Shown here: one piece after another, positions 1 through 57,024 of the stretch
Layout: every line of letters begins with the position of its first letter
How positions within the stretch are numbered: the stretch's first letter is position 1
DNA from: an uncultured Bacteroidales bacterium
Lineage (GTDB): Bacteria; Bacteroidota; Bacteroidia; Bacteroidales; Muribaculaceae
NCBI GenBank assembly: GCA_902779125.1
Contig: CACZAC010000010.1
Location: 1-57,024, forward strand
Reading direction: 5' to 3'
DNA: 57,024 nucleotides
Program-made: the position numbers and the translations under genes
Notes under the pieces: generated by a model
The model's input: the letters and a program-made list of their open reading frames with translations, nothing else
The model's database searches: none
What the model was told of the DNA's origin: nothing

Positions 1-153
1 AAAAAACTCCTCTTTTGTCATCTGTGAATCTTCTTCTTGCTTTTGGGCTGCTAGTTTTTTCAGATACCTTACAGCACGTTTAAGCAGTGCTTCGTCTTCT
101 GCTATCACGCCCATAGCACGGTATATTTCTGCGTTTAATTGTATCGGTGTCAT
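1..153 (-). CDS. Antitoxin-like small protein (5' part only)
   Basis: Only the first 51 codons are present; the gene runs off the left edge of the window. The translation starts MTPIQLNAEIYRAMGVI and continues with a charged helical stretch (EDEALLKRAVRYLKKLAAQKQEE). This resembles the N-terminus of short Bacteroidales proteins usually annotated as antitoxins and found just upstream of a RelE/YoeB-like toxin gene. Here any toxin gene would lie outside the window, so the assignment rests on resemblance alone. A textbook promoter 27 bp upstream supports the start codon. It could also be an unrelated small helical protein. Confidence 0.55.
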   Translation of the reverse strand, partial: MTPIQLNAEIYRAMGVIAEDEALLKRAVRYLKKLAAQKQEEDSQMTKEEFF

Positions 154-179
154 AATCAGAATGGCTTTATTTGTGAAGA

Positions 180-210
180 CAAAGATACTATTTTATTTCA
201 TCTCAGCAAA
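180..210 (-). promoter_or_regulatory. Bacteroidota-type promoter of the antitoxin-like gene
   Basis: On the minus strand TTTG, 19 bases, then TATCTTTG gives an exact match to the Bacteroidota sigma factor consensus (TTTG-N19-TAnnTTTG). The -7 element ends 27 bp before the ATG. Confidence 0.75.
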
Positions 211-260
211 TATTATTCCAACAAGACGGTATTTAGAGACATTATTACAGTAAATGGTGT

Positions 261-299
261 AAAAAAAGACGGTCGCGGGTGGATGCACCTGCGACCGTC
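261..299 (-). terminator. Rho-independent terminator downstream of kbl
   Basis: Read on the minus strand, a GC-rich hairpin with perfect 9-bp outer arms (GACGGTCGC / GCGACCGTC) is followed directly by seven T residues. It lies about 150 bp after the original stop codon of kbl, so the repeat-rich stretch between them is probably 3' untranslated. Confidence 0.8.
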
Positions 300-338
300 A
301 ACATGAGGTTTTTTCTGGGTGTTATAATGATTGCAGTT

Positions 339-450
339 TAGTTTCTAGTCCCTAGTTGTTAGTTGTTAGTCGTTAGTCGATAGTTCGTTGGCGGATGCAA
401 CTATTAACTGTTAACTATTAACTATTAACTGTTAACTATTAACTCCTAAC
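339..450. repeat. Palindromic intergenic repeat (TAGTT/AACTA arrays around a GCGGATGC core)
   Basis: The left half is built of TAGTTGTTAG-type units and the right half of TTAACTATTAAC-type units, so the two halves are roughly inverted copies. They flank the core TTGGCGGATGCAA. The same plan, with AGTTTTCAGT/ACTGAAAACT arms and a GCGGCATCCGC core, recurs at 41407-41486 and 42704-42783. A fragment with GTTTCTAGT / ACTAGAAAC units is at 11646-11675. It sits in the 3' untranslated region of kbl. Confidence 0.7.
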
Positions 451-1654
451 TCACTTAATGATTCCCATCTGCTTGCCGATCTTGATGAAGGCGTTGATGC
501 ACTTGTCGAGGTGCTCACGCTCGTGACCAGCCGATACCTGCACGCGGATGCGGGCCTGGCCCTTGGGCACAACGGGATAGTAGAAACCGGTAACGTAGAT
601 GCCTTCCTTCTGCAACTCGGCAGCGAAGCTCGGCAGCGAAGTCCTGCGACAGCTTGGCGTCGTAGAGCATCACGGCGCAGATAGCGCTCTGGGTGGGCTT
701 GATGTCAAAGCCGGCAGCGATCATCTTGTCACGGAAGTAGTTCACGTTGTCAACCAACTTGTCGTGCAGGGCGTTGCTCTCCTTGAGCATCTTGAACATC
801 TCGATGCTGGCACCAACGATGCCGGGAGCGATGCTGTTGCTGAACAGGTAGGGACGTGAGCGCTGACGCAGCATGTCGATAATCTCCTTGCGGCCGGTGG
901 TGAAACCGCCCATGGCACCGCCGAAGGCCTTGCCCAGCGTGCCGGTGAAGACATCGATGCGGCCATAGATGTCGAACTGCTCGGCTACACCGTGGCCGGT
1001 CGGACCAACGACACCAGCCGAGTGTGACTCATCGACCATGACCATGGCGTCATATTTCTCGGCAAGGTCACAGATCTTGTCCATGGGAGCCACGTTGCCG
1101 TCCATCGAGAAGACGCCGTCGGTAGCGATGATGCGGAAGCGCTGCTCCTGGGCCTGCTTGAGGCACTCCTCGAGCTCGCCCATGTCGGCGTTGGCATAGC
1201 GGTAGCGTTTTGCCTTGCACAGGCGCACGCCGTCGATAATCGAAGCATGGTTCAGCGAGTCGCTGATGATGGCATCCTCCTCGGTCAACAGGGCCTCGAA
1301 CAGACCGCCGTTGGCATCGAAGCATGAGCCGTAGAGGATAGCATCCTCGGTGTGGAAATAGTCGGCGATGGCAGCCTCAAGTTCCTTGTGGATATCGCTG
1401 GTACCGCAGATGAAGCGCACCGATGACATACCGTAGCCATGGTGGGACATGGTCTCGGTGGCAGCCTTGATGAGGCGGCTGTTGTCACTCAGACCCAGAT
1501 AGTTGTTGGCACAGAAGTTCAGCACCTCGTCGTTGGGCTTCACCTTGATGTCGGCGCGCTGAGGCGTGGTGATGATGCGTTCATTCTTGTACAAACCGGC
1601 AGCCTGGATGTCGGCGAGCTCCTTCTGGAGATGTTCCTGGAATTTTCCAAACAT
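451..1654 (-). pseudogene. kbl: 2-amino-3-ketobutyrate CoA ligase (glycine C-acetyltransferase), frameshifted near the 3' end
   Basis: Kbl is a PLP enzyme that cleaves 2-amino-3-ketobutyrate with CoA to glycine and acetyl-CoA, the second step of threonine degradation after threonine dehydrogenase (tdh, at 19969-20928). The start MFGKFQEHLQ, the DESHSAG motif (residues 208-214) and the PLP-lysine motif TGTLGKAFGGAMGG (K242) are intact. After about residue 342 a perfect 13-bp tandem duplication (616-641) shifts the frame, so the product reads into unrelated sequence and stops at 515 (379 residues). Removing one copy restores a normal ending (EGIYVTGFYYPVVPKGQARI...), a stop at 451 and 396 residues, the usual family length. 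The lost segment includes conserved C-terminal residues, so the product is probably inactive. It may be a recent mutation, a reversible slippage variant or a sequencing or assembly error. Confidence 0.85.
616..641. repeat. 13-bp perfect tandem duplication inside kbl
   Basis: The unit CTCGGCAGCGAAG occurs twice with no spacer (616-628 and 629-641). Because 13 is not a multiple of three, the second copy breaks the kbl reading frame; either copy could be lost by slippage to restore it. Confidence 0.95.
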
Positions 1655-1707
1655 GATAAAAATCTATTTTAAAAGGTTTGACATTAATAGTATGTTCTAA
1701 TTGCCCA

Positions 1708-1739
1708 CAAAGATAGTGCAAGCCGAGAGAAATGCCAAA
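1708..1739 (-). promoter_or_regulatory. kbl promoter
   Basis: Minus strand TTTG, 20 bases, TATCTTTG. The -7 element ends 53 bp before the kbl start codon. A second TATCTTTGC lies further upstream at 1849-1857 and may be an alternative start site. Confidence 0.7.
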
Positions 1740-1756
1740 TTTTGTGCAAGTCGAAT

Positions 1757-1780
1757 GCAAAGAAAGTTCACTTTCTTTGC
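1757..1780. promoter_or_regulatory. Perfect inverted repeat upstream of the kbl promoter (candidate operator)
   Basis: GCAAAGAAAGT, two bases, ACTTTCTTTGC: 11-bp arms with no mismatch. It lies 17 bp upstream of the TTTG box of kbl. The position suits a dimeric regulator, although the RNA could also fold as a hairpin if transcription starts at 1849. Confidence 0.4.
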
Positions 1781-1943
1781 TAAGACACCGCCAAAATTAT
1801 CCAAATTTATTTGAGCATTTCCAAGACGCCGCCTATCTTAGCGTTTGTGCAAAGATAATGCAAGCTATGGACAGAACAAAATGAAAAATTATTTTTTTTC
1901 ATTTTTTATGTCCAGCCCGTCCAGCCACTGTCAGTCTTATCAA

Positions 1944-2645
1944 CTAATCGTTGTCGCTACTGGCAGGAACCAGACCTTGTCGCAGTGGCGTGAAAGTTTG
2001 CTGGGGCTCCTCTTGGCTCGACGTCTGCTGCTGTGCCACGGGCTCTGAGGCCTGGTTGCGGCGTTTGCGGTGGTGCCAGCGGTCTTTGCTGGGGGCTGTG
2101 TCGTCGTTGTCGATGCTGGCCTGGACTGGCATACTGCCGTCCATGCGCTTGCCGCCGTTGATGGCATACAGTTCATATTGCTCGATGATGCGGATGAGTT
2201 TGTCGGGGTAGTTGACGTCCTCGGCATAGCCGCAGTCGCGCAGGCCCTGCGCCCAGCTGCGGTAGTCATACACGTCAAACTGGTAGAGGATGCTGTAACG
2301 CGGACCCTTCAGGAACTGCGCATGGTCCAGAAATGAATCCTCGGGCGCACCATATTTGCGGTAACCCACCTGCTTCAGTGAGTCACATCCGCCATACACT
2401 TCACCTTTCCAGTGATAAGCCTTGATGCCGAAGTGGTTGTTGGCCTCCAGTGCCATCTTGCTCTGCCCGACGTAACTCTCCAGCAACCCTTGGGCAAGGG
2501 TGATGCTGGCGGGCACGCCAAAGTCGCGTTCGGTCTGCAGCGCCACTTTCTTGTAACGCTCGATATAGTCGAGATATCGCTGATGTTTGGTCTGTGCAGA
2601 TGCCGAAATGGCTGAAAAAGCCATAAAAATCAAGCAAAAACACAT
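1944..2645 (-). CDS. Exported glucosaminidase (peptidoglycan hydrolase, GH73-like)
   Basis: This is probably a muramidase/N-acetylglucosaminidase that cuts the glycan strands of peptidoglycan. The chosen start gives MCFCLIFMAFSAISASA, a good signal peptide; the frame is open for 44 codons upstream, but that extension overlaps the divergent cdd promoter. The catalytic domain shows the family patterns ASITLAQGLLESYVGQSKMA, with the expected catalytic Glu in LLES, then NNHFGIK and the Y-x-S-x-x-x-S/D type segment KYGAPEDSFLDHAQFL. Many Bacteroidales homologues carry LysM repeats afterwards. Here there is only a polar low-complexity tail (QQQTSSQEEPQQ), so no wall-binding module is visible. It is divergent from cdd and separated from kbl by about 290 bp. 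Confidence 0.8.
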   Translation of the reverse strand: MCFCLIFMAFSAISASAQTKHQRYLDYIERYKKVALQTERDFGVPASITLAQGLLESYVGQSKMALEANNHFGIKAYHWKGEVYGGCDSLKQVGYRKYGAPEDSFLDHAQFLKGPRYSILYQFDVYDYRSWAQGLRDCGYAEDVNYPDKLIRIIEQYELYAINGGKRMDGSMPVQASIDNDDTAPSKDRWHHRKRRNQASEPVAQQQTSSQEEPQQTFTPLRQGLVPASSDND

Positions 2646-2652
2646 TATTTGC

Positions 2653-2683
2653 TTGTTTATCGGGAAAATTTCTTTAATTTTGC
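2653..2683 (+). promoter_or_regulatory. cdd promoter
   Basis: TTGT, 18 bases, TAATTTTGC. It lies downstream of an earlier in-frame ATG (2649), which supports placing the cdd start at 2712 instead. Confidence 0.6.
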
Positions 2684-2711
2684 GTTCAAAGTAAAAACTC
2701 ATAATTTTGTT

Positions 2712-3176
2712 ATGACTGAAAAGAAAATCACCACAAAGGTAAGGGTTTATTCTTATAATGAACTCACCGAGGAGCAAAAAAAATTAGTGGACCTTGCTCG
2801 AGAGGCCACTACACACTCCTATTCTCCCTATAGCAACTTCAGGGTAGGCGCCGCCTTGAAACTCGACAATGGCGAGGTCTTTATCGGTGCTAATCAGGAG
2901 AATGCGGCATTTGCCGGCATCTGTGGCGAGCGTGCCGCACTCTATGCTGCAGGAGCAAAATTCCCCAGAGTTCCCGTCAAGACTGTGGCCATCACTTCTT
3001 TCACCCGCGGTGAGTTTGTTGAGGAGCCCACGGCTCCCTGTGGCGTTTGCCGCCAGGCCTTCCTTGAATTTGAGAAAAACGGTCATCCCATCGAACTGAT
3101 TCTGGCAGGAAAGGAGAAAATCTACATCCTCGACAGTTTCAAGGACACCATGCCGCTGTCCTTCACAGAATTTTAA
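2712..3176 (+). CDS. cdd: Cytidine deaminase
   Basis: The enzyme hydrolyses cytidine and deoxycytidine to uridine and deoxyuridine in pyrimidine salvage. At 154 residues it is the short, homotetrameric, one-domain type. The zinc site is clear: substrate-binding N-x-E (GANQENAAFAGI), then CGERAALYAAG with the first zinc Cys and the catalytic Glu, and PCGVCRQAF with the other two zinc cysteines. The first motif is CGER rather than the usual CAER, a mild variation. The start MTEKKITTKVRV is chosen because the promoter lies between it and the earlier ATG. A strong terminator follows, so it is probably monocistronic. Confidence 0.93.
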   Translation: MTEKKITTKVRVYSYNELTEEQKKLVDLAREATTHSYSPYSNFRVGAALKLDNGEVFIGANQENAAFAGICGERAALYAAGAKFPRVPVKTVAITSFTRGEFVEEPTAPCGVCRQAFLEFEKNGHPIELILAGKEKIYILDSFKDTMPLSFTEF

Positions 3177-3206
3177 TTCACCAGATTGCTCTGGTAAAGA
3201 TTTATC

Positions 3207-3254
3207 AAGACAAGCCTGACAACATGGTTTATTGTTGTTAAGGTTTGTCTTTTT
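3207..3254 (+). terminator. Terminator of cdd
   Basis: AAGACAAGCCT pairs with AGGTTTGTCTT, with an inner ACAACA/TGTTGT stem, and is followed by a T run. Confidence 0.8.
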
Positions 3255-3316
3255 GTGTGTTCAAGTTTTCATTGCGGCCAATAAAATGGAAACGATATAG
3301 GAGTTTACCCTGAAAA

Positions 3317-3678
3317 CCCGTTGGCGGAATGATAGAATCGCTTTATTTCCCAGTCAATTGACACCCGAAGGGTGACCTTTGTGTAACCCCCGATAAATCA
3401 GGCAACCGAGCAGAGCGAAGGTGGCTGATTCATCGGGGGCGTGATGAGCCATGACTAGTCGCTGAAGGCGACCCCTTCAACATGGGCTAGATCGGATGGG
3501 GTCGTTTCCAGCGACGAGGATAGTATTGCACTTCCGTGGGTGATGCAAACTACTTCGCTACCGCTCAGCGGTTCGCATTACCCACGGTTACTCAAATGGC
3601 CGCCCTTTGGGCGTTTTTGCCATAGTCATCTAGGCATTTTAGCGTACACTCTACTTATACAATTAATTCCGCCAACGG
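3317..3678. repeat. Structured intergenic element with 14-bp perfect inverted ends
   Basis: CCCGTTGGCGGAAT (3317-3330) and its exact reverse complement (3665-3678) bracket 334 bp that hold a row of hairpins. These are CACCC-GAA-GGGTG (3362-3374), a 15-bp stem with one mismatch (3387-3401 with 3425-3439), a stem with an internal loop (3460-3475 with 3498-3513), a 17-bp stem with two mismatches (3534-3550 with 3571-3587), and GCC/GGC stems at 3596-3622. Most mismatches leave the helices intact. No convincing gene is inside. The terminal repeats and the lack of coding potential suggest a small non-autonomous mobile element or a structured RNA; the sequence alone does not decide. Confidence 0.65.
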
Positions 3679-3690
3679 GTCCTGAAAGTA

Positions 3691-3819
3691 TTTTAATGCG
3701 AACATTTAGTTCGGCGAAGCCAATTTCACGAAAAAAGATTAAAAATTCGCGTTAAATTGGTCCAATTCGTGTATTTAGCATTAGCTCCGCAGGGTTTTGG
3801 TCCAGCAGCAATATCATTG
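3691..3819. repeat. Degenerate copy of a dispersed intergenic hairpin repeat
   Basis: It begins TTTTAATGCGAACATTTAG, continues TTCGGCGAAGCCAATTTC and ends CCGCAGGGTTTTGG...ATATCATTG. The same head and tail occur in the better preserved copy at 9751-9961. It directly follows the element with inverted ends. Confidence 0.6.
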
Positions 3820-3891
3820 CCAATAAAATAGTGTGGCTTTTATGCCGAAAGTGAGAAAATTTTCTTTATAAGTGATTTTTTTTAGAAATTT

Positions 3892-3924
3892 ATTGCTATT
3901 TATAAATAATTGGTGTATATTTGC
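3892..3924 (+). promoter_or_regulatory. Promoter of the exported protein gene at 4068
   Basis: TTGC, 20 bases, TATATTTGC. This leaves a 5' leader of about 135 bases in which no clear structure was seen. Confidence 0.55.
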
Positions 3925-4067
3925 GAATGAAAGTGTAGGACCTATTATTTCTAAGTGCATCTTGACTTCTGAATCTTTTTTGGTGCAATGATATCAGGTG
4001 TGCAGTTGCTGGAAATGATGATTAAGATGAACAGTATAAGCATTTTTTTATTAACCCTTTAAATTTA

Positions 4068-5753
4068 ATGATTATGGGAATGATTACTAAACACAGGACA
4101 GTGCTTTTAGCAGCATTATTCGTGCTCAGTGGATTGTTTGCCGCTCAAGCGCAAGAGAATTTACTGAACCTGAAACTTGTACGTGACCACTGCGAGTGTG
4201 ATTACGATCTCAACAGTGAGACCAACTACTATCGCGATGTCGTCACCTTTGACAGCCCCGACTTAACAAATATGTTTACAGTCGATGACGTTATTGCTGG
4301 TGAGAACTCCTTTGTGCTCTATCGCTATTTCGTTGACAAATGGGGCTATCCTGATCCCGATAATCCTGTCGCAGTTGCAGAGTTGAACCTTGCAGATACT
4401 GATGAAGGTGTGGCTTACACAATCACTTACATGAACCAGACTCCTTATCCCGGCTTTGATTATGAAATACCTACCGGGGGCATTCTGGATGTGATTGAAG
4501 GCACCTTAATCGACATGCAGAGCATCACCTTTATCGACCAGTTTGCTGGAGACCTTACGGATTATAATTGGATGGGTGCGTTCATCCACGGTCATTACTA
4601 TTATCTCGAGCTCAAAGATGGCAGCAAGAGAACTGAGACTATCGAGGCGATGGTTCCCACGATTAATTTTTACAATTTAGGTCTTTTTACGAGCTCGCAG
4701 GTGGAAAAAGATGTTGACGCTACACTCATGCCTAATTTGTTGAACGTACAGTATGAGCAATGGAACCTTTCTGAAGCACAGGAGGTCAAGGCCTACACTG
4801 TCATGCGTGGTCTCAATTGTAAACCTGACACCGAGATTTCCAATCTGGTACATCAAGATAACGGTCAATATCTTGAGACTTGCAATGTCCTGCCCGAATA
4901 CTACAATAGCCTGGAGGATTATGTAGTTGAACGCTTTGACACAGCCACTTGGGTCACTGGCACCTATGGCGATTATGTGAGCTACGTTCCCATTATTACT
5001 GTCGATGGCAAGGACCGTGTTGCCAACGACGGCAAGGACAACACCTATGGCAGTCCCATTAGCCACTACAAGATGCCTGGCATGATGCTTTGGGTAGATG
5101 GGGAATTAAGCGACCAGAACTCCGACGACCCCTTCATATGGAAAGACCAGAATGGTGAGGATTGCGTGTACTATAATCCCTATTTCGCCATCGCTCCTCT
5201 GTTGCCCGAAGGCGGCACTTGGGATTTGCGTCCTGAGTATATTCGCATCTGGGTAGAGAGTGACAACCTCCGCGATATCAAAGTGAATGATGATGGCACC
5301 ATCGAGAACGACGAGGAAGCAGCACTCAATCACTTCTTGCTCATCTGCGATGAATATATTGGCGATTATTTCGAAGAAGGGAATGACGAGTTCACGGGTG
5401 TAATTCCCTTGGGTGACCCTGACTCTTGGGCGTATTCATTCGGCGCTACCTTAGCCAGCAAAGACAAACCATTCAACTTCTATGTTCGCATGTATTGCGA
5501 GGTTCAAGCCAATCTTCCATTGAAGGGCTATCTCCCGTCATGGTTCCCTGCCTATACGATGATTGAGAACGTGGTCGAGTGGGTTCCCGAGCCTGTCACT
5601 ACTGGCGTGAAGGAAATCAACTCGGCAGCCGAGGTCGGAAAGACCTATTACAACATCCAAGGTATGGCGAGCGACAAGCCCTTCAGTGGCGTGAACATCG
5701 TCGTGACCCGTTACAGTGACGGCAGCACCAGTACTTCCAAGTTCGTCCGCTAA
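4068..5753 (+). CDS. Exported protein of unknown function with a C-terminal sorting-like tail
   Basis: The 561-residue product begins with a signal peptide (LLAALFVLSGLFAAQAQ, cleavage near residue 29), so it is exported. The body is acidic and rich in aromatic residues, with many short beta-like segments, and no known catalytic motif was recognised. The last 50 residues (VKEINSAAEVGKTYYNIQG, then NIVVTRYSDGS and a terminal KFVR) match the style of short C-terminal tails on many Bacteroidales surface proteins, which may serve in surface sorting or anchoring. The gene stands alone between a clear promoter and a strong terminator. Function unknown. Confidence 0.8.
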   Translation: MIMGMITKHRTVLLAALFVLSGLFAAQAQENLLNLKLVRDHCECDYDLNSETNYYRDVVTFDSPDLTNMFTVDDVIAGENSFVLYRYFVDKWGYPDPDNPVAVAELNLADTDEGVAYTITYMNQTPYPGFDYEIPTGGILDVIEGTLIDMQSITFIDQFAGDLTDYNWMGAFIHGHYYYLELKDGSKRTETIEAMVPTINFYNLGLFTSSQVEKDVDATLMPNLLNVQYEQWNLSEAQEVKAYTVMRGLNCKPDTEISNLVHQDNGQYLETCNVLPEYYNSLEDYVVERFDTATWVTGTYGDYVSYVPIITVDGKDRVANDGKDNTYGSPISHYKMPGMMLWVDGELSDQNSDDPFIWKDQNGEDCVYYNPYFAIAPLLPEGGTWDLRPEYIRIWVESDNLRDIKVNDDGTIENDEEAALNHFLLICDEYIGDYFEEGNDEFTGVIPLGDPDSWAYSFGATLASKDKPFNFYVRMYCEVQANLPLKGYLPSWFPAYTMIENVVEWVPEPVTTGVKEINSAAEVGKTYYNIQGMASDKPFSGVNIVVTRYSDGSTSTSKFVR

Positions 5754-5781
5754 CGTACATATCTGTAACAAGAATTATCTT

Positions 5782-5822
5782 GCCAGAGGAGGACTCCGCC
5801 CTGCGGCGGCTTCTCCTCTGGC
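5782..5822 (+). terminator. Hairpin after the exported protein gene
   Basis: GCCAGAGGAG pairs with CTCCTCTGGC, with an inner GCCG/CGGC stem. The downstream T run is short, so this is a hairpin terminator or a 3'-end stabiliser. Confidence 0.65.
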
Positions 5823-5940
5823 TTCCTTATGGGTAATTGAACATCATGATGTTAGCATCGATGGTTGGGGTGCCGCCAAATTTATCCAAAATCTTGTGTC
5901 TCTACATGTCCTCTGATACCTGACTCCATGTCAAATATAA

Positions 5941-5967
5941 CGAGGGTGGCGCATTGCGTCACCCTCG
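5941..5967 (-). terminator. Terminator of the large LRR/dockerin gene
   Basis: CGAGGGTGACGC...GCGCCACCCTCG hairpin followed on the minus strand by TTATATTT, 30 bp after the stop codon of the gene at 5997-9479. Confidence 0.65.
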
Positions 5968-5996
5968 CTAAAGAACTTAAATCTCGAGTTTAATGC

Positions 5997-8900
5997 TTAA
6001 ATTGCACCATTTAACAGGTAGTCGATGAGGGCGGTGACGTCGGCGATGCTGACGTTGTCGTCGCTGTTAACGTCGGCTTCGGCAGGTATCGCGCTGTCAT
6101 TGCTCAGCAGATAGTCGATAAGGGTGGTCACATCGGCAATGGTGATATTGCCGTCTTGGTTCACGTCACCACGCTGGAACTGGGCTGCTGCCGAGATGGT
6201 CACGTTCTCGTCGGGCATGAGCAGGGCGAAGGGATTCTCCTCGCCCGTCAGGGTGCCCGCATTGACGCTGTAGCCATTGGCCGAACCGTCCAGGTTGAGG
6301 CTCACCTCGTCGTTAACTCCGGCATAGAGCACGCCATTATACATGATGCCTGTACCATAGGCGGTGATGCCGCTTGTCCCGTATTGGATAGCGCTATTGG
6401 CCATCTCAACGGTCACACCCTGGCCAGCGATGATGCTGTGGGCCTGCTTGCCCTGAACGACACCAAGCGTATCGGTGAAGTAGCAGTTGGTGGCAGTGGT
6501 GGTGGCATTCCAACCACGGGCGAAGGTAGCACTGTTGCCGCTGGCCATGGTCTCGCCTTGAGCAAGGGCAGCGGGATCAACGAGGCAGTCAGTGATGGTG
6601 ACGGTCTTGTTGCTGCCCGTCCATCCGATGAAACCGCCGTTGCTGTTGCCGATACTGTCTATCTGTAACAGTTTGCCGTTGAAGACGCATCCCGTAAAGC
6701 TGATGGCATGTCCACTGGCTCGGCTCCAGCCCACGAAGCCGCTATTGTTACCGCTTGAGCTGTGAATGACGGCGTCGCTGAGGCAGTCGCTGAAGTTGAC
6801 AGTGTGCTCACAGAGGCCCACGAAGCCGCCTGCGCCGCCTGCTGCTGTAATCTCGGCATTACTGATGCTGTGCTCAATGTTAACCGAGCCGTAGAGGTGG
6901 CCAACGAGTCCAGCGGCATAGCTTGCTGTGGTGTTGATGGTGGCGTTACTGGTACAGCCGCTGATGTTCACCGTCGAGGTTTGATCGCTATAATTGATGA
7001 ATCCGGCGGGGAAATCGGCGGTGGAGTTGATGGCGATGTTGCTGGTGCAGCCCGTCAGGTTGAGCGTGCCGTAGATACGGCCCACAAAGCCTGCAGCGTC
7101 GCTGCTGGAGGTCCAAATGGTGCCATCGACCGTCAGGTCCTTGATTGTGGCGGGGCTGATGGTGTCCGCGCCGAAGGGCTTGATGCTGCTGGTGTGGCTG
7201 AACAGGGCCGAAATACCCGATTCGGGCTCAGCCTCGCTGCCATAGTTGAATGTGATGGTCTTGTGATTGCCGTCAAACGTACCGCAGAAGTCATGGTTGC
7301 TTGAACCTGCCATGCGCGTCACGCTGATGTCAGCACCAAGTCTCACCGTCTTGCCGCTGAAGCGGTTCCACGTGTCGTTGTCCAGCAGGGCGTCGCAGAA
7401 ATACTCCCAGTCGCTTGCGTTATTGATGACGTAAGCACCGTCGCTGTCGGTGGAGAGGATGGGTGAGGCATAGTAGAGGCCGTCGAAGAGCATACCGCCC
7501 TCATACACGGTCATGAAATTTAGGGTCTCAACCTCGCTGCCCAGCGTGGCGGGTATGGTGGCCACACCAACGGTCTTCGTGCCGTTAGCAGCGATGTATT
7601 GCGCGTTGGTCAGAGTGGGTGTTACGCTATAGAATGTGTTGTTGACAGTGGCTGTGGTGGCGGCGTTCCTGTTGTGGACAGCCATGGGGTGGAACACCCC
7701 GCCTCCCTCGTAACTTCCCGTGAAGAGGCAGTTGCCCAGGTTGACGGTGTTGCCGTCGCTCCAGCCCTGGAAGCCGCCGACGTAGTTGCCGCTGTTGCTG
7801 ATGGCACCGCAATAGACGGTGTTGCTGATGTTAAGCGTGGAATTCTGGGCGTGGCCCACTACACCACCGCAATGGTAATTGCCGTTGACGGCTGTGGTGA
7901 CGGTGACATTGGCGGCCACCTTGCAGTTCTCGATGGTGTTGGTCACACTGGAATCGCCACGGGCAAAGCCCACAAGGCCGGCAGCATGCAACGTGCCATT
8001 GACGCTACCCGTTGTGATGAGTTTCCTGATCGTAGCGCCACGGATTTCGCGGAAGGGCGCAGTGCCCTGTGTCGTGGTCTCGGTAATATTGACGGTCAGC
8101 GTATGGTAGTCTCCGTCAAAGGTCCCCATAAACTCATGGTCACTGCTGCCTGCCGTGCGGGTGATGCTGATATCAGCTCCCAACTTCACCGTCTTGCCGC
8201 TAAAGCGGTTCCACGTGTCGTTGTCCTGCAAGCAGTCGCAGAAGTATTCCCAGCCTTCCTCATCGCTGATAATATAGGGATTTCCCTCTGAACCATCGCC
8301 TTCGCCCAGGGGTGAAAGGGTGATAGGACTAAGCGTCACATTGTCGGTAGTGATATTATTGGGTAAGGTCAGTTGGTATTGGTTATTTCCCAGGCTGACT
8401 GCATCAACGGCGATAACACCATTGACCTCAAAACCATAAGCGGTCTGATTGGTCGAGACGGTGATTTCGGTGCCCTCAGCGTAGTAGTCGCCATAGATTT
8501 TGCCATTAATGTCGGTAATGCTTTCATCAGGAGTGATGGTAAAGAGACCTTTCACGGCTTTAGCATCTTCCCAAGCCACTTTTTTGGAGGCATACATATA
8601 GACCGTCACCTGATTTTTGTTGTAACTGAATTCGCTATCTACTGAAAGCGATTTTTCAGTGAGACAGATAATCTCAGTGAGGTTATTCTGGCCAGGATTT
8701 CGGGAGAACGCATAATCGCCAATACTGGTCAGTCCAGCACAAGGCAGAACGATGCTCTCGAAATAGCATTGTCGAAAAGCTTCATTACCGATAGTGGTCA
8801 GTAGAGAACCGTCAGCTATAGTCACTGTGGAGAGGGCTCTACATTCGTCAAAAGCATATTTGTCGAGGCTAATCAGCGAGGCGGGGAGGCTCAAGCTGGT

Positions 8901-9479
8901 GATAGAGGTTTTAGCAAAAGCTTTTTCGCCTATACTCGACAGGCTCGTACAGCCGCTCAAGTCAAGAGCACCGCCGAGTGGCAACTGATAGAAGGCACCA
9001 TTTGCAATGCTCGTCAGATCGTGACATCCGCTGAGGTCAATGGAAGTGAGTGCAGTCCTATCGAATGCATACTCACCGATTGTCTGTAACTGCGAGTTGG
9101 GGGCAATGTTCACCGTAGTCAGTGCACTGCATTTATCAAAAGCATATTCACTGATATTTATTAGCGAGGCTGGCAGGTTGACCGAAGTAAGGTCCGGGCT
9201 CATGTTTGTAGAGAAAGCATTATCTTCAATATCGGTAAGGCCTTCGTTGATGACGATGCTTTTGATACCGCTGAAATCCTTACTGGTAAAAACAGAATTG
9301 CTGATCTCGCCAGTACCACTGATGGTCATCGTGGAGTCATTGATGGTATAGGTGGCATTAGGGCCGCACGAGCCCGTGTCGGGGATATTGTAAGCCCACG
9401 CCGTGGCAGTCGTGAGCAGTACTACGAGCAGCGTCAGGACCGCTCTTGTCAAATTGGATTGGGTTTTAAATCGTCTCAT
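5997..9479 (-). CDS. Large exported surface protein: LRR_5 repeats, two GLUG-like repeat blocks, C-terminal dockerin-like module
   Basis: The product has 1160 residues. A signal peptide (LTLLVVLLTTATAWA) is followed by BspA-type leucine-rich repeats of the LRR_5 kind from about residue 60 to 300 (TSIDLSGCHDLTSIANGAF, LSSIGEKAFAKTSITSLSLP). Two homologous blocks follow, each starting W-x-Y-F-C-D-x-L-x-D-N-D-T-W-N-R-F-S-G-K-T and then a D-G-x-x-H-T-L/I-T-x-x strand. After each come short glycine-rich units such as AGLVGHLYGSVNI and AGGFVGLCEHTVNF, typical of GLUG beta-helix repeats. The last 58 residues (6000-6173) hold two calcium-binding dockerin half-repeats, DVNQDGNITIADVTTLIDYL and DVNSDDNVSIADVTALIDYL. 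Such proteins are usually surface adhesins or recognition proteins; no enzyme motif was seen. The 49-codon gene upstream is in the same orientation and may be cotranscribed. Confidence 0.85.
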   Translation of the reverse strand: MRRFKTQSNLTRAVLTLLVVLLTTATAWAYNIPDTGSCGPNATYTINDSTMTISGTGEISNSVFTSKDFSGIKSIVINEGLTDIEDNAFSTNMSPDLTSVNLPASLINISEYAFDKCSALTTVNIAPNSQLQTIGEYAFDRTALTSIDLSGCHDLTSIANGAFYQLPLGGALDLSGCTSLSSIGEKAFAKTSITSLSLPASLISLDKYAFDECRALSTVTIADGSLLTTIGNEAFRQCYFESIVLPCAGLTSIGDYAFSRNPGQNNLTEIICLTEKSLSVDSEFSYNKNQVTVYMYASKKVAWEDAKAVKGLFTITPDESITDINGKIYGDYYAEGTEITVSTNQTAYGFEVNGVIAVDAVSLGNNQYQLTLPNNITTDNVTLSPITLSPLGEGDGSEGNPYIISDEEGWEYFCDCLQDNDTWNRFSGKTVKLGADISITRTAGSSDHEFMGTFDGDYHTLTVNITETTTQGTAPFREIRGATIRKLITTGSVNGTLHAAGLVGFARGDSSVTNTIENCKVAANVTVTTAVNGNYHCGGVVGHAQNSTLNISNTVYCGAISNSGNYVGGFQGWSDGNTVNLGNCLFTGSYEGGGVFHPMAVHNRNAATTATVNNTFYSVTPTLTNAQYIAANGTKTVGVATIPATLGSEVETLNFMTVYEGGMLFDGLYYASPILSTDSDGAYVINNASDWEYFCDALLDNDTWNRFSGKTVRLGADISVTRMAGSSNHDFCGTFDGNHKTITFNYGSEAEPESGISALFSHTSSIKPFGADTISPATIKDLTVDGTIWTSSSDAAGFVGRIYGTLNLTGCTSNIAINSTADFPAGFINYSDQTSTVNISGCTSNATINTTASYAAGLVGHLYGSVNIEHSISNAEITAAGGAGGFVGLCEHTVNFSDCLSDAVIHSSSGNNSGFVGWSRASGHAISFTGCVFNGKLLQIDSIGNSNGGFIGWTGSNKTVTITDCLVDPAALAQGETMASGNSATFARGWNATTTATNCYFTDTLGVVQGKQAHSIIAGQGVTVEMANSAIQYGTSGITAYGTGIMYNGVLYAGVNDEVSLNLDGSANGYSVNAGTLTGEENPFALLMPDENVTISAAAQFQRGDVNQDGNITIADVTTLIDYLLSNDSAIPAEADVNSDDNVSIADVTALIDYLLNGAI

Positions 9480-9565
9480 AACTCAGAAATTTTAAATGTT
9501 AATATAATGTGTAATTAATTATGCAGAGCGATATATACTTGTTCAATCATTGGGGTGTCTGCTTG

Positions 9566-9715
9566 CTAATCGTTGTGGTGGCGCGACCAGGTTTTCCAGA
9601 TGAGGTAAATGAGCAGGCCCCACAGCACCAGATTGATGATCACGAGGGGTATGGCGAGCCACAAGGGCACATCGTCGAGGTAATTGAGGAAATCCATCTC
9701 ACACATAGTATTCAT
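9566..9715 (-). CDS. Small single-span membrane protein (49 residues)
   Basis: A short frame starts MNTMCEMDFLNYLDDVPLWL and continues with one hydrophobic segment, LAIPLVIINLVLWGLLIYLIW, then a basic end KTWSRHHND. This is the expected layout for a small inner-membrane protein with its C-terminus in the cytoplasm. AAAGAA directly precedes the ATG. It lies 86 bp upstream of the large LRR/dockerin gene on the same strand. No known family was recognised. Confidence 0.55.
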   Translation of the reverse strand: MNTMCEMDFLNYLDDVPLWLAIPLVIINLVLWGLLIYLIWKTWSRHHND

Positions 9716-9750
9716 TTCTTTAGTAACGATATAGCATTGACCCAGATAGC

Positions 9751-9961
9751 GTTTTTAATGCGAACCTTTAGCTCGGCGAAGCCAATTTCGCTAATTAACC
9801 GAACCTTTAGCTGTCGAAGCCAATTCCACGAAGATTATAATACCAGTCGTAATATTATATTAGATAAATTGGCTACGCCGAGCTAAAGGTTCGTGTAATT
9901 CGCATCAGCCCCGCAGGGTTTGGCTGCGCCAATCTAAAAGCTGGGCCAGCATCTATATCAT
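9751..9961. repeat. Dispersed intergenic hairpin repeat, well preserved copy
   Basis: A 28-bp arm (9761-9788, beginning CGAACCTTTAGCTCGGCG) pairs with 9866-9893, with one mismatch in 28. A second, shorter copy of the arm lies inside the loop (about 9800-9830). The tail CCGCAGGGTTTGGCTGCGCC...ATATCATTG is shared with the copy at 3691-3819. The hairpin lies between the divergent small-membrane-protein gene and the AraC regulator gene. Confidence 0.7.
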
Positions 9962-10005
9962 TGTTTTTTTCTTTACAAATTTACGCCGGGAGAGGGCAAA
10001 GTGCA

Positions 10006-10070
10006 GTCTTAATTCGCATTTTGATGTCTCAATTCGCGATTTCACCTGTCTTAATTCGCAAAATAAGACA
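10006..10070 (+). promoter_or_regulatory. Three direct repeats plus an inverted end upstream of the AraC regulator
   Basis: GTCTTAATTCGCA (10006), GTCTCAATTCGCG (10026) and GTCTTAATTCGCA (10048) are spaced 20 and 22 bp, about two helical turns. The third is followed by TAAGACA, making an inverted pair TGTCTTA...TAAGACA (10047-10070). Regular direct repeats on one face of the helix are typical of AraC-family binding sites. Confidence 0.5.
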
Positions 10071-10183
10071 ATGATTTAATGTTTGTTAATAATCAAATAC
10101 ATATTTTCAGCATCGCGCACCTCGTCTGAGGTACCTCATCTCACAAAAAAGTTTGATTGCTTTTTTATGTTTTCGACTTGCAC

Positions 10184-10192
10184 TATCTTTGC
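10184..10192 (+). promoter_or_regulatory. -7 element of the AraC regulator gene
   Basis: TATCTTTGC ends 7 bp before the ATG at 10200. This implies a very short or absent leader if that ATG is used, or the ATG at 10209. Confidence 0.55.
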
Positions 10193-10199
10193 AGTCGAG

Positions 10200-11297
10200 A
10201 TGAAAGAGATGCAGTTTACAGCCATTGTGCTGACGCTACTGATGACTGGCGTATTGGCGTTTCTGCTTCCAGGACGCGTTGCCGATGACCGCGTGACCAA
10301 CCGTTCACGCTGGCTTATGGCATTGGCCTTCATCTTGACCGGCTTACAATTCTTCTTGCAGTTCACCACCGGGCTGCGTGCCTCAAGTGTGTCACGCGCT
10401 GTGGCCCTTAACCTGCTGATGTTCACACCTTGCACCGTCTTGTTCTCGACGTGTGTCCTGAACCTTCAACGCCAGGGCCGCATCCGTCGCCGCGAATGGA
10501 TATTCGGCGGGATTGCTTGTCTGTTGACCGCCGTCATTCTTGCCGTTGGTTGGTTCCAGCCCCATCGTCTGATGGAGTGTGACATGGTGGCCAGTTCCGT
10601 TTTCGCCCTCTTGCAGGCTTATTATGCCGTGCTCATCAGCCGCGAACTCATGCGCTTGAGGGCCATGCTAGCCAACTACTATGACCGCGACCCCGACAGC
10701 TTGGTCAACTGGATGAGCATCAGCGTCGTCGCACTAATGGCGCTGGCACTGATACTGCCCGTCGCCATCTTTTCGTCGGGCTGGCCGTTGGCGGTTTATG
10801 CCGTCTTCTTCATCACCGCCATCTTCTATCTGTGGTTCTGCTTTGTGCGTTATGTCATCAGCAGTGCCTCGCGCCGCGTGCGTGAGGCCGAGGAGGAAGA
10901 GCAGCAAGAAATGAAAACCCAAACCGCCGAAACGGCAACAACAAGCAAAGATGCCGTGAGGAATCCCGAACTGAAGGAAAGCGAGAATGTCGCCATCGAG
11001 CACTGGGTCGCCCAGGGCAAGTACCTGCGCCACGACCTCAAGAGTGCCGATGTCGCCCGCGAACTCGGCATCCCGCGCACCCACCTCCTGGCATGGGTCA
11101 AGGCATCAGGCTTTGAGTCGTTCACGCAGTGGATGACCACCCTGCGCATCAACGAAGCCAAGCGGATGCTGCGTGAGCATCCCGACTTTACCGTCGAAGC
11201 CATTGCCGACCACTGCGGCATCAGCCGCACCCACTTCCACACCGTATTCAAGCGCGCCACAGGCCACTCCCCAACCAACTACCCCTCCAAAACCTAA
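10200..11297 (+). CDS. Membrane-anchored AraC-family transcriptional regulator
   Basis: The 365-residue protein has about seven hydrophobic segments in its first 225 residues (for example FTAIVLTLLMTGVLAFLL, LMALAFILTGLQFFLQF and YAVFFITAIFYLWFCFV). A charged linker rich in E and Q follows, then a C-terminal AraC double helix-turn-helix: first helix-turn-helix SADVARELGIPRTHLLAWVK, second FTVEAIADHCGISRTHFHTVF followed by KRATGHSPTNY. It probably senses a signal in or across the inner membrane and binds DNA from the cytoplasmic side. Its likely targets include the direct repeats in its own upstream region. The start is placed at MKEMQFTAIV because the promoter lies between it and the earlier in-frame ATG at 10083. 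Confidence 0.85.
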   Translation: MKEMQFTAIVLTLLMTGVLAFLLPGRVADDRVTNRSRWLMALAFILTGLQFFLQFTTGLRASSVSRAVALNLLMFTPCTVLFSTCVLNLQRQGRIRRREWIFGGIACLLTAVILAVGWFQPHRLMECDMVASSVFALLQAYYAVLISRELMRLRAMLANYYDRDPDSLVNWMSISVVALMALALILPVAIFSSGWPLAVYAVFFITAIFYLWFCFVRYVISSASRRVREAEEEEQQEMKTQTAETATTSKDAVRNPELKESENVAIEHWVAQGKYLRHDLKSADVARELGIPRTHLLAWVKASGFESFTQWMTTLRINEAKRMLREHPDFTVEAIADHCGISRTHFHTVFKRATGHSPTNYPSKT

Positions 11298-11406
11298 ATA
11301 GAAAAACCTTACCGCCCTAGCGCGAACCTGGTGATGGACGGCCACGCCAAGTCGAGGCCCCACGATGCGGCTGCCAAATAATCAGTTGCCCCTGTTGTCT
11401 GAAAGT

Positions 11407-11675
11407 CTTAGCGTCTTAGCGCCTTAGCGTGAGGTCAAGGGAGTGCGGATGCCACCAATGTGTTGTTCCTGTTGTTCAACGTTGTCCCTGTTGTTTGAGT
11501 TGTTTGAGTTGTCTTTGTTGTTTGAAAAAGGGATGCGGATGCAAAGATAAAAGTTGTTCCTGTTGTTCAACGTTGTCCCTGTTGTTTGAAAAAGGGATGC
11601 GGACGCCCATCAGAATATTCAGATAAATCAGTTGTTTGAAAAAAACTAGGGACTAGAAACTAACAACTAGAAACT
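11407..11675. repeat. Cluster of short intergenic repeats
   Basis: Between the AraC gene and the YfhO-like gene there are three tandem 8-bp CTTAGCGT/C units (11407-11430) and a 37-bp direct repeat starting GTTGTTCCTGTTGTTCAACG at 11462 and again at 11553. There are three copies of a GCGGATGC/GCGGACGC core near 11446, 11535 and 11600, and ACTAGAAAC units at 11651-11675. The repeats leave open a frame for a cysteine-rich peptide that is not credible as a gene. Confidence 0.65.
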
Positions 11676-11681
11676 TTTCTG

Positions 11682-11690
11682 TACCTTTGC
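11682..11690 (+). promoter_or_regulatory. -7 element of the YfhO-like gene
   Basis: TACCTTTGC, 38 bp before the chosen ATG; an earlier in-frame ATG at 11687 overlaps it and is therefore unlikely to be used. Confidence 0.5.
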
Positions 11691-11728
11691 AGGTTGTAAT
11701 CAAGAAAACCAAATCATTAACGACAATA

Positions 11729-14263
11729 ATGAAGAGTAACTTAGACAAGAAACTGATTGGGTCGCTGTCGTTGGCCGACGTGATCCACTTCGTGATTGCG
11801 GTCATCGTGTTTGCCGCCATCTCATGGATTTATTTCTATCCCAATGACGTGAACGGCGATGTCCTGCAGCAGAGCGATATCATGCAGGGCGCCGCCAATA
11901 GCCAGGAAACTGCCGCCTACGAGCAGCAGACGGGCGAGAAGTCGTGGTGGACCGACGCGCTGTTTGGCGGTATGCCCACTTTCCAGATTTCGCCTTCCTA
12001 TCAGGGTACAACATGGCTGAATCCCGCTTCGGCAATCTACCGTCTGGGCTTCCCGACGCCTGTGAGCTGGATTTTCATCCTCATGCTGGGCTTCTTCCTG
12101 CTGATGCTGGCGTTCAAGGTCAAGTGGTACTATGCTGTGCTGGGCGCCATCGGCTATGCCTTCTCGAGTTACTTTTTCATTCTCATGGGTGCTGGCCACA
12201 TCTGGAAACTGATGGTGCTCGCCTACATCCCGCCCACAATCGCCGGCATCGTGTGGTGCTATCGTGGCAAGTACCTGGGCGGTATGGCGGTAGCGGCCTT
12301 CTTTGCCGCTTTGCAGCTCGCCAGCAACCATGTGCAGATGACCTATTACTCGATGTTTATCATCGTGGCTCTGGTCATTGCCTTCCTGGTCAAGGCGATT
12401 CTCGACAAGCAGGTGGGTCGCTGGTGCATCGCTACCGCAGCGCTGGCAGTGGCTGCCGGACTGGCTTTGCTGGCCAACTCGCCTAACCTCTATCTGACTT
12501 ACAAGTACTCCCAGGAGACCATCCGTGGCGGTCACAGCGAACTCACCCCCAAGGGCGAGGATGCCGTCAACGCCAAGCCCACCAATGGCGGTCTTGACAA
12601 GGACTACATCACCCAGTGGAGCTATGGCAAGGACGAGACGTTCACCCTGCTTATCCCCAACGTGAAGGGTGGCGCTACCATCAAACCCGAGCACGGTGAC
12701 AGCCGCTTGCTCGCCTTGAGCGACACCGAGAAGGCCACCAAGATGGCTAACACGGGCGAAATGAACCAGCAGGATGTCCAGATTCTGAGCCAGTTCCCGC
12801 AGTACTTCGGCGACCAGCCGATGACTAACGGTCCCGTCTATGTCGGTGCCCTCATCTGTGCCCTGTTCCTGTTGGGCTGCTTTATCGTGAAGGGTCCCGT
12901 CAAGTGGGCGCTGCTCATTGTGACCATCATCAGCATCCTGCTCTCGTGGGGCCACAACATGATGTGGCTCACCGACTGGATGATTGACCACTTCCCCATG
13001 TACAACAAGTTCCGAACAGTGGCGTCAATCCTCGTCATTGCCGAGGTGGCGATGCCCATACTGGCTGTGCTGGGCCTGCGTGAACTCTTCAAGGAGCCTG
13101 ACGGCTGGCACAAGCACAAGGTGCCCCTGATTGCCTCCTTCGGCTTGTGTGCCCTGATTTGCCTGGTTACCGCTTTGATTCCCGGCATCTTCGGCCACTT
13201 CTCGGCTCAGGAGCATGAGCAGCTGGTTGCTACGGGACAGATTCAGCAGTATCCCAGCGTTGATGCCGCCATCGCTGCCGTGCGTGGCGCTCTGGTGAGC
13301 GGTGACGCTTGGCGCAGCCTCATCATCATCCTGATTGGCTTCGGCGTCATCTTCGCTTATCTCAAGGGCAAACTCAACGAGATGGCTGCAACGCTCGTGC
13401 TGGCTGCCATCGTGCTGGTGGACATGTATGTCATCAACAAGCGCTATATCGATTCTGAGTCCTTCACCTCACACTATGACGTTCCCGAGCAGCAGTTTGT
13501 TCAGCGTCCCGTCGATGCTCAGATTCTGCAGGACAAGGACATGAACTTCCGCGTCATGGACGTGCAGCACTTTGGCGAGGCCATGCCCAGCTACTTCCAC
13601 AAGACGGTGGGTGGCTACCATGCAGCCAAGTTGTCGCGTTACAATGACCTGATTAACAACCAGATTGCCAATAACAACGTCCAGGTGCTCAATATGCTCA
13701 ACGCCCGCTATATCATCATCGATGACCAGACGTTGCAGCGCAACACCGAGGCATTGGGCAATGCCTGGTTTGTGGACTCGTTGACCTATGTGAACAACGC
13801 CGACGAGGAAATGGCGTTCTTGAATGACTTCAATCCCGCACGCAGCGCTGTTGCCGATGCCAAGTTCAAGCAGCAGTTGGGCGAGGCCAAGGCATCGCAG
13901 CCCGGCGACACGATTTATGAGACCAGTTACGCTCCCAATCACCTGACCTATAAGAGCCATAGCGCAAATGGCGGCCTGGCGGTCTTCAGCGAGGTGTATT
14001 TCCCCTGGGGCTGGAAGGTAACGGTTGACGGCAAGCCCGTGGAGATGGGACGTGTGAACTACATTCTGCGCGCCCTGCAACTGCCTGCCGGTGACCACGA
14101 GATTGACTTCAAATACGCCCCCGACGAGGTGGCCAAAACCCAGACGTGGGCCAAGGTGGCTGTCTTTGTCATCTACCTCTTGCTCTTGTTGGCATTGAAC
14201 TACGCCCTGTTCGGCGACAAGTTCCGCAAGAAACAGAAAGTGGTAGCCGAGGATAAAGAATAA
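11729..14263 (+). CDS. YfhO-like polytopic membrane protein
   Basis: The 844-residue integral membrane protein has a first transmembrane helix at about residues 20-36 (VIHFVIAVIVFAAISWIYF). A long loop contains DALFGGMPTFQISPSY, then about ten further helices run to residue 550. A large extracytoplasmic domain follows (about 560-800), rich in beta structure and ending in GWKVTVDGKPVEMGRVNYILRALQLPAGDHEIDFKY, and a last helix lies near the C-terminus. The plan and the VDGKPVE...LPAGxHxI motif match the YfhO family, whose Gram-positive members help glycosylate lipoteichoic acid. The Bacteroidota members are of unknown function, possibly in polymer glycosylation. A methyltransferase-like gene follows 15 bp later and is probably cotranscribed. 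Confidence 0.8.
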   Translation: MKSNLDKKLIGSLSLADVIHFVIAVIVFAAISWIYFYPNDVNGDVLQQSDIMQGAANSQETAAYEQQTGEKSWWTDALFGGMPTFQISPSYQGTTWLNPASAIYRLGFPTPVSWIFILMLGFFLLMLAFKVKWYYAVLGAIGYAFSSYFFILMGAGHIWKLMVLAYIPPTIAGIVWCYRGKYLGGMAVAAFFAALQLASNHVQMTYYSMFIIVALVIAFLVKAILDKQVGRWCIATAALAVAAGLALLANSPNLYLTYKYSQETIRGGHSELTPKGEDAVNAKPTNGGLDKDYITQWSYGKDETFTLLIPNVKGGATIKPEHGDSRLLALSDTEKATKMANTGEMNQQDVQILSQFPQYFGDQPMTNGPVYVGALICALFLLGCFIVKGPVKWALLIVTIISILLSWGHNMMWLTDWMIDHFPMYNKFRTVASILVIAEVAMPILAVLGLRELFKEPDGWHKHKVPLIASFGLCALICLVTALIPGIFGHFSAQEHEQLVATGQIQQYPSVDAAIAAVRGALVSGDAWRSLIIILIGFGVIFAYLKGKLNEMAATLVLAAIVLVDMYVINKRYIDSESFTSHYDVPEQQFVQRPVDAQILQDKDMNFRVMDVQHFGEAMPSYFHKTVGGYHAAKLSRYNDLINNQIANNNVQVLNMLNARYIIIDDQTLQRNTEALGNAWFVDSLTYVNNADEEMAFLNDFNPARSAVADAKFKQQLGEAKASQPGDTIYETSYAPNHLTYKSHSANGGLAVFSEVYFPWGWKVTVDGKPVEMGRVNYILRALQLPAGDHEIDFKYAPDEVAKTQTWAKVAVFVIYLLLLLALNYALFGDKFRKKQKVVAEDKE

Positions 14264-14278
14264 ACAATCACTGGCTGT

Positions 14279-14974
14279 TTGGGATTCCTGAAGAAATATC
14301 TGAATGCATGGAGCCGCCACCACCGTAGTGGCGGCTTCGGCATCCATTCGCCCTTCGCCTACCAGTTCGTGCGCAACGTCTGGCGTCAGCCCTTGCCCTA
14401 TTATGCCTACGGGGGAATGCGTCAGCTGCTGAACACCATCAAGGCGGGCACTACTCCGCGGCAACGGCGTGAAATGGACCTCATCAGCGAGAAGGAGGCG
14501 CGTTTGCTGTTCAGGGTGACCAACTTCTTCAATCCTCAGCGCATCTTGCAGGTGGGCGCCTCCACGGGCGTAGAGAGTGTCGCCATGCTGGCGGTGAACA
14601 GCCAGAGCAGCCTGTACATGTATGATACACAATTAGAGCAGAAGGCGCTGGCAGTGCGTGTGCTGAAAAGCCAGTTGGATAGGGTAGAGTGCTATGACGA
14701 TGTGAATGTGGCTGCCGACGATTTTCTGGCAGGTGAAGCTGCTTCCCGCCTGGCGCTTGTCAATTCCCCTGCCGATGAAACCGTACTGAAACGCCTCCTG
14801 GACGCCCAATGCGTGCTCGTGCTGCGCAACCTCAACCGTGATGAGGAAATGTCAGCCCTTTTCGACACCTGCTGCCAGCACATGCCGATGGGACAGACCT
14901 ACACCAACGACAAAATCGCCATCCTCAATCCCAACCCCAAACTCCAGCGCGAGGACTTCCTCCTCTGGCTATAA
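14279..14974 (+). CDS. Methyltransferase-like protein (SAM-fold) of the HSPFAYQFV type
   Basis: The 231-residue protein starts MGFLKKYLNAWSRHHRSGGFGIHSPFAYQFV, a conserved opening of a Bacteroidales family often annotated as SAM-dependent methyltransferase. A Rossmann-like motif ILQVGASTGVESVAML (residues 88-103) resembles motif I, and the acidic strand end YMYDTQLEQ follows where an acidic residue would hold the ribose. Motif I has GAS rather than GxGxG, so activity is uncertain. The start codon would be TTG, as no ATG lies upstream in frame near the end of the previous gene. It follows the YfhO-like gene by 15 bp and is followed by a strong terminator. Confidence 0.7.
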   Translation: MGFLKKYLNAWSRHHRSGGFGIHSPFAYQFVRNVWRQPLPYYAYGGMRQLLNTIKAGTTPRQRREMDLISEKEARLLFRVTNFFNPQRILQVGASTGVESVAMLAVNSQSSLYMYDTQLEQKALAVRVLKSQLDRVECYDDVNVAADDFLAGEAASRLALVNSPADETVLKRLLDAQCVLVLRNLNRDEEMSALFDTCCQHMPMGQTYTNDKIAILNPNPKLQREDFLLWL

Positions 14975-15003
14975 CCGAATGATAAATTACAGATACAAAA
15001 AAT

Positions 15004-15032
15004 GCCCTGGCTTTCGGCCAGGGCGTTTTTTT
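15004..15032. terminator. Bidirectional terminator
   Basis: GCCCTGG-ctttcgg-CCAGGGC with a T run on both strands, between the methyltransferase-like gene (plus) and the first FKBP gene (minus). Confidence 0.85.
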
Positions 15033-15054
15033 CATTATGTAGGTCGGGAATGAA

Positions 15055-15933
15055 TTACTTCATGGGACGGCCGGGCATAACGGGACGAGAGGGCTGCTTG
15101 GGAGTGTCGTCCAGACCAACGGTCTCGATGTCGAAAATCAGCGTCTCGTTGGGCTCGATGCCGCGGTTACCCTGGGCACCGTAAGCGAGCTCACCGGGGA
15201 TAACAACGGTTACCTTGCTGCCGGGCTTCATGAGCTGGATCATCTCGGCGAAGCCGGGGATGACTTGCTTCAGGTTGAAGGGCACGGGATTCTCACCGCT
15301 CTTGTCAAACTCGGTGCCATCCAAGTGACGGCCAACGTAGTTCACCTTAACAACATCGCTGTCGCTGAAGTTCTTGCCCTCACCAGCTGCGAGCACCTTG
15401 TAAGCGATACCGCTCTTGGTAAAGGTATAACCCTTGTCGCTCTTGAGCTTGCTCATGTATTCCTCACCGGCTTTCTTGTTGGCGATAGCCTTGGGGGACT
15501 GCTCCATAGCACTGTTCAACAGGGGTTCAATCTTGGTCTGCAGATTCATAATTTCTTCCTGGGTCGCGGGAGTGGTCTTCATCAAAGCCTCACGCAGGTG
15601 CTTCATGAACAGGCTCTTGTTGATGGGCATACCGCACTGCTGCTCGATACCCTGATAGAGTTGGGCAATCTGCATACCCATCTGCAGACCGGCCATGAAA
15701 TTCTTGCTGGTGTCGGCGTTAGCGATGTACTCCATACCCTTGAGGGCCTGCTCCATGTTGATGGCAGAGTCCATGCTGCGAAGCTGCTGACCCATACCGG
15801 CGCCATAGAGGTCACCAAATGCCATGCTCAACGAGTCCATAGCCTCGCTGCTGCCGGCAGCACCCTTGCTGTTGCAACCTACAAAACCTACGGTCAACAG
15901 ACCGGCTGCTGCAATTGCTAAAATCTTCTTCAT
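15055..15933 (-). CDS. FKBP-type peptidyl-prolyl isomerase, lipoprotein, with N-terminal dimerisation region
   Basis: The enzyme catalyses cis-trans isomerisation of prolyl bonds in the periplasm or outer membrane. The chosen start MKKILAIAAAGLLTVGFVGCNSK gives a lipobox (GFVGC, lipidated Cys about residue 20); a longer frame begins 22 codons upstream but lacks a better signal. A helical FKBP_N-like region (residues 30-165, with GMQIAQLYQGIE and MKHLREALMKT) precedes the FKBP domain: VKVNYVGRHLDGTEFDKS, VIPGFAEMIQLMKPGSKVTVVIPGELAYG, NETLIFDIETV. The core residues of the active pocket are present. It is the third of three tandem FKBP genes on this strand. Confidence 0.88.
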   Translation of the reverse strand: MKKILAIAAAGLLTVGFVGCNSKGAAGSSEAMDSLSMAFGDLYGAGMGQQLRSMDSAINMEQALKGMEYIANADTSKNFMAGLQMGMQIAQLYQGIEQQCGMPINKSLFMKHLREALMKTTPATQEEIMNLQTKIEPLLNSAMEQSPKAIANKKAGEEYMSKLKSDKGYTFTKSGIAYKVLAAGEGKNFSDSDVVKVNYVGRHLDGTEFDKSGENPVPFNLKQVIPGFAEMIQLMKPGSKVTVVIPGELAYGAQGNRGIEPNETLIFDIETVGLDDTPKQPSRPVMPGRPMK

Positions 15934-15982
15934 AATAATAAAACTAGTTTTAAATGAATTTTGAATGTTGTTATAAAAATGT

Positions 15983-16510
15983 TTAATCGTTCTTTTCAAC
16001 CTTAATCAGCTCCACGTCAAAGATGAGCGTTGAATTGGGCAGAATCTTGTCGCCGGCGCCATTCTCGCCGTAAGCCAGCTCGCTCGGGATGAACAGGCGA
16101 TACTTCGCGCCTTCGCTCATGAGTTGCAGACCTTCGGTCCAGCCGGGGATTACCCTGTTGAGGGGGAAAGTCGCGGGCTCACCATCCACGCTGCTGTCAA
16201 ACACGGTGCCGTCCAGCAGGCGGCCAGTGTAGTGTACGGTCACATTGTCGGTGGGACCAGGCTTGGCGCCAGTGCCTTCTTTCAGTACCATGTACTGCAG
16301 ACCGCTTTCGGTTTGAACTACGCTGTCGTTCTTGGCGTTCTCGGCCAGGAATTCGCGGCCCAAGGTCAGGTTGTCCTTAATCTGCTCTCCGGAATCGGGA
16401 GCGGTTTCCTCGGTCGTTTCGGTTGCTTCGCTGCTCTCGGTGTTGCCGCCACAACTTGCCATGCCCATCATGAGCATGGCTGCTATTGCTGAAAATAAAA
16501 TCTTCTTCAT
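15983..16510 (-). CDS. FKBP-type peptidyl-prolyl isomerase, short lipoprotein
   Basis: The 175-residue protein begins [23 protein letters not shown], a lipoprotein signal with Cys at about 20. A short acidic linker ([19 protein letters not shown]) follows, then one FKBP domain: [58 protein letters not shown]. The long dimerisation region of its neighbours is reduced to a short helix, so it may act as a monomer. It lies 49 bp upstream of one FKBP gene and 55 bp downstream of the other, so the three probably form an operon. Confidence 0.9.
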
Positions 16511-16565
16511 TAGTATCTAAAAGGGAGTTAAAGTCCAGTATTGTGAGAAAAAGCCTGTTGGTCGT

Positions 16566-17153
16566 TTACTTTTTCTCGACCTTGAGCAACTGCACGTCAA
16601 AGATGAGCGTCGAGTTGGGTTGGATGGGACCGGTACCGTGGGGACCATAGGCGAGGTTGGAGGGGATGAACAGCCTGTAGGCAGCACCCTCACGCATCAG
16701 TTGCAGACCCTCGACCCAGCCGGGAATCACCTGACCGACAGCAAAGGTTGCGGGCTCGCCGCGCTCCACGCTGCTGTCAAACACGGTGCCGTCAATCAGT
16801 TTGCCGGTATAGTGTACAGTAACCACGTCGTTGGGACCAGGCTGCAAGCCGTCGCCTTCTTTCACGACCTGATACTGCAAGCCGCTGGCGGTGATTTTCA
16901 CGCCCTCGACCTCCTTGTTCTTTTCAAGGAATTCGCGACCCAAGCGCTCGTTCTGTTCAGCGCCCTGCTTCTCGAGATTGGTGAAAAATTCGGTGACAAT
17001 CTGCTTGGCCTCATCAAAGGTCATTTTCTGTTCTGCGCCTTCAAAAATGGCTCTCAGACCATCGGCGAAATCGTTGATATCCAGTTTCTTAATACCTGAG
17101 CCAATGAAGTTTCCTCCCATGCTCAAGCCCAGTGCATAACTCAGTTTATCCAT
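16566..17153 (-). CDS. FKBP-type peptidyl-prolyl isomerase, without signal peptide
   Basis: The 195-residue protein begins MDKLSYALGLSMGGNF with no signal peptide, so it is probably cytoplasmic. Residues 1-85 form an FKBP_N (Mip/FkpA-like) dimerisation region. They are followed by the catalytic domain: [63 protein letters not shown]. The last 110 residues are very similar to those of the next FKBP gene downstream, which indicates tandem duplication followed by relocation of one copy to the periplasm. It is first in the cluster, behind a clear promoter. Confidence 0.9.
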   Translation of the reverse strand: MDKLSYALGLSMGGNFIGSGIKKLDINDFADGLRAIFEGAEQKMTFDEAKQIVTEFFTNLEKQGAEQNERLGREFLEKNKEVEGVKITASGLQYQVVKEGDGLQPGPNDVVTVHYTGKLIDGTVFDSSVERGEPATFAVGQVIPGWVEGLQLMREGAAYRLFIPSNLAYGPHGTGPIQPNSTLIFDVQLLKVEKK

Positions 17154-17184
17154 TGAAAAATCTATCTTTTTTGTAAAAAACGGT

Positions 17185-17193
17185 GCAAAGATA
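17185..17193 (-). promoter_or_regulatory. -7 element of the FKBP cluster
   Basis: Minus strand TATCTTTGC, 31 bp before the start codon of the first FKBP gene. Confidence 0.6.
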
Positions 17194-17236
17194 CAGTAAA
17201 AAGTGAATTGGGTACACGTTTTTAGAAAATTTTTAC

Positions 17237-17245
17237 TATTTTTGC
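17237..17245 (+). promoter_or_regulatory. -7 element of the sirtuin gene
   Basis: TATTTTTGC, 50 bp before the ATG; divergent from the FKBP promoter. Confidence 0.55.
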
Positions 17246-17295
17246 TTTCACATTATATAAAAATATCCTGATACGAACTTAATCAACCTGTGACT

Positions 17296-18003
17296 ATGAG
17301 CAACAAGAAGAAATTAGTAATCTCGTCTGGAGCAGGCATCAGCGCCGAGAGCGGCATCAAGACTTTCCGCGACGCTGACGGCCTGTGGGAGAATTATCCG
17401 GTGATGGATGTGGCTAGCCATGAGGGTTTTCTGCGCAATCCGGCCCTAATCCACAAGTTCTATAACGAGAGGCGTGAGCAGTTGGTCAACGCACAGCCCA
17501 ATGCAGCCCATCTGGGCTTGGTAGAACTGGAAAAAGACTTTGACGTGCGCGTTATCACCCAAAACGTCGATGACCTGCACGAGCGTGCCGGTAGCAGCAA
17601 CGTGTTGCACTTGCATGGCGAATTGATGAAGGTGCGCTCGCTCAGGCATGAAGAGCGTGAATACACCCTGCCTTGCGATGACCTGACCGACAAGGGACTC
17701 GTGACGAGTGTTGATACGCTCGACCCCTATGGTGACCATGTACGCCCCCACATCGTCTTCTTCGGCGAGGCAGTGCCCAATATGGAAGCTGCTGCCCAGC
17801 TGGCGCATGACGCCGACATCTTTGTCGTTATCGGCACCTCGCTGGTGGTTTATCCCGCTGCAGCCCTCATCCAGTATGTGAAACGCGGTGTGCCCATCTA
17901 TTACATCGACCCCAATCCCGCTAGCGTCCCCAGCTGGGTGACCGTCATCCAGAAACCCGCTACCCAAGGCGTAGCCGACCTGATCGACATCCTGCGCAAG
18001 TGA
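17296..18003 (+). CDS. Sir2-family NAD-dependent protein deacylase
   Basis: The sirtuin removes acyl groups from lysines using NAD, giving nicotinamide and O-acyl-ADP-ribose. The NAD-binding opening SSGAGISAESGIKTFRD, ITQNVDDLHERAG (residues 88-100) and the catalytic His in HLHGEL (H107) are all present. The segment FYNERREQ contains a Y-x-x-R pair in the place that gives class III sirtuins their preference for succinyl or malonyl groups. The usual four zinc cysteines are missing (only PCDD is seen), as in several Bacteroidota sirtuins, so zinc is probably not bound. ATG at 17296 is preferred over a GTG two codons earlier. Confidence 0.88.
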   Translation: MSNKKKLVISSGAGISAESGIKTFRDADGLWENYPVMDVASHEGFLRNPALIHKFYNERREQLVNAQPNAAHLGLVELEKDFDVRVITQNVDDLHERAGSSNVLHLHGELMKVRSLRHEEREYTLPCDDLTDKGLVTSVDTLDPYGDHVRPHIVFFGEAVPNMEAAAQLAHDADIFVVIGTSLVVYPAAALIQYVKRGVPIYYIDPNPASVPSWVTVIQKPATQGVADLIDILRK

Positions 18004-18028
18004 CGCGACTGAAACCTGGAAGAAAAAT

Positions 18029-18065
18029 GAGAGCCTGAGACTTAACTGCCTCAGGCTCTCGTTTT
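18029..18065. terminator. Bidirectional terminator
   Basis: GAGAGCCTGAG pairs with CTCAGGCTCTC; T runs follow on both strands. It lies between the sirtuin gene and the converging DUF285-repeat gene. Confidence 0.85.
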
Positions 18066-18079
18066 TACTGTTTTCTTGT

Positions 18080-19420
18080 CTACCAACTATGTTTGAGTAG
18101 GTAGTCGAGGAGGGCGGTGACATCATTGATGCTGATGTCATCGTCCAGGTCACAGTCGGCGGCTTCAAGTATGATTGAGGAGGCGTTGCCCGAGAGTAGG
18201 TAGTCAAGCAGGGTGGTGACATCATCGATGCTTACGGTCTCGTCACCGTTCACGTCGCCGCGCAGGGTAACACCCTTCTCGGTGAAATAGCCCGGATTAG
18301 CTGGACCGCCATCGATGCGGGCGTAAGACTTGTCCGTATGATTCTTGTCAAAGACGGTTCCCATTCCTCCCACCAGTGAAGTACAATTGGTGAACATGCG
18401 TTCAGACCATTCACCATAGACGTAAGCAGTGGTCCATCCCGTGCCTGCATAGATGGTGGTCAGGCTTGAGCAGTTGGCAAACATGTCGTTCATGTACCAA
18501 ACATGGGCGGTGTTCCATCCCGAGATGTCAAGCGTGGTCAGGCGCGTGCAGCCTGAGAACATATATTGCGTGTTCTCGAGACTGGTGGTGTTCCATCCCG
18601 AAAGGTTGAGTGAGGTTAAGTTTACGCAATTGTTGAACATGTTATGCATGTCGATAGCACTGGCGGTATTGAAGCCCGAGACGTCGAGTGAGGTGAGACT
18701 CGAGCAGCCTGAGAACATGCTTCCCATGGTCATTACCTTGCTTGTGTTCCAGCCCGAGAGATTGAGAGAGGTCAGCCCTCGGCAATCGTAGAACATCTGC
18801 GTCATGGTGGTGACATTGGAGGTATTGAAGCCCGAGAGGTCGAGTGAGGTTAAGCTTACACATTCATTGAACATGTAGTACATGTCGATGACTCTGGCAG
18901 TGTTGAAACTCGATAGGTCGAGTGAGGTAAGACTTGAGCAGAAGTTGAACATCGAGCCCATGTCGAGGACATTGGCGGTGTTCCATCCCGAGAGATTGAG
19001 CGAAGTCAGACTCTCGCAGTAGATGAACATCTCGTACATATCGGTGACATTGGCAGTGTTCCACCCCGACAGGTCAAGCGAGGTTAGGCTTGAGCAGTCG
19101 CGGAACATTCTATTGGCACTTGTCATCTCGCTGGTGTTGACGCGACTCAGGTCCATGCTCTCGCATTGATTGAAATTATAAAACAACTGCGAGCAGTCGC
19201 CAGTGAAACTCACCTCACTTGTAGCCATGACGCTCTTGACGGCTGTATTGGTCACGTCGTTGCCCCAACGGTCCCAGTTGTTGAATTCGCCCCAGTTGAG
19301 CGTTAGCGCACCGGTGGCGCGGTCAAAGGTGTACTTCGGAATACCGGTAACGTCAGCAGTCGCAGCCTGAGACGCAAATCCAATAAAGAGCGCAACAAGT
19401 AATATTAATTCTTTTTTCAT
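18080..19420 (-). CDS. Exported DUF285/BspA-like repeat protein with C-terminal dockerin-like module
   Basis: The 446-residue product starts MKKELILLVALFIGFASQAATA, a signal peptide; an in-frame ATG four codons upstream is less suitable. About nine repeats of roughly 24 residues follow, each like M-F-x-x-C-S/x-S-L-T-S-L-D-L-S-G-W/F-N-T-x-x-V, the DUF285 surface-protein repeat. The C-terminal 61 residues (18083-18265) are dockerin-like: DVNGDETVSIDDVTTLLDYL, then a second half-repeat LDDDISINDVTALLDYLL. The first half-repeat keeps the calcium ligands; the second starts D-L-D-D-D and is more divergent. The protein is probably a surface adhesin or ligand-binding protein. The repeats are also very similar in DNA (about 72 bp), so the number of units could vary. 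Confidence 0.85.
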   Translation of the reverse strand: MKKELILLVALFIGFASQAATADVTGIPKYTFDRATGALTLNWGEFNNWDRWGNDVTNTAVKSVMATSEVSFTGDCSQLFYNFNQCESMDLSRVNTSEMTSANRMFRDCSSLTSLDLSGWNTANVTDMYEMFIYCESLTSLNLSGWNTANVLDMGSMFNFCSSLTSLDLSSFNTARVIDMYYMFNECVSLTSLDLSGFNTSNVTTMTQMFYDCRGLTSLNLSGWNTSKVMTMGSMFSGCSSLTSLDVSGFNTASAIDMHNMFNNCVNLTSLNLSGWNTTSLENTQYMFSGCTRLTTLDISGWNTAHVWYMNDMFANCSSLTTIYAGTGWTTAYVYGEWSERMFTNCTSLVGGMGTVFDKNHTDKSYARIDGGPANPGYFTEKGVTLRGDVNGDETVSIDDVTTLLDYLLSGNASSIILEAADCDLDDDISINDVTALLDYLLKHSW

Positions 19421-19553
19421 AAGCCGAAACATGATTTGGTTATTGATTAGAATGATAGGAAATTAAGTTATTATTCTTGAGAGGTCTCAACAATGGAAGA
19501 ATCAAATGCTTGCCCTTCGTCATTGAAAGGCAATCGTTTATCCAATAAACTGT

Positions 19554-19584
19554 AACGGGGCAAGCGGTAATCGTTTGCCCCGTT
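19554..19584 (-). terminator. Terminator of the small lipoprotein gene
   Basis: AACGGGGCAA pairs with TTGCCCCGTT just after the stop codon at 19590. The rest of the 170-bp gap to the next gene shows nothing further. Confidence 0.65.
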
Positions 19585-19589
19585 AAATC

Positions 19590-19946
19590 TTAGTCCTTGA
19601 ATTTGATGATGGTATCCTCGCCGGCGCGTATGTGGATGACATCTTGGAATAGCAGCCGCTCATTTTCTTCTCGTATCATCAGCATGCGCGTGCCCTGTTG
19701 CGCACCGTAGCGCATACCCTTGACTTCACCGTCAACAATTTCGGCGGTCGAGGCGAGGAAGGTCTTGTTCAGGCCAGAAATGTTGACCCACAAGTTGTCA
19801 TACTGTTTGCCAGACTCGCTAACAAACACCAGGTAACCGAAGGTGTCTCTTGTCTGGTAGTCCTTGGCCAACTTATAGCTGTTGCCTGAGCACGAACAGA
19901 GCAACAGGCAAATGAAACATCCCAGTGTCAAGAGTCCCCTTTTCAT
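19590..19946 (-). CDS. Small lipoprotein of unknown function
   Basis: The 118-residue protein has a signal peptide and lipobox (LLTLGCFICLLLCSCSGN; lipidated Cys near residue 19). A small beta-rich domain follows (GYLVFVSESGKQYDNLWVNISG, MLMIREENERLLFQDVIHI). No family was recognised. It starts 22 bp downstream of the stop codon of the threonine dehydrogenase gene on the same strand and is probably cotranscribed with it. Confidence 0.7.
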   Translation of the reverse strand: MKRGLLTLGCFICLLLCSCSGNSYKLAKDYQTRDTFGYLVFVSESGKQYDNLWVNISGLNKTFLASTAEIVDGEVKGMRYGAQQGTRMLMIREENERLLFQDVIHIRAGEDTIIKFKD

Positions 19947-19968
19947 CTCTCGTTAGAGCCCTTTGCCT

Positions 19969-20928
19969 TTACTTTTTGAGACCGAATTTGATGCGCAGTT
20001 TCTCAATCATGTCAACGGTCATGGCGTCGAGGTCATACTCGGGCTTCCAATCCCACTCAACACGGGCGCAGGTGTCATCCAGCTTGTTGGGCCAGCTGTC
20101 GGCAATGCTTTGACGCAACGGGTCAACTTCATATACCATCTCAAATTCGGGAATGTACTCCTTGATCTTGTGGTAGATAACCTCGGGGTCAAAACTCATC
20201 GAGGCAATGTTGAACGAGTTGCGGTGAACCAGACGCGACGGGTCGGCTTCCATAATCTCGATGGCTGCGCGCAGGGCGTCGGGCATGTACATCATGTCCA
20301 TCAACGTGCCGGCAGCGATGGGGCAGGTGAATTTCTTGCCTTGTACGGCACTGTAGTAGATGTCCACTGCATAGTCGGTCGTGCCGCCACCCGGAGGAGT
20401 AACGTAACTGATCAGACCGGGGAAGCGCACCGAGCGGGTGTCAACACCGAACTTCAGCGCATAGTAATTGCTCAGCAACTCACCGGTGACCTTGGTCACA
20501 CCGTACATCGTGCGCGGCTGCTGGATGGTGTCCTGGGGAGTGCCGTCCTTGGGTGCGTTGGGACCGAAAGAGCCGATGCTGCTGGGGGTGAACACGGCGC
20601 AATGCTTCTCGCGAGACACTTCCAGCACGTTCATCAGACCGTCGATACCGATGTGCCATGCCAACTGGGGCTTGTTTTCAGCAACGGCGCTCAGCAGGGC
20701 AGCCAGGTTATAAATCGTGTCAATGTTGTACTTGTCCACTACAGCGCCAATCTGTTGTGCATTGGTGATGTCAACGATTTCCGAGGGACCGCTCTCTGCG
20801 AGTTCGCCCTTGGGCTCAGCACCGGGGATATAGCCAGCCACGACATTACCAGTGTAGATGCCTCTCAACTTCATTGTCAGCTCCGAACCGATTTGTCCTG
20901 TCGAGCCGATGATAAGGATATTCTTCAT
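19969..20928 (-). CDS. tdh: L-threonine 3-dehydrogenase, SDR (epimerase-like) type
   Basis: The enzyme oxidises L-threonine with NAD to 2-amino-3-ketobutyrate, the substrate of Kbl. The 319-residue protein begins with the NAD-binding motif IIGSTGQIGSELT (residues 6-18). It has the catalytic pair Y142 and K146 in MYGVTKVTGE, preceded by TPSSIGSFGP. The segment GGGTTDYAVDIYYSAV is typical of the short-chain threonine dehydrogenases rather than UDP-sugar epimerases. Its pathway partner kbl is 18 kb away and frameshifted. In that case 2-amino-3-ketobutyrate would decarboxylate to aminoacetone unless another ligase exists. A plain UDP-glucose epimerase-like function is the main alternative. Confidence 0.83.
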   Translation of the reverse strand: MKNILIIGSTGQIGSELTMKLRGIYTGNVVAGYIPGAEPKGELAESGPSEIVDITNAQQIGAVVDKYNIDTIYNLAALLSAVAENKPQLAWHIGIDGLMNVLEVSREKHCAVFTPSSIGSFGPNAPKDGTPQDTIQQPRTMYGVTKVTGELLSNYYALKFGVDTRSVRFPGLISYVTPPGGGTTDYAVDIYYSAVQGKKFTCPIAAGTLMDMMYMPDALRAAIEIMEADPSRLVHRNSFNIASMSFDPEVIYHKIKEYIPEFEMVYEVDPLRQSIADSWPNKLDDTCARVEWDWKPEYDLDAMTVDMIEKLRIKFGLKK

Positions 20929-20973
20929 TTCAGTAAAAGTATATGTCTAGGTCTATGTTTTGTTAATCGTGGC

Positions 20974-20982
20974 ACAAAAATA
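20974..20982 (-). promoter_or_regulatory. -7 element of tdh
   Basis: Minus strand TATTTTTGT preceded at 19 bases by TTGC. It lies 45 bp before the tdh start. The remaining gap to dnaX (to 21357) holds an AACGTTACGTTAACGTT near-palindrome at 21143-21160 and no gene. Confidence 0.6.
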
Positions 20983-21317
20983 CACCAATTCTCAATATTG
21001 TGCAACACCAACCCTAAAAAATGTTGGCCGATGTGACAGTATTTCTTGTATTTCTTGTGTCCCTCTTGCTTTTTGCCATTGACTGGGTGCGGGCGGTTGA
21101 TTACCTTTTGCAGCGCTAGGGATGGTTATGAGTTATTGCTTTTAACGTTACGTTAACGTTTCCGCGCGCCCTAATTTGTGGGAAAAGTGGATATGGCTTT
21201 TCTTATAGTCCGTGGAAATCAACCAGTTGGAAAAAAGGCTGTAAGGATGCCGTTTTGCTTTTTGACGAGCTGATTGAAAAAATAAGGTGACGTGAAAGGA
21301 TGTTCGAGGAAAAGTAT

Positions 21318-21326
21318 TATCTTTGC
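21318..21326 (+). promoter_or_regulatory. -7 element of dnaX
   Basis: TATCTTTGC, 31 bp before the ATG of dnaX. Confidence 0.6.
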
Positions 21327-21357
21327 AGATTAGATAAATAGTTTTTTTTCAATCCTC

Positions 21358-23193
21358 ATGAGCGAGAAGTATATCGTTTCGGCGCGTAAATACAGGCCCT
21401 CGACGTTTCGCAGTGTCGTGGGACAGCAGTCGTTGACCCACACGTTGAAGACCGCGATTGCCAGCGGACGGTTGGCACATGCTTACCTCTTCTGCGGACC
21501 GAGGGGTGTAGGCAAGACAACCTGTGCCCGTATCTTTGCCAAGACCATCAACTGTGAGCATCCCACGCCTGAGGGCGAGGCTTGCAACGAGTGCCCGTCC
21601 TGCAAGGCGTTCAACGAACAGCGGTCCTACAACATCAACGAGTTGGATGCCGCATCAAACAATAGCGTGGACAACATCCGAGATTTGACCGACCAGGTGC
21701 GTATCCCGCCACAGACGGGGCGTTACCGTGTCTTCATCATCGATGAGGTTCACATGCTGTCTCAGGCCGCTTTTAATGCCTTCCTCAAGACCCTTGAGGA
21801 ACCGCCCGAGTATGCCATCTTTATCCTTGCCACTACCGAGAAACAGAAGGTCATACCGACCATCCTGTCGCGTTGCCAGATTTATGATTTCGCACGCATC
21901 ACAGTGCCCGACATCGTGCAGCAGCTTCAGTATGTCTGTGAACAGGAGAATATTGAGGCAGAGCCTGCAGCGCTCAATGTCATCGCACAGAAAGCTGACG
22001 GCGCTATGCGCGACGCCTTGTCAATCTTCGACCAGGTGGCAGCTTCCACCGAGGGTCACATCACTTATCAGAGTGCCCTTGATAATCTCAACGTGCTGGA
22101 TTATGACTACTATTTCAGGCTCGTTGAGATGTTCCTCACGGGTGATGTCAATGAGGCGTTGCTGATTTACAAGGAAATACGCGACAAGGGCTTTGACTCA
22201 CAATTCTTCATCAACGGATTGGCACAGCACCTGCGCGACTTGATGGTGGCGAGCACACCCAAAACCCGGCGATTGCTTGAGATGAATGACGAGGTCGCTC
22301 AGCAGTATGGCGTTCAGAGTGCCAAGTTGACTCCGGCTTTCTACTATCGTGCACTCGACCTGTGCAATACTTGTGACCTGAATTACCGCAATGCCAGCAG
22401 CAAGCAGTTGCTGGTGGAACTCACGTTAATCAAGTTGTGCCAGCTCGTTAAGGCGCCCCAGCCTCAGGCCACGGCACAACCGCCGTTGCAGAAGATGGCC
22501 CCTGCTGCAGCCCCCGCATCTCAACCCGTTCAGCCCCAGCGCCCTGCTCCGGCTCAGCGCCCTGTGTCGCAACAACCGGCTGCTCCGCAACCCCAAGCTC
22601 CACATCCAGCCCAGCCCGATATACCCCAGGCTCCACATCCAGCCCAAGCTGGCGTGCCTCAGCCGCCTCATCCTGCCCAAATGGCCTTGCCGACGGCTAC
22701 AGCCCCGGGGCGACCGATGCCTAATGCATTAGGCAACAAGCCCCGCATTATGGTGAATGTGCCCAATGTTGCAGTGGCTGATACTCAGGCTGCCGCCGGT
22801 TCCGGCTCTGCTCAGGCACCACGCAGCCAAGCCTTCACCGAGGAGCAGTTGCAGTCCGCTTGGCAAGAATACATCCAGCAGCACCCGCAGGAACGGGCTT
22901 TGGTAACCACTATGTCCTATGCGTTGCCGCAACGCGCTGAAGCCGAAAGACATTATGTGATGACTGTGGGAAGCCCCACCGAGCAGAAAAATGTTGAGGA
23001 GCACAAGGAGGCGTTGGTAAGATTCCTGAGTGAAGCACTGCATAATGATTTACTCACGCTTGATGTGAAAGTGAGCGAGACGCCCATCGAGACGCCCAAG
23101 ATTCTGTCGCCTCGCGAGGTGGTGGAGGAAATCAAGCAACATAATCCCAGATTCACCCAGTTCCTGAAGGATTTCGACCTGGGATTGGCGTGA
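21358..23193 (+). CDS. dnaX: DNA polymerase III subunit gamma/tau
   Basis: This is the clamp-loader ATPase of the replicative polymerase. The 611-residue protein has Walker A GPRGVGKT (residues 47-54) and the zinc module C66, C76, C79, C82 (NCEHPTPEGEACNECPSC). It also has Walker B IIDEVH (127-132) and the sensor/arginine-finger motif LSRCQ (170-174). A proline/alanine/glutamine-rich linker (about 370-480, with PHPAQ repeats) leads to a C-terminal tau-like region. No frameshift signal for a separate gamma form was identified. It is transcribed alone, with its own promoter and a terminator. Confidence 0.95.
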   Translation: MSEKYIVSARKYRPSTFRSVVGQQSLTHTLKTAIASGRLAHAYLFCGPRGVGKTTCARIFAKTINCEHPTPEGEACNECPSCKAFNEQRSYNINELDAASNNSVDNIRDLTDQVRIPPQTGRYRVFIIDEVHMLSQAAFNAFLKTLEEPPEYAIFILATTEKQKVIPTILSRCQIYDFARITVPDIVQQLQYVCEQENIEAEPAALNVIAQKADGAMRDALSIFDQVAASTEGHITYQSALDNLNVLDYDYYFRLVEMFLTGDVNEALLIYKEIRDKGFDSQFFINGLAQHLRDLMVASTPKTRRLLEMNDEVAQQYGVQSAKLTPAFYYRALDLCNTCDLNYRNASSKQLLVELTLIKLCQLVKAPQPQATAQPPLQKMAPAAAPASQPVQPQRPAPAQRPVSQQPAAPQPQAPHPAQPDIPQAPHPAQAGVPQPPHPAQMALPTATAPGRPMPNALGNKPRIMVNVPNVAVADTQAAAGSGSAQAPRSQAFTEEQLQSAWQEYIQQHPQERALVTTMSYALPQRAEAERHYVMTVGSPTEQKNVEEHKEALVRFLSEALHNDLLTLDVKVSETPIETPKILSPREVVEEIKQHNPRFTQFLKDFDLGLA

Positions 23194-23217
23194 CGTTGAC
23201 CTGGTAATAGTAAAAAC

Positions 23218-23251
23218 AGCCCAATTGGTTGAAAATGAAACCAATTGGGCT
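23218..23251. terminator. Bidirectional hairpin between dnaX and the CotH gene
   Basis: AGCCCAATTGGTT pairs exactly with AACCAATTGGGCT; the two converging genes both end beside it. Confidence 0.75.
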
Positions 23252-23259
23252 ATTTCTGT

Positions 23260-25191
23260 TTATCTGATACTGTTGATGGATGCGGCTTTGACTGTGAAGA
23301 AGTTGTCGCTGTTGTTTTTCAGCAGATTATATTCACCGTGGTTACCCCATGGGGCGGGTTTGTCCTCGATGACGGTGTCCTCGCCTGTATCGTTGTCGAT
23401 GTACTGAGCAATGCGGGCTTGCCAGGAACGGATGCGAGCCTGTGACGAGGCGCGGTCCATCATGGCATTGCCGTTGGCGACAAGTTCTTTCAGGTGAGCG
23501 ACGTAGATTGCCTTGAAATCGTTGAATTTGAGTACTCTGGCAATGAGGGGATTGTTGTCGTTGCCCCAGTGAAGCGGATCTTGGCGTCCTGCGTCGTTCT
23601 GCACGCCACAGCGCAGGCTGGTGCCCAAAGTGTTGTCGTAGTCATAGGGAATAAAGAAGAACTTGTAGCCCGTCGTTTCGGTGCCGTTGAAATAGATGTA
23701 ATAGTTGTTGGCATTGTTCCAGTAGTCGTCCCACATGCCCACGGCAACATTGACGGCGTAGGTTTTGAGCAACAAATCGATGTCGGTAGCCTGTTGAATC
23801 CAGGTGTAGAACTCGTTGTCACTCAGGTTGCAGACCTTATCCATGAAGTCCACCAGTTGGTCTTTGGCATGATAGAACTCATCAGTCTGCGTCTCGAGTG
23901 TGTAGGCATGGCGGTCATCGGTGTCATCGTCATACCAGATGTCGCCATTGGGATTGTTGAGACCTGCTGCTGAGTTGCGGCACTTCCACAGGTAGCCCTT
24001 GTCGCTGCCAAAGCGTCCTTTTCTGTCCTTGACGTAGCGTTTGTCGATAGGCTCGAGCAATTCATACACACCATAGTAGGCTTCCTTGCTGTCGCCCTCG
24101 ACATGGAGCCACAGGCGGCAGTAGTTGCTACGGATGGCGGTCCACACGCCTGCTCGGCGGAACAATTCGTAGCAGAACATCTCGCGCACATAGGCCGGGT
24201 CGTCCTTGAACCACTTGAGATGAAGTTTGCGCACCCCTTGGATAGTATGGGCATCATCATCGACATATTTGCGCAGGTTTACCCCAAAATGGGCGTGGTG
24301 CCAGTCGGTGTTGTCACGCTGGTGCATTTGTCCGTACCAGCCCTCGGGACGGCGGCGCGAGGTGTTGCCCTTGATGCGCAATCCCACATTGTCGATGATA
24401 GTGGTCTCACCATCCTTGGTAAATGCCAGTGAGGCCATCACATATTTGGTCGTGAAGGCATTGGCATCATACAGAGCCAGCAACCTGTTCCACTCGTCCA
24501 GACTCACCGTGATGTGGATTTCGGGTATGGCTTCATCGTCCCACACATAATCATAACCCTCCTTGACAGGAACAGGGAAACTATTCCCCAATATGTAGTT
24601 GATAATTAACGATATATCAGCAATTGACAACTCGTTGTCACGGTTTACGTCTGCACGCTTGAATATGTCATAGTTGACGTGGCCGCCCAGTATGATGTTA
24701 ATCACCGAAGTCACGTCGGCTACGGTGATTTCTCCATCGCCATTCACATCGCCTAAACTGAGCGAGAACGGGTCAGGCATTGCCGGCTCTACATACTCCT
24801 TGATGGAAAATGTGAGTCTGTTGAGGTTGAACGTGAATGTGTAGTCCTGGCCGTTGCCGGTGAACTTGTAAGAGTGGTTGTTGTTGCTCTTCTGTGTCGT
24901 GTATTCGTTGTCAAGGAATACTTCTTGGCTACCATTGCCATTTGGGCCATAGCGATAGGTGGAATTAAACACGTTCCAGTCGCTGGCCTGGCCGTCGGCA
25001 AACACAAACCACACTGTGCCGCTGATGTTGGTGGTAAGGGTATAGATGCCATTCCCTTCATCGGTCATCTCGATGCCATTTCCGGGGTTCCAGTCACCGA
25101 AGGGATGATTACCGACCATATAGATGGCTGCCTGTGCCGGCATGAAGGCCAGCACAAGCGCCATGATGGTCAATAGATAATACTTCTTCAT
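23260..25191 (-). CDS. Exported CotH-kinase-fold protein with an internal dockerin-like module
   Basis: The 643-residue protein has a signal peptide (LLTIMALVLAFMPAQA) and an N-terminal beta domain of carbohydrate-binding appearance (residues 22-135, AIYMVGNHPFGDWNPGNGIE). A dockerin-like pair follows at 147-203 (DVNGDGEITVADVTSVINII, DVNRDNELSIADISLIINYI). The CotH domain spans about 215-600, with LRIKGNTSRRRPEGWYGQ, LHLKWFKDDPAYVREMFCYE and the metal-binding-style FIPYDYDNTLGTSL. In CotH of Bacillus this fold phosphorylates spore-coat proteins; in secreted Bacteroidales proteins the substrate is unknown. It ends beside dnaX and follows the gamma carbonic anhydrase gene by 54 bp. Confidence 0.85.
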   Translation of the reverse strand: MKKYYLLTIMALVLAFMPAQAAIYMVGNHPFGDWNPGNGIEMTDEGNGIYTLTTNISGTVWFVFADGQASDWNVFNSTYRYGPNGNGSQEVFLDNEYTTQKSNNNHSYKFTGNGQDYTFTFNLNRLTFSIKEYVEPAMPDPFSLSLGDVNGDGEITVADVTSVINIILGGHVNYDIFKRADVNRDNELSIADISLIINYILGNSFPVPVKEGYDYVWDDEAIPEIHITVSLDEWNRLLALYDANAFTTKYVMASLAFTKDGETTIIDNVGLRIKGNTSRRRPEGWYGQMHQRDNTDWHHAHFGVNLRKYVDDDAHTIQGVRKLHLKWFKDDPAYVREMFCYELFRRAGVWTAIRSNYCRLWLHVEGDSKEAYYGVYELLEPIDKRYVKDRKGRFGSDKGYLWKCRNSAAGLNNPNGDIWYDDDTDDRHAYTLETQTDEFYHAKDQLVDFMDKVCNLSDNEFYTWIQQATDIDLLLKTYAVNVAVGMWDDYWNNANNYYIYFNGTETTGYKFFFIPYDYDNTLGTSLRCGVQNDAGRQDPLHWGNDNNPLIARVLKFNDFKAIYVAHLKELVANGNAMMDRASSQARIRSWQARIAQYIDNDTGEDTVIEDKPAPWGNHGEYNLLKNNSDNFFTVKAASINSIR

Positions 25192-25245
25192 CTTGAATTC
25201 TGGTTGATTTGTTCTAGAGAATCTGGATACTCCAGATAGTCTGGG

Positions 25246-25758
25246 TTACTCGTACCAGGTCGAGTACATCAGGTAGTTCTTGGCGATTTTCACGTTGATT
25301 TCGCTGGCCTGCTTGGGGTCAACCATCTTTTTGAACTTCGCCGGACTGCCTGCCCAAAGCTCGTGGGGACCCACCTTGGTGCCACCCAGCACGACGCTAC
25401 CGGCAGCAATGATGGCGCCTTCGCCGATTTCGGCGTGGTCCAGAATGATGCTGCCCATGCCGATGAGTGCCATATCGCAGATTTTGGCACCGTGCACGAC
25501 CACGTTGTGACCGATGGACACGTCGTTGCCGATTTCGGTGACTGATTTCTCATACAGGGTGTGTATCACAGCGTTGTCCTGGATGTTGACGCGGTTGCCG
25601 ATGGTGATGGTGTTTACGTCACCGCGCAGCACGGCATTGAACCAGATGCTGCAATCCCTGCCCATCGTCACGTCGCCCACAACGACGGCATTGTCGGCCA
25701 GGAAACAGTTCTCTCCAATCTTGGGCTCAAAGCCCCTTACTTTCTTGATGATAGCCAT
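25246..25758 (-). CDS. Gamma carbonic anhydrase family protein
   Basis: A 170-residue left-handed beta-helix protein built of hexapeptide repeats (AVVVGDVTMG, NIQDNAVIHT, ALIGMGSIIL, AIIAAGSVVL). The three zinc histidines of the family are at H66, H84 and H89 (VIHTLY, SIGHNVVVHGA). It trimerises, and may act as a carbonic anhydrase or as a structural or acyl-carnitine-like homologue (CaiE/YrdA group); activity cannot be told from sequence. It follows the aminopeptidase gene by 29 bp, with GGTTAAAG repeats in the gap, and probably shares its transcript. Confidence 0.88.
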   Translation of the reverse strand: MAIIKKVRGFEPKIGENCFLADNAVVVGDVTMGRDCSIWFNAVLRGDVNTITIGNRVNIQDNAVIHTLYEKSVTEIGNDVSIGHNVVVHGAKICDMALIGMGSIILDHAEIGEGAIIAAGSVVLGGTKVGPHELWAGSPAKFKKMVDPKQASEINVKIAKNYLMYSTWYE

Positions 25759-25787
25759 TATTTTAGGTTAAAGTTATAGGTTAAAGG

Positions 25788-27569
25788 TTAAAGGTCGCGG
25801 GTTTTGGCAGCGAGCCATGCGGCTTCTTCAGCATTGAGCAGCGGGCTGATGCGTTCGCGCACCATGCGGTGATAATCGTTGATTTGAGCCACCTCCTCGG
25901 CCGTGAGCATCGTGCGGTCGATGAGCTGCAGGTCATAGGGGAAGAGTGTCAACGGCTCAAAGGCGAGGAAGCTGCCGAAGTCCTCGGTCTTATCGGCCTC
26001 GACAACGAGGAGCAGATTTTCAGTGCGGATGCCGTATTCGCCAGTCTTGTACAGACCAGGCTCGTTGCTCATCACCATACCAGGCATCAGTTTCACGTCA
26101 ACCAGATTGGTGCGGATGCTCTGCGGACCCTCGTGGCAGCCCAGGAAGTGACCAACACCGTGACCGGTGCCGTGACCATAAGTCATCGCCTCTTGCCATA
26201 GCGGCAGTCGGGCCAGCACATCGAGTTGGCATCCGGTGGTGCCCACGGGGAACTTGGCGCGTTGCAGGGCGAGATGTCCCTTAAGCACCAGCGTGAAGTC
26301 GTGCTTCTCTTGGGCGGTGGGGTTGCCCAGGGTGACGGTGCGGGTGATGTCGGTGGTACCGTCAAGGAATTGTGCGCCGCTATCGACAAGCAGGATGCCC
26401 TCGCCGTGCAGCGTCGAAGCGCTCTCGTCAGTGGCCTCGTAGTGGACGATGGCACCGTGCTCCTTGTAGCCGCATATCATCGCGAAGCTGTCTTCGTGGT
26501 ATAAATCCTGCTGGGCACGGAATTCCTGCCCCTTGCTCCACACGTCAACCTCGTTAATGGTGCCACAGGGTGCTGTTTCCTCAATCCACTTGAACAGGCG
26601 CACCAGGGCTGCACCATCACGCTCCATAGCGTGGCGGAAACCCTCGATTTGCACCTCATTCTTGATGCACTTGAGGTCGGTGATGGGAGAGCGGAAGTAA
26701 ACCTTCTGGCATTGCAGCGCATTGGCGAGGGTGTCACTCACGCGGTTGGGGTCGATGAGCACCACTTCGTGCTGATTGACGCGCTCCAGGAAGTGAACGA
26801 TGTCGTCATATTTGCGGACTCTCACCCCGCAGTCCTTGAGGTGTTGGCGCACCTCGTCGGTCACCTTGTTCTCATCGATGAACAGTTCCTTGTTGTCGTG
26901 GGATATATAGGCAAAGGCGATGGCTACGGGTGTGAAATCCACGTCGTTGCCACGCAGGTTCAGCAGCCAGGCAATGTCGTCGAGGGCGGTCACCAGCATA
27001 GCGGTGGCTTCGTTGTCCTCAAGCACCTTGAGCAGGCGTTCGATTTTTGCATTGGCTTCCTCGCCGGCATACTGCACGTCATGGACAAAGGCAGGTTCAC
27101 TGGGGCGCGCGGGGCGGTCAGTCCAAATCTTGTCGGCGGGATAGAACTCGGTGGCAAGCATGAAGCCGTTCTCACCGCAGAAGCGTTCCAACTGGTTGGC
27201 GGCCTGAGCGCTATACAGTCGGCCGTCGATAGCAATCACCGAATCTTCTTCGAGCACTTGCTGCAGCCACTCATGAATGGTCGGGTCATTGCCCATGTTC
27301 TCCTTCATCATGACAAAGCCGCTGTCCTCCAGTTCGATTTCTGCCTGCAGGAAGTAGCGTGAATCGGTCCACAGGGCGGCATGGTCAAGGGTTACCACGG
27401 CTGTGCCGTTACTGCCCGTGAAGCCACTAATCCAGTCACGGAATTTCCAGTGGTCACAGATGTATTCACTCTGGTGAGGGTCGGTACCGGGAATGATGAC
27501 GGCATCGACGTTCAGGCGGCGCATCTCCTCGCGCAGCGCCTCAAGGTGAGGAAAAGTCTCTCTACTCAT
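25788..27569 (-). CDS. Xaa-Pro aminopeptidase (aminopeptidase P, M24 family)
   Basis: The 593-residue cytoplasmic metallopeptidase removes an N-terminal residue before proline. It has the three-part plan of eukaryote-like aminopeptidase P: two creatinase N-like domains (about 1-300) and a pita-bread catalytic domain. The five metal ligands are visible in LLVDSGAQFLDGTTDITRT (two Asp), GTGHGVGHFLGCHEGP (His), MSNEPGLY (Glu) and GIRTENLLLV (Glu). No signal peptide is present. Confidence 0.92.
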   Translation of the reverse strand: MSRETFPHLEALREEMRRLNVDAVIIPGTDPHQSEYICDHWKFRDWISGFTGSNGTAVVTLDHAALWTDSRYFLQAEIELEDSGFVMMKENMGNDPTIHEWLQQVLEEDSVIAIDGRLYSAQAANQLERFCGENGFMLATEFYPADKIWTDRPARPSEPAFVHDVQYAGEEANAKIERLLKVLEDNEATAMLVTALDDIAWLLNLRGNDVDFTPVAIAFAYISHDNKELFIDENKVTDEVRQHLKDCGVRVRKYDDIVHFLERVNQHEVVLIDPNRVSDTLANALQCQKVYFRSPITDLKCIKNEVQIEGFRHAMERDGAALVRLFKWIEETAPCGTINEVDVWSKGQEFRAQQDLYHEDSFAMICGYKEHGAIVHYEATDESASTLHGEGILLVDSGAQFLDGTTDITRTVTLGNPTAQEKHDFTLVLKGHLALQRAKFPVGTTGCQLDVLARLPLWQEAMTYGHGTGHGVGHFLGCHEGPQSIRTNLVDVKLMPGMVMSNEPGLYKTGEYGIRTENLLLVVEADKTEDFGSFLAFEPLTLFPYDLQLIDRTMLTAEEVAQINDYHRMVRERISPLLNAEEAAWLAAKTRDL

Positions 27570-27612
27570 AATTATATATTGTTCTTGTGTTTTGTGTCTG
27601 ACAAACTAACCT

Positions 27613-27621
27613 GCAAATTTA
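27613..27621 (-). promoter_or_regulatory. -7 element of the aminopeptidase operon
   Basis: Minus strand TAAATTTGC, 43 bp before the start codon. Confidence 0.5.
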
Positions 27622-27697
27622 CAATTTTCTTGTTAATGAAGAATATACTGCTGCGTTTTTTTAGTTTTGAGCCGTGCCGAATATTGGCTGAAATAGG

Positions 27698-27731
27698 AGT
27701 AGTGCCGGCGCGATGAAGCGTCGGCACTACT
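27698..27731 (-). terminator. Hairpin downstream of the first SusCD operon
   Basis: AGTAGTGCCG pairs with CGGCACTACT. A second short hairpin, GCAATCG...CGATTGC (27745-27763), lies between it and the SusD stop codon. Confidence 0.55.
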
Positions 27732-27772
27732 TTATTCAGGTTTTGCAATCGGTTGACGATTGCGTTGAGTTT

Positions 27773-29338
27773 TTAATCAGCGGGGCTGATGACACCGTCG
27801 CGAACAGCCCTGTTGTAGTCGGTCTCGCGGGTCGGGATCATGAAACGCCATTCGTTCTTCTCCTCGGGCTTGATGGTTACAGCCAGGGTAGCGAGGAAGT
27901 TGCCGCCCTCAGCAGCATTGTGGCGAACGAGGGTGTCTTTCCAACGCTTCAAGTCAAACCAGTCGAAGCCTTCGCCCCACAACTCGATGCGGCGATAGAG
28001 CTTAATCTCGTTGAGCAGCTCAGCACCAGACTTGTTGCAAGTGTAATCGAGGTCGCGACCTGAAGTCTTGTTCAGGGCTACAAGAGCAGCCTGAGCGGCA
28101 CCGGGATTGTTCATCATGCACTCGGCCTCGGCCTCGATAAGCAACATCTCACTGGAACGGAAGATGCTCAGCTCACCCACACCAGGAGTGTCGTTGCAAC
28201 GAACCTTGTACTGCATGTAAGCATAAATTGTAGCGTTGCTCAGAATGTCAGGATGCTCTGCGCGGGCTTTCTTTGCCAGGTCTGTGCTGTTGGCTGCTAC
28301 ACCAGTCGAAGCGGTATAGCTGTAGCCAGTAGCATCAAGCCACCACTGGCGGCGAACGTCGCTAAGAGGAATCTTCTCAAACAGCTCCTTGCTGATGCAC
28401 TTGGGATAGTTGCGCACGTTACCGGCATTGCTGTTGTAAGCAATGTAAGCATGGTAGCTGTAGTAGTACAGCGTCTGGTCGGTAGCACTGTAACCGCCCC
28501 AAATCCACTCGTCATTGTGGGTGCAGAAACCATCGTAGAGCAGCTCGGAGTTGCTCATCAGCGGGTGATCCTGGCGAGCCATCTTGGCATACTTGGAGGC
28601 GTTGGACCAGTCGCAACGGTTCAAGGCTGCGCGGGCATAGGTAGCATAAGCTACATCAATGTCGGGCAGGAAGAACTCATCGGCACCACGGTGCATACCG
28701 GATTCCTGATACAGTTTAATGGCCTCGTCAAGGTCCTCATAAATCTGGGCATAGGCATCAGCCAGTGAAGTCAGATTCAGGTCTCCCACCTCCTCGTCAA
28801 GACGCAGTACCAGACCAGGGCAGTTGCCGTTGTCGGAATCAACCCAGCGCTTGCAGTAGATCTGGGCGAGCATCATGTAGGAGTAAGCACGGTAAGTCAA
28901 AGCCTGGGCTTTGAGGAACTTCTTCTCGGCTTCAAGGCCTTGTGCATCGTCAACGTGCAATACAATGGTGTTGGCGTTGCTGATGAGCTTGTAGTAGTAG
29001 AACCAGGGATAGTAGGTGTACAGGCTAGTGGGGGTGTCATGGTTGTTCTGGTTAATGAGCAGAGCCCAACCATTCAGGTTTACATAGAAATCCTGGCCGG
29101 GATAGTTACCGTACCACATCTGGATGCAACCTTCGCCACACATACCCTGAGTGCCCAGGTACTGGTTCATCATCACGCGGGCGCAACCGTTGACGGCGAG
29201 CTTAACATTATCGGTGGTCTCGAATGCGGTTGCCGTACCGGTCTCGGCGGTCGGTGCAGTGTCGAGATAGTCACCCGAACACGAAGCCAGACCTAGAGCA
29301 GCAACACCTGCAATCAGAAAATATTTGAATTTTTTCAT
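27773..29338 (-). CDS. SusD/RagB-family outer-membrane nutrient-binding lipoprotein
   Basis: SusD-like proteins form the lid over the SusC channel and bind the oligomeric nutrient at the cell surface. The 521-residue protein has a lipobox (VAALGLASCSGDYL, Cys about 20) followed by DYLDTAP, the usual SusD start. It has TPR-like helices and the C-terminal signature LYRRIELWGEGFDWFDLKRWKDT. It lies 34 bp after its SusC partner. No glycoside hydrolase is next to the pair, so the substrate is unknown. Confidence 0.92.
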   Translation of the reverse strand: MKKFKYFLIAGVAALGLASCSGDYLDTAPTAETGTATAFETTDNVKLAVNGCARVMMNQYLGTQGMCGEGCIQMWYGNYPGQDFYVNLNGWALLINQNNHDTPTSLYTYYPWFYYYKLISNANTIVLHVDDAQGLEAEKKFLKAQALTYRAYSYMMLAQIYCKRWVDSDNGNCPGLVLRLDEEVGDLNLTSLADAYAQIYEDLDEAIKLYQESGMHRGADEFFLPDIDVAYATYARAALNRCDWSNASKYAKMARQDHPLMSNSELLYDGFCTHNDEWIWGGYSATDQTLYYYSYHAYIAYNSNAGNVRNYPKCISKELFEKIPLSDVRRQWWLDATGYSYTASTGVAANSTDLAKKARAEHPDILSNATIYAYMQYKVRCNDTPGVGELSIFRSSEMLLIEAEAECMMNNPGAAQAALVALNKTSGRDLDYTCNKSGAELLNEIKLYRRIELWGEGFDWFDLKRWKDTLVRHNAAEGGNFLATLAVTIKPEEKNEWRFMIPTRETDYNRAVRDGVISPAD

Positions 29339-29372
29339 AATGATATGCTATATTAAGTGTTTGAATTGTTGA

Positions 29373-32300
29373 TTAGAAGCCAAGTTTCACGCCGAACGAG
29401 AATACGCGCGGAGTTACCAGGATGTCACCTACATAACCGCTGTAGTTCTGCTGCGGGTTCATACCCTTGCGAGCACTCTTGGTGTACAGGTTCTCAACAG
29501 TTGCGTTGAGAGAAATGTTGGTAAGACCAATCTTGTTCAGCAGCGAGTGAGGCAGACGGTAAGTCAGACCGATGTTCTTCACGATGAAGAAGTTCGATGA
29601 GGTGATGTAACGGTCACTGGTTGCGCTGTTGTAGCTGTTGTCGCCAGAGTAAACAGCGGGGGTGCCGTTGGGATCAAGGCGGCTAGCGGGATAGTTGATG
29701 TAAGCTTTCTCGCCCTCGCCCACGAGCATATTCTTGAGTTGGTCTTCAGTGTAGGTAACTACGGTGCCATTCAGGTCCTTAACCCAAGCCTTCTCCATGT
29801 CGGCATGGATAGCACTGGGTGAACCGCCCATCGAGGTCAGGCTCTGATAGGTCCAGTCGATACACTTGCCACCCAGCTGGAACGAGAAGATACCGCTCAG
29901 GGTGAAGTTCTTGAAGTCGATAGTGGGGTTGAAGCTACCATAGAGCTTGGGCACTGCACTGCCGTGCCATTCGCGCTTGCCATAGGTGGCGGGCTTGTAA
30001 ACGTAGGGAACACCGTCGATAACAACGTACTCCTCAGCAGGGATAGCCTCGCGTTTGCTGATGTCCTCACCTTCTTTCAGCATACCAGGAATATAGAAGT
30101 CATGATCGTTGTAGGTATAGAGAGCCTTACCGGTCATGTCATCGATGCCCTTGTAAGTATAGGTGTAGAACGAATACATCGACTTGCCCTCACGGTAGTT
30201 ATACTGACCGCTCTGCAAACCGGCATTATACTCGTCTTTCTCCTCGCCAACATTATAGATGTCGGGCATCTTGGTGATCTTGTTCTTCAGATAGGTCAGG
30301 TTGAGACCGAGGTTGAAACGGAAGTCACCGGTATTGATGAGGTCAGCGTCTGCCGAGAACTCGATACCACGGTTAACCATGTTACCCAGGTTCACCTGAA
30401 CCTGTGATACAGCGCTGCTGGTGCTGGTTGCACCGGCCGACAGCGGCTGGTTGAGGCTGAAGATCAGGTCGTGAGAACCCTTGATAAAGTACTCAATGCT
30501 GAAGTTGAGGCGGTTGAACAGACGGCCTTCGAGACCGAAGGTAGCGTTTCTAACCGACTCCCAGCTGAGGTTCTCGTTGGTGAGCTGGCTCTTAACCAGA
30601 GCACCCATACCACCGTTAACGGTGATGTCATACAGTGCCATGTAGCTGTAGTAGTCAGCGGCACGGTCGTTACCTACCTCACCATAAGCGGCGCGGAGTT
30701 TCAGGTTGTTGATCCAGTCATACTTGCGGATGAAGTCTTCGCGGCTCAGAATCCAACTTGCACCGAAGCTGTAGAAGTTACCCCAGCGGTGGTTGGGATG
30801 GAAACGTGAGCTACCGTCACGACGGTAAGAACCCTCAAATGCATACTTGTCATCCAGGACGTAGCGAACGCGGCCCAGGTAGCTCTCCTTGCGGTCGTTG
30901 TTCTCATAGTCATACAGGTTCTGGATGTCAGAGAAGTTAATCATGTCAATGTGACCGGCAAGGGTCTCGTTGGCCTTGAAACCATACAGGTAGTTGTACT
31001 TGTAGTAGTAGTTCTCATGACCAATCAGGGCCTCAAATGCGTGGCGCTCACCGAAGGTCATGTTCCAGTTCAACAGCTGCTGGAGGGTGTAGTTCTTGTA
31101 GCGATACATGGTGCGCTTGGTGCGGGCGTTGTTACCCTGACCGTCACCGATGATGGCGTTGTTGTACTCGCGGTTCTCGGTGTTGCGTACGTTCAGGTCA
31201 CCCCTGGCGGTGATGTCGAATCCGTAGGGGAGTACGAAGGTCACGTAAGCCTGACCGTTCATTACATTGCGGTAGGTCTTATCCATATCCAGCTCGGTCT
31301 CCCACAGGTAGTGGCGGCCCGGGTACTGGGTGCGGCCGAACATTTCACCGCTATCATAAATCTTGTTGCCCATATCGTCGAGCATGTAATCGCCATTGGC
31401 GCTGTTCATGTCATGCAGGTGGATGGGATAGATAGGAGCGATGTTGCGGCAATAGCCGAAGGCGTTCTTGTAGCTGTCCTCGTTATCGCTGTGGAAGCGG
31501 GTCAGCTGGTGAGAACCTGCCATGGTAAAGCCAGTCTTGAACCAGCTCTTGGGCTCCAGGTTGACGCGGGCACGGCCAGTAATACGCTCAAAGCCAGACT
31601 CCTTGGTGTAACCGTCTTCCTTGGTATAACCAACGCCGAAGTAGTAGTTGGCATTCTTGTTGCCACCGTCGCCGCTCAGGTTATAATCCTGACGGAAACC
31701 GCTGCGGATAGCAGCCTTGAACCAGTCGAGGTCATCAGCCAGACCGCCCTTGATTTCGGCATTGCTCTTCAAGGTGAAGCCGTCAAACAGATTGTCGTTG
31801 GGCTGGTTGAAGATGTTGTAGTGCAGGTAGTCGTTGATGATGCCCTTGTTGGCGTTGGCGATAGCCTCGGTCATGGACATTACCTTGGGTGTGCCGTCGG
31901 GGTTCGTACCGCTGTTGCCTGCAACATAGTGCTCACGAGCATAGCTCTGCATCATGGCATTCATCCACTGACGGGCGTTCATGCGGTCGTACTCGGGGAT
32001 ACCACGGTTATAAGTACCCATCATGACCGATGCGTTGATGCGCACCTTGTCGTTGCGACCCTTCTTGGTGTTAATCAGAATAACACCATTACCAGCGCGG
32101 TTACCATACAGGGCTGCCGAGGTTGCGTCCTTCAGCACGGTGATGCTCTCGATATCGGCGCTGTTAAGGTCACTGATGTTACCACCGAAGGGGACACCGT
32201 CGATGACATACAGGGGCTCGTTGCTACCGTTAATCGAAGCGAAACCACGGATACGGACCGAAGCGTCACTACCAGGCTGGCCATAGGTCGAGTTCACAAC

Positions 32301-32738
32301 CAGACCGGTTGTGGTACCTTCCAGAGCCGAGGTGACACTGGTCACGGGGCGGGCCTCAATCTGTTGTGAGGTCACCTGTGAAACGGCACCGGTAAGCTCG
32401 CTCTTCTTGGCGGTACCATAAGCAACTACCACCACCTCGTCAAGGTCCTGGGTGTTGCTGTGCAGCTCCACGACCATACCGTTCTCGGCCTTGACAGTAA
32501 CAGGTGTCATACCGATGTAGGAGATGGCCAGTTGACTGTTCGAGTTGGGCACGGTCACGGTGAAGCGGCCATCCAGGTCGGTGGCTGTTCCCGTCTTGGT
32601 GCCTACAACGGTGACTGTTGCACCGATGATAGGTTCATTGTCACCTGCCGACACAACAGTACCGGTAATGGTGACCTGCGCAAGTGCTGCCGTACATACG
32701 AGCAGCAGACTCACTAGCAGTAAAGATAATCTTTTCAT
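29373..32738 (-). CDS. SusC/RagA-family TonB-dependent outer-membrane transporter
   Basis: The 1121-residue protein has a signal peptide (LLLVSLLLVCTAALA) and an N-terminal carboxypeptidase-D-like regulatory domain (VTITGTVVSAGDNEPIIGAT...LAISYIGMTPV). The TonB box region DLDEVVVVAYGT, the plug (residues about 115-230, VRIRGFASINGSNEPLYVIDG) and a 22-strand barrel ending with an aromatic residue (VFSFGVKLGF) follow. It imports an oligomer in partnership with the SusD-like lipoprotein, powered by TonB. The 5' leader appears long (about 175 bases). Confidence 0.93.
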   Translation of the reverse strand: MKRLSLLLVSLLLVCTAALAQVTITGTVVSAGDNEPIIGATVTVVGTKTGTATDLDGRFTVTVPNSNSQLAISYIGMTPVTVKAENGMVVELHSNTQDLDEVVVVAYGTAKKSELTGAVSQVTSQQIEARPVTSVTSALEGTTTGLVVNSTYGQPGSDASVRIRGFASINGSNEPLYVIDGVPFGGNISDLNSADIESITVLKDATSAALYGNRAGNGVILINTKKGRNDKVRINASVMMGTYNRGIPEYDRMNARQWMNAMMQSYAREHYVAGNSGTNPDGTPKVMSMTEAIANANKGIINDYLHYNIFNQPNDNLFDGFTLKSNAEIKGGLADDLDWFKAAIRSGFRQDYNLSGDGGNKNANYYFGVGYTKEDGYTKESGFERITGRARVNLEPKSWFKTGFTMAGSHQLTRFHSDNEDSYKNAFGYCRNIAPIYPIHLHDMNSANGDYMLDDMGNKIYDSGEMFGRTQYPGRHYLWETELDMDKTYRNVMNGQAYVTFVLPYGFDITARGDLNVRNTENREYNNAIIGDGQGNNARTKRTMYRYKNYTLQQLLNWNMTFGERHAFEALIGHENYYYKYNYLYGFKANETLAGHIDMINFSDIQNLYDYENNDRKESYLGRVRYVLDDKYAFEGSYRRDGSSRFHPNHRWGNFYSFGASWILSREDFIRKYDWINNLKLRAAYGEVGNDRAADYYSYMALYDITVNGGMGALVKSQLTNENLSWESVRNATFGLEGRLFNRLNFSIEYFIKGSHDLIFSLNQPLSAGATSTSSAVSQVQVNLGNMVNRGIEFSADADLINTGDFRFNLGLNLTYLKNKITKMPDIYNVGEEKDEYNAGLQSGQYNYREGKSMYSFYTYTYKGIDDMTGKALYTYNDHDFYIPGMLKEGEDISKREAIPAEEYVVIDGVPYVYKPATYGKREWHGSAVPKLYGSFNPTIDFKNFTLSGIFSFQLGGKCIDWTYQSLTSMGGSPSAIHADMEKAWVKDLNGTVVTYTEDQLKNMLVGEGEKAYINYPASRLDPNGTPAVYSGDNSYNSATSDRYITSSNFFIVKNIGLTYRLPHSLLNKIGLTNISLNATVENLYTKSARKGMNPQQNYSGYVGDILVTPRVFSFGVKLGF

Positions 32739-32920
32739 ACACGTTTTGTTTTTAAGTTTATAGTAAAAATTATAGTAAAAAATTGTTTCTTTTTATGATT
32801 CCATTATCTGTGAGCGTCTCATGGAACAAGGATGCTTTATGAGGATATCATGGCTAAAGAACTACTGTAGATTAGTCAATTATAACCACTGATACTTACC
32901 CACATTAATAATTGAATTTT

Positions 32921-32929
32921 ACAAAATTA
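32921..32929 (-). promoter_or_regulatory. Likely -7 element of the first SusCD operon
   Basis: Minus strand TAATTTTGT, 182 bp before the SusC start. The -33 box is not clear. The gap between here and the PafA terminator (33093) shows only a CTTGAAAA...TTTTCAAG hairpin at about 33051-33072. Confidence 0.4.
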
Positions 32930-33092
32930 CTGCTTTTTTTTGAAACTAAGTATAAAATATGCAAAAAATGTTACTGCTTTTGATGAATCAGTGCTCTGAA
33001 ACATGCTGGAAAGGGACCCAAAAGCGTAGGTTTCAAGGCGGTGAAAGTGGCTTGAAAAGCATAGTTTTCAAGAGGCTTTATAACATTACGAA

Positions 33093-33123
33093 ACAAGGGC
33101 GCACAAGCATGATGCGCCCTTGT
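33093..33123 (-). terminator. Terminator of the PafA-type phosphatase gene
   Basis: ACAAGGGCGCA pairs with TGCGCCCTTGT, 23 bp after the stop codon. Confidence 0.7.
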
Positions 33124-33146
33124 TGAATGTGTTGATAACTAATGTT

Positions 33147-34610
33147 TTACTCAAAAATCGGCTTGCCAATGCAGCCGTTGGGGGCCTGAATGTGAAGCAT
33201 GGCGCACACAGTGGCTGCGATATCGGTCATGTGGGTGAGACGTGAGGTTTCACCGGGGGTAATGTGCCAACCCATAAAAATCAGCGGTATGTGGCTGTCG
33301 CTTTGGCTCCAGGTGCCGTGATTGGACCCTGCCTCGTTGGTACTGCCTGAATAGAACCCAGTGCGGGGCACGACGTAGATTTCACCGCTGCGGCCAGGGA
33401 AGTAGCCCAGTTTGATGCGCTCCTTGAGGATGGTGGGCAAGGGGTAACTGTCGATGTTAAGGACATCAACCGCCCATTCAATTTCGTCTGACTTCATCAG
33501 GGCCTTGCAGGCGGCACGCGTTACCGTTCCATAGTCAAGACCGGCGCTGTCGATGACCTCGGTGTTGATATAGTAAGTGTATCCTAGGCTCTGCTTAATC
33601 AGTTTGGATACACCAAACTGTTTCTCGAGCTCAGCATTGGCGGCTTTGGCAATGGCGGGATTGCTCACGCATCCACTGGGCAGACCGTGATCAGTCATGC
33701 GGGGATAACTGTGTGTGCCACCATGGTCGGCAGTGAGGAACAGCAGATAGTTGCCGCGCCCGATGCGTTCATCCAGCAGTTGGATAAAGTGGGCAAGTTC
33801 CTTGTCAAGCTGATGGTAGATGGCGTCAACTTTGGGTGAATGACTGCCATATGTATGGGCACACATGTCGGTGTTGGATACGCTCAGGGTGAGCATATCG
33901 GTCGCTTCTCCTTGACCCAGCTTCTCGTTGATGATGGCCTGCTCGGCTAGGGCAAATGTCATCGTTGTACCCATGGGCAGGTAGCTGAGGTCCATCGAGA
34001 GCTCATCGTGGTGCTTCTTGTTGAAGTCAGCAACCCATTTGGGCAATTTGTCCATATAGTAGGTACTGGTGACAAACGTCTTGCTGTTACTGTCATACCA
34101 ATAGGCGCCGATGGGATGGTGTCCCGACGGCAGGATGGCGGCGCGGTCCTTGAGGGCGATGCCCACAGTGCGGCTCTTGAAGTCGGTGGCAAGCAGCAAC
34201 TGGTCGGCAATGGTGGTCGTAATCAGGTTGCGCGGTGACTTGCCGCGGGTCTGTTCGTTGCCGCCCACGCCCCGTTCGGAATCGTCCTGCACGCTGGTCA
34301 CATTCTTGCCGTTAAGCATGAAATTGTTGCCCGCGATGCCGTGGAAGGCGGGTGTCGTGCCCGTGTAGACGGTGGAGTGTCCTATGGCGGTCACCGTGGG
34401 CACATAGTCGATGATGGTGTTATTGCACAAATAGCCGTCCTGGAGCAGGGTCTTGAAGCCTCCCTCGCCCCACTGATAGGTATAGAGGTAGTCCCACCTC
34501 ATCTGGTCCACAACAAGCCCCACAACCAACTTGGGCCTCTCCACTTGCCCCGTAGCGCTAAGCGCCATTACAGCCATCACAACAACAAAAAATTTCTTTA
34601 ATCTCTCCAT
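33147..34610 (-). CDS. Exported PafA-type alkaline phosphatase
   Basis: The enzyme hydrolyses phosphate monoesters in the periplasm or at the surface. The start MERLKKFFVVVMAVMALSATGQ gives a signal peptide; a frame extension of ten codons upstream is possible. The alkaline phosphatase superfamily metal ligands are seen in LVVGLVVDQMRWDYL (first Asp), LLFLTADHGGTHSYPR (D-H pair) and NHGTWSQSD (His). The nucleophile Thr lies in VPTVTAIGHSTVYTG. The K-D-R triad region ALKDRAAILPSGH matches PafA, whose Lys and Arg bind the phosphate and mark monoesterase activity. It stands downstream of the orphan SusCD operon in the same orientation but with a separate transcription signal. Confidence 0.85.
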   Translation of the reverse strand: MERLKKFFVVVMAVMALSATGQVERPKLVVGLVVDQMRWDYLYTYQWGEGGFKTLLQDGYLCNNTIIDYVPTVTAIGHSTVYTGTTPAFHGIAGNNFMLNGKNVTSVQDDSERGVGGNEQTRGKSPRNLITTTIADQLLLATDFKSRTVGIALKDRAAILPSGHHPIGAYWYDSNSKTFVTSTYYMDKLPKWVADFNKKHHDELSMDLSYLPMGTTMTFALAEQAIINEKLGQGEATDMLTLSVSNTDMCAHTYGSHSPKVDAIYHQLDKELAHFIQLLDERIGRGNYLLFLTADHGGTHSYPRMTDHGLPSGCVSNPAIAKAANAELEKQFGVSKLIKQSLGYTYYINTEVIDSAGLDYGTVTRAACKALMKSDEIEWAVDVLNIDSYPLPTILKERIKLGYFPGRSGEIYVVPRTGFYSGSTNEAGSNHGTWSQSDSHIPLIFMGWHITPGETSRLTHMTDIAATVCAMLHIQAPNGCIGKPIFE

Positions 34611-34660
34611 AAGAAAAAAACTATAAATCTTTTTGTTCAATACTTGCTTGAAAAGGAAAA

Positions 34661-34687
34661 CAATAAGTACAATAAATACAATAATTT
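34661..34687. repeat. Array of CAATAAATA units (left flank of the GxxExxY gene)
   Basis: Three 9-bp units, CAATAAGTA, CAATAAATA and CAATAATTT; the last one overlaps the stop codon of the gene. They are inverted relative to the array at 35143-35178. Confidence 0.65.
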
Positions 34688-35129
34688 AATTACGATATTT
34701 GTGCACGCTGCGCCCGTCAACAGTCAAAATATTACGCGTCTGGTCATCATAAAAATATCTTTCAACATCAGCTTTCTTACCGGCAAAGTTTACAATAATG
34801 CCACACGGGCATTTGAGGAGGCGCATATAGTTGTATAATTGTGCCCTCATGTCTCCATTCAGGTCATCAACTGATTTGCATTCAACCACAGTGTCTCCTT
34901 TGCACAGGAAGTCAACGCGATAAACGGCGTCCATCTCTTTCCCATGGTAAGTCGGATGGAATGTCAGTTCCTTTTGATAAGAGATTCCTTGTTCTTCAAA
35001 TTGCAAACGTAGTCCTTCTTGATAACAATATTCGTTTAGACCGGGTCCGAGTTCTGTGTGAACTTCATACAAGGCTCCCACAATGTCAAAAATATGGTCC
35101 TTATATTTTTCTAAATCTATCATTATCAA
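34686..35129 (-). CDS. GxxExxY protein (PD-(D/E)XK nuclease fold)
   Basis: The 147-residue protein has the name-giving motif GLNEYCY (after ELGP) and the nuclease-like core YRVDFLCKGDTVVECKSVDD, where D, E and K match the PD-(D/E)XK active site. Members of this family are common in Bacteroidota and environmental genomes and their role is unknown. The gene is A+T-richer at its edges than the neighbours and lies between inverted arrays of a 9-bp unit, which hints that gene plus arrays arrived as a cassette. The start could be either of two ATGs, MIMIDLEKY or MIDLEKY. Confidence 0.82.
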   Translation of the reverse strand: MIMIDLEKYKDHIFDIVGALYEVHTELGPGLNEYCYQEGLRLQFEEQGISYQKELTFHPTYHGKEMDAVYRVDFLCKGDTVVECKSVDDLNGDMRAQLYNYMRLLKCPCGIIVNFAGKKADVERYFYDDQTRNILTVDGRSVHKYRN

Positions 35130-35142
35130 TTATTTAAATTTG

Positions 35143-35178
35143 TATTTATTGTATTTATTGTATTTATTGTATTTATTG
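35143..35178. repeat. Array of four TATTTATTG units (right flank of the GxxExxY gene)
   Basis: Four exact 9-bp tandem units, the reverse complement of the CAATAAATA units on the other side of the gene. Confidence 0.9.
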
Positions 35179-35208
35179 TTTTCTTTTTATGGTTTCTTGT
35201 TTTTTAAA

Positions 35209-36240
35209 TTAGGGGTGGCGGGTGGTGCCGCGGATGACGAGGCGGGTCTTGACGATGCGTTTTTCGGCGTGGTCGGGTGACAGGGTGCCTTCTACCAGAC
35301 CGATAAGGATGTCGGCAGCCTCTTTTCCCACTTGGGTGCCGCGTTGCTCCACCGTCGTCAGCATCGGGTCGCACACAGTGGCACGGAAACCGTTGGTGAA
35401 GCCACAGATGCTCACGTCGTCGGGGACGGTATAACCCATGCGCTTGACCACCGAGAGGATGCCGATGGCGGTCTCGTCGTTGACGGCAAAGAAGGCGTCA
35501 GGGCGGTTCTCCATGTGCATCATGGCAGGCGTAATGCGTTCTGCGTCAGCGCGGTTGTCACAGATGCGCACCAGGTCCTCGTCGAGTGTCAGCCCATACT
35601 TGTACAGGGCGTCACGGTAGCCGTTGAAACGATTCTTGGCAATCATCATATTCATCGATGCTCCGTAGAAGGCGATGCGCTTGCACCCCGTCTCGATGAG
35701 GTGTGACACGGCATTCATGGTGCCCATGTAGTCATCGACCACCACGCGACTGGCATTGAGGGCGGGGCAAATGCGGTCATAGAATACCAGCGGCACGCCA
35801 GCCGTTGTCAGATGCTCAAAGTGGTCGTATCGTTCGGTATCTTTGGCCTGGGAGACGATGATGCCGCACACTTTGTTCTTCAGCATCGCCTCACAGATTT
35901 GTACCTCGCGCTCATAACTCTCGTTACTTTTGGCTACAATCAGATGATAACCGCGCGACGATGCCTCGCTCTCGATGCCGTCGAGGATAGAAGAGAAGTA
36001 GTAATGCACCAGTTCAGGCACAATCACTCCGATGGCACGCGAAGGGTTGCGGCGGCTGTGTCGCAGCTGCTCGGCAATGACATTGGGAAAATAGTTGTGC
36101 TCTCGGGCGAATTGTTGGATTGCCTGGCGGCGTTCGCGCGAGATGCTGGGGCTATCGCTCAAAGCCCTGGATACGGTGGCTACCGATACGCCCAACTCGC
36201 GGGCGATATCTTTCATAGTCATCTGTCGTTTATCATCCAT
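35209..36240 (-). CDS. LacI-family transcriptional regulator of the starch locus
   Basis: The 343-residue regulator has an N-terminal LacI helix-turn-helix (MKDIARELGVSVATVSRALSDSP, about residues 9-31) with hinge helix NVIAEQLRHSRRN. A periplasmic-binding-protein-like sugar-sensing domain follows (AIGVIVPELVHYYFSSILDGIE, VVDDYMGTMNAVSHLIETG, CGFTNGF). It is divergent from the sus genes, and a LacI-type palindrome lies between them, with a second copy ahead of the amylase gene. It therefore probably senses a maltose- or galactose-type sugar and controls both units. In Bacteroides thetaiotaomicron the starch locus uses SusR, an unrelated membrane regulator, so the control here is of a different kind. 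Confidence 0.9.
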   Translation of the reverse strand: MDDKRQMTMKDIARELGVSVATVSRALSDSPSISRERRQAIQQFAREHNYFPNVIAEQLRHSRRNPSRAIGVIVPELVHYYFSSILDGIESEASSRGYHLIVAKSNESYEREVQICEAMLKNKVCGIIVSQAKDTERYDHFEHLTTAGVPLVFYDRICPALNASRVVVDDYMGTMNAVSHLIETGCKRIAFYGASMNMMIAKNRFNGYRDALYKYGLTLDEDLVRICDNRADAERITPAMMHMENRPDAFFAVNDETAIGILSVVKRMGYTVPDDVSICGFTNGFRATVCDPMLTTVEQRGTQVGKEAADILIGLVEGTLSPDHAEKRIVKTRLVIRGTTRHP

Positions 36241-36326
36241 TGTGATTCAATTATAACTAGTGTTGGAGTTGATGGTGGTTCTAAGCCAGCAATCTGTTGC
36301 GAAATTACAACGAATAAACGGACTGC

Positions 36327-36338
36327 GCAAACGATTGC
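36327..36338. promoter_or_regulatory. LacI-type operator upstream of susC
   Basis: GCAAACGATTGC, a palindrome with CG at its centre, as in LacI-family sites. It is the exact reverse complement of the 12-mer at 43926-43937. Fifty-six bases separate it from the susC -7 element, and it is 88 bp upstream of the regulator's own start. Confidence 0.7.
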
Positions 36339-36394
36339 ATTCAATTAAACATTTTTTTAACATTAATAAAAAAGAAAATTAAAAGATATATTTC

Positions 36395-36403
36395 TATTTT
36401 TGC
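36395..36403 (+). promoter_or_regulatory. -7 element of the sus operon
   Basis: TATTTTTGC, leaving a leader of about 120 bases before susC. No clear TTTG box stands at the usual distance, in line with dependence on an activator. Confidence 0.55.
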
Positions 36404-36530
36404 CATGTTTTATAGGCTGCATAATAGGCCTTTAAACCTAGACAGAAATATGGATATGACGATTTCTGGAGTTGTTAAATGACATTAAATATTTGATTAC
36501 CAACATAATATTAACTTTAAAAATTTTAAA

Positions 36531-39500
36531 ATGAAGCAGGTAAACATCAGAATTCCTATTAGGATTCTTACCCTCGTGATGGGACTCTTCCTGTCACTGG
36601 GAGCCTATGCACAGATTACTGTGAATGGCTTAGTGAAGGATGCTACCGGTGAGCCTGTCATCGGCGCGACTGTTCGTGTCGTTGGCACCCAACAGGGTAC
36701 AGTAACCGACTTTGACGGTCTGTTCACCCTCGAAGGTGTGCCTCAGGGCGCCAAGCTCCAGATTTCGTCTATCGGCTACGACACCCATGAGGTGACGGCA
36801 GCCAGTGACTTAGTAATCACCCTGGCCGAGAGCACTCAGATGCTGCAAAATCTGGTGGTCATCGGTTATGGTGTCGTTAAGAAAAACGACTTGACCGGTT
36901 CGGTAGCGGCACTCAAGCCCGATGCCAAGAACAAGGGTGTCGTTGTCAGCGCTCAGGACATGCTCGCCGGTAAGGTTGCCGGTGTGAACGTGACCAGCAA
37001 CAGTGGTGCTCCTGGCGATGGTGCAACCATCCGCATCCGTGGTGGTTCGTCACTGAACGCCAGCAACAACCCCCTCATCGTGATCGATGGTATCGCCATG
37101 GATAACAACGGCGTGAGCGGTCTGTCCAACCCCCTGTCACTCGTTAACCCCCAGGACATCGAGAGCTTCAACGTGCTGAAGGACGCATCGGCAACCGCCA
37201 TCTATGGTAGCCGTGGTTCTAACGGTGTCATCATCATCACCACCAAGAAAGGTCGTCGCGGCCAGCGTCCCTCCGTTTCTTACAACGGTAGCGTGACAAT
37301 GAGCATGAAGAAGAAGACCATCGATGTGATGGACGGTGACGAGTACCGTGATTTCATCAGGAAGTCTTTCGCTGGTGACTCCCGCGAGGAGACCGCCCTG
37401 TCGCTGCTGGGCAATGCCAACACCGACTGGCAGAGCGAGATCTTCAAGACGGCATGGAGCCATGACCACAACCTGACCGTTGCCGGTTCGGTGGGCCAGA
37501 TTCTGCCTTACCGCGTTTCGATGGGTTACACCGACCAGGAAGGTATCCTCAAGACTTCGGACTTCAAGCGCTACACTGTGGCTCTTAACTTGAATCCCTC
37601 CTTCTTTGAGGACCACCTGACAATGAACCTTAACGGTAAGTTGGCTTGGACCAAGTCGCGTTGGGCCGACACCGGTGCTGTGGGTAATGCCGTCCGCATG
37701 GACCCGACGCAGCCCATTTACAGCAATGACCCGATGTATAAGAATGTGGGTGGCTATTTCGAGTGGTTACAGGTGAACAACGCTGACCCCGCTTGGCCCT
37801 ACACCAAGAACGGTAACGCCCCCTACAACCCCGTGGCAATGCTTGACAACCACGACAACACGGGTTGGGCTCACACTTTCATCGGCAGTGCCGACATCGA
37901 CTACAAGATCCACGGTTTTGAAGACTTGAGACTCCACCTCACTCTTGGTGGTGACTTCACCGGTGGTCACGGCCACAACAACAGCACCTGTTATTCTAAC
38001 ACCTCCAACTACTGGGGCAACAACAGCAGGTACACCCAGAGCAAGGAGAACTTGCAGTTGAGTACCTATGCTCAGTACTACAAGGACTTCAACGATTTGC
38101 ACCACTTCGACATCATGGCTGGTTATGAGTGGCAGCACAACTGGCGCAAGGAGTATAACGAGTCATGGGGAACCTATCCCAATGACTCTCAACTCTTCTA
38201 CCTCGCCACTGACAGTGAGAATGCACTCAACGTGGTTCCTGGCCAGTGGATTCCCGGAGCTACTTACCACGTTGGCGATCCCAAGGCCGGTACCATCTAC
38301 GGTGACGGTGTTTATTACCAGTTCAATGGTCTGGGTTACCGCACCGAAAACTTCCTGGTATCGTTCTTTGGCCGTATGAACTACAGCTATGCTAACCGCT
38401 ATCTGTTGACCTTCACCATGCGTTATGACGGCTCGTCGCGCTTCAAAAAGCACTGGGCGCTGTTCCCCTCGGCAGCCTTCGCTTGGAAGATTAACGAAGA
38501 GGACTTCATGAAGGACGGTCCCTTCAGCGACCTGAAGTTGCGCCTCGGTTGGGGTAAGACCGGTCAGCAGGAAGGCATCGGTGACTACAACTACTTCACC
38601 AACTATGTGATGAGTAACGGTAGTGCAGGTTCATTCTATGACATTATGGGTGATGGTACTAAGGCTAAGCCCAATGCTTATAACCCCTTGCTGAAGTGGG
38701 AGACCACCACGACGACCAACATTGGTATTGACTGGGGTGTTATGAACCAGCGCCTGAGCGGTAGCATCGACTGGTACTATCGCAAGACCACCGATCTGCT
38801 TAACAGCGCCACCCTGCCGGCATTGTCCAACTTCCGTGACGTGTTCATGAAGAACATCGGTTCGCTGCGCAACACCGGTATTGAGCTTTCGTTGAACTGG
38901 AAGGCAATTTCCACTAACGACGTTTTGTGGACCCTCGACTATAACCTGACCTACAACAGCAACAAGATCACCGAGTTGGTTGGTGATGATCCCAACTATA
39001 TCGTGCCTCACGGCAACATCTCGGTTGATAACCAGGTACAGGCTCACGTTGTGGGCTATCCCGCTAGCTCGTTCTACGTTTACCAGCAGGTCTATGACCA
39101 GAATGGCCATCCCATCGAGGGCCAGGTGGTTGACCGCAACGGTGACGGTACGATCAGCAACTCCGACAAGTACTACTACAAGTCGCCGCACGCTCCTGTG
39201 ACCATGGGTCTGGCATCGCGCCTCGACTGGAAGAATTGGGACTTCGGTTTCAACCTGCGTGCAAGCATCGGCAACTACCTGTTCAATAACGTGATGCAGA
39301 GCCGACACAACGTCAGCAATGCCGCTATGCTCGAAGAGATTGGTGGTAAATACCTGGTTAACCGTCCCGTCGAGATGGTTAAGTTGGGTTGGCAGACCTA
39401 TGATGTCAAATCATTGGAGACCGACTATTGGGTTCAGAATGCTTCGTTCCTCAAGTGTGACAACATCACCCTGGGTTACAGCTTCAATAACCTGTTCAAG

Positions 39501-39665
39501 CGTGGCAGTTACAATGGCATCGGCGGACGTCTTTACGCCACCGTTTCCAATGTGTTCTGCATTACCAAGTTTGACGGTATCGATCCCGAGAATTCAGGTG
39601 GTATCTGTGGTGATATCTTCCCGCGTCCCATCTCGTTCATCCTCGGTTTGAGCCTGAACTTCTGA
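36531..39665 (+). CDS. susC: SusC-like TonB-dependent transporter of the starch locus
   Basis: The 1044-residue outer-membrane transporter imports malto-oligosaccharides with SusD. It has a signal peptide (LVMGLFLSLGAYAQ), a carboxypeptidase-D-like domain (ITVNGLVKDATGEPVIGATV, residues 28-100), TonB-box region LQNLVVIGYGVVKKNDLTGS and plug VNVTSNSGAPGDGATIRIRGG. The barrel ends PRPISFILGLSLNF, with the terminal aromatic. It is first in an operon with susD and two SusE/F-like genes; that company and the amylases nearby support starch as substrate. It is only moderately like the SusC at 29373-32738. Confidence 0.92.
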   Translation: MKQVNIRIPIRILTLVMGLFLSLGAYAQITVNGLVKDATGEPVIGATVRVVGTQQGTVTDFDGLFTLEGVPQGAKLQISSIGYDTHEVTAASDLVITLAESTQMLQNLVVIGYGVVKKNDLTGSVAALKPDAKNKGVVVSAQDMLAGKVAGVNVTSNSGAPGDGATIRIRGGSSLNASNNPLIVIDGIAMDNNGVSGLSNPLSLVNPQDIESFNVLKDASATAIYGSRGSNGVIIITTKKGRRGQRPSVSYNGSVTMSMKKKTIDVMDGDEYRDFIRKSFAGDSREETALSLLGNANTDWQSEIFKTAWSHDHNLTVAGSVGQILPYRVSMGYTDQEGILKTSDFKRYTVALNLNPSFFEDHLTMNLNGKLAWTKSRWADTGAVGNAVRMDPTQPIYSNDPMYKNVGGYFEWLQVNNADPAWPYTKNGNAPYNPVAMLDNHDNTGWAHTFIGSADIDYKIHGFEDLRLHLTLGGDFTGGHGHNNSTCYSNTSNYWGNNSRYTQSKENLQLSTYAQYYKDFNDLHHFDIMAGYEWQHNWRKEYNESWGTYPNDSQLFYLATDSENALNVVPGQWIPGATYHVGDPKAGTIYGDGVYYQFNGLGYRTENFLVSFFGRMNYSYANRYLLTFTMRYDGSSRFKKHWALFPSAAFAWKINEEDFMKDGPFSDLKLRLGWGKTGQQEGIGDYNYFTNYVMSNGSAGSFYDIMGDGTKAKPNAYNPLLKWETTTTTNIGIDWGVMNQRLSGSIDWYYRKTTDLLNSATLPALSNFRDVFMKNIGSLRNTGIELSLNWKAISTNDVLWTLDYNLTYNSNKITELVGDDPNYIVPHGNISVDNQVQAHVVGYPASSFYVYQQVYDQNGHPIEGQVVDRNGDGTISNSDKYYYKSPHAPVTMGLASRLDWKNWDFGFNLRASIGNYLFNNVMQSRHNVSNAAMLEEIGGKYLVNRPVEMVKLGWQTYDVKSLETDYWVQNASFLKCDNITLGYSFNNLFKRGSYNGIGGRLYATVSNVFCITKFDGIDPENSGGICGDIFPRPISFILGLSLNF

Positions 39666-39704
39666 TTTAGTTGACACATTAACTTATAAATTAGTCAGAA
39701 TACA

Positions 39705-41378
39705 ATGAATAAGTTTTTCAAATATATATTGAGTGCGGCTGTGGTGCTGCTGATGGCAGGAGGTCTGTCCTCTTGCATCAATGACCTGGATGTGGAGCCT
39801 ATCGATCCGGCGCTGCAGAGCGATGTCACCGCCGAGGAGATTTTCAACAAGTGCTATTCGGTGTTTGCCACCTCGGGCCACAATGGTGGTGATGATGCTA
39901 AAGATATCGATAAGATCAATGACGCTGGTTTTACTCATCTGTATCGCCAGATGTGGAACTCCAATGAGTTGACCACCGACGAAGCCCTGTGTAGTTGGAG
40001 CGATGGCGGTATCAACGATTTCAATTACAATACCTTTGATGCCGGTCATTCGATGATGGTTGGTTACTATTACAGGTTGTGCCTGGGTATCACCTTCTGC
40101 AACCAGTATCTTGACATGTTTGCTGACTATGACGCCACGATGACTGCCGAGATTCGTTTCTTGCGTGCCTTCCAGTATTATCTGTTGACCGACGCGTTTG
40201 GAAATGTGCCTTTCAGTGATACCTTCACGGGTGATTCTCCCGAACAGTACACGCGCACCCAGGTGTGTGAGTTCATCGAGAAGGAGCTCAAGGCCATCAC
40301 TGGCGAGGACGCTAGCGACAATGGTAATATCCTGAATGATCCTAGTCCCAAGAAGTATGGTCAGGCAGGTTACGGCCGCGTTGACAAGGCTGCTGCCTGG
40401 ATGCTGCTGGCTCGTGTGTACCTGAACAGTGAGGTTTACACTGGCACTCCCCGTTGGAAAGAGGCTGCTGACTATGCCAAGAAAGTGATCGACTCGCCTT
40501 ACAAGCTGAACACCAATGGCTATGCCGGAAATGGTATCGACGGTGTTTATCGTGAGTTCACCGCCTATCAGATGCTCTTCATGGGTGACAACAGCACGAC
40601 TGATGCTGCCTATGAGGCCCTGTTCCCTGTTATCCAAGACGGTCTGCGCACCACCTCGTGGGGTGGCTCGGAGTTCCTGATTGCTTCGACGGTTGACGAT
40701 GCCGTTCGTCCTTATCGCTATGACGAGACCGAGGTCAATGGTCTTTATGACAACAATGCTTGGGCTGGCAACCGTGCTCGTCCCGAGTTGGTTCGTCTGT
40801 TCTTCCCCAACGATGACGCACCCGAGGCTCATGCCTATGATGTGTATGAGGTGGCCGAGGATGACCGCGCGTTGTTCGAGACTATGGGCCACACGCTCAA
40901 CATCACCGATCCTGCTAACTTCAAGTATGGTTTTGCCGTTGCCAAGTTCAACAACTTCAAGTGTGACGGCAGCAAGGGCAGCAGTATCACCTTCCCCGAC
41001 ACCCATCTGTTCTACATGCGTGTGGCTGAGGCCTATCTGACCTATGCAGAGGCCCTTACCCGCATGAGTGGCGATGTTGCTCCCGCCGAGGCCGTGGCAG
41101 CTATCAATGCAATCCGTGGTCGTGCCCACGCCTTGGAGCGCAACCGTTACACGCTCGACCAGATCCTGGAAGAGTGGGGCCGTGAATTCTACTTCGAGGG
41201 TCGTCGCCGTGTGGATTTGATCCGCTTCAACAAATTTGGTGGCGACACCGGCTACCAGTGGCAATGGAAGGGTGGTGTGTATGCAGGCCGTGATTTCCCT
41301 GCCTACCGTAATGTATTTGCCATCCCCCACGATGACCTGATTGCTAACTCCAAGTTGACGCAGAATCCCGGTTATTGA
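39705..41378 (+). CDS. susD: SusD-like starch-binding lipoprotein
   Basis: The 557-residue protein has a lipobox (LLMAGGLSSCINDLDV, Cys about 25) and TPR-like helices. The C-terminal signature LEEWGREFYFEGRRRVDLIRFNKFG is typical of SusD. It starts 39 bp after susC. In the Sus system this protein binds helical malto-oligosaccharides by aromatic residues at the surface and hands them to SusC. Aromatic-rich segments (SYYYRLCLGITFCNQYLDMF-like) are present, but the sugar-binding residues could not be mapped by eye. Confidence 0.92.
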   Translation: MNKFFKYILSAAVVLLMAGGLSSCINDLDVEPIDPALQSDVTAEEIFNKCYSVFATSGHNGGDDAKDIDKINDAGFTHLYRQMWNSNELTTDEALCSWSDGGINDFNYNTFDAGHSMMVGYYYRLCLGITFCNQYLDMFADYDATMTAEIRFLRAFQYYLLTDAFGNVPFSDTFTGDSPEQYTRTQVCEFIEKELKAITGEDASDNGNILNDPSPKKYGQAGYGRVDKAAAWMLLARVYLNSEVYTGTPRWKEAADYAKKVIDSPYKLNTNGYAGNGIDGVYREFTAYQMLFMGDNSTTDAAYEALFPVIQDGLRTTSWGGSEFLIASTVDDAVRPYRYDETEVNGLYDNNAWAGNRARPELVRLFFPNDDAPEAHAYDVYEVAEDDRALFETMGHTLNITDPANFKYGFAVAKFNNFKCDGSKGSSITFPDTHLFYMRVAEAYLTYAEALTRMSGDVAPAEAVAAINAIRGRAHALERNRYTLDQILEEWGREFYFEGRRRVDLIRFNKFGGDTGYQWQWKGGVYAGRDFPAYRNVFAIPHDDLIANSKLTQNPGY

Positions 41379-41406
41379 TGCGATTATAATGTCTAACAAT
41401 TATAAA

Positions 41407-41486
41407 GTTGTCAGTCATCAGTCGTTAGTTGTCAGCGGCATTCGCAATCAACTGATAACTGGAAACTGAAAACTGAAAACTTAAAC
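41407..41486. repeat. Palindromic repeat in the susD-susE gap
   Basis: The left half is GTTGTCAGTCATCAGTCGTT-type units, the core AGCGGCATTCGCAATC and the right half AACTGATAACTGGAAACTGA-type units, so the RNA could form a long imperfect hairpin. The same design lies in the next intergenic gap at 42704-42783. Confidence 0.75.
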
Positions 41487-41503
41487 TAAATGACAATAAG
41501 AAT

Positions 41504-42691
41504 ATGAAAAAGATATTTTTATCATCACTGATGCTGCTGAGCATGGCACTCGTGTTCACCGCATGCGAGGATGACCGTGATTCTAACCCCACGCTGAAGC
41601 AACCTACCACGTTCAAGCTCAACGAACCTGTGAACCCGATGGTTGACTTGGCTCTTTCCACGGCCATTCCCATGGCCTGGTCACAGCCCGACTTCGGCGG
41701 CTGGCCTGCAGCCTGTGAGTACCAGTTCGAGGTATCTCCCACCAACGAGTGGACCGTTTCGACCGACATGGCTGCTGCCGACACTACTGGCACTACCGTT
41801 GCCAACTACTCAGTCCTGAGGGCCGTGTATGCAAGTTGCAGTGGCGACATGAATGTTGAGGACCTGAACAAGGCGCTGAATCGTATCTTCCAATGGGAAG
41901 AGGAAACTGTGCCTGAGAAGCAGACGGTGTATGTGCGCTGCCGTGCTATCACTGCTGGTGCAGAGCCCGTTTACTCCAATGTAGTAAGCCTGGAAGTGAA
42001 TCCCTATTATGTTGACCTCAGCACCGAGGTTAGCGATGAGATTGAACTGTGGTACCTCATCGGTGCTTGCATCGGTGACGGTTCATGGGGCAACGATCCC
42101 GCTAATGTGGGTACCGCTCTCATCCCGATGTATCCCGTCTATGATACCGATGGCAGCGTGATGCCCGGTGAAATCCAGTATGTGGGTTACTTCCCCGCCG
42201 ACCAGGGCTTCAAGCTCGTTAAGGTTCCCGGTAGCTGGGACGATCAATGGGGTCAGGGCGACGCTGGCTACGTGAAGAATGATGGTGGTAGCAGTGACAT
42301 CAAGCTTTCTGCCGATGGTTACTACAAGATCCACCTCAACACCGCTACCGACGAGCTCACCATTGAGCCTTACGAGGGCACTGTGGGTGTTTACACCCAG
42401 ATTGCTATGCCTGGTGATTATCAGGGTTGGAGCACTGCCGATAACCTGTTGAATCCCATGAGCACCCTTGACAATGTTGAGAACCATGACTGGTTCCTGA
42501 AGAGTGTGACCTATGAGGACACTGGTCTCAAGTTTGCTGCCGATAACGACTGGGCTGTGAACTGGGGTGGTAATGGCTTCCCGCATGGCCAGGGTACTCA
42601 GGACGGCCCCAACATCAATGTTGTTGCTGGTACCTACCATGTATACTTCAACGATATCTTGGGCACCTACAACTTTGTCCCTGTCGAGTAA
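41504..42691 (+). CDS. SusE-like surface starch-binding lipoprotein
   Basis: The 395-residue protein begins with a lipobox (LLSMALVFTACEDDRD, Cys about 21). An immunoglobulin-like SusE N-terminal domain follows (residues 30-165, with VDLALSTAIPMAWSQPDFGG and ...EYQFEVSPT). Two starch-binding repeats follow, each of W-Y-L-I-G / Y-T-Q-I-A-M-P-G style (ELWYLIGACIGDGSW and GVYTQIAMPGDYQGWS). The tryptophans in SWDDQWGQ and NDWAVNWGG are typical of maltooligosaccharide contacts. In Bacteroides SusE and SusF hold starch at the cell surface. The next gene is a close paralogue. Confidence 0.85.
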   Translation: MKKIFLSSLMLLSMALVFTACEDDRDSNPTLKQPTTFKLNEPVNPMVDLALSTAIPMAWSQPDFGGWPAACEYQFEVSPTNEWTVSTDMAAADTTGTTVANYSVLRAVYASCSGDMNVEDLNKALNRIFQWEEETVPEKQTVYVRCRAITAGAEPVYSNVVSLEVNPYYVDLSTEVSDEIELWYLIGACIGDGSWGNDPANVGTALIPMYPVYDTDGSVMPGEIQYVGYFPADQGFKLVKVPGSWDDQWGQGDAGYVKNDGGSSDIKLSADGYYKIHLNTATDELTIEPYEGTVGVYTQIAMPGDYQGWSTADNLLNPMSTLDNVENHDWFLKSVTYEDTGLKFAADNDWAVNWGGNGFPHGQGTQDGPNINVVAGTYHVYFNDILGTYNFVPVE

Positions 42692-42703
42692 ATTAATAAC
42701 CAA

Positions 42704-42783
42704 GTTTTCAGTCATCAGTTTTCAGTTGTCAGCGGCATCCGCATTCAACTGAAAACTGAGAACTGAGAACTGAAAACTGAGAA
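42704..42783. repeat. Palindromic repeat in the susE-susF gap
   Basis: AGTTTTCAGTCATCAGTTTT and CAGTTGTCA on the left face TCAACTGAAAACTGAGAACT on the right around GCGGCATCCGC. The halves are near-perfect inverted copies. The element ends seven bases before the next start codon. Confidence 0.8.
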
Positions 42784-42790
42784 ATAAAAA

Positions 42791-43864
42791 ATGAAGAAGT
42801 TTTTATATATTGCTGCAATGGGCTTGTTGCTGGCAAGCTGTACCGAGGATTTCAAGGATTGGGCAGAGCCCCAGAGCAATCCCCAGGACGAAGTGATTAC
42901 CTTCGGAACCGGTTCGGTAACTCCTGCAGACGTAATTGACTTTGCTGAGGTGACAGGAGATCGCGTTAAGGTGTGCAACATCACTGCTCCGGCTACCACT
43001 GACACCACTTATCATCCTGAATACACCATCTATCTCAATGGCGAACCTTTCGTTCTGGGCTTAGACGGTACGATGGATGCTGATGAACTTTCAAACTATG
43101 TGACTTCGCTCTTTGGCAAGGCTCCCGAGCTCCGCGTACTCCTCGCCCGTGTGATGTGCGTGATGAGCAATGGTGTCACTGCTACCACAATCATGAGCGA
43201 TCCGTTTGATGTTAATGTTATTCCCGCTCCCATCGAAGTGCCCGACTTGTGGTATCTGGTGGGTTCGTGCATCGGTGACGGTTCATGGGGCAACGATCCC
43301 GCCAACGTGGGTACCGCTCTTATTCCCATGTACGCCGAGGCTGAGGACTACACGATTCTTAACTATGTTGGTTTCTTCCCTGCAGGCCAGGGCTTCAAGA
43401 TCATCCACAATCCCGGCAACTGGGACGAGCAGTGGGGTCAGGGTGCCGACGGCTACGTGAAGAACGATGGCGGCAGTGGCAACATCGAGGTGCCTGCCGA
43501 CGGTTACTACGTGATTACCTACGACATGAACGCCGAGACGCTGTCAGTTGAGCCCTACGATGGTCTGGTAGGTGTCTATGGCATGATTACCATGCCTGGC
43601 GGTTATCAGGATTGGGACGTTGGCGGTAACGCTATGACGCCCATGAGCACTGTGGTCGAGAATCACGACTGGATCGTGAAGGACGTAACCTATGATAACA
43701 CCGAGCTCAAGTTTGCCAACGGCACATGGGCTGTGAACTGGGGCGCAACGACCTTCCCCGTGGGTGTGGGCACCCAGGGCGGTCCCAACATCCCCGTTGA
43801 GGCCGGAACCTACACTGTTGTGTTCAACGACATCCTGGGCAGGTACTACTTCATTCTGCAGTAA
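42791..43864 (+). CDS. SusF-like surface starch-binding lipoprotein
   Basis: The 357-residue lipoprotein (LLLASCTEDFKDW, Cys about 17) is a paralogue of the preceding gene. The N-terminal domain differs (DEVITFGTGSVTPADVIDF). The C-terminal 215 residues with two starch-binding repeats are very similar (DLWYLVGSCIGDGSW, GVYGMITMPGGYQDWD). At the DNA level a run of at least 35 identical bases near 43267 is shared with 42066, so the repeats may have been exchanged recently. It is the last gene before the terminator at 43890. Confidence 0.82.
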   Translation: MKKFLYIAAMGLLLASCTEDFKDWAEPQSNPQDEVITFGTGSVTPADVIDFAEVTGDRVKVCNITAPATTDTTYHPEYTIYLNGEPFVLGLDGTMDADELSNYVTSLFGKAPELRVLLARVMCVMSNGVTATTIMSDPFDVNVIPAPIEVPDLWYLVGSCIGDGSWGNDPANVGTALIPMYAEAEDYTILNYVGFFPAGQGFKIIHNPGNWDEQWGQGADGYVKNDGGSGNIEVPADGYYVITYDMNAETLSVEPYDGLVGVYGMITMPGGYQDWDVGGNAMTPMSTVVENHDWIVKDVTYDNTELKFANGTWAVNWGATTFPVGVGTQGGPNIPVEAGTYTVVFNDILGRYYFILQ

Positions 43865-43889
43865 ACACTTGTCATAACTAAGAATTCCC

Positions 43890-43923
43890 GGCGGGGACGT
43901 GCCACACGAGGCGCGTCCCCGCC
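43890..43923 (+). terminator. Terminator of the sus operon
   Basis: GGCGGGGACG pairs with CGTCCCCGCC. The following T run is weak, and the LacI-type operator begins only two bases further on. Confidence 0.6.
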
Positions 43924-43925
43924 TT

Positions 43926-43937
43926 GCAATCGTTTGC
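43926..43937. promoter_or_regulatory. LacI-type operator upstream of the amylase gene
   Basis: GCAATCGTTTGC, the exact reverse complement of the site ahead of susC, extended here to the 14-bp TGCAATCGTTTGCA. It is 57 bases before the -7 element. Confidence 0.7.
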
Positions 43938-43994
43938 ACGTGATTATTTTTTTGAGTTTTTTGTGTAATCGTCTTGGAATTGAGGATAATTTGC

Positions 43995-44003
43995 TATTTT
44001 TGC
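43995..44003 (+). promoter_or_regulatory. -7 element of the amylase-galactanase operon
   Basis: TATTTTTGC, the same element as at susC. The leader to the ATG at 44105 is about 95 bases. Confidence 0.6.
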
Positions 44004-44104
44004 ATTAATTAGGCATCATGACGACAAAACTGGTTTTTTTCTTGTTTTTGTGTTCGACTTGCACTAATTTTGTGGGATATAACCAACTAAAAACTATACT
44101 AACA

Positions 44105-46171
44105 ATGAAAAAGATTCTTACTACCTCGTTTGTGGCTTTGCTGCCCTTGCTGATGCTGGCACAGGGTTGGCCCGATCGCTATAGTGGCGTGATGTTGCAG
44201 GGTTTCTATTGGGACTCCTTCAGTGAAACCCAGTGGCCTAAACTCGAATCCCAAGCCGATGAATTGGCTGAATTCTTCAAACTCGTGTGGATACCCCAGA
44301 GCGCCTATTGCGGCGGCAGGTCGATGGGTTATGATGACCTGTATTGGTTCACCAACTACAGCAGTTCCTTTGGTAACGAGACGCAGCTGCGTTCGATGAT
44401 TAATACCTTCAAGGATAAGGGCATCGGCACCATCGCCGATGTGGTCATCAACCACCGCAAGAGTTTTAATGGCTGGTTTGGCTTCCCTCGTGAAACCTAC
44501 AAGGGCGTGACCTATTCGATGTCTTCAACCGATGTCTGCTCAAACGACGATGGTGGCAAGGCTTTGGCTGAGGCCAACCGCCTGGGACTGCAGTTGGGCA
44601 ACCGCGACACGGGTGAGGATTGGGACGGCATGCGTGACCTGGACCATACGAGCCAGAATGTGCAGACCGTTGTCAAGGCTTACTTGAAAATGCTGCTCAA
44701 TGACCTGGGTTATGTGGGTTTCCGTTACGATATGACCAAGGGATATGCTGCAGCCTATACTGGTATGTACAACGTGGATGCAGCTCCCGAGTTCTCGGTC
44801 GGTGAGTTTTGGGATGGCTATCTGCCGACGTTGAAGAGCTGGGTTGACGGCACCAAGGTCAATGGCGTGGTCCAGAGTGCGGCATTTGACTTTACTTTCC
44901 GTTACACCATCCGTGATGCGGTCAACAACAACGTTTGGTCCAATCTGGCTGGCAGCGGCAAGGGACTCTGCTTGGATAACAACTACAAGCGCTATGCCGT
45001 TACCTTTGTTGAGAACCACGACACGCAGTATCGTGACGCCAACAACCAGAATGACCCCATCCGTACCAACATCGAAGCAGCTAACGCTTATCTGCTGTCA
45101 ATGCCTGGTACACCTTGCGTCTTCCTCAAGCACTGGATTGACTATAAGGAAAGCATCAAGCAGATGATTTATGCCCGTCAACTCGCTGGAATCACCAACA
45201 CCAGCGCAACAAATAACATGGCTAACAGCCAGGATAAGAACTACTATGCGCAACGCACAGTGGGCACACGTGGCATGATTCTCGCCGCAATGGGTTCGAC
45301 GGCTTACAATATTCCCGCTACCTATGTGCAAGTGCTCAGTGGCACCAACTACCGTCTGGCGTTGAGCAAGACCACCGAGACTGCTTGGGTGAGCAAGCCC
45401 AGTGGCGAGTATAAGAGTGCCATCGATGTGACCTTCACGGCAGTGAGCCAGACCGATGGTGCACAGCTCGTCTATACACTTGATAGTAGCGAGCCTACCG
45501 CCAGCAATGGCACTAAGGTAAGCGATGGAACAACCATCAACCTCACAGAGAACTGCACGTTGAAGGCCGGCTTGCTGATCAATGGTGCTGTGAGTGGTGT
45601 CATCACCCGTGACTATGTGATAGGTAACCAGCCGATAGAGCCATTTGAGCCTTATGAAATCACGGTCTATCTTAAGGACCCGACCGTTGCTCCCAACAAC
45701 TGGCCGCAGGTGAACTTCTACACTTGGGACAGTTCTGACAAGCAGTTCAATGGCAACTGGCCCGGTCAGACGATTACTGCCACCAAGGAGGCCAAAGGCA
45801 TCAAGTTCTACTATCACACCTACTCTATCACGAGCAAGGACTACTACATGAACTTTGTGTTCAGTCAGGGTGGTAGCAATGCCGGAAACTTCCAGACCGA
45901 AGACGTTACCCATGTGACCAAGACCTCCGTCTATGAGGTGACGTCACAGACCAACAAGTATACCGTCAAGGACGTGACCGATGAGTACCTGCCTTATCTT
46001 GAAGGCATCAAGGGTGACGTGAACGGTGACGGTGAGGTGAGCATTGCCGATATCAATGCGATTATCACCATGATTTTGACTTCCAATCCTACTGCCGCTG
46101 GTGACGTGAACGGTGACAATGAGGTGACCATCGCGGATGTCAATGCTGTTATCGGAATCATTTTGAGTTGA
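44105..46171 (+). CDS. Exported GH13 alpha-amylase with starch-binding and C-terminal dockerin-like modules
   Basis: The 688-residue enzyme hydrolyses alpha-1,4 bonds of starch. The start at 44105 gives signal peptide MKKILTTSFVALLPLLMLAQ; an earlier in-frame ATG at 44018 lies just after the promoter and gives a poorer leader. The catalytic residues are D209 (GFRYDMTKGY), E234 (SVGEFWDG) and D306 (ENHDTQ), with ADVVINHR as the calcium-site region. The sequence style is that of plant/archaeal-type amylases. After the barrel come a chitobiase-C-like fold (residues about 455-535) and a starch-binding module (EITVYLKDPTVAPNNWPQ). A dockerin pair ends the protein (46010-46168: DVNGDGEVSIADINAIITMI, DVNGDNEVTIADVNAVIGII). 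The GH53 gene follows 28 bp later. Confidence 0.92.
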   Translation: MKKILTTSFVALLPLLMLAQGWPDRYSGVMLQGFYWDSFSETQWPKLESQADELAEFFKLVWIPQSAYCGGRSMGYDDLYWFTNYSSSFGNETQLRSMINTFKDKGIGTIADVVINHRKSFNGWFGFPRETYKGVTYSMSSTDVCSNDDGGKALAEANRLGLQLGNRDTGEDWDGMRDLDHTSQNVQTVVKAYLKMLLNDLGYVGFRYDMTKGYAAAYTGMYNVDAAPEFSVGEFWDGYLPTLKSWVDGTKVNGVVQSAAFDFTFRYTIRDAVNNNVWSNLAGSGKGLCLDNNYKRYAVTFVENHDTQYRDANNQNDPIRTNIEAANAYLLSMPGTPCVFLKHWIDYKESIKQMIYARQLAGITNTSATNNMANSQDKNYYAQRTVGTRGMILAAMGSTAYNIPATYVQVLSGTNYRLALSKTTETAWVSKPSGEYKSAIDVTFTAVSQTDGAQLVYTLDSSEPTASNGTKVSDGTTINLTENCTLKAGLLINGAVSGVITRDYVIGNQPIEPFEPYEITVYLKDPTVAPNNWPQVNFYTWDSSDKQFNGNWPGQTITATKEAKGIKFYYHTYSITSKDYYMNFVFSQGGSNAGNFQTEDVTHVTKTSVYEVTSQTNKYTVKDVTDEYLPYLEGIKGDVNGDGEVSIADINAIITMILTSNPTAAGDVNGDNEVTIADVNAVIGIILS

Positions 46172-46427
46172 TGGATTTAACGAGTGAAATTATCTTACCA
46201 TGAGATATAAATTAATGTGTTTGGCGCTGGTGATTATGTCACTCAGCGCCAGCGCTGCTTCAAGAAGTGACGTGAACGGTGATGGCGAGGTGACCATTGC
46301 TGATGTGAATGCTGTCATCGGGGACATCCTGTCAGGACAGTACTCCGTTGCCAGCGATGTGAATGGTGACGGCGAGGTAACAATTGCTGATGTCAACAGG
46401 GTGATAGATACCATTCTGGGGCGTGAT
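46010..46427. repeat. Near-identical dockerin-coding repeats in adjacent genes
   Basis: The C-terminal dockerin of the amylase gene (46010-46168) and the N-terminal dockerin of the GH53 gene (46266-46427) hold four half-repeats with strings such as GACGTGAACGGTGA in common. They lie within 420 bp in direct orientation. Confidence 0.7.
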
Positions 46428-47558
46428 GAAGAACAGCCCTATGACGGACCTGTGGTCGGCGGTGATATTTCGATGCTGACCAAGTATGAGGCACACCAGC
46501 GCATGGCGTTGCGCTATGGTATCAGAAACGCCCATTACTATGACATCAACGGCCAGATTATTGACGATGTGATTACATGGACCAAGCAGCAGGGATGGAA
46601 TGCAGCCCGCGTGCGCTTGTTTGTCAATCCCGCCAATGCCTCGGCCACCGATGTGGGACAGGGCGTTATCCAGAATCTGGATACTGTTAAAGTGCTCGGA
46701 CAGCGCATCAAGGCGGCAGGTATGCAGTTCATGCTCGATTTCCATTACAGCGACAGCTGGGCCGACCCGGTCAAGCAGTTTACGCCAGCCGAATGGGCCG
46801 ATTTGGACGACGATGCATTGACACAGCGGGTGTATGAATACACGCGTGACTGTCTGCGTGCCCTCAAAGCCGCTGGAGCGACGCCCGATTTTATCCAGAC
46901 GGGTAACGAAATCAGTTACGGTATGTTGTGGGGACCGGTGGGCACGCCTACCAGCCAACTCAAGAAGTGCTATAGCGGTGACGAGACCAATTGGGTGCGC
47001 TTTACCAATCTGCTTAAGGCTGCTGGACGTGCCTGCCGTGAGGAATGTCCCAATGCTAAAATCATCCTGCACACCGAGCGGGTCGCCAAACCACCCATAC
47101 TGCTCAATTTCTACAACCAGATGCGGAACAAGCAGGTGGATTATGATATTATTGGCTTGAGCTACTATCCCTACTTCCATGGCAATCTGTCAACACTGGC
47201 CACTGCGCTCAATAATGTGAGCAATTCGTTCCAGGACAAGGATATCATGATTGTCGAGACGGGCTACAGCTACAAGTACAAGGTGGGTGATCTGGACTAC
47301 TCGTCAACATGGCCGTTGACGCCAGCGGGGCAGCGCAAGTTCACCACCGACCTCATCGCTAAACTCAAGCCCTATGTCCGCGTCAAGGGATTGTTCTGGT
47401 GGTTCCCCGAGGCTAACGAGTATGGTTTGGGTGGCAGTTACTGGAGCACGCTTCACGTCAATGACGCATGGTACAATGCCGGCTTGTGGAACCAGGAGAC
47501 AGGCAAGGCACTGCCTGCCCTTTACGAGTTCAAAACTTTTCTGGAAGAATCCAGGTAA
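46200..47558 (+). CDS. Exported GH53 endo-beta-1,4-galactanase with N-terminal dockerin-like module
   Basis: The enzyme cuts beta-1,4-galactan, the side chains of pectin (arabinogalactan type I). A signal peptide (LMCLALVIMSLSASA) runs straight into a dockerin pair (residues 23-74; DVNGDGEVTIADVNAVIGDI, DVNGDGEVTIADVNRVIDTI). The GH53 barrel follows, with RVRLFVNPAN, LDFHYSDSWADPVKQ, acid/base E237 (TGNEISYGMLW) and nucleophile E353 (IVETGYSY). Dockerins in this window otherwise lie at or near the C-terminus, so this one is unusual. It is in one transcription unit with a starch enzyme although its substrate is a different polysaccharide. Confidence 0.9.
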   Translation: MRYKLMCLALVIMSLSASAASRSDVNGDGEVTIADVNAVIGDILSGQYSVASDVNGDGEVTIADVNRVIDTILGRDEEQPYDGPVVGGDISMLTKYEAHQRMALRYGIRNAHYYDINGQIIDDVITWTKQQGWNAARVRLFVNPANASATDVGQGVIQNLDTVKVLGQRIKAAGMQFMLDFHYSDSWADPVKQFTPAEWADLDDDALTQRVYEYTRDCLRALKAAGATPDFIQTGNEISYGMLWGPVGTPTSQLKKCYSGDETNWVRFTNLLKAAGRACREECPNAKIILHTERVAKPPILLNFYNQMRNKQVDYDIIGLSYYPYFHGNLSTLATALNNVSNSFQDKDIMIVETGYSYKYKVGDLDYSSTWPLTPAGQRKFTTDLIAKLKPYVRVKGLFWWFPEANEYGLGGSYWSTLHVNDAWYNAGLWNQETGKALPALYEFKTFLEESR

Positions 47559-47578
47559 GGCTTTATTGAATAATTAAG

Positions 47579-47619
47579 GAAACTGTGTCATCTTGTAGAA
47601 AATGAGATGACACAGTTTC
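47579..47619. terminator. Bidirectional terminator after GH53
   Basis: GAAACTGTGTCATCT pairs exactly with AGATGACACAGTTTC; genes converge on it from both sides. Confidence 0.8.
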
Positions 47620-47645
47620 ACTTTATGATAATATGGTGTGTGATT

Positions 47646-48275
47646 CTATGGTTTTCGGCCAACGACGATGATGAAATGGCGCTCTTCGTCATGGTTTGAC
47701 GTGATGTCGGTGAAGCCGACTTCAGCCATGGCATCCTTGATTTCATCGATGGTGAAGATGAGCATTCGGCCGGCGGCTTTTTCTAACTCCCGGTCTTTCT
47801 CACTGGTGCCGTCCATCTCGTTGGCGATGACACAGGTTCCGCCTGGTTTGAGCACCCGGTAGATATTTTGTAGCCCCAAGAGCTGTGACAGCCAGTAGTA
47901 ATTGTTCTCAAATGCAGTCACCAGATGGAACGTTTCTCGGGGAATGGGCAATTGCACCACATTGCCGCCCACGAAGGAACAGCGCTCAGCGGCAATGGCT
48001 GCAGCGTTGTACTTGCTGGCTATTTTGATGGCAAGAGGCGAGATGTCAAGACCCGTCACGGTCCCTTTGGGGCATAGTTCTAATAATCTGCCTATGTTGG
48101 CGCCACCGCCGCATCCCACATCAAGCACTCGGGCATCCTCGTTGACCTGAATCTGAGCCAAAGCCCACTGTGGCATTGCTGCATGCTGCTCACTGTTCAT
48201 GGCCTTAATCACGCGTTTGCCCCAGAAACCTTTGGGATTCCTGGCCAGTCTATAGTATTTGGCTTTATCTGCCAT
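47646..48275 (-). CDS. Class I SAM-dependent methyltransferase (paralogue 1)
   Basis: The 209-residue protein has motif I VLDVGCGGGANIGRLLE (about 52-68) and motif II GTVTGLDISPLAIKIA. A later NNYYWLSQLLGLQNIYRVLKPGGTCVI segment is the usual motif III region. It is of the type that methylates small molecules; the substrate is unknown. It is clearly a paralogue of the next upstream gene on the same strand, sharing the start Y-x-x-x-x-N/H-P-K-G-F-W/L-G-K/R and the E-Q/R-H-A/G segment. It lies between two groups of starch genes, but nothing connects it with starch use. Confidence 0.85.
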   Translation of the reverse strand: MADKAKYYRLARNPKGFWGKRVIKAMNSEQHAAMPQWALAQIQVNEDARVLDVGCGGGANIGRLLELCPKGTVTGLDISPLAIKIASKYNAAAIAAERCSFVGGNVVQLPIPRETFHLVTAFENNYYWLSQLLGLQNIYRVLKPGGTCVIANEMDGTSEKDRELEKAAGRMLIFTIDEIKDAMAEVGFTDITSNHDEERHFIIVVGRKP

Positions 48276-48395
48276 TTTGTGGTTGGTGATTGCCTTTTTA
48301 GGGGCAACCTATTCATTAATTGGATAAGATTCGCTGGATGTTGTTAGTATCTGCAACAAGGCCACACTGTAAAGGTATGGCTTGGAGTGTCGGAT

Positions 48396-49028
48396 TTACG
48401 GCTTCTGACCTATCACGCAGATGTAATGCGTTGTAGGGTCATGATGGGCTGTAACATTGATGAAACCGGCTTCAGTGAGGTGCTGCTGCAACTCTTCTGC
48501 CGTGTAGATATACATGTGACCGATCTGTTTTGCCCATTTTTGGCCCTCTGGGTCAATGCCGTCAGTTTCATTGGCAATAAGGAAGTGCCCGCCTGGTTTG
48601 AGAACCCTAAAGGCTTCAATCAGGCATTCCTTGAATGCTGGCCAATAGTACACTGTCTCAAATGCCGTGGCAAGGTCTATCGACTCTTTGATGACGGGCA
48701 GCATTTTGGCATTGCCGCCAACGATTCTGCAACGGTCTTTGAGAATCGCCTCACTGTTGTGTGAACGGGCTACACCGATTGCTGCCGGTGCAAAGTCAAC
48801 ACCGGTCACCATTCCCTTGGGGCACATCTCGATCATACGTCCGACATTGGCACCTCCACCACATCCGATATCCAGAAGATGGGCATCTTCTTTTATCTCG
48901 ACGTAGTTGAGAGCCCACTTGGCTAAAGCACCATGGCGCTCGCCGTTCATTGCTTTAGCGACAATTCTACCCAGAAATCCCTTGGGATGTCTGTAGTTGG
49001 CGTAGTATTTTTTTAAAAGGTTCATCAA
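48396..49028 (-). CDS. Class I SAM-dependent methyltransferase (paralogue 2)
   Basis: The 210-residue protein has motif I LLDIGCGGGANVGRMIE and GMVTGVDFAPAAIGVARSHN. Its C-terminal half contains ETVYYWPAFKECLIEAFRVLKPGGHFLIANE. It is about as long as paralogue 1 and alignable from end to end by eye. The two are separated by 120 bp, a gap showing no further gene. A promoter lies just upstream, so the pair probably forms an operon. Confidence 0.85.
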   Translation of the reverse strand: MMNLLKKYYANYRHPKGFLGRIVAKAMNGERHGALAKWALNYVEIKEDAHLLDIGCGGGANVGRMIEMCPKGMVTGVDFAPAAIGVARSHNSEAILKDRCRIVGGNAKMLPVIKESIDLATAFETVYYWPAFKECLIEAFRVLKPGGHFLIANETDGIDPEGQKWAKQIGHMYIYTAEELQQHLTEAGFINVTAHHDPTTHYICVIGQKP

Positions 49029-49055
49029 TTAGATGCACAATTGCCAAATTCGGCT

Positions 49056-49064
49056 GCAAAATTA
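49056..49064 (-). promoter_or_regulatory. -7 element of the methyltransferase pair
   Basis: Minus strand TAATTTTGC, 27 bp before the start codon of paralogue 2. The rest of the gap to 49188 shows nothing. Confidence 0.55.
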
Positions 49065-49188
49065 CTCATTTCCCGTAAGAATAACCAAATATTGCTTGAA
49101 GAAAATAGAATTATCTTACAATCATGTATATCTCCCGTTTTCTATCTCATCTGATTATGTAACGATGGAATGTAATTGTGCAGAGGCT

Positions 49189-51054
49189 TTAAAATTCGAG
49201 CACCAGCGTGCCGCGGGCGGGCAAAGTAATCGCACCGCTAGACAGGTCGATGGTCTTACCTGTGGGTACATCGCGGGCAGCAGTCGTGTTGCCGAGGACC
49301 TCTTTATAACGTTCAAGTTTCATCTGGCGCTGGCTGCTGGTGCCGTTGATGATGGTCATGGCATGACGGCCCTTGTAGTTGCGGTCAATGACATAAATGC
49401 CGTCTTTAGGGATGAACTGCGTCATCTTGCCCTTGATGATGACGTCATTGCCCTGACGCCAGTGCAGCAGGGTGCTCAGCCAGTTGAACATGTCGTTCTG
49501 GGCAGTAGTGCGGCCCTCGGCGGTAAAGGCGTTGTGGGCATCTCCGGGGAATCCGCCGGGAAAGTCCTTGCGCACGTTGCCGTCGGTGATTTGCTTGGTA
49601 CCGTTCATCAGTATCTCGGTGCCGTAGTACAATTGCGGGATGCGCTGGATGGTGAGAAGCAGGGCAAGTGCCTGTTTCAGTGCTGGCACATCCTGGCCTT
49701 CGCGCAGGAAACGGTCGGTATCGTGGTTTTCGATGAAGGCCATCACACTCGACGGGTTAGGGTAGAGGTAGTCATGGCACAGGCTATTATACACACGGTT
49801 GTAGCCGCGCCACCAGCCGTCGGTCTCCTCGTGCTTGGCGCTGTCAATTTTCTCATAGAAGGAAAAGTCCATCACCGTGGGCAGGTAGCTCTCGGGCTTG
49901 CCCATTTTGTTGCCCTTTTGCCAGGCGGCGGTATAGGCGGGATTCTCTACCCAAGTTTCACCCACGACGTTAAAGTTGGGATACTCGGTATTGAGCACTT
50001 TCATCCAGCGCGCCATAGCGTCGGCATAGGCATAGGGATAAGTGTCCATGCGGATGCCGTCGATACCCACTGTCTCAATCCACCATATACTGTTCTGAAT
50101 CAAGTAGTTCATCACATGGACGTTGTGATGGTTCAAGTCGGGCATCGAGGGGACGAACCACCCCTCGACGGTTTCCTTGAGGTCGATTTCGCTGGCATAG
50201 GGGTCCATTACAGGCGTGAGCTTGTAGCTGGTCTGCAGATAGTTGTTCTTGTAGTCGGGCTGGTTGAACCAGTCATGGGTGGGCATGTCCTTGAGCCAGG
50301 GGTGATAGTTGCCGCAGTGGTTGAAAATCATGTCCATCACTACCTTGAGGCCGCGGCTATGGGCCTCGTCACACAGGCGTCGGTATTCCTCGTTTGTGCC
50401 GAAGCGTGGGTCAACCTTGTAGTAATTGGTGGTAGCATAGCCGTGGTAGGTAGAGTGGTTGTGGCCATCGGGTGAATTGTTCTCCAGCACAGGCGTGAAC
50501 CATAGAGCGGTAACACCCAATTGGGTGAAGTAGTCCAGATGCTGACGTATGCCCTCGATATCACCGCCGTGGCGCAGACTTGGCTTCGAGCGGTCATTTG
50601 TGTAGGCCTCCATGCCTGGGATTTGATTGTTGGCAGGGTTGCCGTCGGCAAAGCGGTCGGGCATGAGCATGTAGAGCACGTCGGCGTTGGTGAAGCCAAG
50701 GCGCTCAGTGCCGCGTTTTTCGCGGGCCTTGAGCTGGTATTTTACAACCTTCTTGTTGCGCCCCTGCTGGAACTTGAGTTCCATGGTGCCTGGTTGGGCG
50801 CTGCGAGTGTTGATGTACACGAGCAGGTAGTTGGGCGAGTCCACCCTCACCACACTGTCAATGGTCACGCTGGGATACTGTGTGGTCACCTCGGCACTGC
50901 CGATGCCGTTGCCATAAACCATCAGCTGCACGCTGGGTACTGTGTTGATGCCGACATACCAGTCAGTCGGCTCGATACGGTCCACGTTGACCTTTGCTGC
51001 CTGGGCGGTGAACATACCTGCCACCGCGGCAAGAATCAATAATAATCTTTTCAT
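49189..51054 (-). CDS. susA: SusA-like GH13 neopullulanase/cyclomaltodextrinase
   Basis: The 621-residue exported enzyme probably cuts malto-oligosaccharides and cyclodextrins in the periplasm. It has a signal peptide (LLLILAAVAGMFTAQA), an N-terminal beta domain (about residues 21-115, VDRIEPTDWYVGINTVPSVQL) and a GH13 barrel. The catalytic residues are D337 (GIDGIRMDTYPY), E366 (VVGETWV) and D445 (IENHDTD), with VMDMIFNHCG as region I and MPDLNH as the neopullulanase-type region V motif. The length equals that of Bacteroides SusA. No dockerin is present. It is divergent from the C10 protease and has its own promoter, without a copy of the LacI-type operator. Confidence 0.9.
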   Translation of the reverse strand: MKRLLLILAAVAGMFTAQAAKVNVDRIEPTDWYVGINTVPSVQLMVYGNGIGSAEVTTQYPSVTIDSVVRVDSPNYLLVYINTRSAQPGTMELKFQQGRNKKVVKYQLKAREKRGTERLGFTNADVLYMLMPDRFADGNPANNQIPGMEAYTNDRSKPSLRHGGDIEGIRQHLDYFTQLGVTALWFTPVLENNSPDGHNHSTYHGYATTNYYKVDPRFGTNEEYRRLCDEAHSRGLKVVMDMIFNHCGNYHPWLKDMPTHDWFNQPDYKNNYLQTSYKLTPVMDPYASEIDLKETVEGWFVPSMPDLNHHNVHVMNYLIQNSIWWIETVGIDGIRMDTYPYAYADAMARWMKVLNTEYPNFNVVGETWVENPAYTAAWQKGNKMGKPESYLPTVMDFSFYEKIDSAKHEETDGWWRGYNRVYNSLCHDYLYPNPSSVMAFIENHDTDRFLREGQDVPALKQALALLLTIQRIPQLYYGTEILMNGTKQITDGNVRKDFPGGFPGDAHNAFTAEGRTTAQNDMFNWLSTLLHWRQGNDVIIKGKMTQFIPKDGIYVIDRNYKGRHAMTIINGTSSQRQMKLERYKEVLGNTTAARDVPTGKTIDLSSGAITLPARGTLVLEF

Positions 51055-51087
51055 TTTGGTTGTCTGCTTGGTTTTGATTTTCTACCT

Positions 51088-51096
51088 GCAAATATA
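51088..51096 (-). promoter_or_regulatory. -7 element of susA-like gene
   Basis: Minus strand TATATTTGC, 33 bp before the start codon. Confidence 0.55.
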
Positions 51097-51170
51097 GTGA
51101 TTTTCCCTTTTTTGACAAAATAATGCTCTAATTACAGTCGCCTTATGTTAGATTTTTCAGGAAAAATGAT

Positions 51171-51179
51171 TATCTTTGC
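51171..51179 (+). promoter_or_regulatory. -7 element of the C10 protease gene
   Basis: TATCTTTGC, 37 bp before the ATG at 51217. Confidence 0.55.
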
Positions 51180-51216
51180 AAAATGATATACAATATGCAC
51201 TTTTATTAATTTGAAT

Positions 51217-53571
51217 ATGAGAAATCGGATACTTTTAATTGCGCTGTTTTGTGCGGTGATGGTGTGCCCTTCTTGGGCCGCTACCATCAGTGAGAGTAGG
51301 GCTCGTCAAATTGCTGCCGACTTTATGTCAACGCATGCCAGAAAAGTGAATGGAGGAAGTATGCAGTTGGCTCGTAAGGCGCCTTCAATTAACGCGTCAA
51401 CCCCTGCTCCCTATTATGTGTTTAACGCCGGTAGCAGCAATGACGGATTTGTCATTGTAGCTGGTGATGATAGAGTGCCTCTGGTGCTTGGCTATAGCGA
51501 TCAGGGATCCTTTGATGTCAACTCGGTTCCCGAGGCTATGGAAGAATGGCTTGATGGTTATGCACAACAGATTGCAGCCCTGGCTCAAGGTGGCAAGATG
51601 GCAGCACACATCAGTTCATCAACTCCGATTCTTCCCATGGTGAACGCAGTCTGGTCCCAAAATTCACCTTTTAACACAATGCTTCCATTCTTGTCCAATG
51701 GCAAACATGCTTATGTGGGCTGTGTGGCAACGGCGATGGCCCAGGTGATGTACTACTGGAAATGGCCCAAGAAGTCGGAAATCATTCCTTACTATCGTAG
51801 CGAGACATTAGGTGTCGAAATGCCTGCTTTGCCCGCTGTGGATTTTAATTGGGATGCCATGCAGAACACCTATCTCACTAGCGATAGCCTTAGTGTCGAA
51901 GGGCGGGCTGCTGCTCAGCTTTCCCTCTATTGCGCCCAAGCGGTACGAATGGACTTCTTGAAAAACTCATCTTCAGCTCAAACCAGTGACGTTCCGGCTG
52001 CTATGTCTCAATATTTTGGCTATTCGCCCAATGCCAAAGCAGTCAGACGTATCTTCCACACGACTCAGGAATGGGAGCAACTCATCCTTGACGAGTTAGA
52101 GGATGGACGTCCGGTCATCTATAGCGGTCACAAGGAGTCTTCTGGACATGCCTTTGTGTGCGATGGTTATGATGGTCAGGGAAGATTCCACTTCAATTGG
52201 GGATGGAATGGCAAGAGTAATGGTTACTTCCTGCTCAATGTGCTCAATCCTGACCTGGAGGGAACAGGTGGAGCCGGTGGCTCATACGGCTATGTCTCGA
52301 ATCAATACATTATTGCAGGACTGGCACCTGGTGGTACCTATGTGGAAGATTTAGAAGTCACTGTAAGAGGTGTTGAAATTCAGGACTTTAAGAGGACACG
52401 TACCTTGTCAAGTCAGGATTTCACGTTGACTCAGGCTACGCAGTTTGGAAATTATATGAATGATCCCATTGACTTTTACTATGGATGGGGACTGTATCAA
52501 GGCGACCAATTGCTTTCGGTGCTTGAGAACGGAATTAAGTATGGTCTGCCATCCTGGTATTATAGCACAATCACTTCAACCTTGTCATTTGGTAGTGGTA
52601 TCACCAGTGGTTCATACCGCATATTGCCTATTTATAAAGGTATCTTTGAGGAAGAATGGACCCCATGTGAAGGTAGTGATATTTCTTTCTACGAAGTGAT
52701 AATTAGTGGAAACAACTGTACTGTAATCGGGCATGGCGGTGGCATGGCTCCGTACTATCAGGTCAACGCTATTACTGCGACTGGCAATATGCATCCCACT
52801 AGGCCGGTAGACATCAATCTTAATGTGACTAATCTAGGAAATACCCGTAACGACATCATTTATATGTTTGCCAAGAATGAACTTGTTGCGATGGGTTTTG
52901 TCGACCTCAATAAGAATGAGAGTGGCAATGTCGTTTACCGTTATGAGCCAGAGGCTGTTGGCACAGTGGACTTAAAGTTCACAACCGATGAGGAGGGTAA
53001 TAATGTGCTGGCGACCAAGACGATTACGATTAACGCGATGCCCACTGCCTCGCTCACGGGACAGGCAACAGCCCTCAATGTGACAAATGCCGGTGATAAG
53101 ATAATGACCGCCAATTACTTTGGTATGGAAGTGCAAATAACCAATGTCGGCACCAATACCTACGACGAAGATATCACGGTTAAACTCTATAAGCGGGTTT
53201 ATGGCACTACGGGAACATTGGTACAGACTTTAAGCCAGCATCTGGTGCTTGCTCCTCAGGAGACAAAGAAATTGACCTTCCACATGGATAACGTCATTGA
53301 TGGTTGGAAATATTTTGCTAAAGCCTACTACTATAGCAACGCCGAGCAGATTAATGTGGCTAATGTTAGCACCCACACCATCATCTTCCCTGCTAGTGGC
53401 CCCATTAAGGGTGACGTCAACAAAGACGGAGAGGTCTCGATTGCCGACGTTAACGCCGTCATCTACATGATTACAAAGGGCGTGCAGGACCTCAACGGTG
53501 ACGTGAACAATGACGGTGAGGTGACCTTAGCCGACGTGAATGCTGTTATCAGCATTATCTTGGCCAATTAA
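51217..53571 (+). CDS. Secreted C10 (streptopain-like) cysteine protease with C-terminal dockerin-like module
   Basis: The 784-residue protein carries a signal peptide (LIALFCAVMVCPSWA) and a Spi-like inhibitory prodomain (residues 24-130, ISESRARQIAADFMSTHA, FVIVAGDDRVPLVLGYSDQG). The papain-fold C10 domain has catalytic C169 (YVGCVATAMAQVMYYW) and H311 (SSGHAFVCDGYDG), and FHFNWGWNGKSNGYF completes the site. Beta-sandwich domains of CARDB type (about 390-720) follow, then a dockerin pair (53407-53568; DVNKDGEVSIADVNAVIYMI, DVNNDGEVTLADVNAVISII). Relatives include Prevotella interpain and periodontain-like proteases. A TTG two codons upstream is a less likely start than the ATG. Confidence 0.92.
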   Translation: MRNRILLIALFCAVMVCPSWAATISESRARQIAADFMSTHARKVNGGSMQLARKAPSINASTPAPYYVFNAGSSNDGFVIVAGDDRVPLVLGYSDQGSFDVNSVPEAMEEWLDGYAQQIAALAQGGKMAAHISSSTPILPMVNAVWSQNSPFNTMLPFLSNGKHAYVGCVATAMAQVMYYWKWPKKSEIIPYYRSETLGVEMPALPAVDFNWDAMQNTYLTSDSLSVEGRAAAQLSLYCAQAVRMDFLKNSSSAQTSDVPAAMSQYFGYSPNAKAVRRIFHTTQEWEQLILDELEDGRPVIYSGHKESSGHAFVCDGYDGQGRFHFNWGWNGKSNGYFLLNVLNPDLEGTGGAGGSYGYVSNQYIIAGLAPGGTYVEDLEVTVRGVEIQDFKRTRTLSSQDFTLTQATQFGNYMNDPIDFYYGWGLYQGDQLLSVLENGIKYGLPSWYYSTITSTLSFGSGITSGSYRILPIYKGIFEEEWTPCEGSDISFYEVIISGNNCTVIGHGGGMAPYYQVNAITATGNMHPTRPVDINLNVTNLGNTRNDIIYMFAKNELVAMGFVDLNKNESGNVVYRYEPEAVGTVDLKFTTDEEGNNVLATKTITINAMPTASLTGQATALNVTNAGDKIMTANYFGMEVQITNVGTNTYDEDITVKLYKRVYGTTGTLVQTLSQHLVLAPQETKKLTFHMDNVIDGWKYFAKAYYYSNAEQINVANVSTHTIIFPASGPIKGDVNKDGEVSIADVNAVIYMITKGVQDLNGDVNNDGEVTLADVNAVISIILAN

Positions 53572-53602
53572 TTACCGTCGGTAGTTATTCTGGAAAAATA
53601 TT

Positions 53603-53647
53603 AAGTGCAACAAACGCAGTCATTTGAAATCTGCGTTTGTTGCACTT
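53603..53647. terminator. Bidirectional terminator between the C10 protease and murF
   Basis: AAGTGCAACAAACGCAG pairs exactly with CTGCGTTTGTTGCACTT. Confidence 0.85.
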
Positions 53648-53676
53648 GTTTAATTTTCTTTAGAGCAACAGCGTGA

Positions 53677-55002
53677 TTACAGCACCTCAGGGAGCTGGAA
53701 TAGGCGATTGCCGTTGGAGCCTTTGATGAGGATGTAGTAGCCCTCAGGTCGGTTGGCAGCAATGGCGGCCTTGACCTGCTCCACGTCGTCAAACTTGCGG
53801 TAGGGGCAATCAATATCCTTGAACTCGTCACCTACAAGCCACACCTCGTCAAAGGGGCAACTGGCCAGTTTTTCCACTAAACGGCGGTGCTCCTCAGCAC
53901 TGCTGTCGCCCAATTCGCGCATTTCGCCCAGGATGGCCATTTTGGGGCTTACCTGCATCAGGCTGAAGTTCTCGAGGGCTGCTGCCATTGATGTGGGATT
54001 GGCGTTATAGGCATCCACCACGAGGTGGTTGTGCTCGGTTTCGGTAAGCTGTGAGCGGTTGTTGGAGGGCACGTAGTTCTCTAACGCGTGGCATATCTGC
54101 TCAGGAGTGATGTCGAAGTGCAGGCCCACGGTTACAGCCGCCAGCACGTTGTCGAGGTTGTAGCTGCCGATGAGGTGGGTTGTCACCTCGTGCCAGTCAC
54201 TGCCAGGCTCACGCCACTTCAGCCTCAGGAACGGGTCGCAGGCGATGATTTGACCGTAAACGCTTGCGTCCTTTTTATTCTCGTCACGGGTGTAGTATTC
54301 GGCTTTAGTGCCCTGAGGCAGGATACCCATCAGGTGCTCGTTGTCGGCGTTAACAAAGATGACGCTGTCTTGACGGGTAGCCAGATAATCATAGAGTTCC
54401 CCCTTGGTGTGGATGACGCCTTCCAGTGAACCGAAGCCCTGCAGGTGGGCCTTGCCCACATTAGTAATCAGACCGCAGGTAGGCTCGGCCGTCTCGACAA
54501 GCGTCTTGATGTCACCAGGATGGCTTGCTCCCATCTCGATGACAGCTATCTCACTGGTGACGTTAAGGCGGAACAGTGTTTTGGGCACGCCCACGTCATT
54601 GTTGTAGTTGCCCTCGGTGGCCATTTCGTCATAGCGCTCGGTCAGGACGGCACGCACGAGCTCCTTGGTCGTCGTTTTGCCGTTGGTGCCAGTGATGCCG
54701 ACAACGGGAATGTCGAAACGGCGGCGGTGCTCACGCGCCATGTCTTTATAGGCTTGGAGCGTGTCGGCGACAAGAATCATCTGCTTGTCTCCGTGATAGT
54801 TGTTATACACTTGTTCGTCATCAACGATGGCGACGGCACAACCTTTTTCCAAAGCTTGTGCGGCAAACCGGTTGCCGTCAAAGGATTCGCCTTTCAAGGC
54901 GATGAAAATGCTCCCTTCGGGACAGTCACGGCTATCGGTCGTGATGACGGGATGTTGCTCGTAGATTGCGTAAAGTTCTTTGCTATCCATATTGTTATTC
55001 AT
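53677..55002 (-). CDS. murF: UDP-N-acetylmuramoyl-tripeptide--D-alanyl-D-alanine ligase
   Basis: MurF adds D-Ala-D-Ala to the UDP-MurNAc-tripeptide in the last cytoplasmic step of peptidoglycan precursor synthesis. The 441-residue protein shows the Mur-ligase order: N-terminal substrate domain (ITTDSRDCPEGSIFIALKGESFDG), ATP-binding GITGTNGKTTTKE (residues 103-115), EMGASHPGDI and the C-terminal domain with VVDAYNANPTSMAAAL and LGEMRELG. It is divergent from ddl, which makes the D-Ala-D-Ala that MurF uses. Two ATGs four codons apart are possible starts. Confidence 0.95.
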   Translation of the reverse strand: MNNNMDSKELYAIYEQHPVITTDSRDCPEGSIFIALKGESFDGNRFAAQALEKGCAVAIVDDEQVYNNYHGDKQMILVADTLQAYKDMAREHRRRFDIPVVGITGTNGKTTTKELVRAVLTERYDEMATEGNYNNDVGVPKTLFRLNVTSEIAVIEMGASHPGDIKTLVETAEPTCGLITNVGKAHLQGFGSLEGVIHTKGELYDYLATRQDSVIFVNADNEHLMGILPQGTKAEYYTRDENKKDASVYGQIIACDPFLRLKWREPGSDWHEVTTHLIGSYNLDNVLAAVTVGLHFDITPEQICHALENYVPSNNRSQLTETEHNHLVVDAYNANPTSMAAALENFSLMQVSPKMAILGEMRELGDSSAEEHRRLVEKLASCPFDEVWLVGDEFKDIDCPYRKFDDVEQVKAAIAANRPEGYYILIKGSNGNRLFQLPEVL

Positions 55003-55011
55003 TTATTTTCG

Positions 55012-55020
55012 ACAAAAGTA
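55012..55020 (-). promoter_or_regulatory. -7 element of murF
   Basis: Minus strand TACTTTTGT, 9 bp before the first ATG. It stands back to back with the ddl promoter. Confidence 0.45.
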
Positions 55021-55043
55021 CAAAAAAAGCGGATTTTTTTATG

Positions 55044-55052
55044 TAATTTTGT
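55044..55052 (+). promoter_or_regulatory. -7 element of ddl
   Basis: TAATTTTGT, 27 bp before ATG 55080. An ATG at 55065 would be almost leaderless, which favours the later start. Confidence 0.55.
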
Positions 55053-55079
55053 ACCCGTATTTTAATGTGTGCGCAAAAA

Positions 55080-56081
55080 ATGAATTCAACCAAGAGAACC
55101 ATAGCCATCGTGTGTGGTGGCGATTCATCAGAATATGAGGTGTCCTTGCGTTCGGCACAGGGCATAGATTCGGCGTTTGACCATGACCGTTACAACGTCT
55201 ATATCGTCATGATCAGGAAGAATGACTGGCATGTGAATCTGCCCGACGGCACCCAACCTGTCATTGACAAGAATGACTTCTCGTTTATGAAAGACGGTCA
55301 GAAAATCCGTTTTGATTATGCCTATATCACTATCCACGGTACCCCAGGCGAGAACGGTGTGCTGCAAGGCTATTTCGATATGATAGACCTGCCTTATTCG
55401 ACCTGCAACGTGTTGGTCGAGGCACTCACATTCCACAAGTTTGCCCTGAACAACTATTTGAAGGCTTTTGGCTGCTCGGTGCCCGACAGCATCCAGGTGC
55501 GTCGTGGTGTGCCTCATGGTTGGACCGCCGAGAAGGTCAAGGACTATTTGGGCATGCCCTGCTTTGTCAAGCCTACTGCCGACGGCTCAAGTTTCGGCGT
55601 GACTAAGGTGAAAAGCTGTGACCAGTTGGATGAAGCCATGGAGTTCGCCTTTAAGCAGTGCGACAATGTGATGATTGAGCGTTTCCTGGATGGAACCGAG
55701 GTCACAGTTGGTTGCTACAAGACCAAGGATAAATCGGTTGTCTTCCCCGTGACAGAGGTTGTTACCGACAACGAGTTCTTTGATTATGATGCCAAGTACA
55801 ACGGTCAGGTTGAGGAAATTACTCCTGCCCGTATCAGCGACGAGTTGACCGCCGCTCTGCAGGCCGAGACTTCACGTATCTACGACATTCTGCACTGCAA
55901 CGGCATCATCCGTATCGACTATATCATCACCAAGAACCCCGACGGCACCGACCACATCAACCTGCTGGAAATTAACACAACCCCAGGCATGACCGCCACC
56001 AGCTTTATCCCCCAGCAAGTGCGCGCCGCCGGCCTCTCGCTGACCGATGTCCTCACCGACATCGTCGAGAACCAGTTCTAA
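55080..56081 (+). CDS. ddl: D-alanine--D-alanine ligase
   Basis: The ATP-grasp enzyme joins two D-alanines for the peptidoglycan stem peptide. The 333-residue protein starts MNSTKRTIAIVCGGDSSEYEVS, the family opening. It shows the D-Ala-binding ITIHGTPGENGVLQG, ATP-grasp lysine strand GMPCFVKPTADGSSFGVTKV, the omega loop region TEVVTDNEFFDYDAKYN and the magnesium-binding end LLEINTTPGMTATSFIPQQ. The loop has F-F-D-Y-D-A-K-Y, typical of the D-Ala rather than D-Lac ligases. It is paired with murF. Confidence 0.95.
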   Translation: MNSTKRTIAIVCGGDSSEYEVSLRSAQGIDSAFDHDRYNVYIVMIRKNDWHVNLPDGTQPVIDKNDFSFMKDGQKIRFDYAYITIHGTPGENGVLQGYFDMIDLPYSTCNVLVEALTFHKFALNNYLKAFGCSVPDSIQVRRGVPHGWTAEKVKDYLGMPCFVKPTADGSSFGVTKVKSCDQLDEAMEFAFKQCDNVMIERFLDGTEVTVGCYKTKDKSVVFPVTEVVTDNEFFDYDAKYNGQVEEITPARISDELTAALQAETSRIYDILHCNGIIRIDYIITKNPDGTDHINLLEINTTPGMTATSFIPQQVRAAGLSLTDVLTDIVENQF

Positions 56082-56120
56082 CCAACGGATAAAACGGAAT
56101 AAACGGAAATTACTGAATAA

Positions 56121-56157
56121 AACGGAGGTGACGGGCAATCCCGTTCCCTCCGTTTTT
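56121..56157 (+). terminator. Terminator of ddl
   Basis: AACGGAGG..ACGGG-caat-CCCGT..CCTCCGTT followed by TTTT. Confidence 0.85.
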
Positions 56158-56182
56158 GTAATCTCCGTTCTTAGGCGCATGA

Positions 56183-56584
56183 TTATACTGCGATGAGCTC
56201 TTGGCCGATGGCGCGGATTGTATCGTATATCAAGTCCATTCGCCCTTGACTTGCGCGCTTCTTTCCGCTAATGTATTGTGCCATCAAACTTTGAGATATA
56301 CCCATTCTTCGCGCTATGGCTGATACGTTTAATTCAGGATGCGCCATAAAGAGGCGATATAGTTCTGTCGGTTCTTTCTTGTCAAAGAATCCTTCAAAAC
56401 TCAAATCCTCGTCCAATGACTCCCAATGGATGCCAAATTCGTCTGCTTCATACTGCTCACGCTGCTCTGGTGTGGCGTAACGAAGTCGGGGATAATCAGC
56501 AAATAACTCGCAGGCCTCTTTCCCATCGCTAGTGCGAATCCATACCGCACTATCAGTTAACCATATCTTTTCTATCTTTATCAT
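56183..56584 (-). CDS. DUF2442 plus helix-turn-helix protein, antitoxin-like
   Basis: The 133-residue protein has an N-terminal DUF2442-like part (residues 1-65: IEKIWLTDSAVWIRTSDGKEACELFADYPRLRYATPEQ). A C-terminal XRE helix-turn-helix follows (NVSAIARRMGISQSLMAQYISGKKRASQGRMDLI, about residues 88-122). It is the second of a two-gene unit 17 bp after a DUF4160 gene. DUF2442 and DUF4160 proteins often occur next to each other and behave like toxin-antitoxin genes in context, but a toxic activity has not been established for them to my knowledge. The helix-turn-helix fits autoregulation. Confidence 0.85.
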   Translation of the reverse strand: MIKIEKIWLTDSAVWIRTSDGKEACELFADYPRLRYATPEQREQYEADEFGIHWESLDEDLSFEGFFDKKEPTELYRLFMAHPELNVSAIARRMGISQSLMAQYISGKKRASQGRMDLIYDTIRAIGQELIAV

Positions 56585-56601
56585 GACAGTCTCTTTTCTA
56601 T

Positions 56602-56841
56602 TTACTTGTTGTTATTAAAGAACATGTTCCAATGCTGGGCAATAGTTTCTACATTCTCCTCAATGATTGACTCTATCAGCTTCAATTCTTGAGATTTGAA
56701 CCCTTGATTATCGACAAGTTCAACAGGAAATATGTTATACTTAGCTTTCGCTCCTCCTTTTACGACATGAACATGAATTGGTGTATGGTCGTTGGAGTAG
56801 AACTGGAATCTGTATCCAAATATGATAAATATTGTAGGCAT
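56602..56841 (-). CDS. DUF4160 protein
   Basis: The 79-residue protein starts MPTIFIIFGYRFQFYSND and contains the DUF4160 core HTPIHVHVVKGGAKAKYNI, then EIK-like helices (LKLIESIIEENVETIAQHW). The frame extends seven codons further upstream, but the promoter at 56859-56867 rules that out. It is the first gene of the two-gene unit with the DUF2442/HTH protein. It is probably a possible toxin-like partner; its role is unknown. Confidence 0.82.
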   Translation of the reverse strand: MPTIFIIFGYRFQFYSNDHTPIHVHVVKGGAKAKYNIFPVELVDNQGFKSQELKLIESIIEENVETIAQHWNMFFNNNK

Positions 56842-56858
56842 CGTTTTCTTTAGTTTCT

Positions 56859-56867
56859 GCAAAATTA
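56859..56867 (-). promoter_or_regulatory. -7 element of the DUF4160-HTH unit
   Basis: Minus strand TAATTTTGC, 17 bp before the ATG; it decides the start of the DUF4160 gene. Confidence 0.55.
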
Positions 56868-56953
56868 GGTAATAAATTTATTACCTGCAAATAATGATGT
56901 CTTTTTTTGTTGGTAAATTAAATAAATGGCTTAAGGGTCAAATATACACCTAG

Positions 56954-56995
56954 AAAGAGCCTTAATTGATAGATGGAATCAATTAAGGCTCTTTT
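56954..56995. terminator. Hairpin terminator at the right edge
   Basis: AAAGAGCCTTAATTGA pairs exactly with TCAATTAAGGCTCTTT, followed by TT on the plus strand and TCTAGG on the other. It probably ends a gene beyond the right edge, since the unit before it reads leftwards. Confidence 0.7.
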
Positions 56996-57024
56996 ATACA
57001 CCTGAAATCAATGCTGCGGCCTTT

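Follow-up and report, generated by a model that had tools for sequence, protein, structure and literature searches.

A LacI-family protein as the probable activator of a scattered starch regulon, acting from a fixed upstream operator, in an uncultured Bacteroidales bacterium

A starch-utilization locus and its LacI-family gene

The window, a stretch of 57,024 nucleotides that probably comes from a rumen relative of Prevotella, contains a starch utilization (Sus) locus with SusC, SusD, and SusE/SusF homologues and a GH13 amylase gene (Table 1). At this locus, the Pfam models SusD, SusF_SusE, and Alpha-amylase and the NCBIfam SusC/RagA model were matched above their cut-offs, whereas the narrower NCBIfam SusD model reached 427.2 of the 725 bits set as its cut-off. 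The amylase itself likely starts at the ATG at position 44105, as read by eye from the sequence and its relatives. The arrangement of a GH53 gene downstream of the amylase gene also occurred at two other loci (L109 and L125). No second regulator was found among the locus genes scanned with profiles, and no operator-like site with up to two mismatches was present in the 200 bases upstream of the cyclomaltodextrinase gene (49189–51054).

Table 1. Coordinates of genes and promoter features at the locus
Feature	Position	Strand	Remarks
LacI-family regulator gene	35209..36240	-	343 aa; no other PF00356 gene found in the assembly (90.67% complete); next to and divergent from susC
Probable lacI -7 element, TAATTTCG	36300..36307	-	Differs from TAnnTTTG at one position; 19 bp from operator 1
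Operator 1, GCAAACGATTGC	36327..36338	+	Common to the divergent lacI and susC promoters
susC -7 element, TATTTTTG	36395..36402	+	56 bp past operator 1
susC-like TonB-linked receptor gene	36531..39665	+	Profile matches
susD-like gene	39705..41378	+	NCBIfam SusD model matched below cut-off
SusE/SusF-like starch-binding protein gene	41504..42691	+	Profile scan
SusF/SusE-like starch-binding protein gene	42791..43864	+	Profile scan
Operator 2, GCAATCGTTTGC on the plus strand	43926..43937	+	Operator 1 word read on the minus strand
Amylase-operon -7 element, TATTTTTG	43995..44002	+	57 bp past operator 2
GH13 alpha-amylase gene, with CBM26 and dockerin-like domain	44018..46171	+	Profile scan
GH53 (endo-galactanase family) gene, with dockerin-like domain	46200..47558	+	28 bp past the amylase gene

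The initial annotation had assigned the gene divergent from susC to the LacI family, and profile scans bore this out. PF00356, the LacI helix-turn-helix, was matched at the N-terminus (59.5 bits against a cut-off of 27), the periplasmic-binding-protein-like sensor domain was matched by PF13377 (113.9 bits) and PF00532 (98 bits), and the LacI-family domains together span residues 8–340. The protein is therefore not of the SusR type, that is, a membrane regulator without a LacI helix-turn-helix. It also fell far below the NCBIfam cut-offs for the CcpA equivalog (TIGR01481; 165.8 against 442.35 bits), MalI (NF007449; 125 against 310), and Cra/FruR (NF008452; 116.5 against 385), and its closest solved structure was CcpA.

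Operator copies and their distance to the -7 element

The two operators are the only exact copies of the 12-mer found in the window. Both the positions of this pair and the absence of a third copy agreed with the initial annotation, as did the gaps of 56 and 57 bp to the shared promoter word TATTTTTGC (36395–36403 and 43995–44003). When two mismatches were allowed, the 12-mer matched nine times in the window against 6.67 expected; because such a word is not rare, the evidence lies in the exact class and in the spacing. When the listed window sites with one or two mismatches were considered, TAnnTTTG followed within 70 bases only at the two operators. One near-site (19567–19578) was set aside, as by eye it lies within a GC-rich hairpin.

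Across the genome, the palindrome GCAANCGNTTGC occurred 11 times, compared with three occurrences of the reversed control pattern, and the combination of this site, 48–64 bp, and TAnnTTTG occurred seven times, compared with none for the control. The seven -7 elements lay 54, 55, 56, 56, 56, 57, and 57 bp downstream of their sites, so that about 60–63 bp separate the centre of the palindrome from the -7 element downstream. All seven sites preceded starch genes, namely susCDEF, the amylase–GH53 operon, two further GH13 amylase genes, an MFS–GH77–GH13 operon, and two genes for starch-binding proteins. The exact 12-mer accounted for six of the 11 genomic sites and was accompanied by the spaced -7 element in five; the remaining exact copy (C41) had no such element at the right distance. 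A search with two mismatches at a fixed spacing of 56 bp added one match in the same genome (C13, two mismatches), against two for the reversed control. Five of the seven promoters lie outside the window, all on other contigs, and with one LacI gene in the genome they uphold the shared starch regulon proposed from the two promoters within it. Looping between the two window operators, as in Escherichia coli lac, was rejected because the protein stops at residue 343 and because five of the targets lie on contigs other than that of the window. E. coli LacI has a tetramer-forming tail, for which a regulator of 343 residues has no room.

Searching related genomes for the operator, as the initial annotation had recommended, showed that a GCAANCGNTTGC site, a palindrome with a central CG, was kept ahead of lacI at all 79 of the 79 named loci, the susC-side -7 element following at 55–57 bp; many loci in these counts are related by descent. 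On the amylase side, the exact site was present in 15 of 18 close orthologues, one other having a site with one mismatch and two having none. Each of 37 same-genus genomes contained one LacI orthologue and two to eight instances of the spaced pattern, for a total of 205 compared with a single reversed-control match. Among the 139 spaced matches listed for the genus, 126 were at 54–57 bp, compared with 33 expected if spacings of 48–64 bp were equally probable. Two amylase promoters (L235 and L238) had a gap of 47 bp, which is ten bases, or approximately one helical turn, shorter than the 57 bp in the window. Four spaced sites at 54–57 bp preceded non-starch genes, encoding enolase, GAPDH, PPDK, and a Fur-like ORF. 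In 24 genomes from other families, spaced sites were found solely where a LacI homologue was present (6 of 12 genomes with a homologue and 0 of 12 without, at a 39% identity split picked after the data were seen). The susC–lacI promoter region of Segatella copri and Xylanibacter brevis has the same layout.

These results bear on two alternatives. The near-expected number of two-mismatch words in the window would suit a chance resemblance between two unrelated words in AT-rich promoters, but the genome-wide and comparative counts speak against it and the conservation of the site already refutes it, leaving this explanation with practically no credibility. Another transcription factor might use the palindrome, with the LacI gene beside susC as a bystander, given that CG-centred palindromes are also bound by other families. 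However, GCAANCGNTTGC is the canonical operator form of the LacI family, the genome has a single PF00356 gene, as each same-genus genome has a single orthologue, the site stands upstream of lacI at every named locus, and spaced sites accompany LacI homologues even outside the genus. A bystander role is thus very improbable.

Probable activation at the targets and proposed repression at lacI

Target promoters were poor in a -33 box. At the -23 position, which was picked as the background set's own peak, TTG occurred in 4% of 138 regulon promoters compared with 19% of 118 other promoters nearby, a background set that takes in chance TAnnTTTG words and related loci; anywhere in the -33 region, the proportions were 22% and 41% (p about 0.002). 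When a second shared element was sought between operator and promoter, only weak A/T-rich preferences were observed at approximately -50, -40 to -37, and -30 to -27. The view that a site well upstream of a promoter with a poor -33 box suits activation better than blocking held up, with the near-constant gap and the depletion of TTG suggesting activation from the geometry of the promoters.

We considered whether the protein could instead be a classical LacI-type repressor on the same operators, released by maltose or maltodextrin, with the fixed gap reflecting a polymerase contact made during repression or the inheritance of promoter cassettes. Most LacI-family sugar regulators are repressors, as CcpA mainly is, and at 41 of the 79 loci the lacI -33 position is overlapped by the operator, as expected of a repressor site. 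In contrast, the operators of susC and the other targets are separated from the -7 element by a nearly constant 54–57 bp, which puts them upstream of the -33/-7 region, and the promoters that they precede are poor in a -33 box. Repression by MalI and MalR is unlike a fixed upstream site throughout a regulon. The spacers between the operator and the susC-side -7 element comprised 78 distinct sequences with a median pairwise identity of 42% over 50 bases; because spacers differ between targets and species, one inherited cassette fails to explain the spacing. Repression throughout the regulon is accordingly an unlikely, though not negligible, reading.

We favour, with a probability of about 0.78, a dedicated LacI-family activator of a scattered starch and alpha-glucan regulon that acts from a fixed upstream site and limits itself through operator 1. 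The protein would bind GCAANCGNTTGC palindromes as a dimer and, from its upstream position, would contact RNA polymerase and switch transcription on at promoters that mostly have no good -33 box and would be activated by this contact. A maltose-type or glucose-derived effector probably controls the protein. At operator 1, which lies 19 bp from the probable lacI -7 element and places its own TTG at the -33 position of lacI, the protein would cover the lacI -33 box and would therefore hold its own production in check. Operator 1 provided the TTG at lacI position -23 in 41 of 79 loci, and the gap class (19 versus 54–57 bp) tracked clade and operator symmetry on a quick tree in which the 19-bp group requires two changes and the deep forks are weakly supported. 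In the clade of the window, the doubling of the operator as the lacI -33 box implies that lacI may repress itself.

Relation to known regulators and significance

SusR (BT3705) of Bacteroides thetaiotaomicron is a membrane protein that activates susA and susBCDEFG; the motif predicted for it consists of a direct repeat whose centres lie 67 or 77 bp from each other (PMC3878776). Both systems are tied to starch-use operons, but the regulator described here is of the LacI type with one 12-bp palindrome. A LacI gene and an MFS transporter have been annotated at predicted sus loci without SusR in Bacteroides fragilis and B. uniformis (PMC11633381); those loci carry GH65, whereas the MFS operon here encodes GH77 and GH13, and the passage of that paper on LacI at sus loci describes neither an operator nor a regulon, nor does it say whether regulation is positive or negative. 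Within the same order and family of regulators, regulons have been reconstructed for KdgR, UxaR, UxuR, and UxmR of Bacteroides (PMC3878776; three also in PMC4052901), but these serve uronate pathways rather than starch. Maltose genes are under LacI-family control by MalR and MalI, and Cra has been described as both a repressor and an activator (PMC4052901). LacI genes at SusR-less sus loci are already in print; our literature searches turned up no account of a LacI operator for starch, of its regulon, or of an activator layout in Bacteroidota, nor of starch control in rumen or gut Prevotella.

It appears somewhat more probable than otherwise that the role of SusR as starch activator has passed to a LacI-family protein in Prevotella and allied Bacteroidales, with one operator that would activate from a distance of approximately 56 bp ahead of the -7 element and, in one clade, would also form the lacI -33 box and repress lacI; in some lineages, the regulon may reach enolase, GAPDH, and PPDK. 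For rumen and gut Prevotella, starch ranks among the main substrates, and for its use the present analysis offers a candidate regulator, an operator, a list of seven target promoters, and a distance rule. The recurrence of the layout in the cultured relatives S. copri and X. brevis makes it testable there. The system would offer a case in which a member of a usually repressive family activates transcription by the Bacteroidota polymerase, and one of autoregulation that shifts when one distance shifts.

Operators and their genes in the own genome

Both copies of the 12-mer, each followed by a TATTTTTGC word after gaps of 56 and 57 bp, were confirmed where the initial annotation had placed them, and an exact-match search of the window found no further copy, also as annotated. 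When two mismatches were allowed, nine sites occurred in the window versus 6.67 expected, and nine was reached by 21 of 100 shuffles; this class is not clearly enriched, so the evidence comes from the class of exact palindromes and from where they lie. The regulator has the helix-turn-helix and sugar-sensor domains usual for the LacI family to which it had been assigned, and its gene is indeed divergent from susC, with susD and two SusE/F-like genes following susC on that side. The amylase more likely starts at the tabulated ATG, a choice judged by eye, with a signal-peptide-like sequence after it as in relatives. Its operon includes a galactanase-family gene, although galactan is not starch.

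Features of the window and the own genome (G000; coordinates without a prefix are those of the window)
Feature	Position	Description
lacI	35209-36240 (-)	LacI-family gene
Imperfect second palindrome, GCAATCTGTTGC	36289-36300	one-base overlap with the lacI -7 element
Spaced site 1 (operator 1)	36327-36338	first gene susC
Spaced site 2 (operator 2)	43926-43937	first gene GH13 amylase with CBM26; GH53 enzyme 28 bp beyond the amylase
Amylase, probable ATG	44105	
GH53 gene	46200-47558	within the amylase operon
Dockerin type I matches	44018-47558, 18080-19432, 51211-53571	
Spaced site 3		first gene for a 2115-aa protein (L012:8929-15276) with CBM26, X25 and CBM20 matches
Spaced site 4		first gene 1074-aa GH13
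Spaced site 5		first gene 1076-aa GH13 with dockerin
Spaced site 6		first gene MFS transporter, then GH77 and pullulanase-like GH13
Spaced site 7		first gene for a 721-aa X25/CBM20 protein
Exact GCAAACGATTGC copy (L008)	G000:C41:6569-6580	no -7 element at the usual distance
Second GH13	G000:C5:107466-109553	65% identical to the window amylase; no GCAANCGNTTGC site on its contig

In the own genome (3.35 Mb, 97 contigs, 90.67% complete), GCAANCGNTTGC matched 11 sites versus three for the reversed pattern, and at seven of the 11 the -7 element TAnnTTTG lay 54–57 bp downstream. These seven spaced sites precede starch-related genes, which bears out the shared starch regulon proposed earlier. The 2115-aa protein carries starch-binding modules, and a Pfam scan found no catalytic domain in it. 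No TAnnTTTG was found at 54–57 bp from the remaining four sites: two are inside genes, which we take to be dxr and gyrA-like, a third is close to the end of a contig, and the fourth, the exact C41 copy, presumably lies just 3' of a phosphoesterase-like gene. One PF00356 gene was found in the genome as assembled at this completeness.

Conservation of the operator and its spacing

Each of 37 same-genus genomes (36 plus the own) had one LacI orthologue, 65–100% identical. The palindrome matched 390 times in these genomes versus 92 for the reversed control (the pattern reversed), and 205 times versus once when a -7 element 48–64 bp downstream was required. Among the 150 spaced matches listed of 218, 139 were from the genus, and 126 of these had a spacing of 54–57 bp, where an even spread over 17 spacings would give 33; many of these loci are related by descent, and a binomial statistic on spacing does not count independent events. 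The agreement of seven different promoters in one genome is the stronger argument.

In named genomes, 79 lacI loci were obtained from the best 80 of 82 candidates. Most come from metagenome-assembled genomes carrying the labels Prevotellaceae, Prevotella, Muribaculaceae or Bacteroidales, many of ruminant origin, but Segatella copri, Xylanibacter brevis and Hoylesella loescheii are also represented; the LacI protein of RUG14590 was 100% identical to that of the window over the match. As anticipated for susC orthologues, the palindrome was upstream of lacI in all 79, with the susC-side -7 element at 55 bp (11 loci), 56 bp (66) or 57 bp (2). Median pairwise identity over the first 50 bases of the spacer was 42%, and the divergent ORF resembled the window SusC over its first 70 residues in all 14 loci compared. 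In a second set of 30 lacI loci, 18 of them shared with the named set so that the two counts are not independent, the -7 element lay at 54–57 bp in 29; in the thirtieth (L039) the sequence stops four bases past the operator.

The site expected before amylase orthologues was largely retained: 15 of 18 close orthologues (at least 69% identity, the window's own included) had it exactly, L235 had it with one mismatch, and L242 and L248 had none. The -7 element lay at 56–58 bp in 14 of these 15; it lay at 47 bp in L238, which has the exact site, and likewise in L235. Of the best hits beyond these, 12 more remote ones had loci (L249–L260), and three of the 12 carried the site directly upstream; some of those without it stand second in a tandem pair that has the site before its first gene. 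The amylase–GH53 pairing was also present in two other genomes, G025 (L109) and G034 (L125).

Outside the family, six of 24 genomes had spaced sites (13 versus one reversed-control match). All six fell within the group of 12 whose LacI homologue reached at least 39% identity and none within the other 12 (Fisher p = 0.014), a threshold picked after the data were seen; at E 0.001, 17 of the 24 show a LacI match of some kind. In G057 the site separates the lacI homologue from a susC operon, and in G055 a gene at the LacI match is part of a GH77-GH13-MFS operon bearing the site.

Targets were surveyed at 50 chosen site/-7 pairs (spacer 50–60 bp) from the own genome and ten relatives, six of the same genus and four of other families. 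First genes were assigned for 47 pairs and none for three. By our reading of the scans, 40 of the 47 encode SusC, sugar MFS, GH13, GH77, GH97, glycogen-phosphorylase or starch-binding proteins, several being placed by blastp similarity to own-genome targets and a family tally over 43 first genes, with no individual scan listed, L126 solely by similarity to the 2115-aa protein with nothing found in its own scan, and L123 by a CBM20 match below cut-off. Dockerin type I matches were frequent in the own genome and its relatives, with 13 of 43 regulon first genes carrying them and L014, L112 and L127 among the loci concerned. The other seven were enolase, GAPDH, pyruvate phosphate dikinase (PPDK), a Fur-like ORF, a chorismate-binding enzyme, YchF and an aspartyl protease. 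Spacers of 59–60 bp occur at the chorismate-binding enzyme, YchF and the protease, the latter two being located on the reverse side of a divergent promoter. As a target, the Fur-like ORF (L130) is tentative, with a large ORF beyond a gap in the available sequence, in a region matching a GH13 relative. Enolase, GAPDH and PPDK have the operator at 55–57 bp (L111 in G025; L141 and L142 in G049), which suggests that the regulon may extend to central carbon metabolism in some lineages.

Promoter layout and mode of regulation

The -33 box was compared between 138 non-redundant regulon promoters and 118 other promoters of the same loci. TTG at -23, counted from the T of TAnnTTTG and chosen because the background set peaks there, occurred in 4% versus 19% (p = 0.0004, rounded counts), TTG anywhere from -26 to -16 in 22% versus 41% (p = 0.0018), and TTTG from -28 to -16 in 11% versus 24% (p = 0.007). 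A missing -33 box usually reflects dependence on an activator. A near-constant distance, along with two exceptions at 47 bp that are shortened by roughly one helical turn, is as predicted by contact with polymerase, whereas if the LacI protein acted as a repressor here there would be no evident reason for such precise placement of the operator. The depleted box and near-constant spacing agree with the earlier suggestion that the layout suits activation better than blocking, and we infer that the LacI protein would activate the regulon promoters.

On the lacI side, the -7-like element lay 19 bp from the operator in 41 of the 79 loci, at 54–57 bp in 36 and at neither in two, a count that admitted TAnnTTCG, whose C is usual in the window's clade. 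At 19 bp, the operator's TTG sits at -23, the -33 position of background promoters (41/41, a consequence of the spacing), so the LacI protein should block its own promoter in the window's clade. There it would repress lacI and activate susC; in the other clade (54–57 bp) it would activate both. The operator was symmetric in 31 of the 36 loci of the 54–57-bp kind and in none of the 41 of the 19-bp kind, and the two labels track the protein tree with few changes (a quick tree with weak deep support). The second palindrome, GCAATCTGTTGC, recurs in L148 and is absent from most relatives whose lacI upstream regions were compared.

Relation to known starch regulation

SusR activates the sus genes of B. 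thetaiotaomicron and has predicted motifs of long-spaced direct repeats, and the LacI regulators listed for Bacteroides in the same sources serve uronates (PMC3878776, PMC4052901). In a 2024 account, LacI-type regulators, MFS transporters and GH65 are present, and SusR is absent, at the sus loci predicted for B. fragilis and B. uniformis (PMC11633381). In the available text of a Segatella copri PUL study, LacI appears a single time, close to genes for uronate use, and a degenerate starch PUL is also mentioned (PMC11784079). In the literature covered by our search, no LacI operator or regulon was described for starch in Bacteroidota. By sequence, CcpA is the closest solved structure to the window LacI, which fell below the cut-off of every named LacI equivalog scanned. 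As judged from sequence comparison, the operator-spacing pattern is real, conserved and functionally coherent, and what it defines is a predicted starch regulon of a LacI-family protein, laid out as for an activator.
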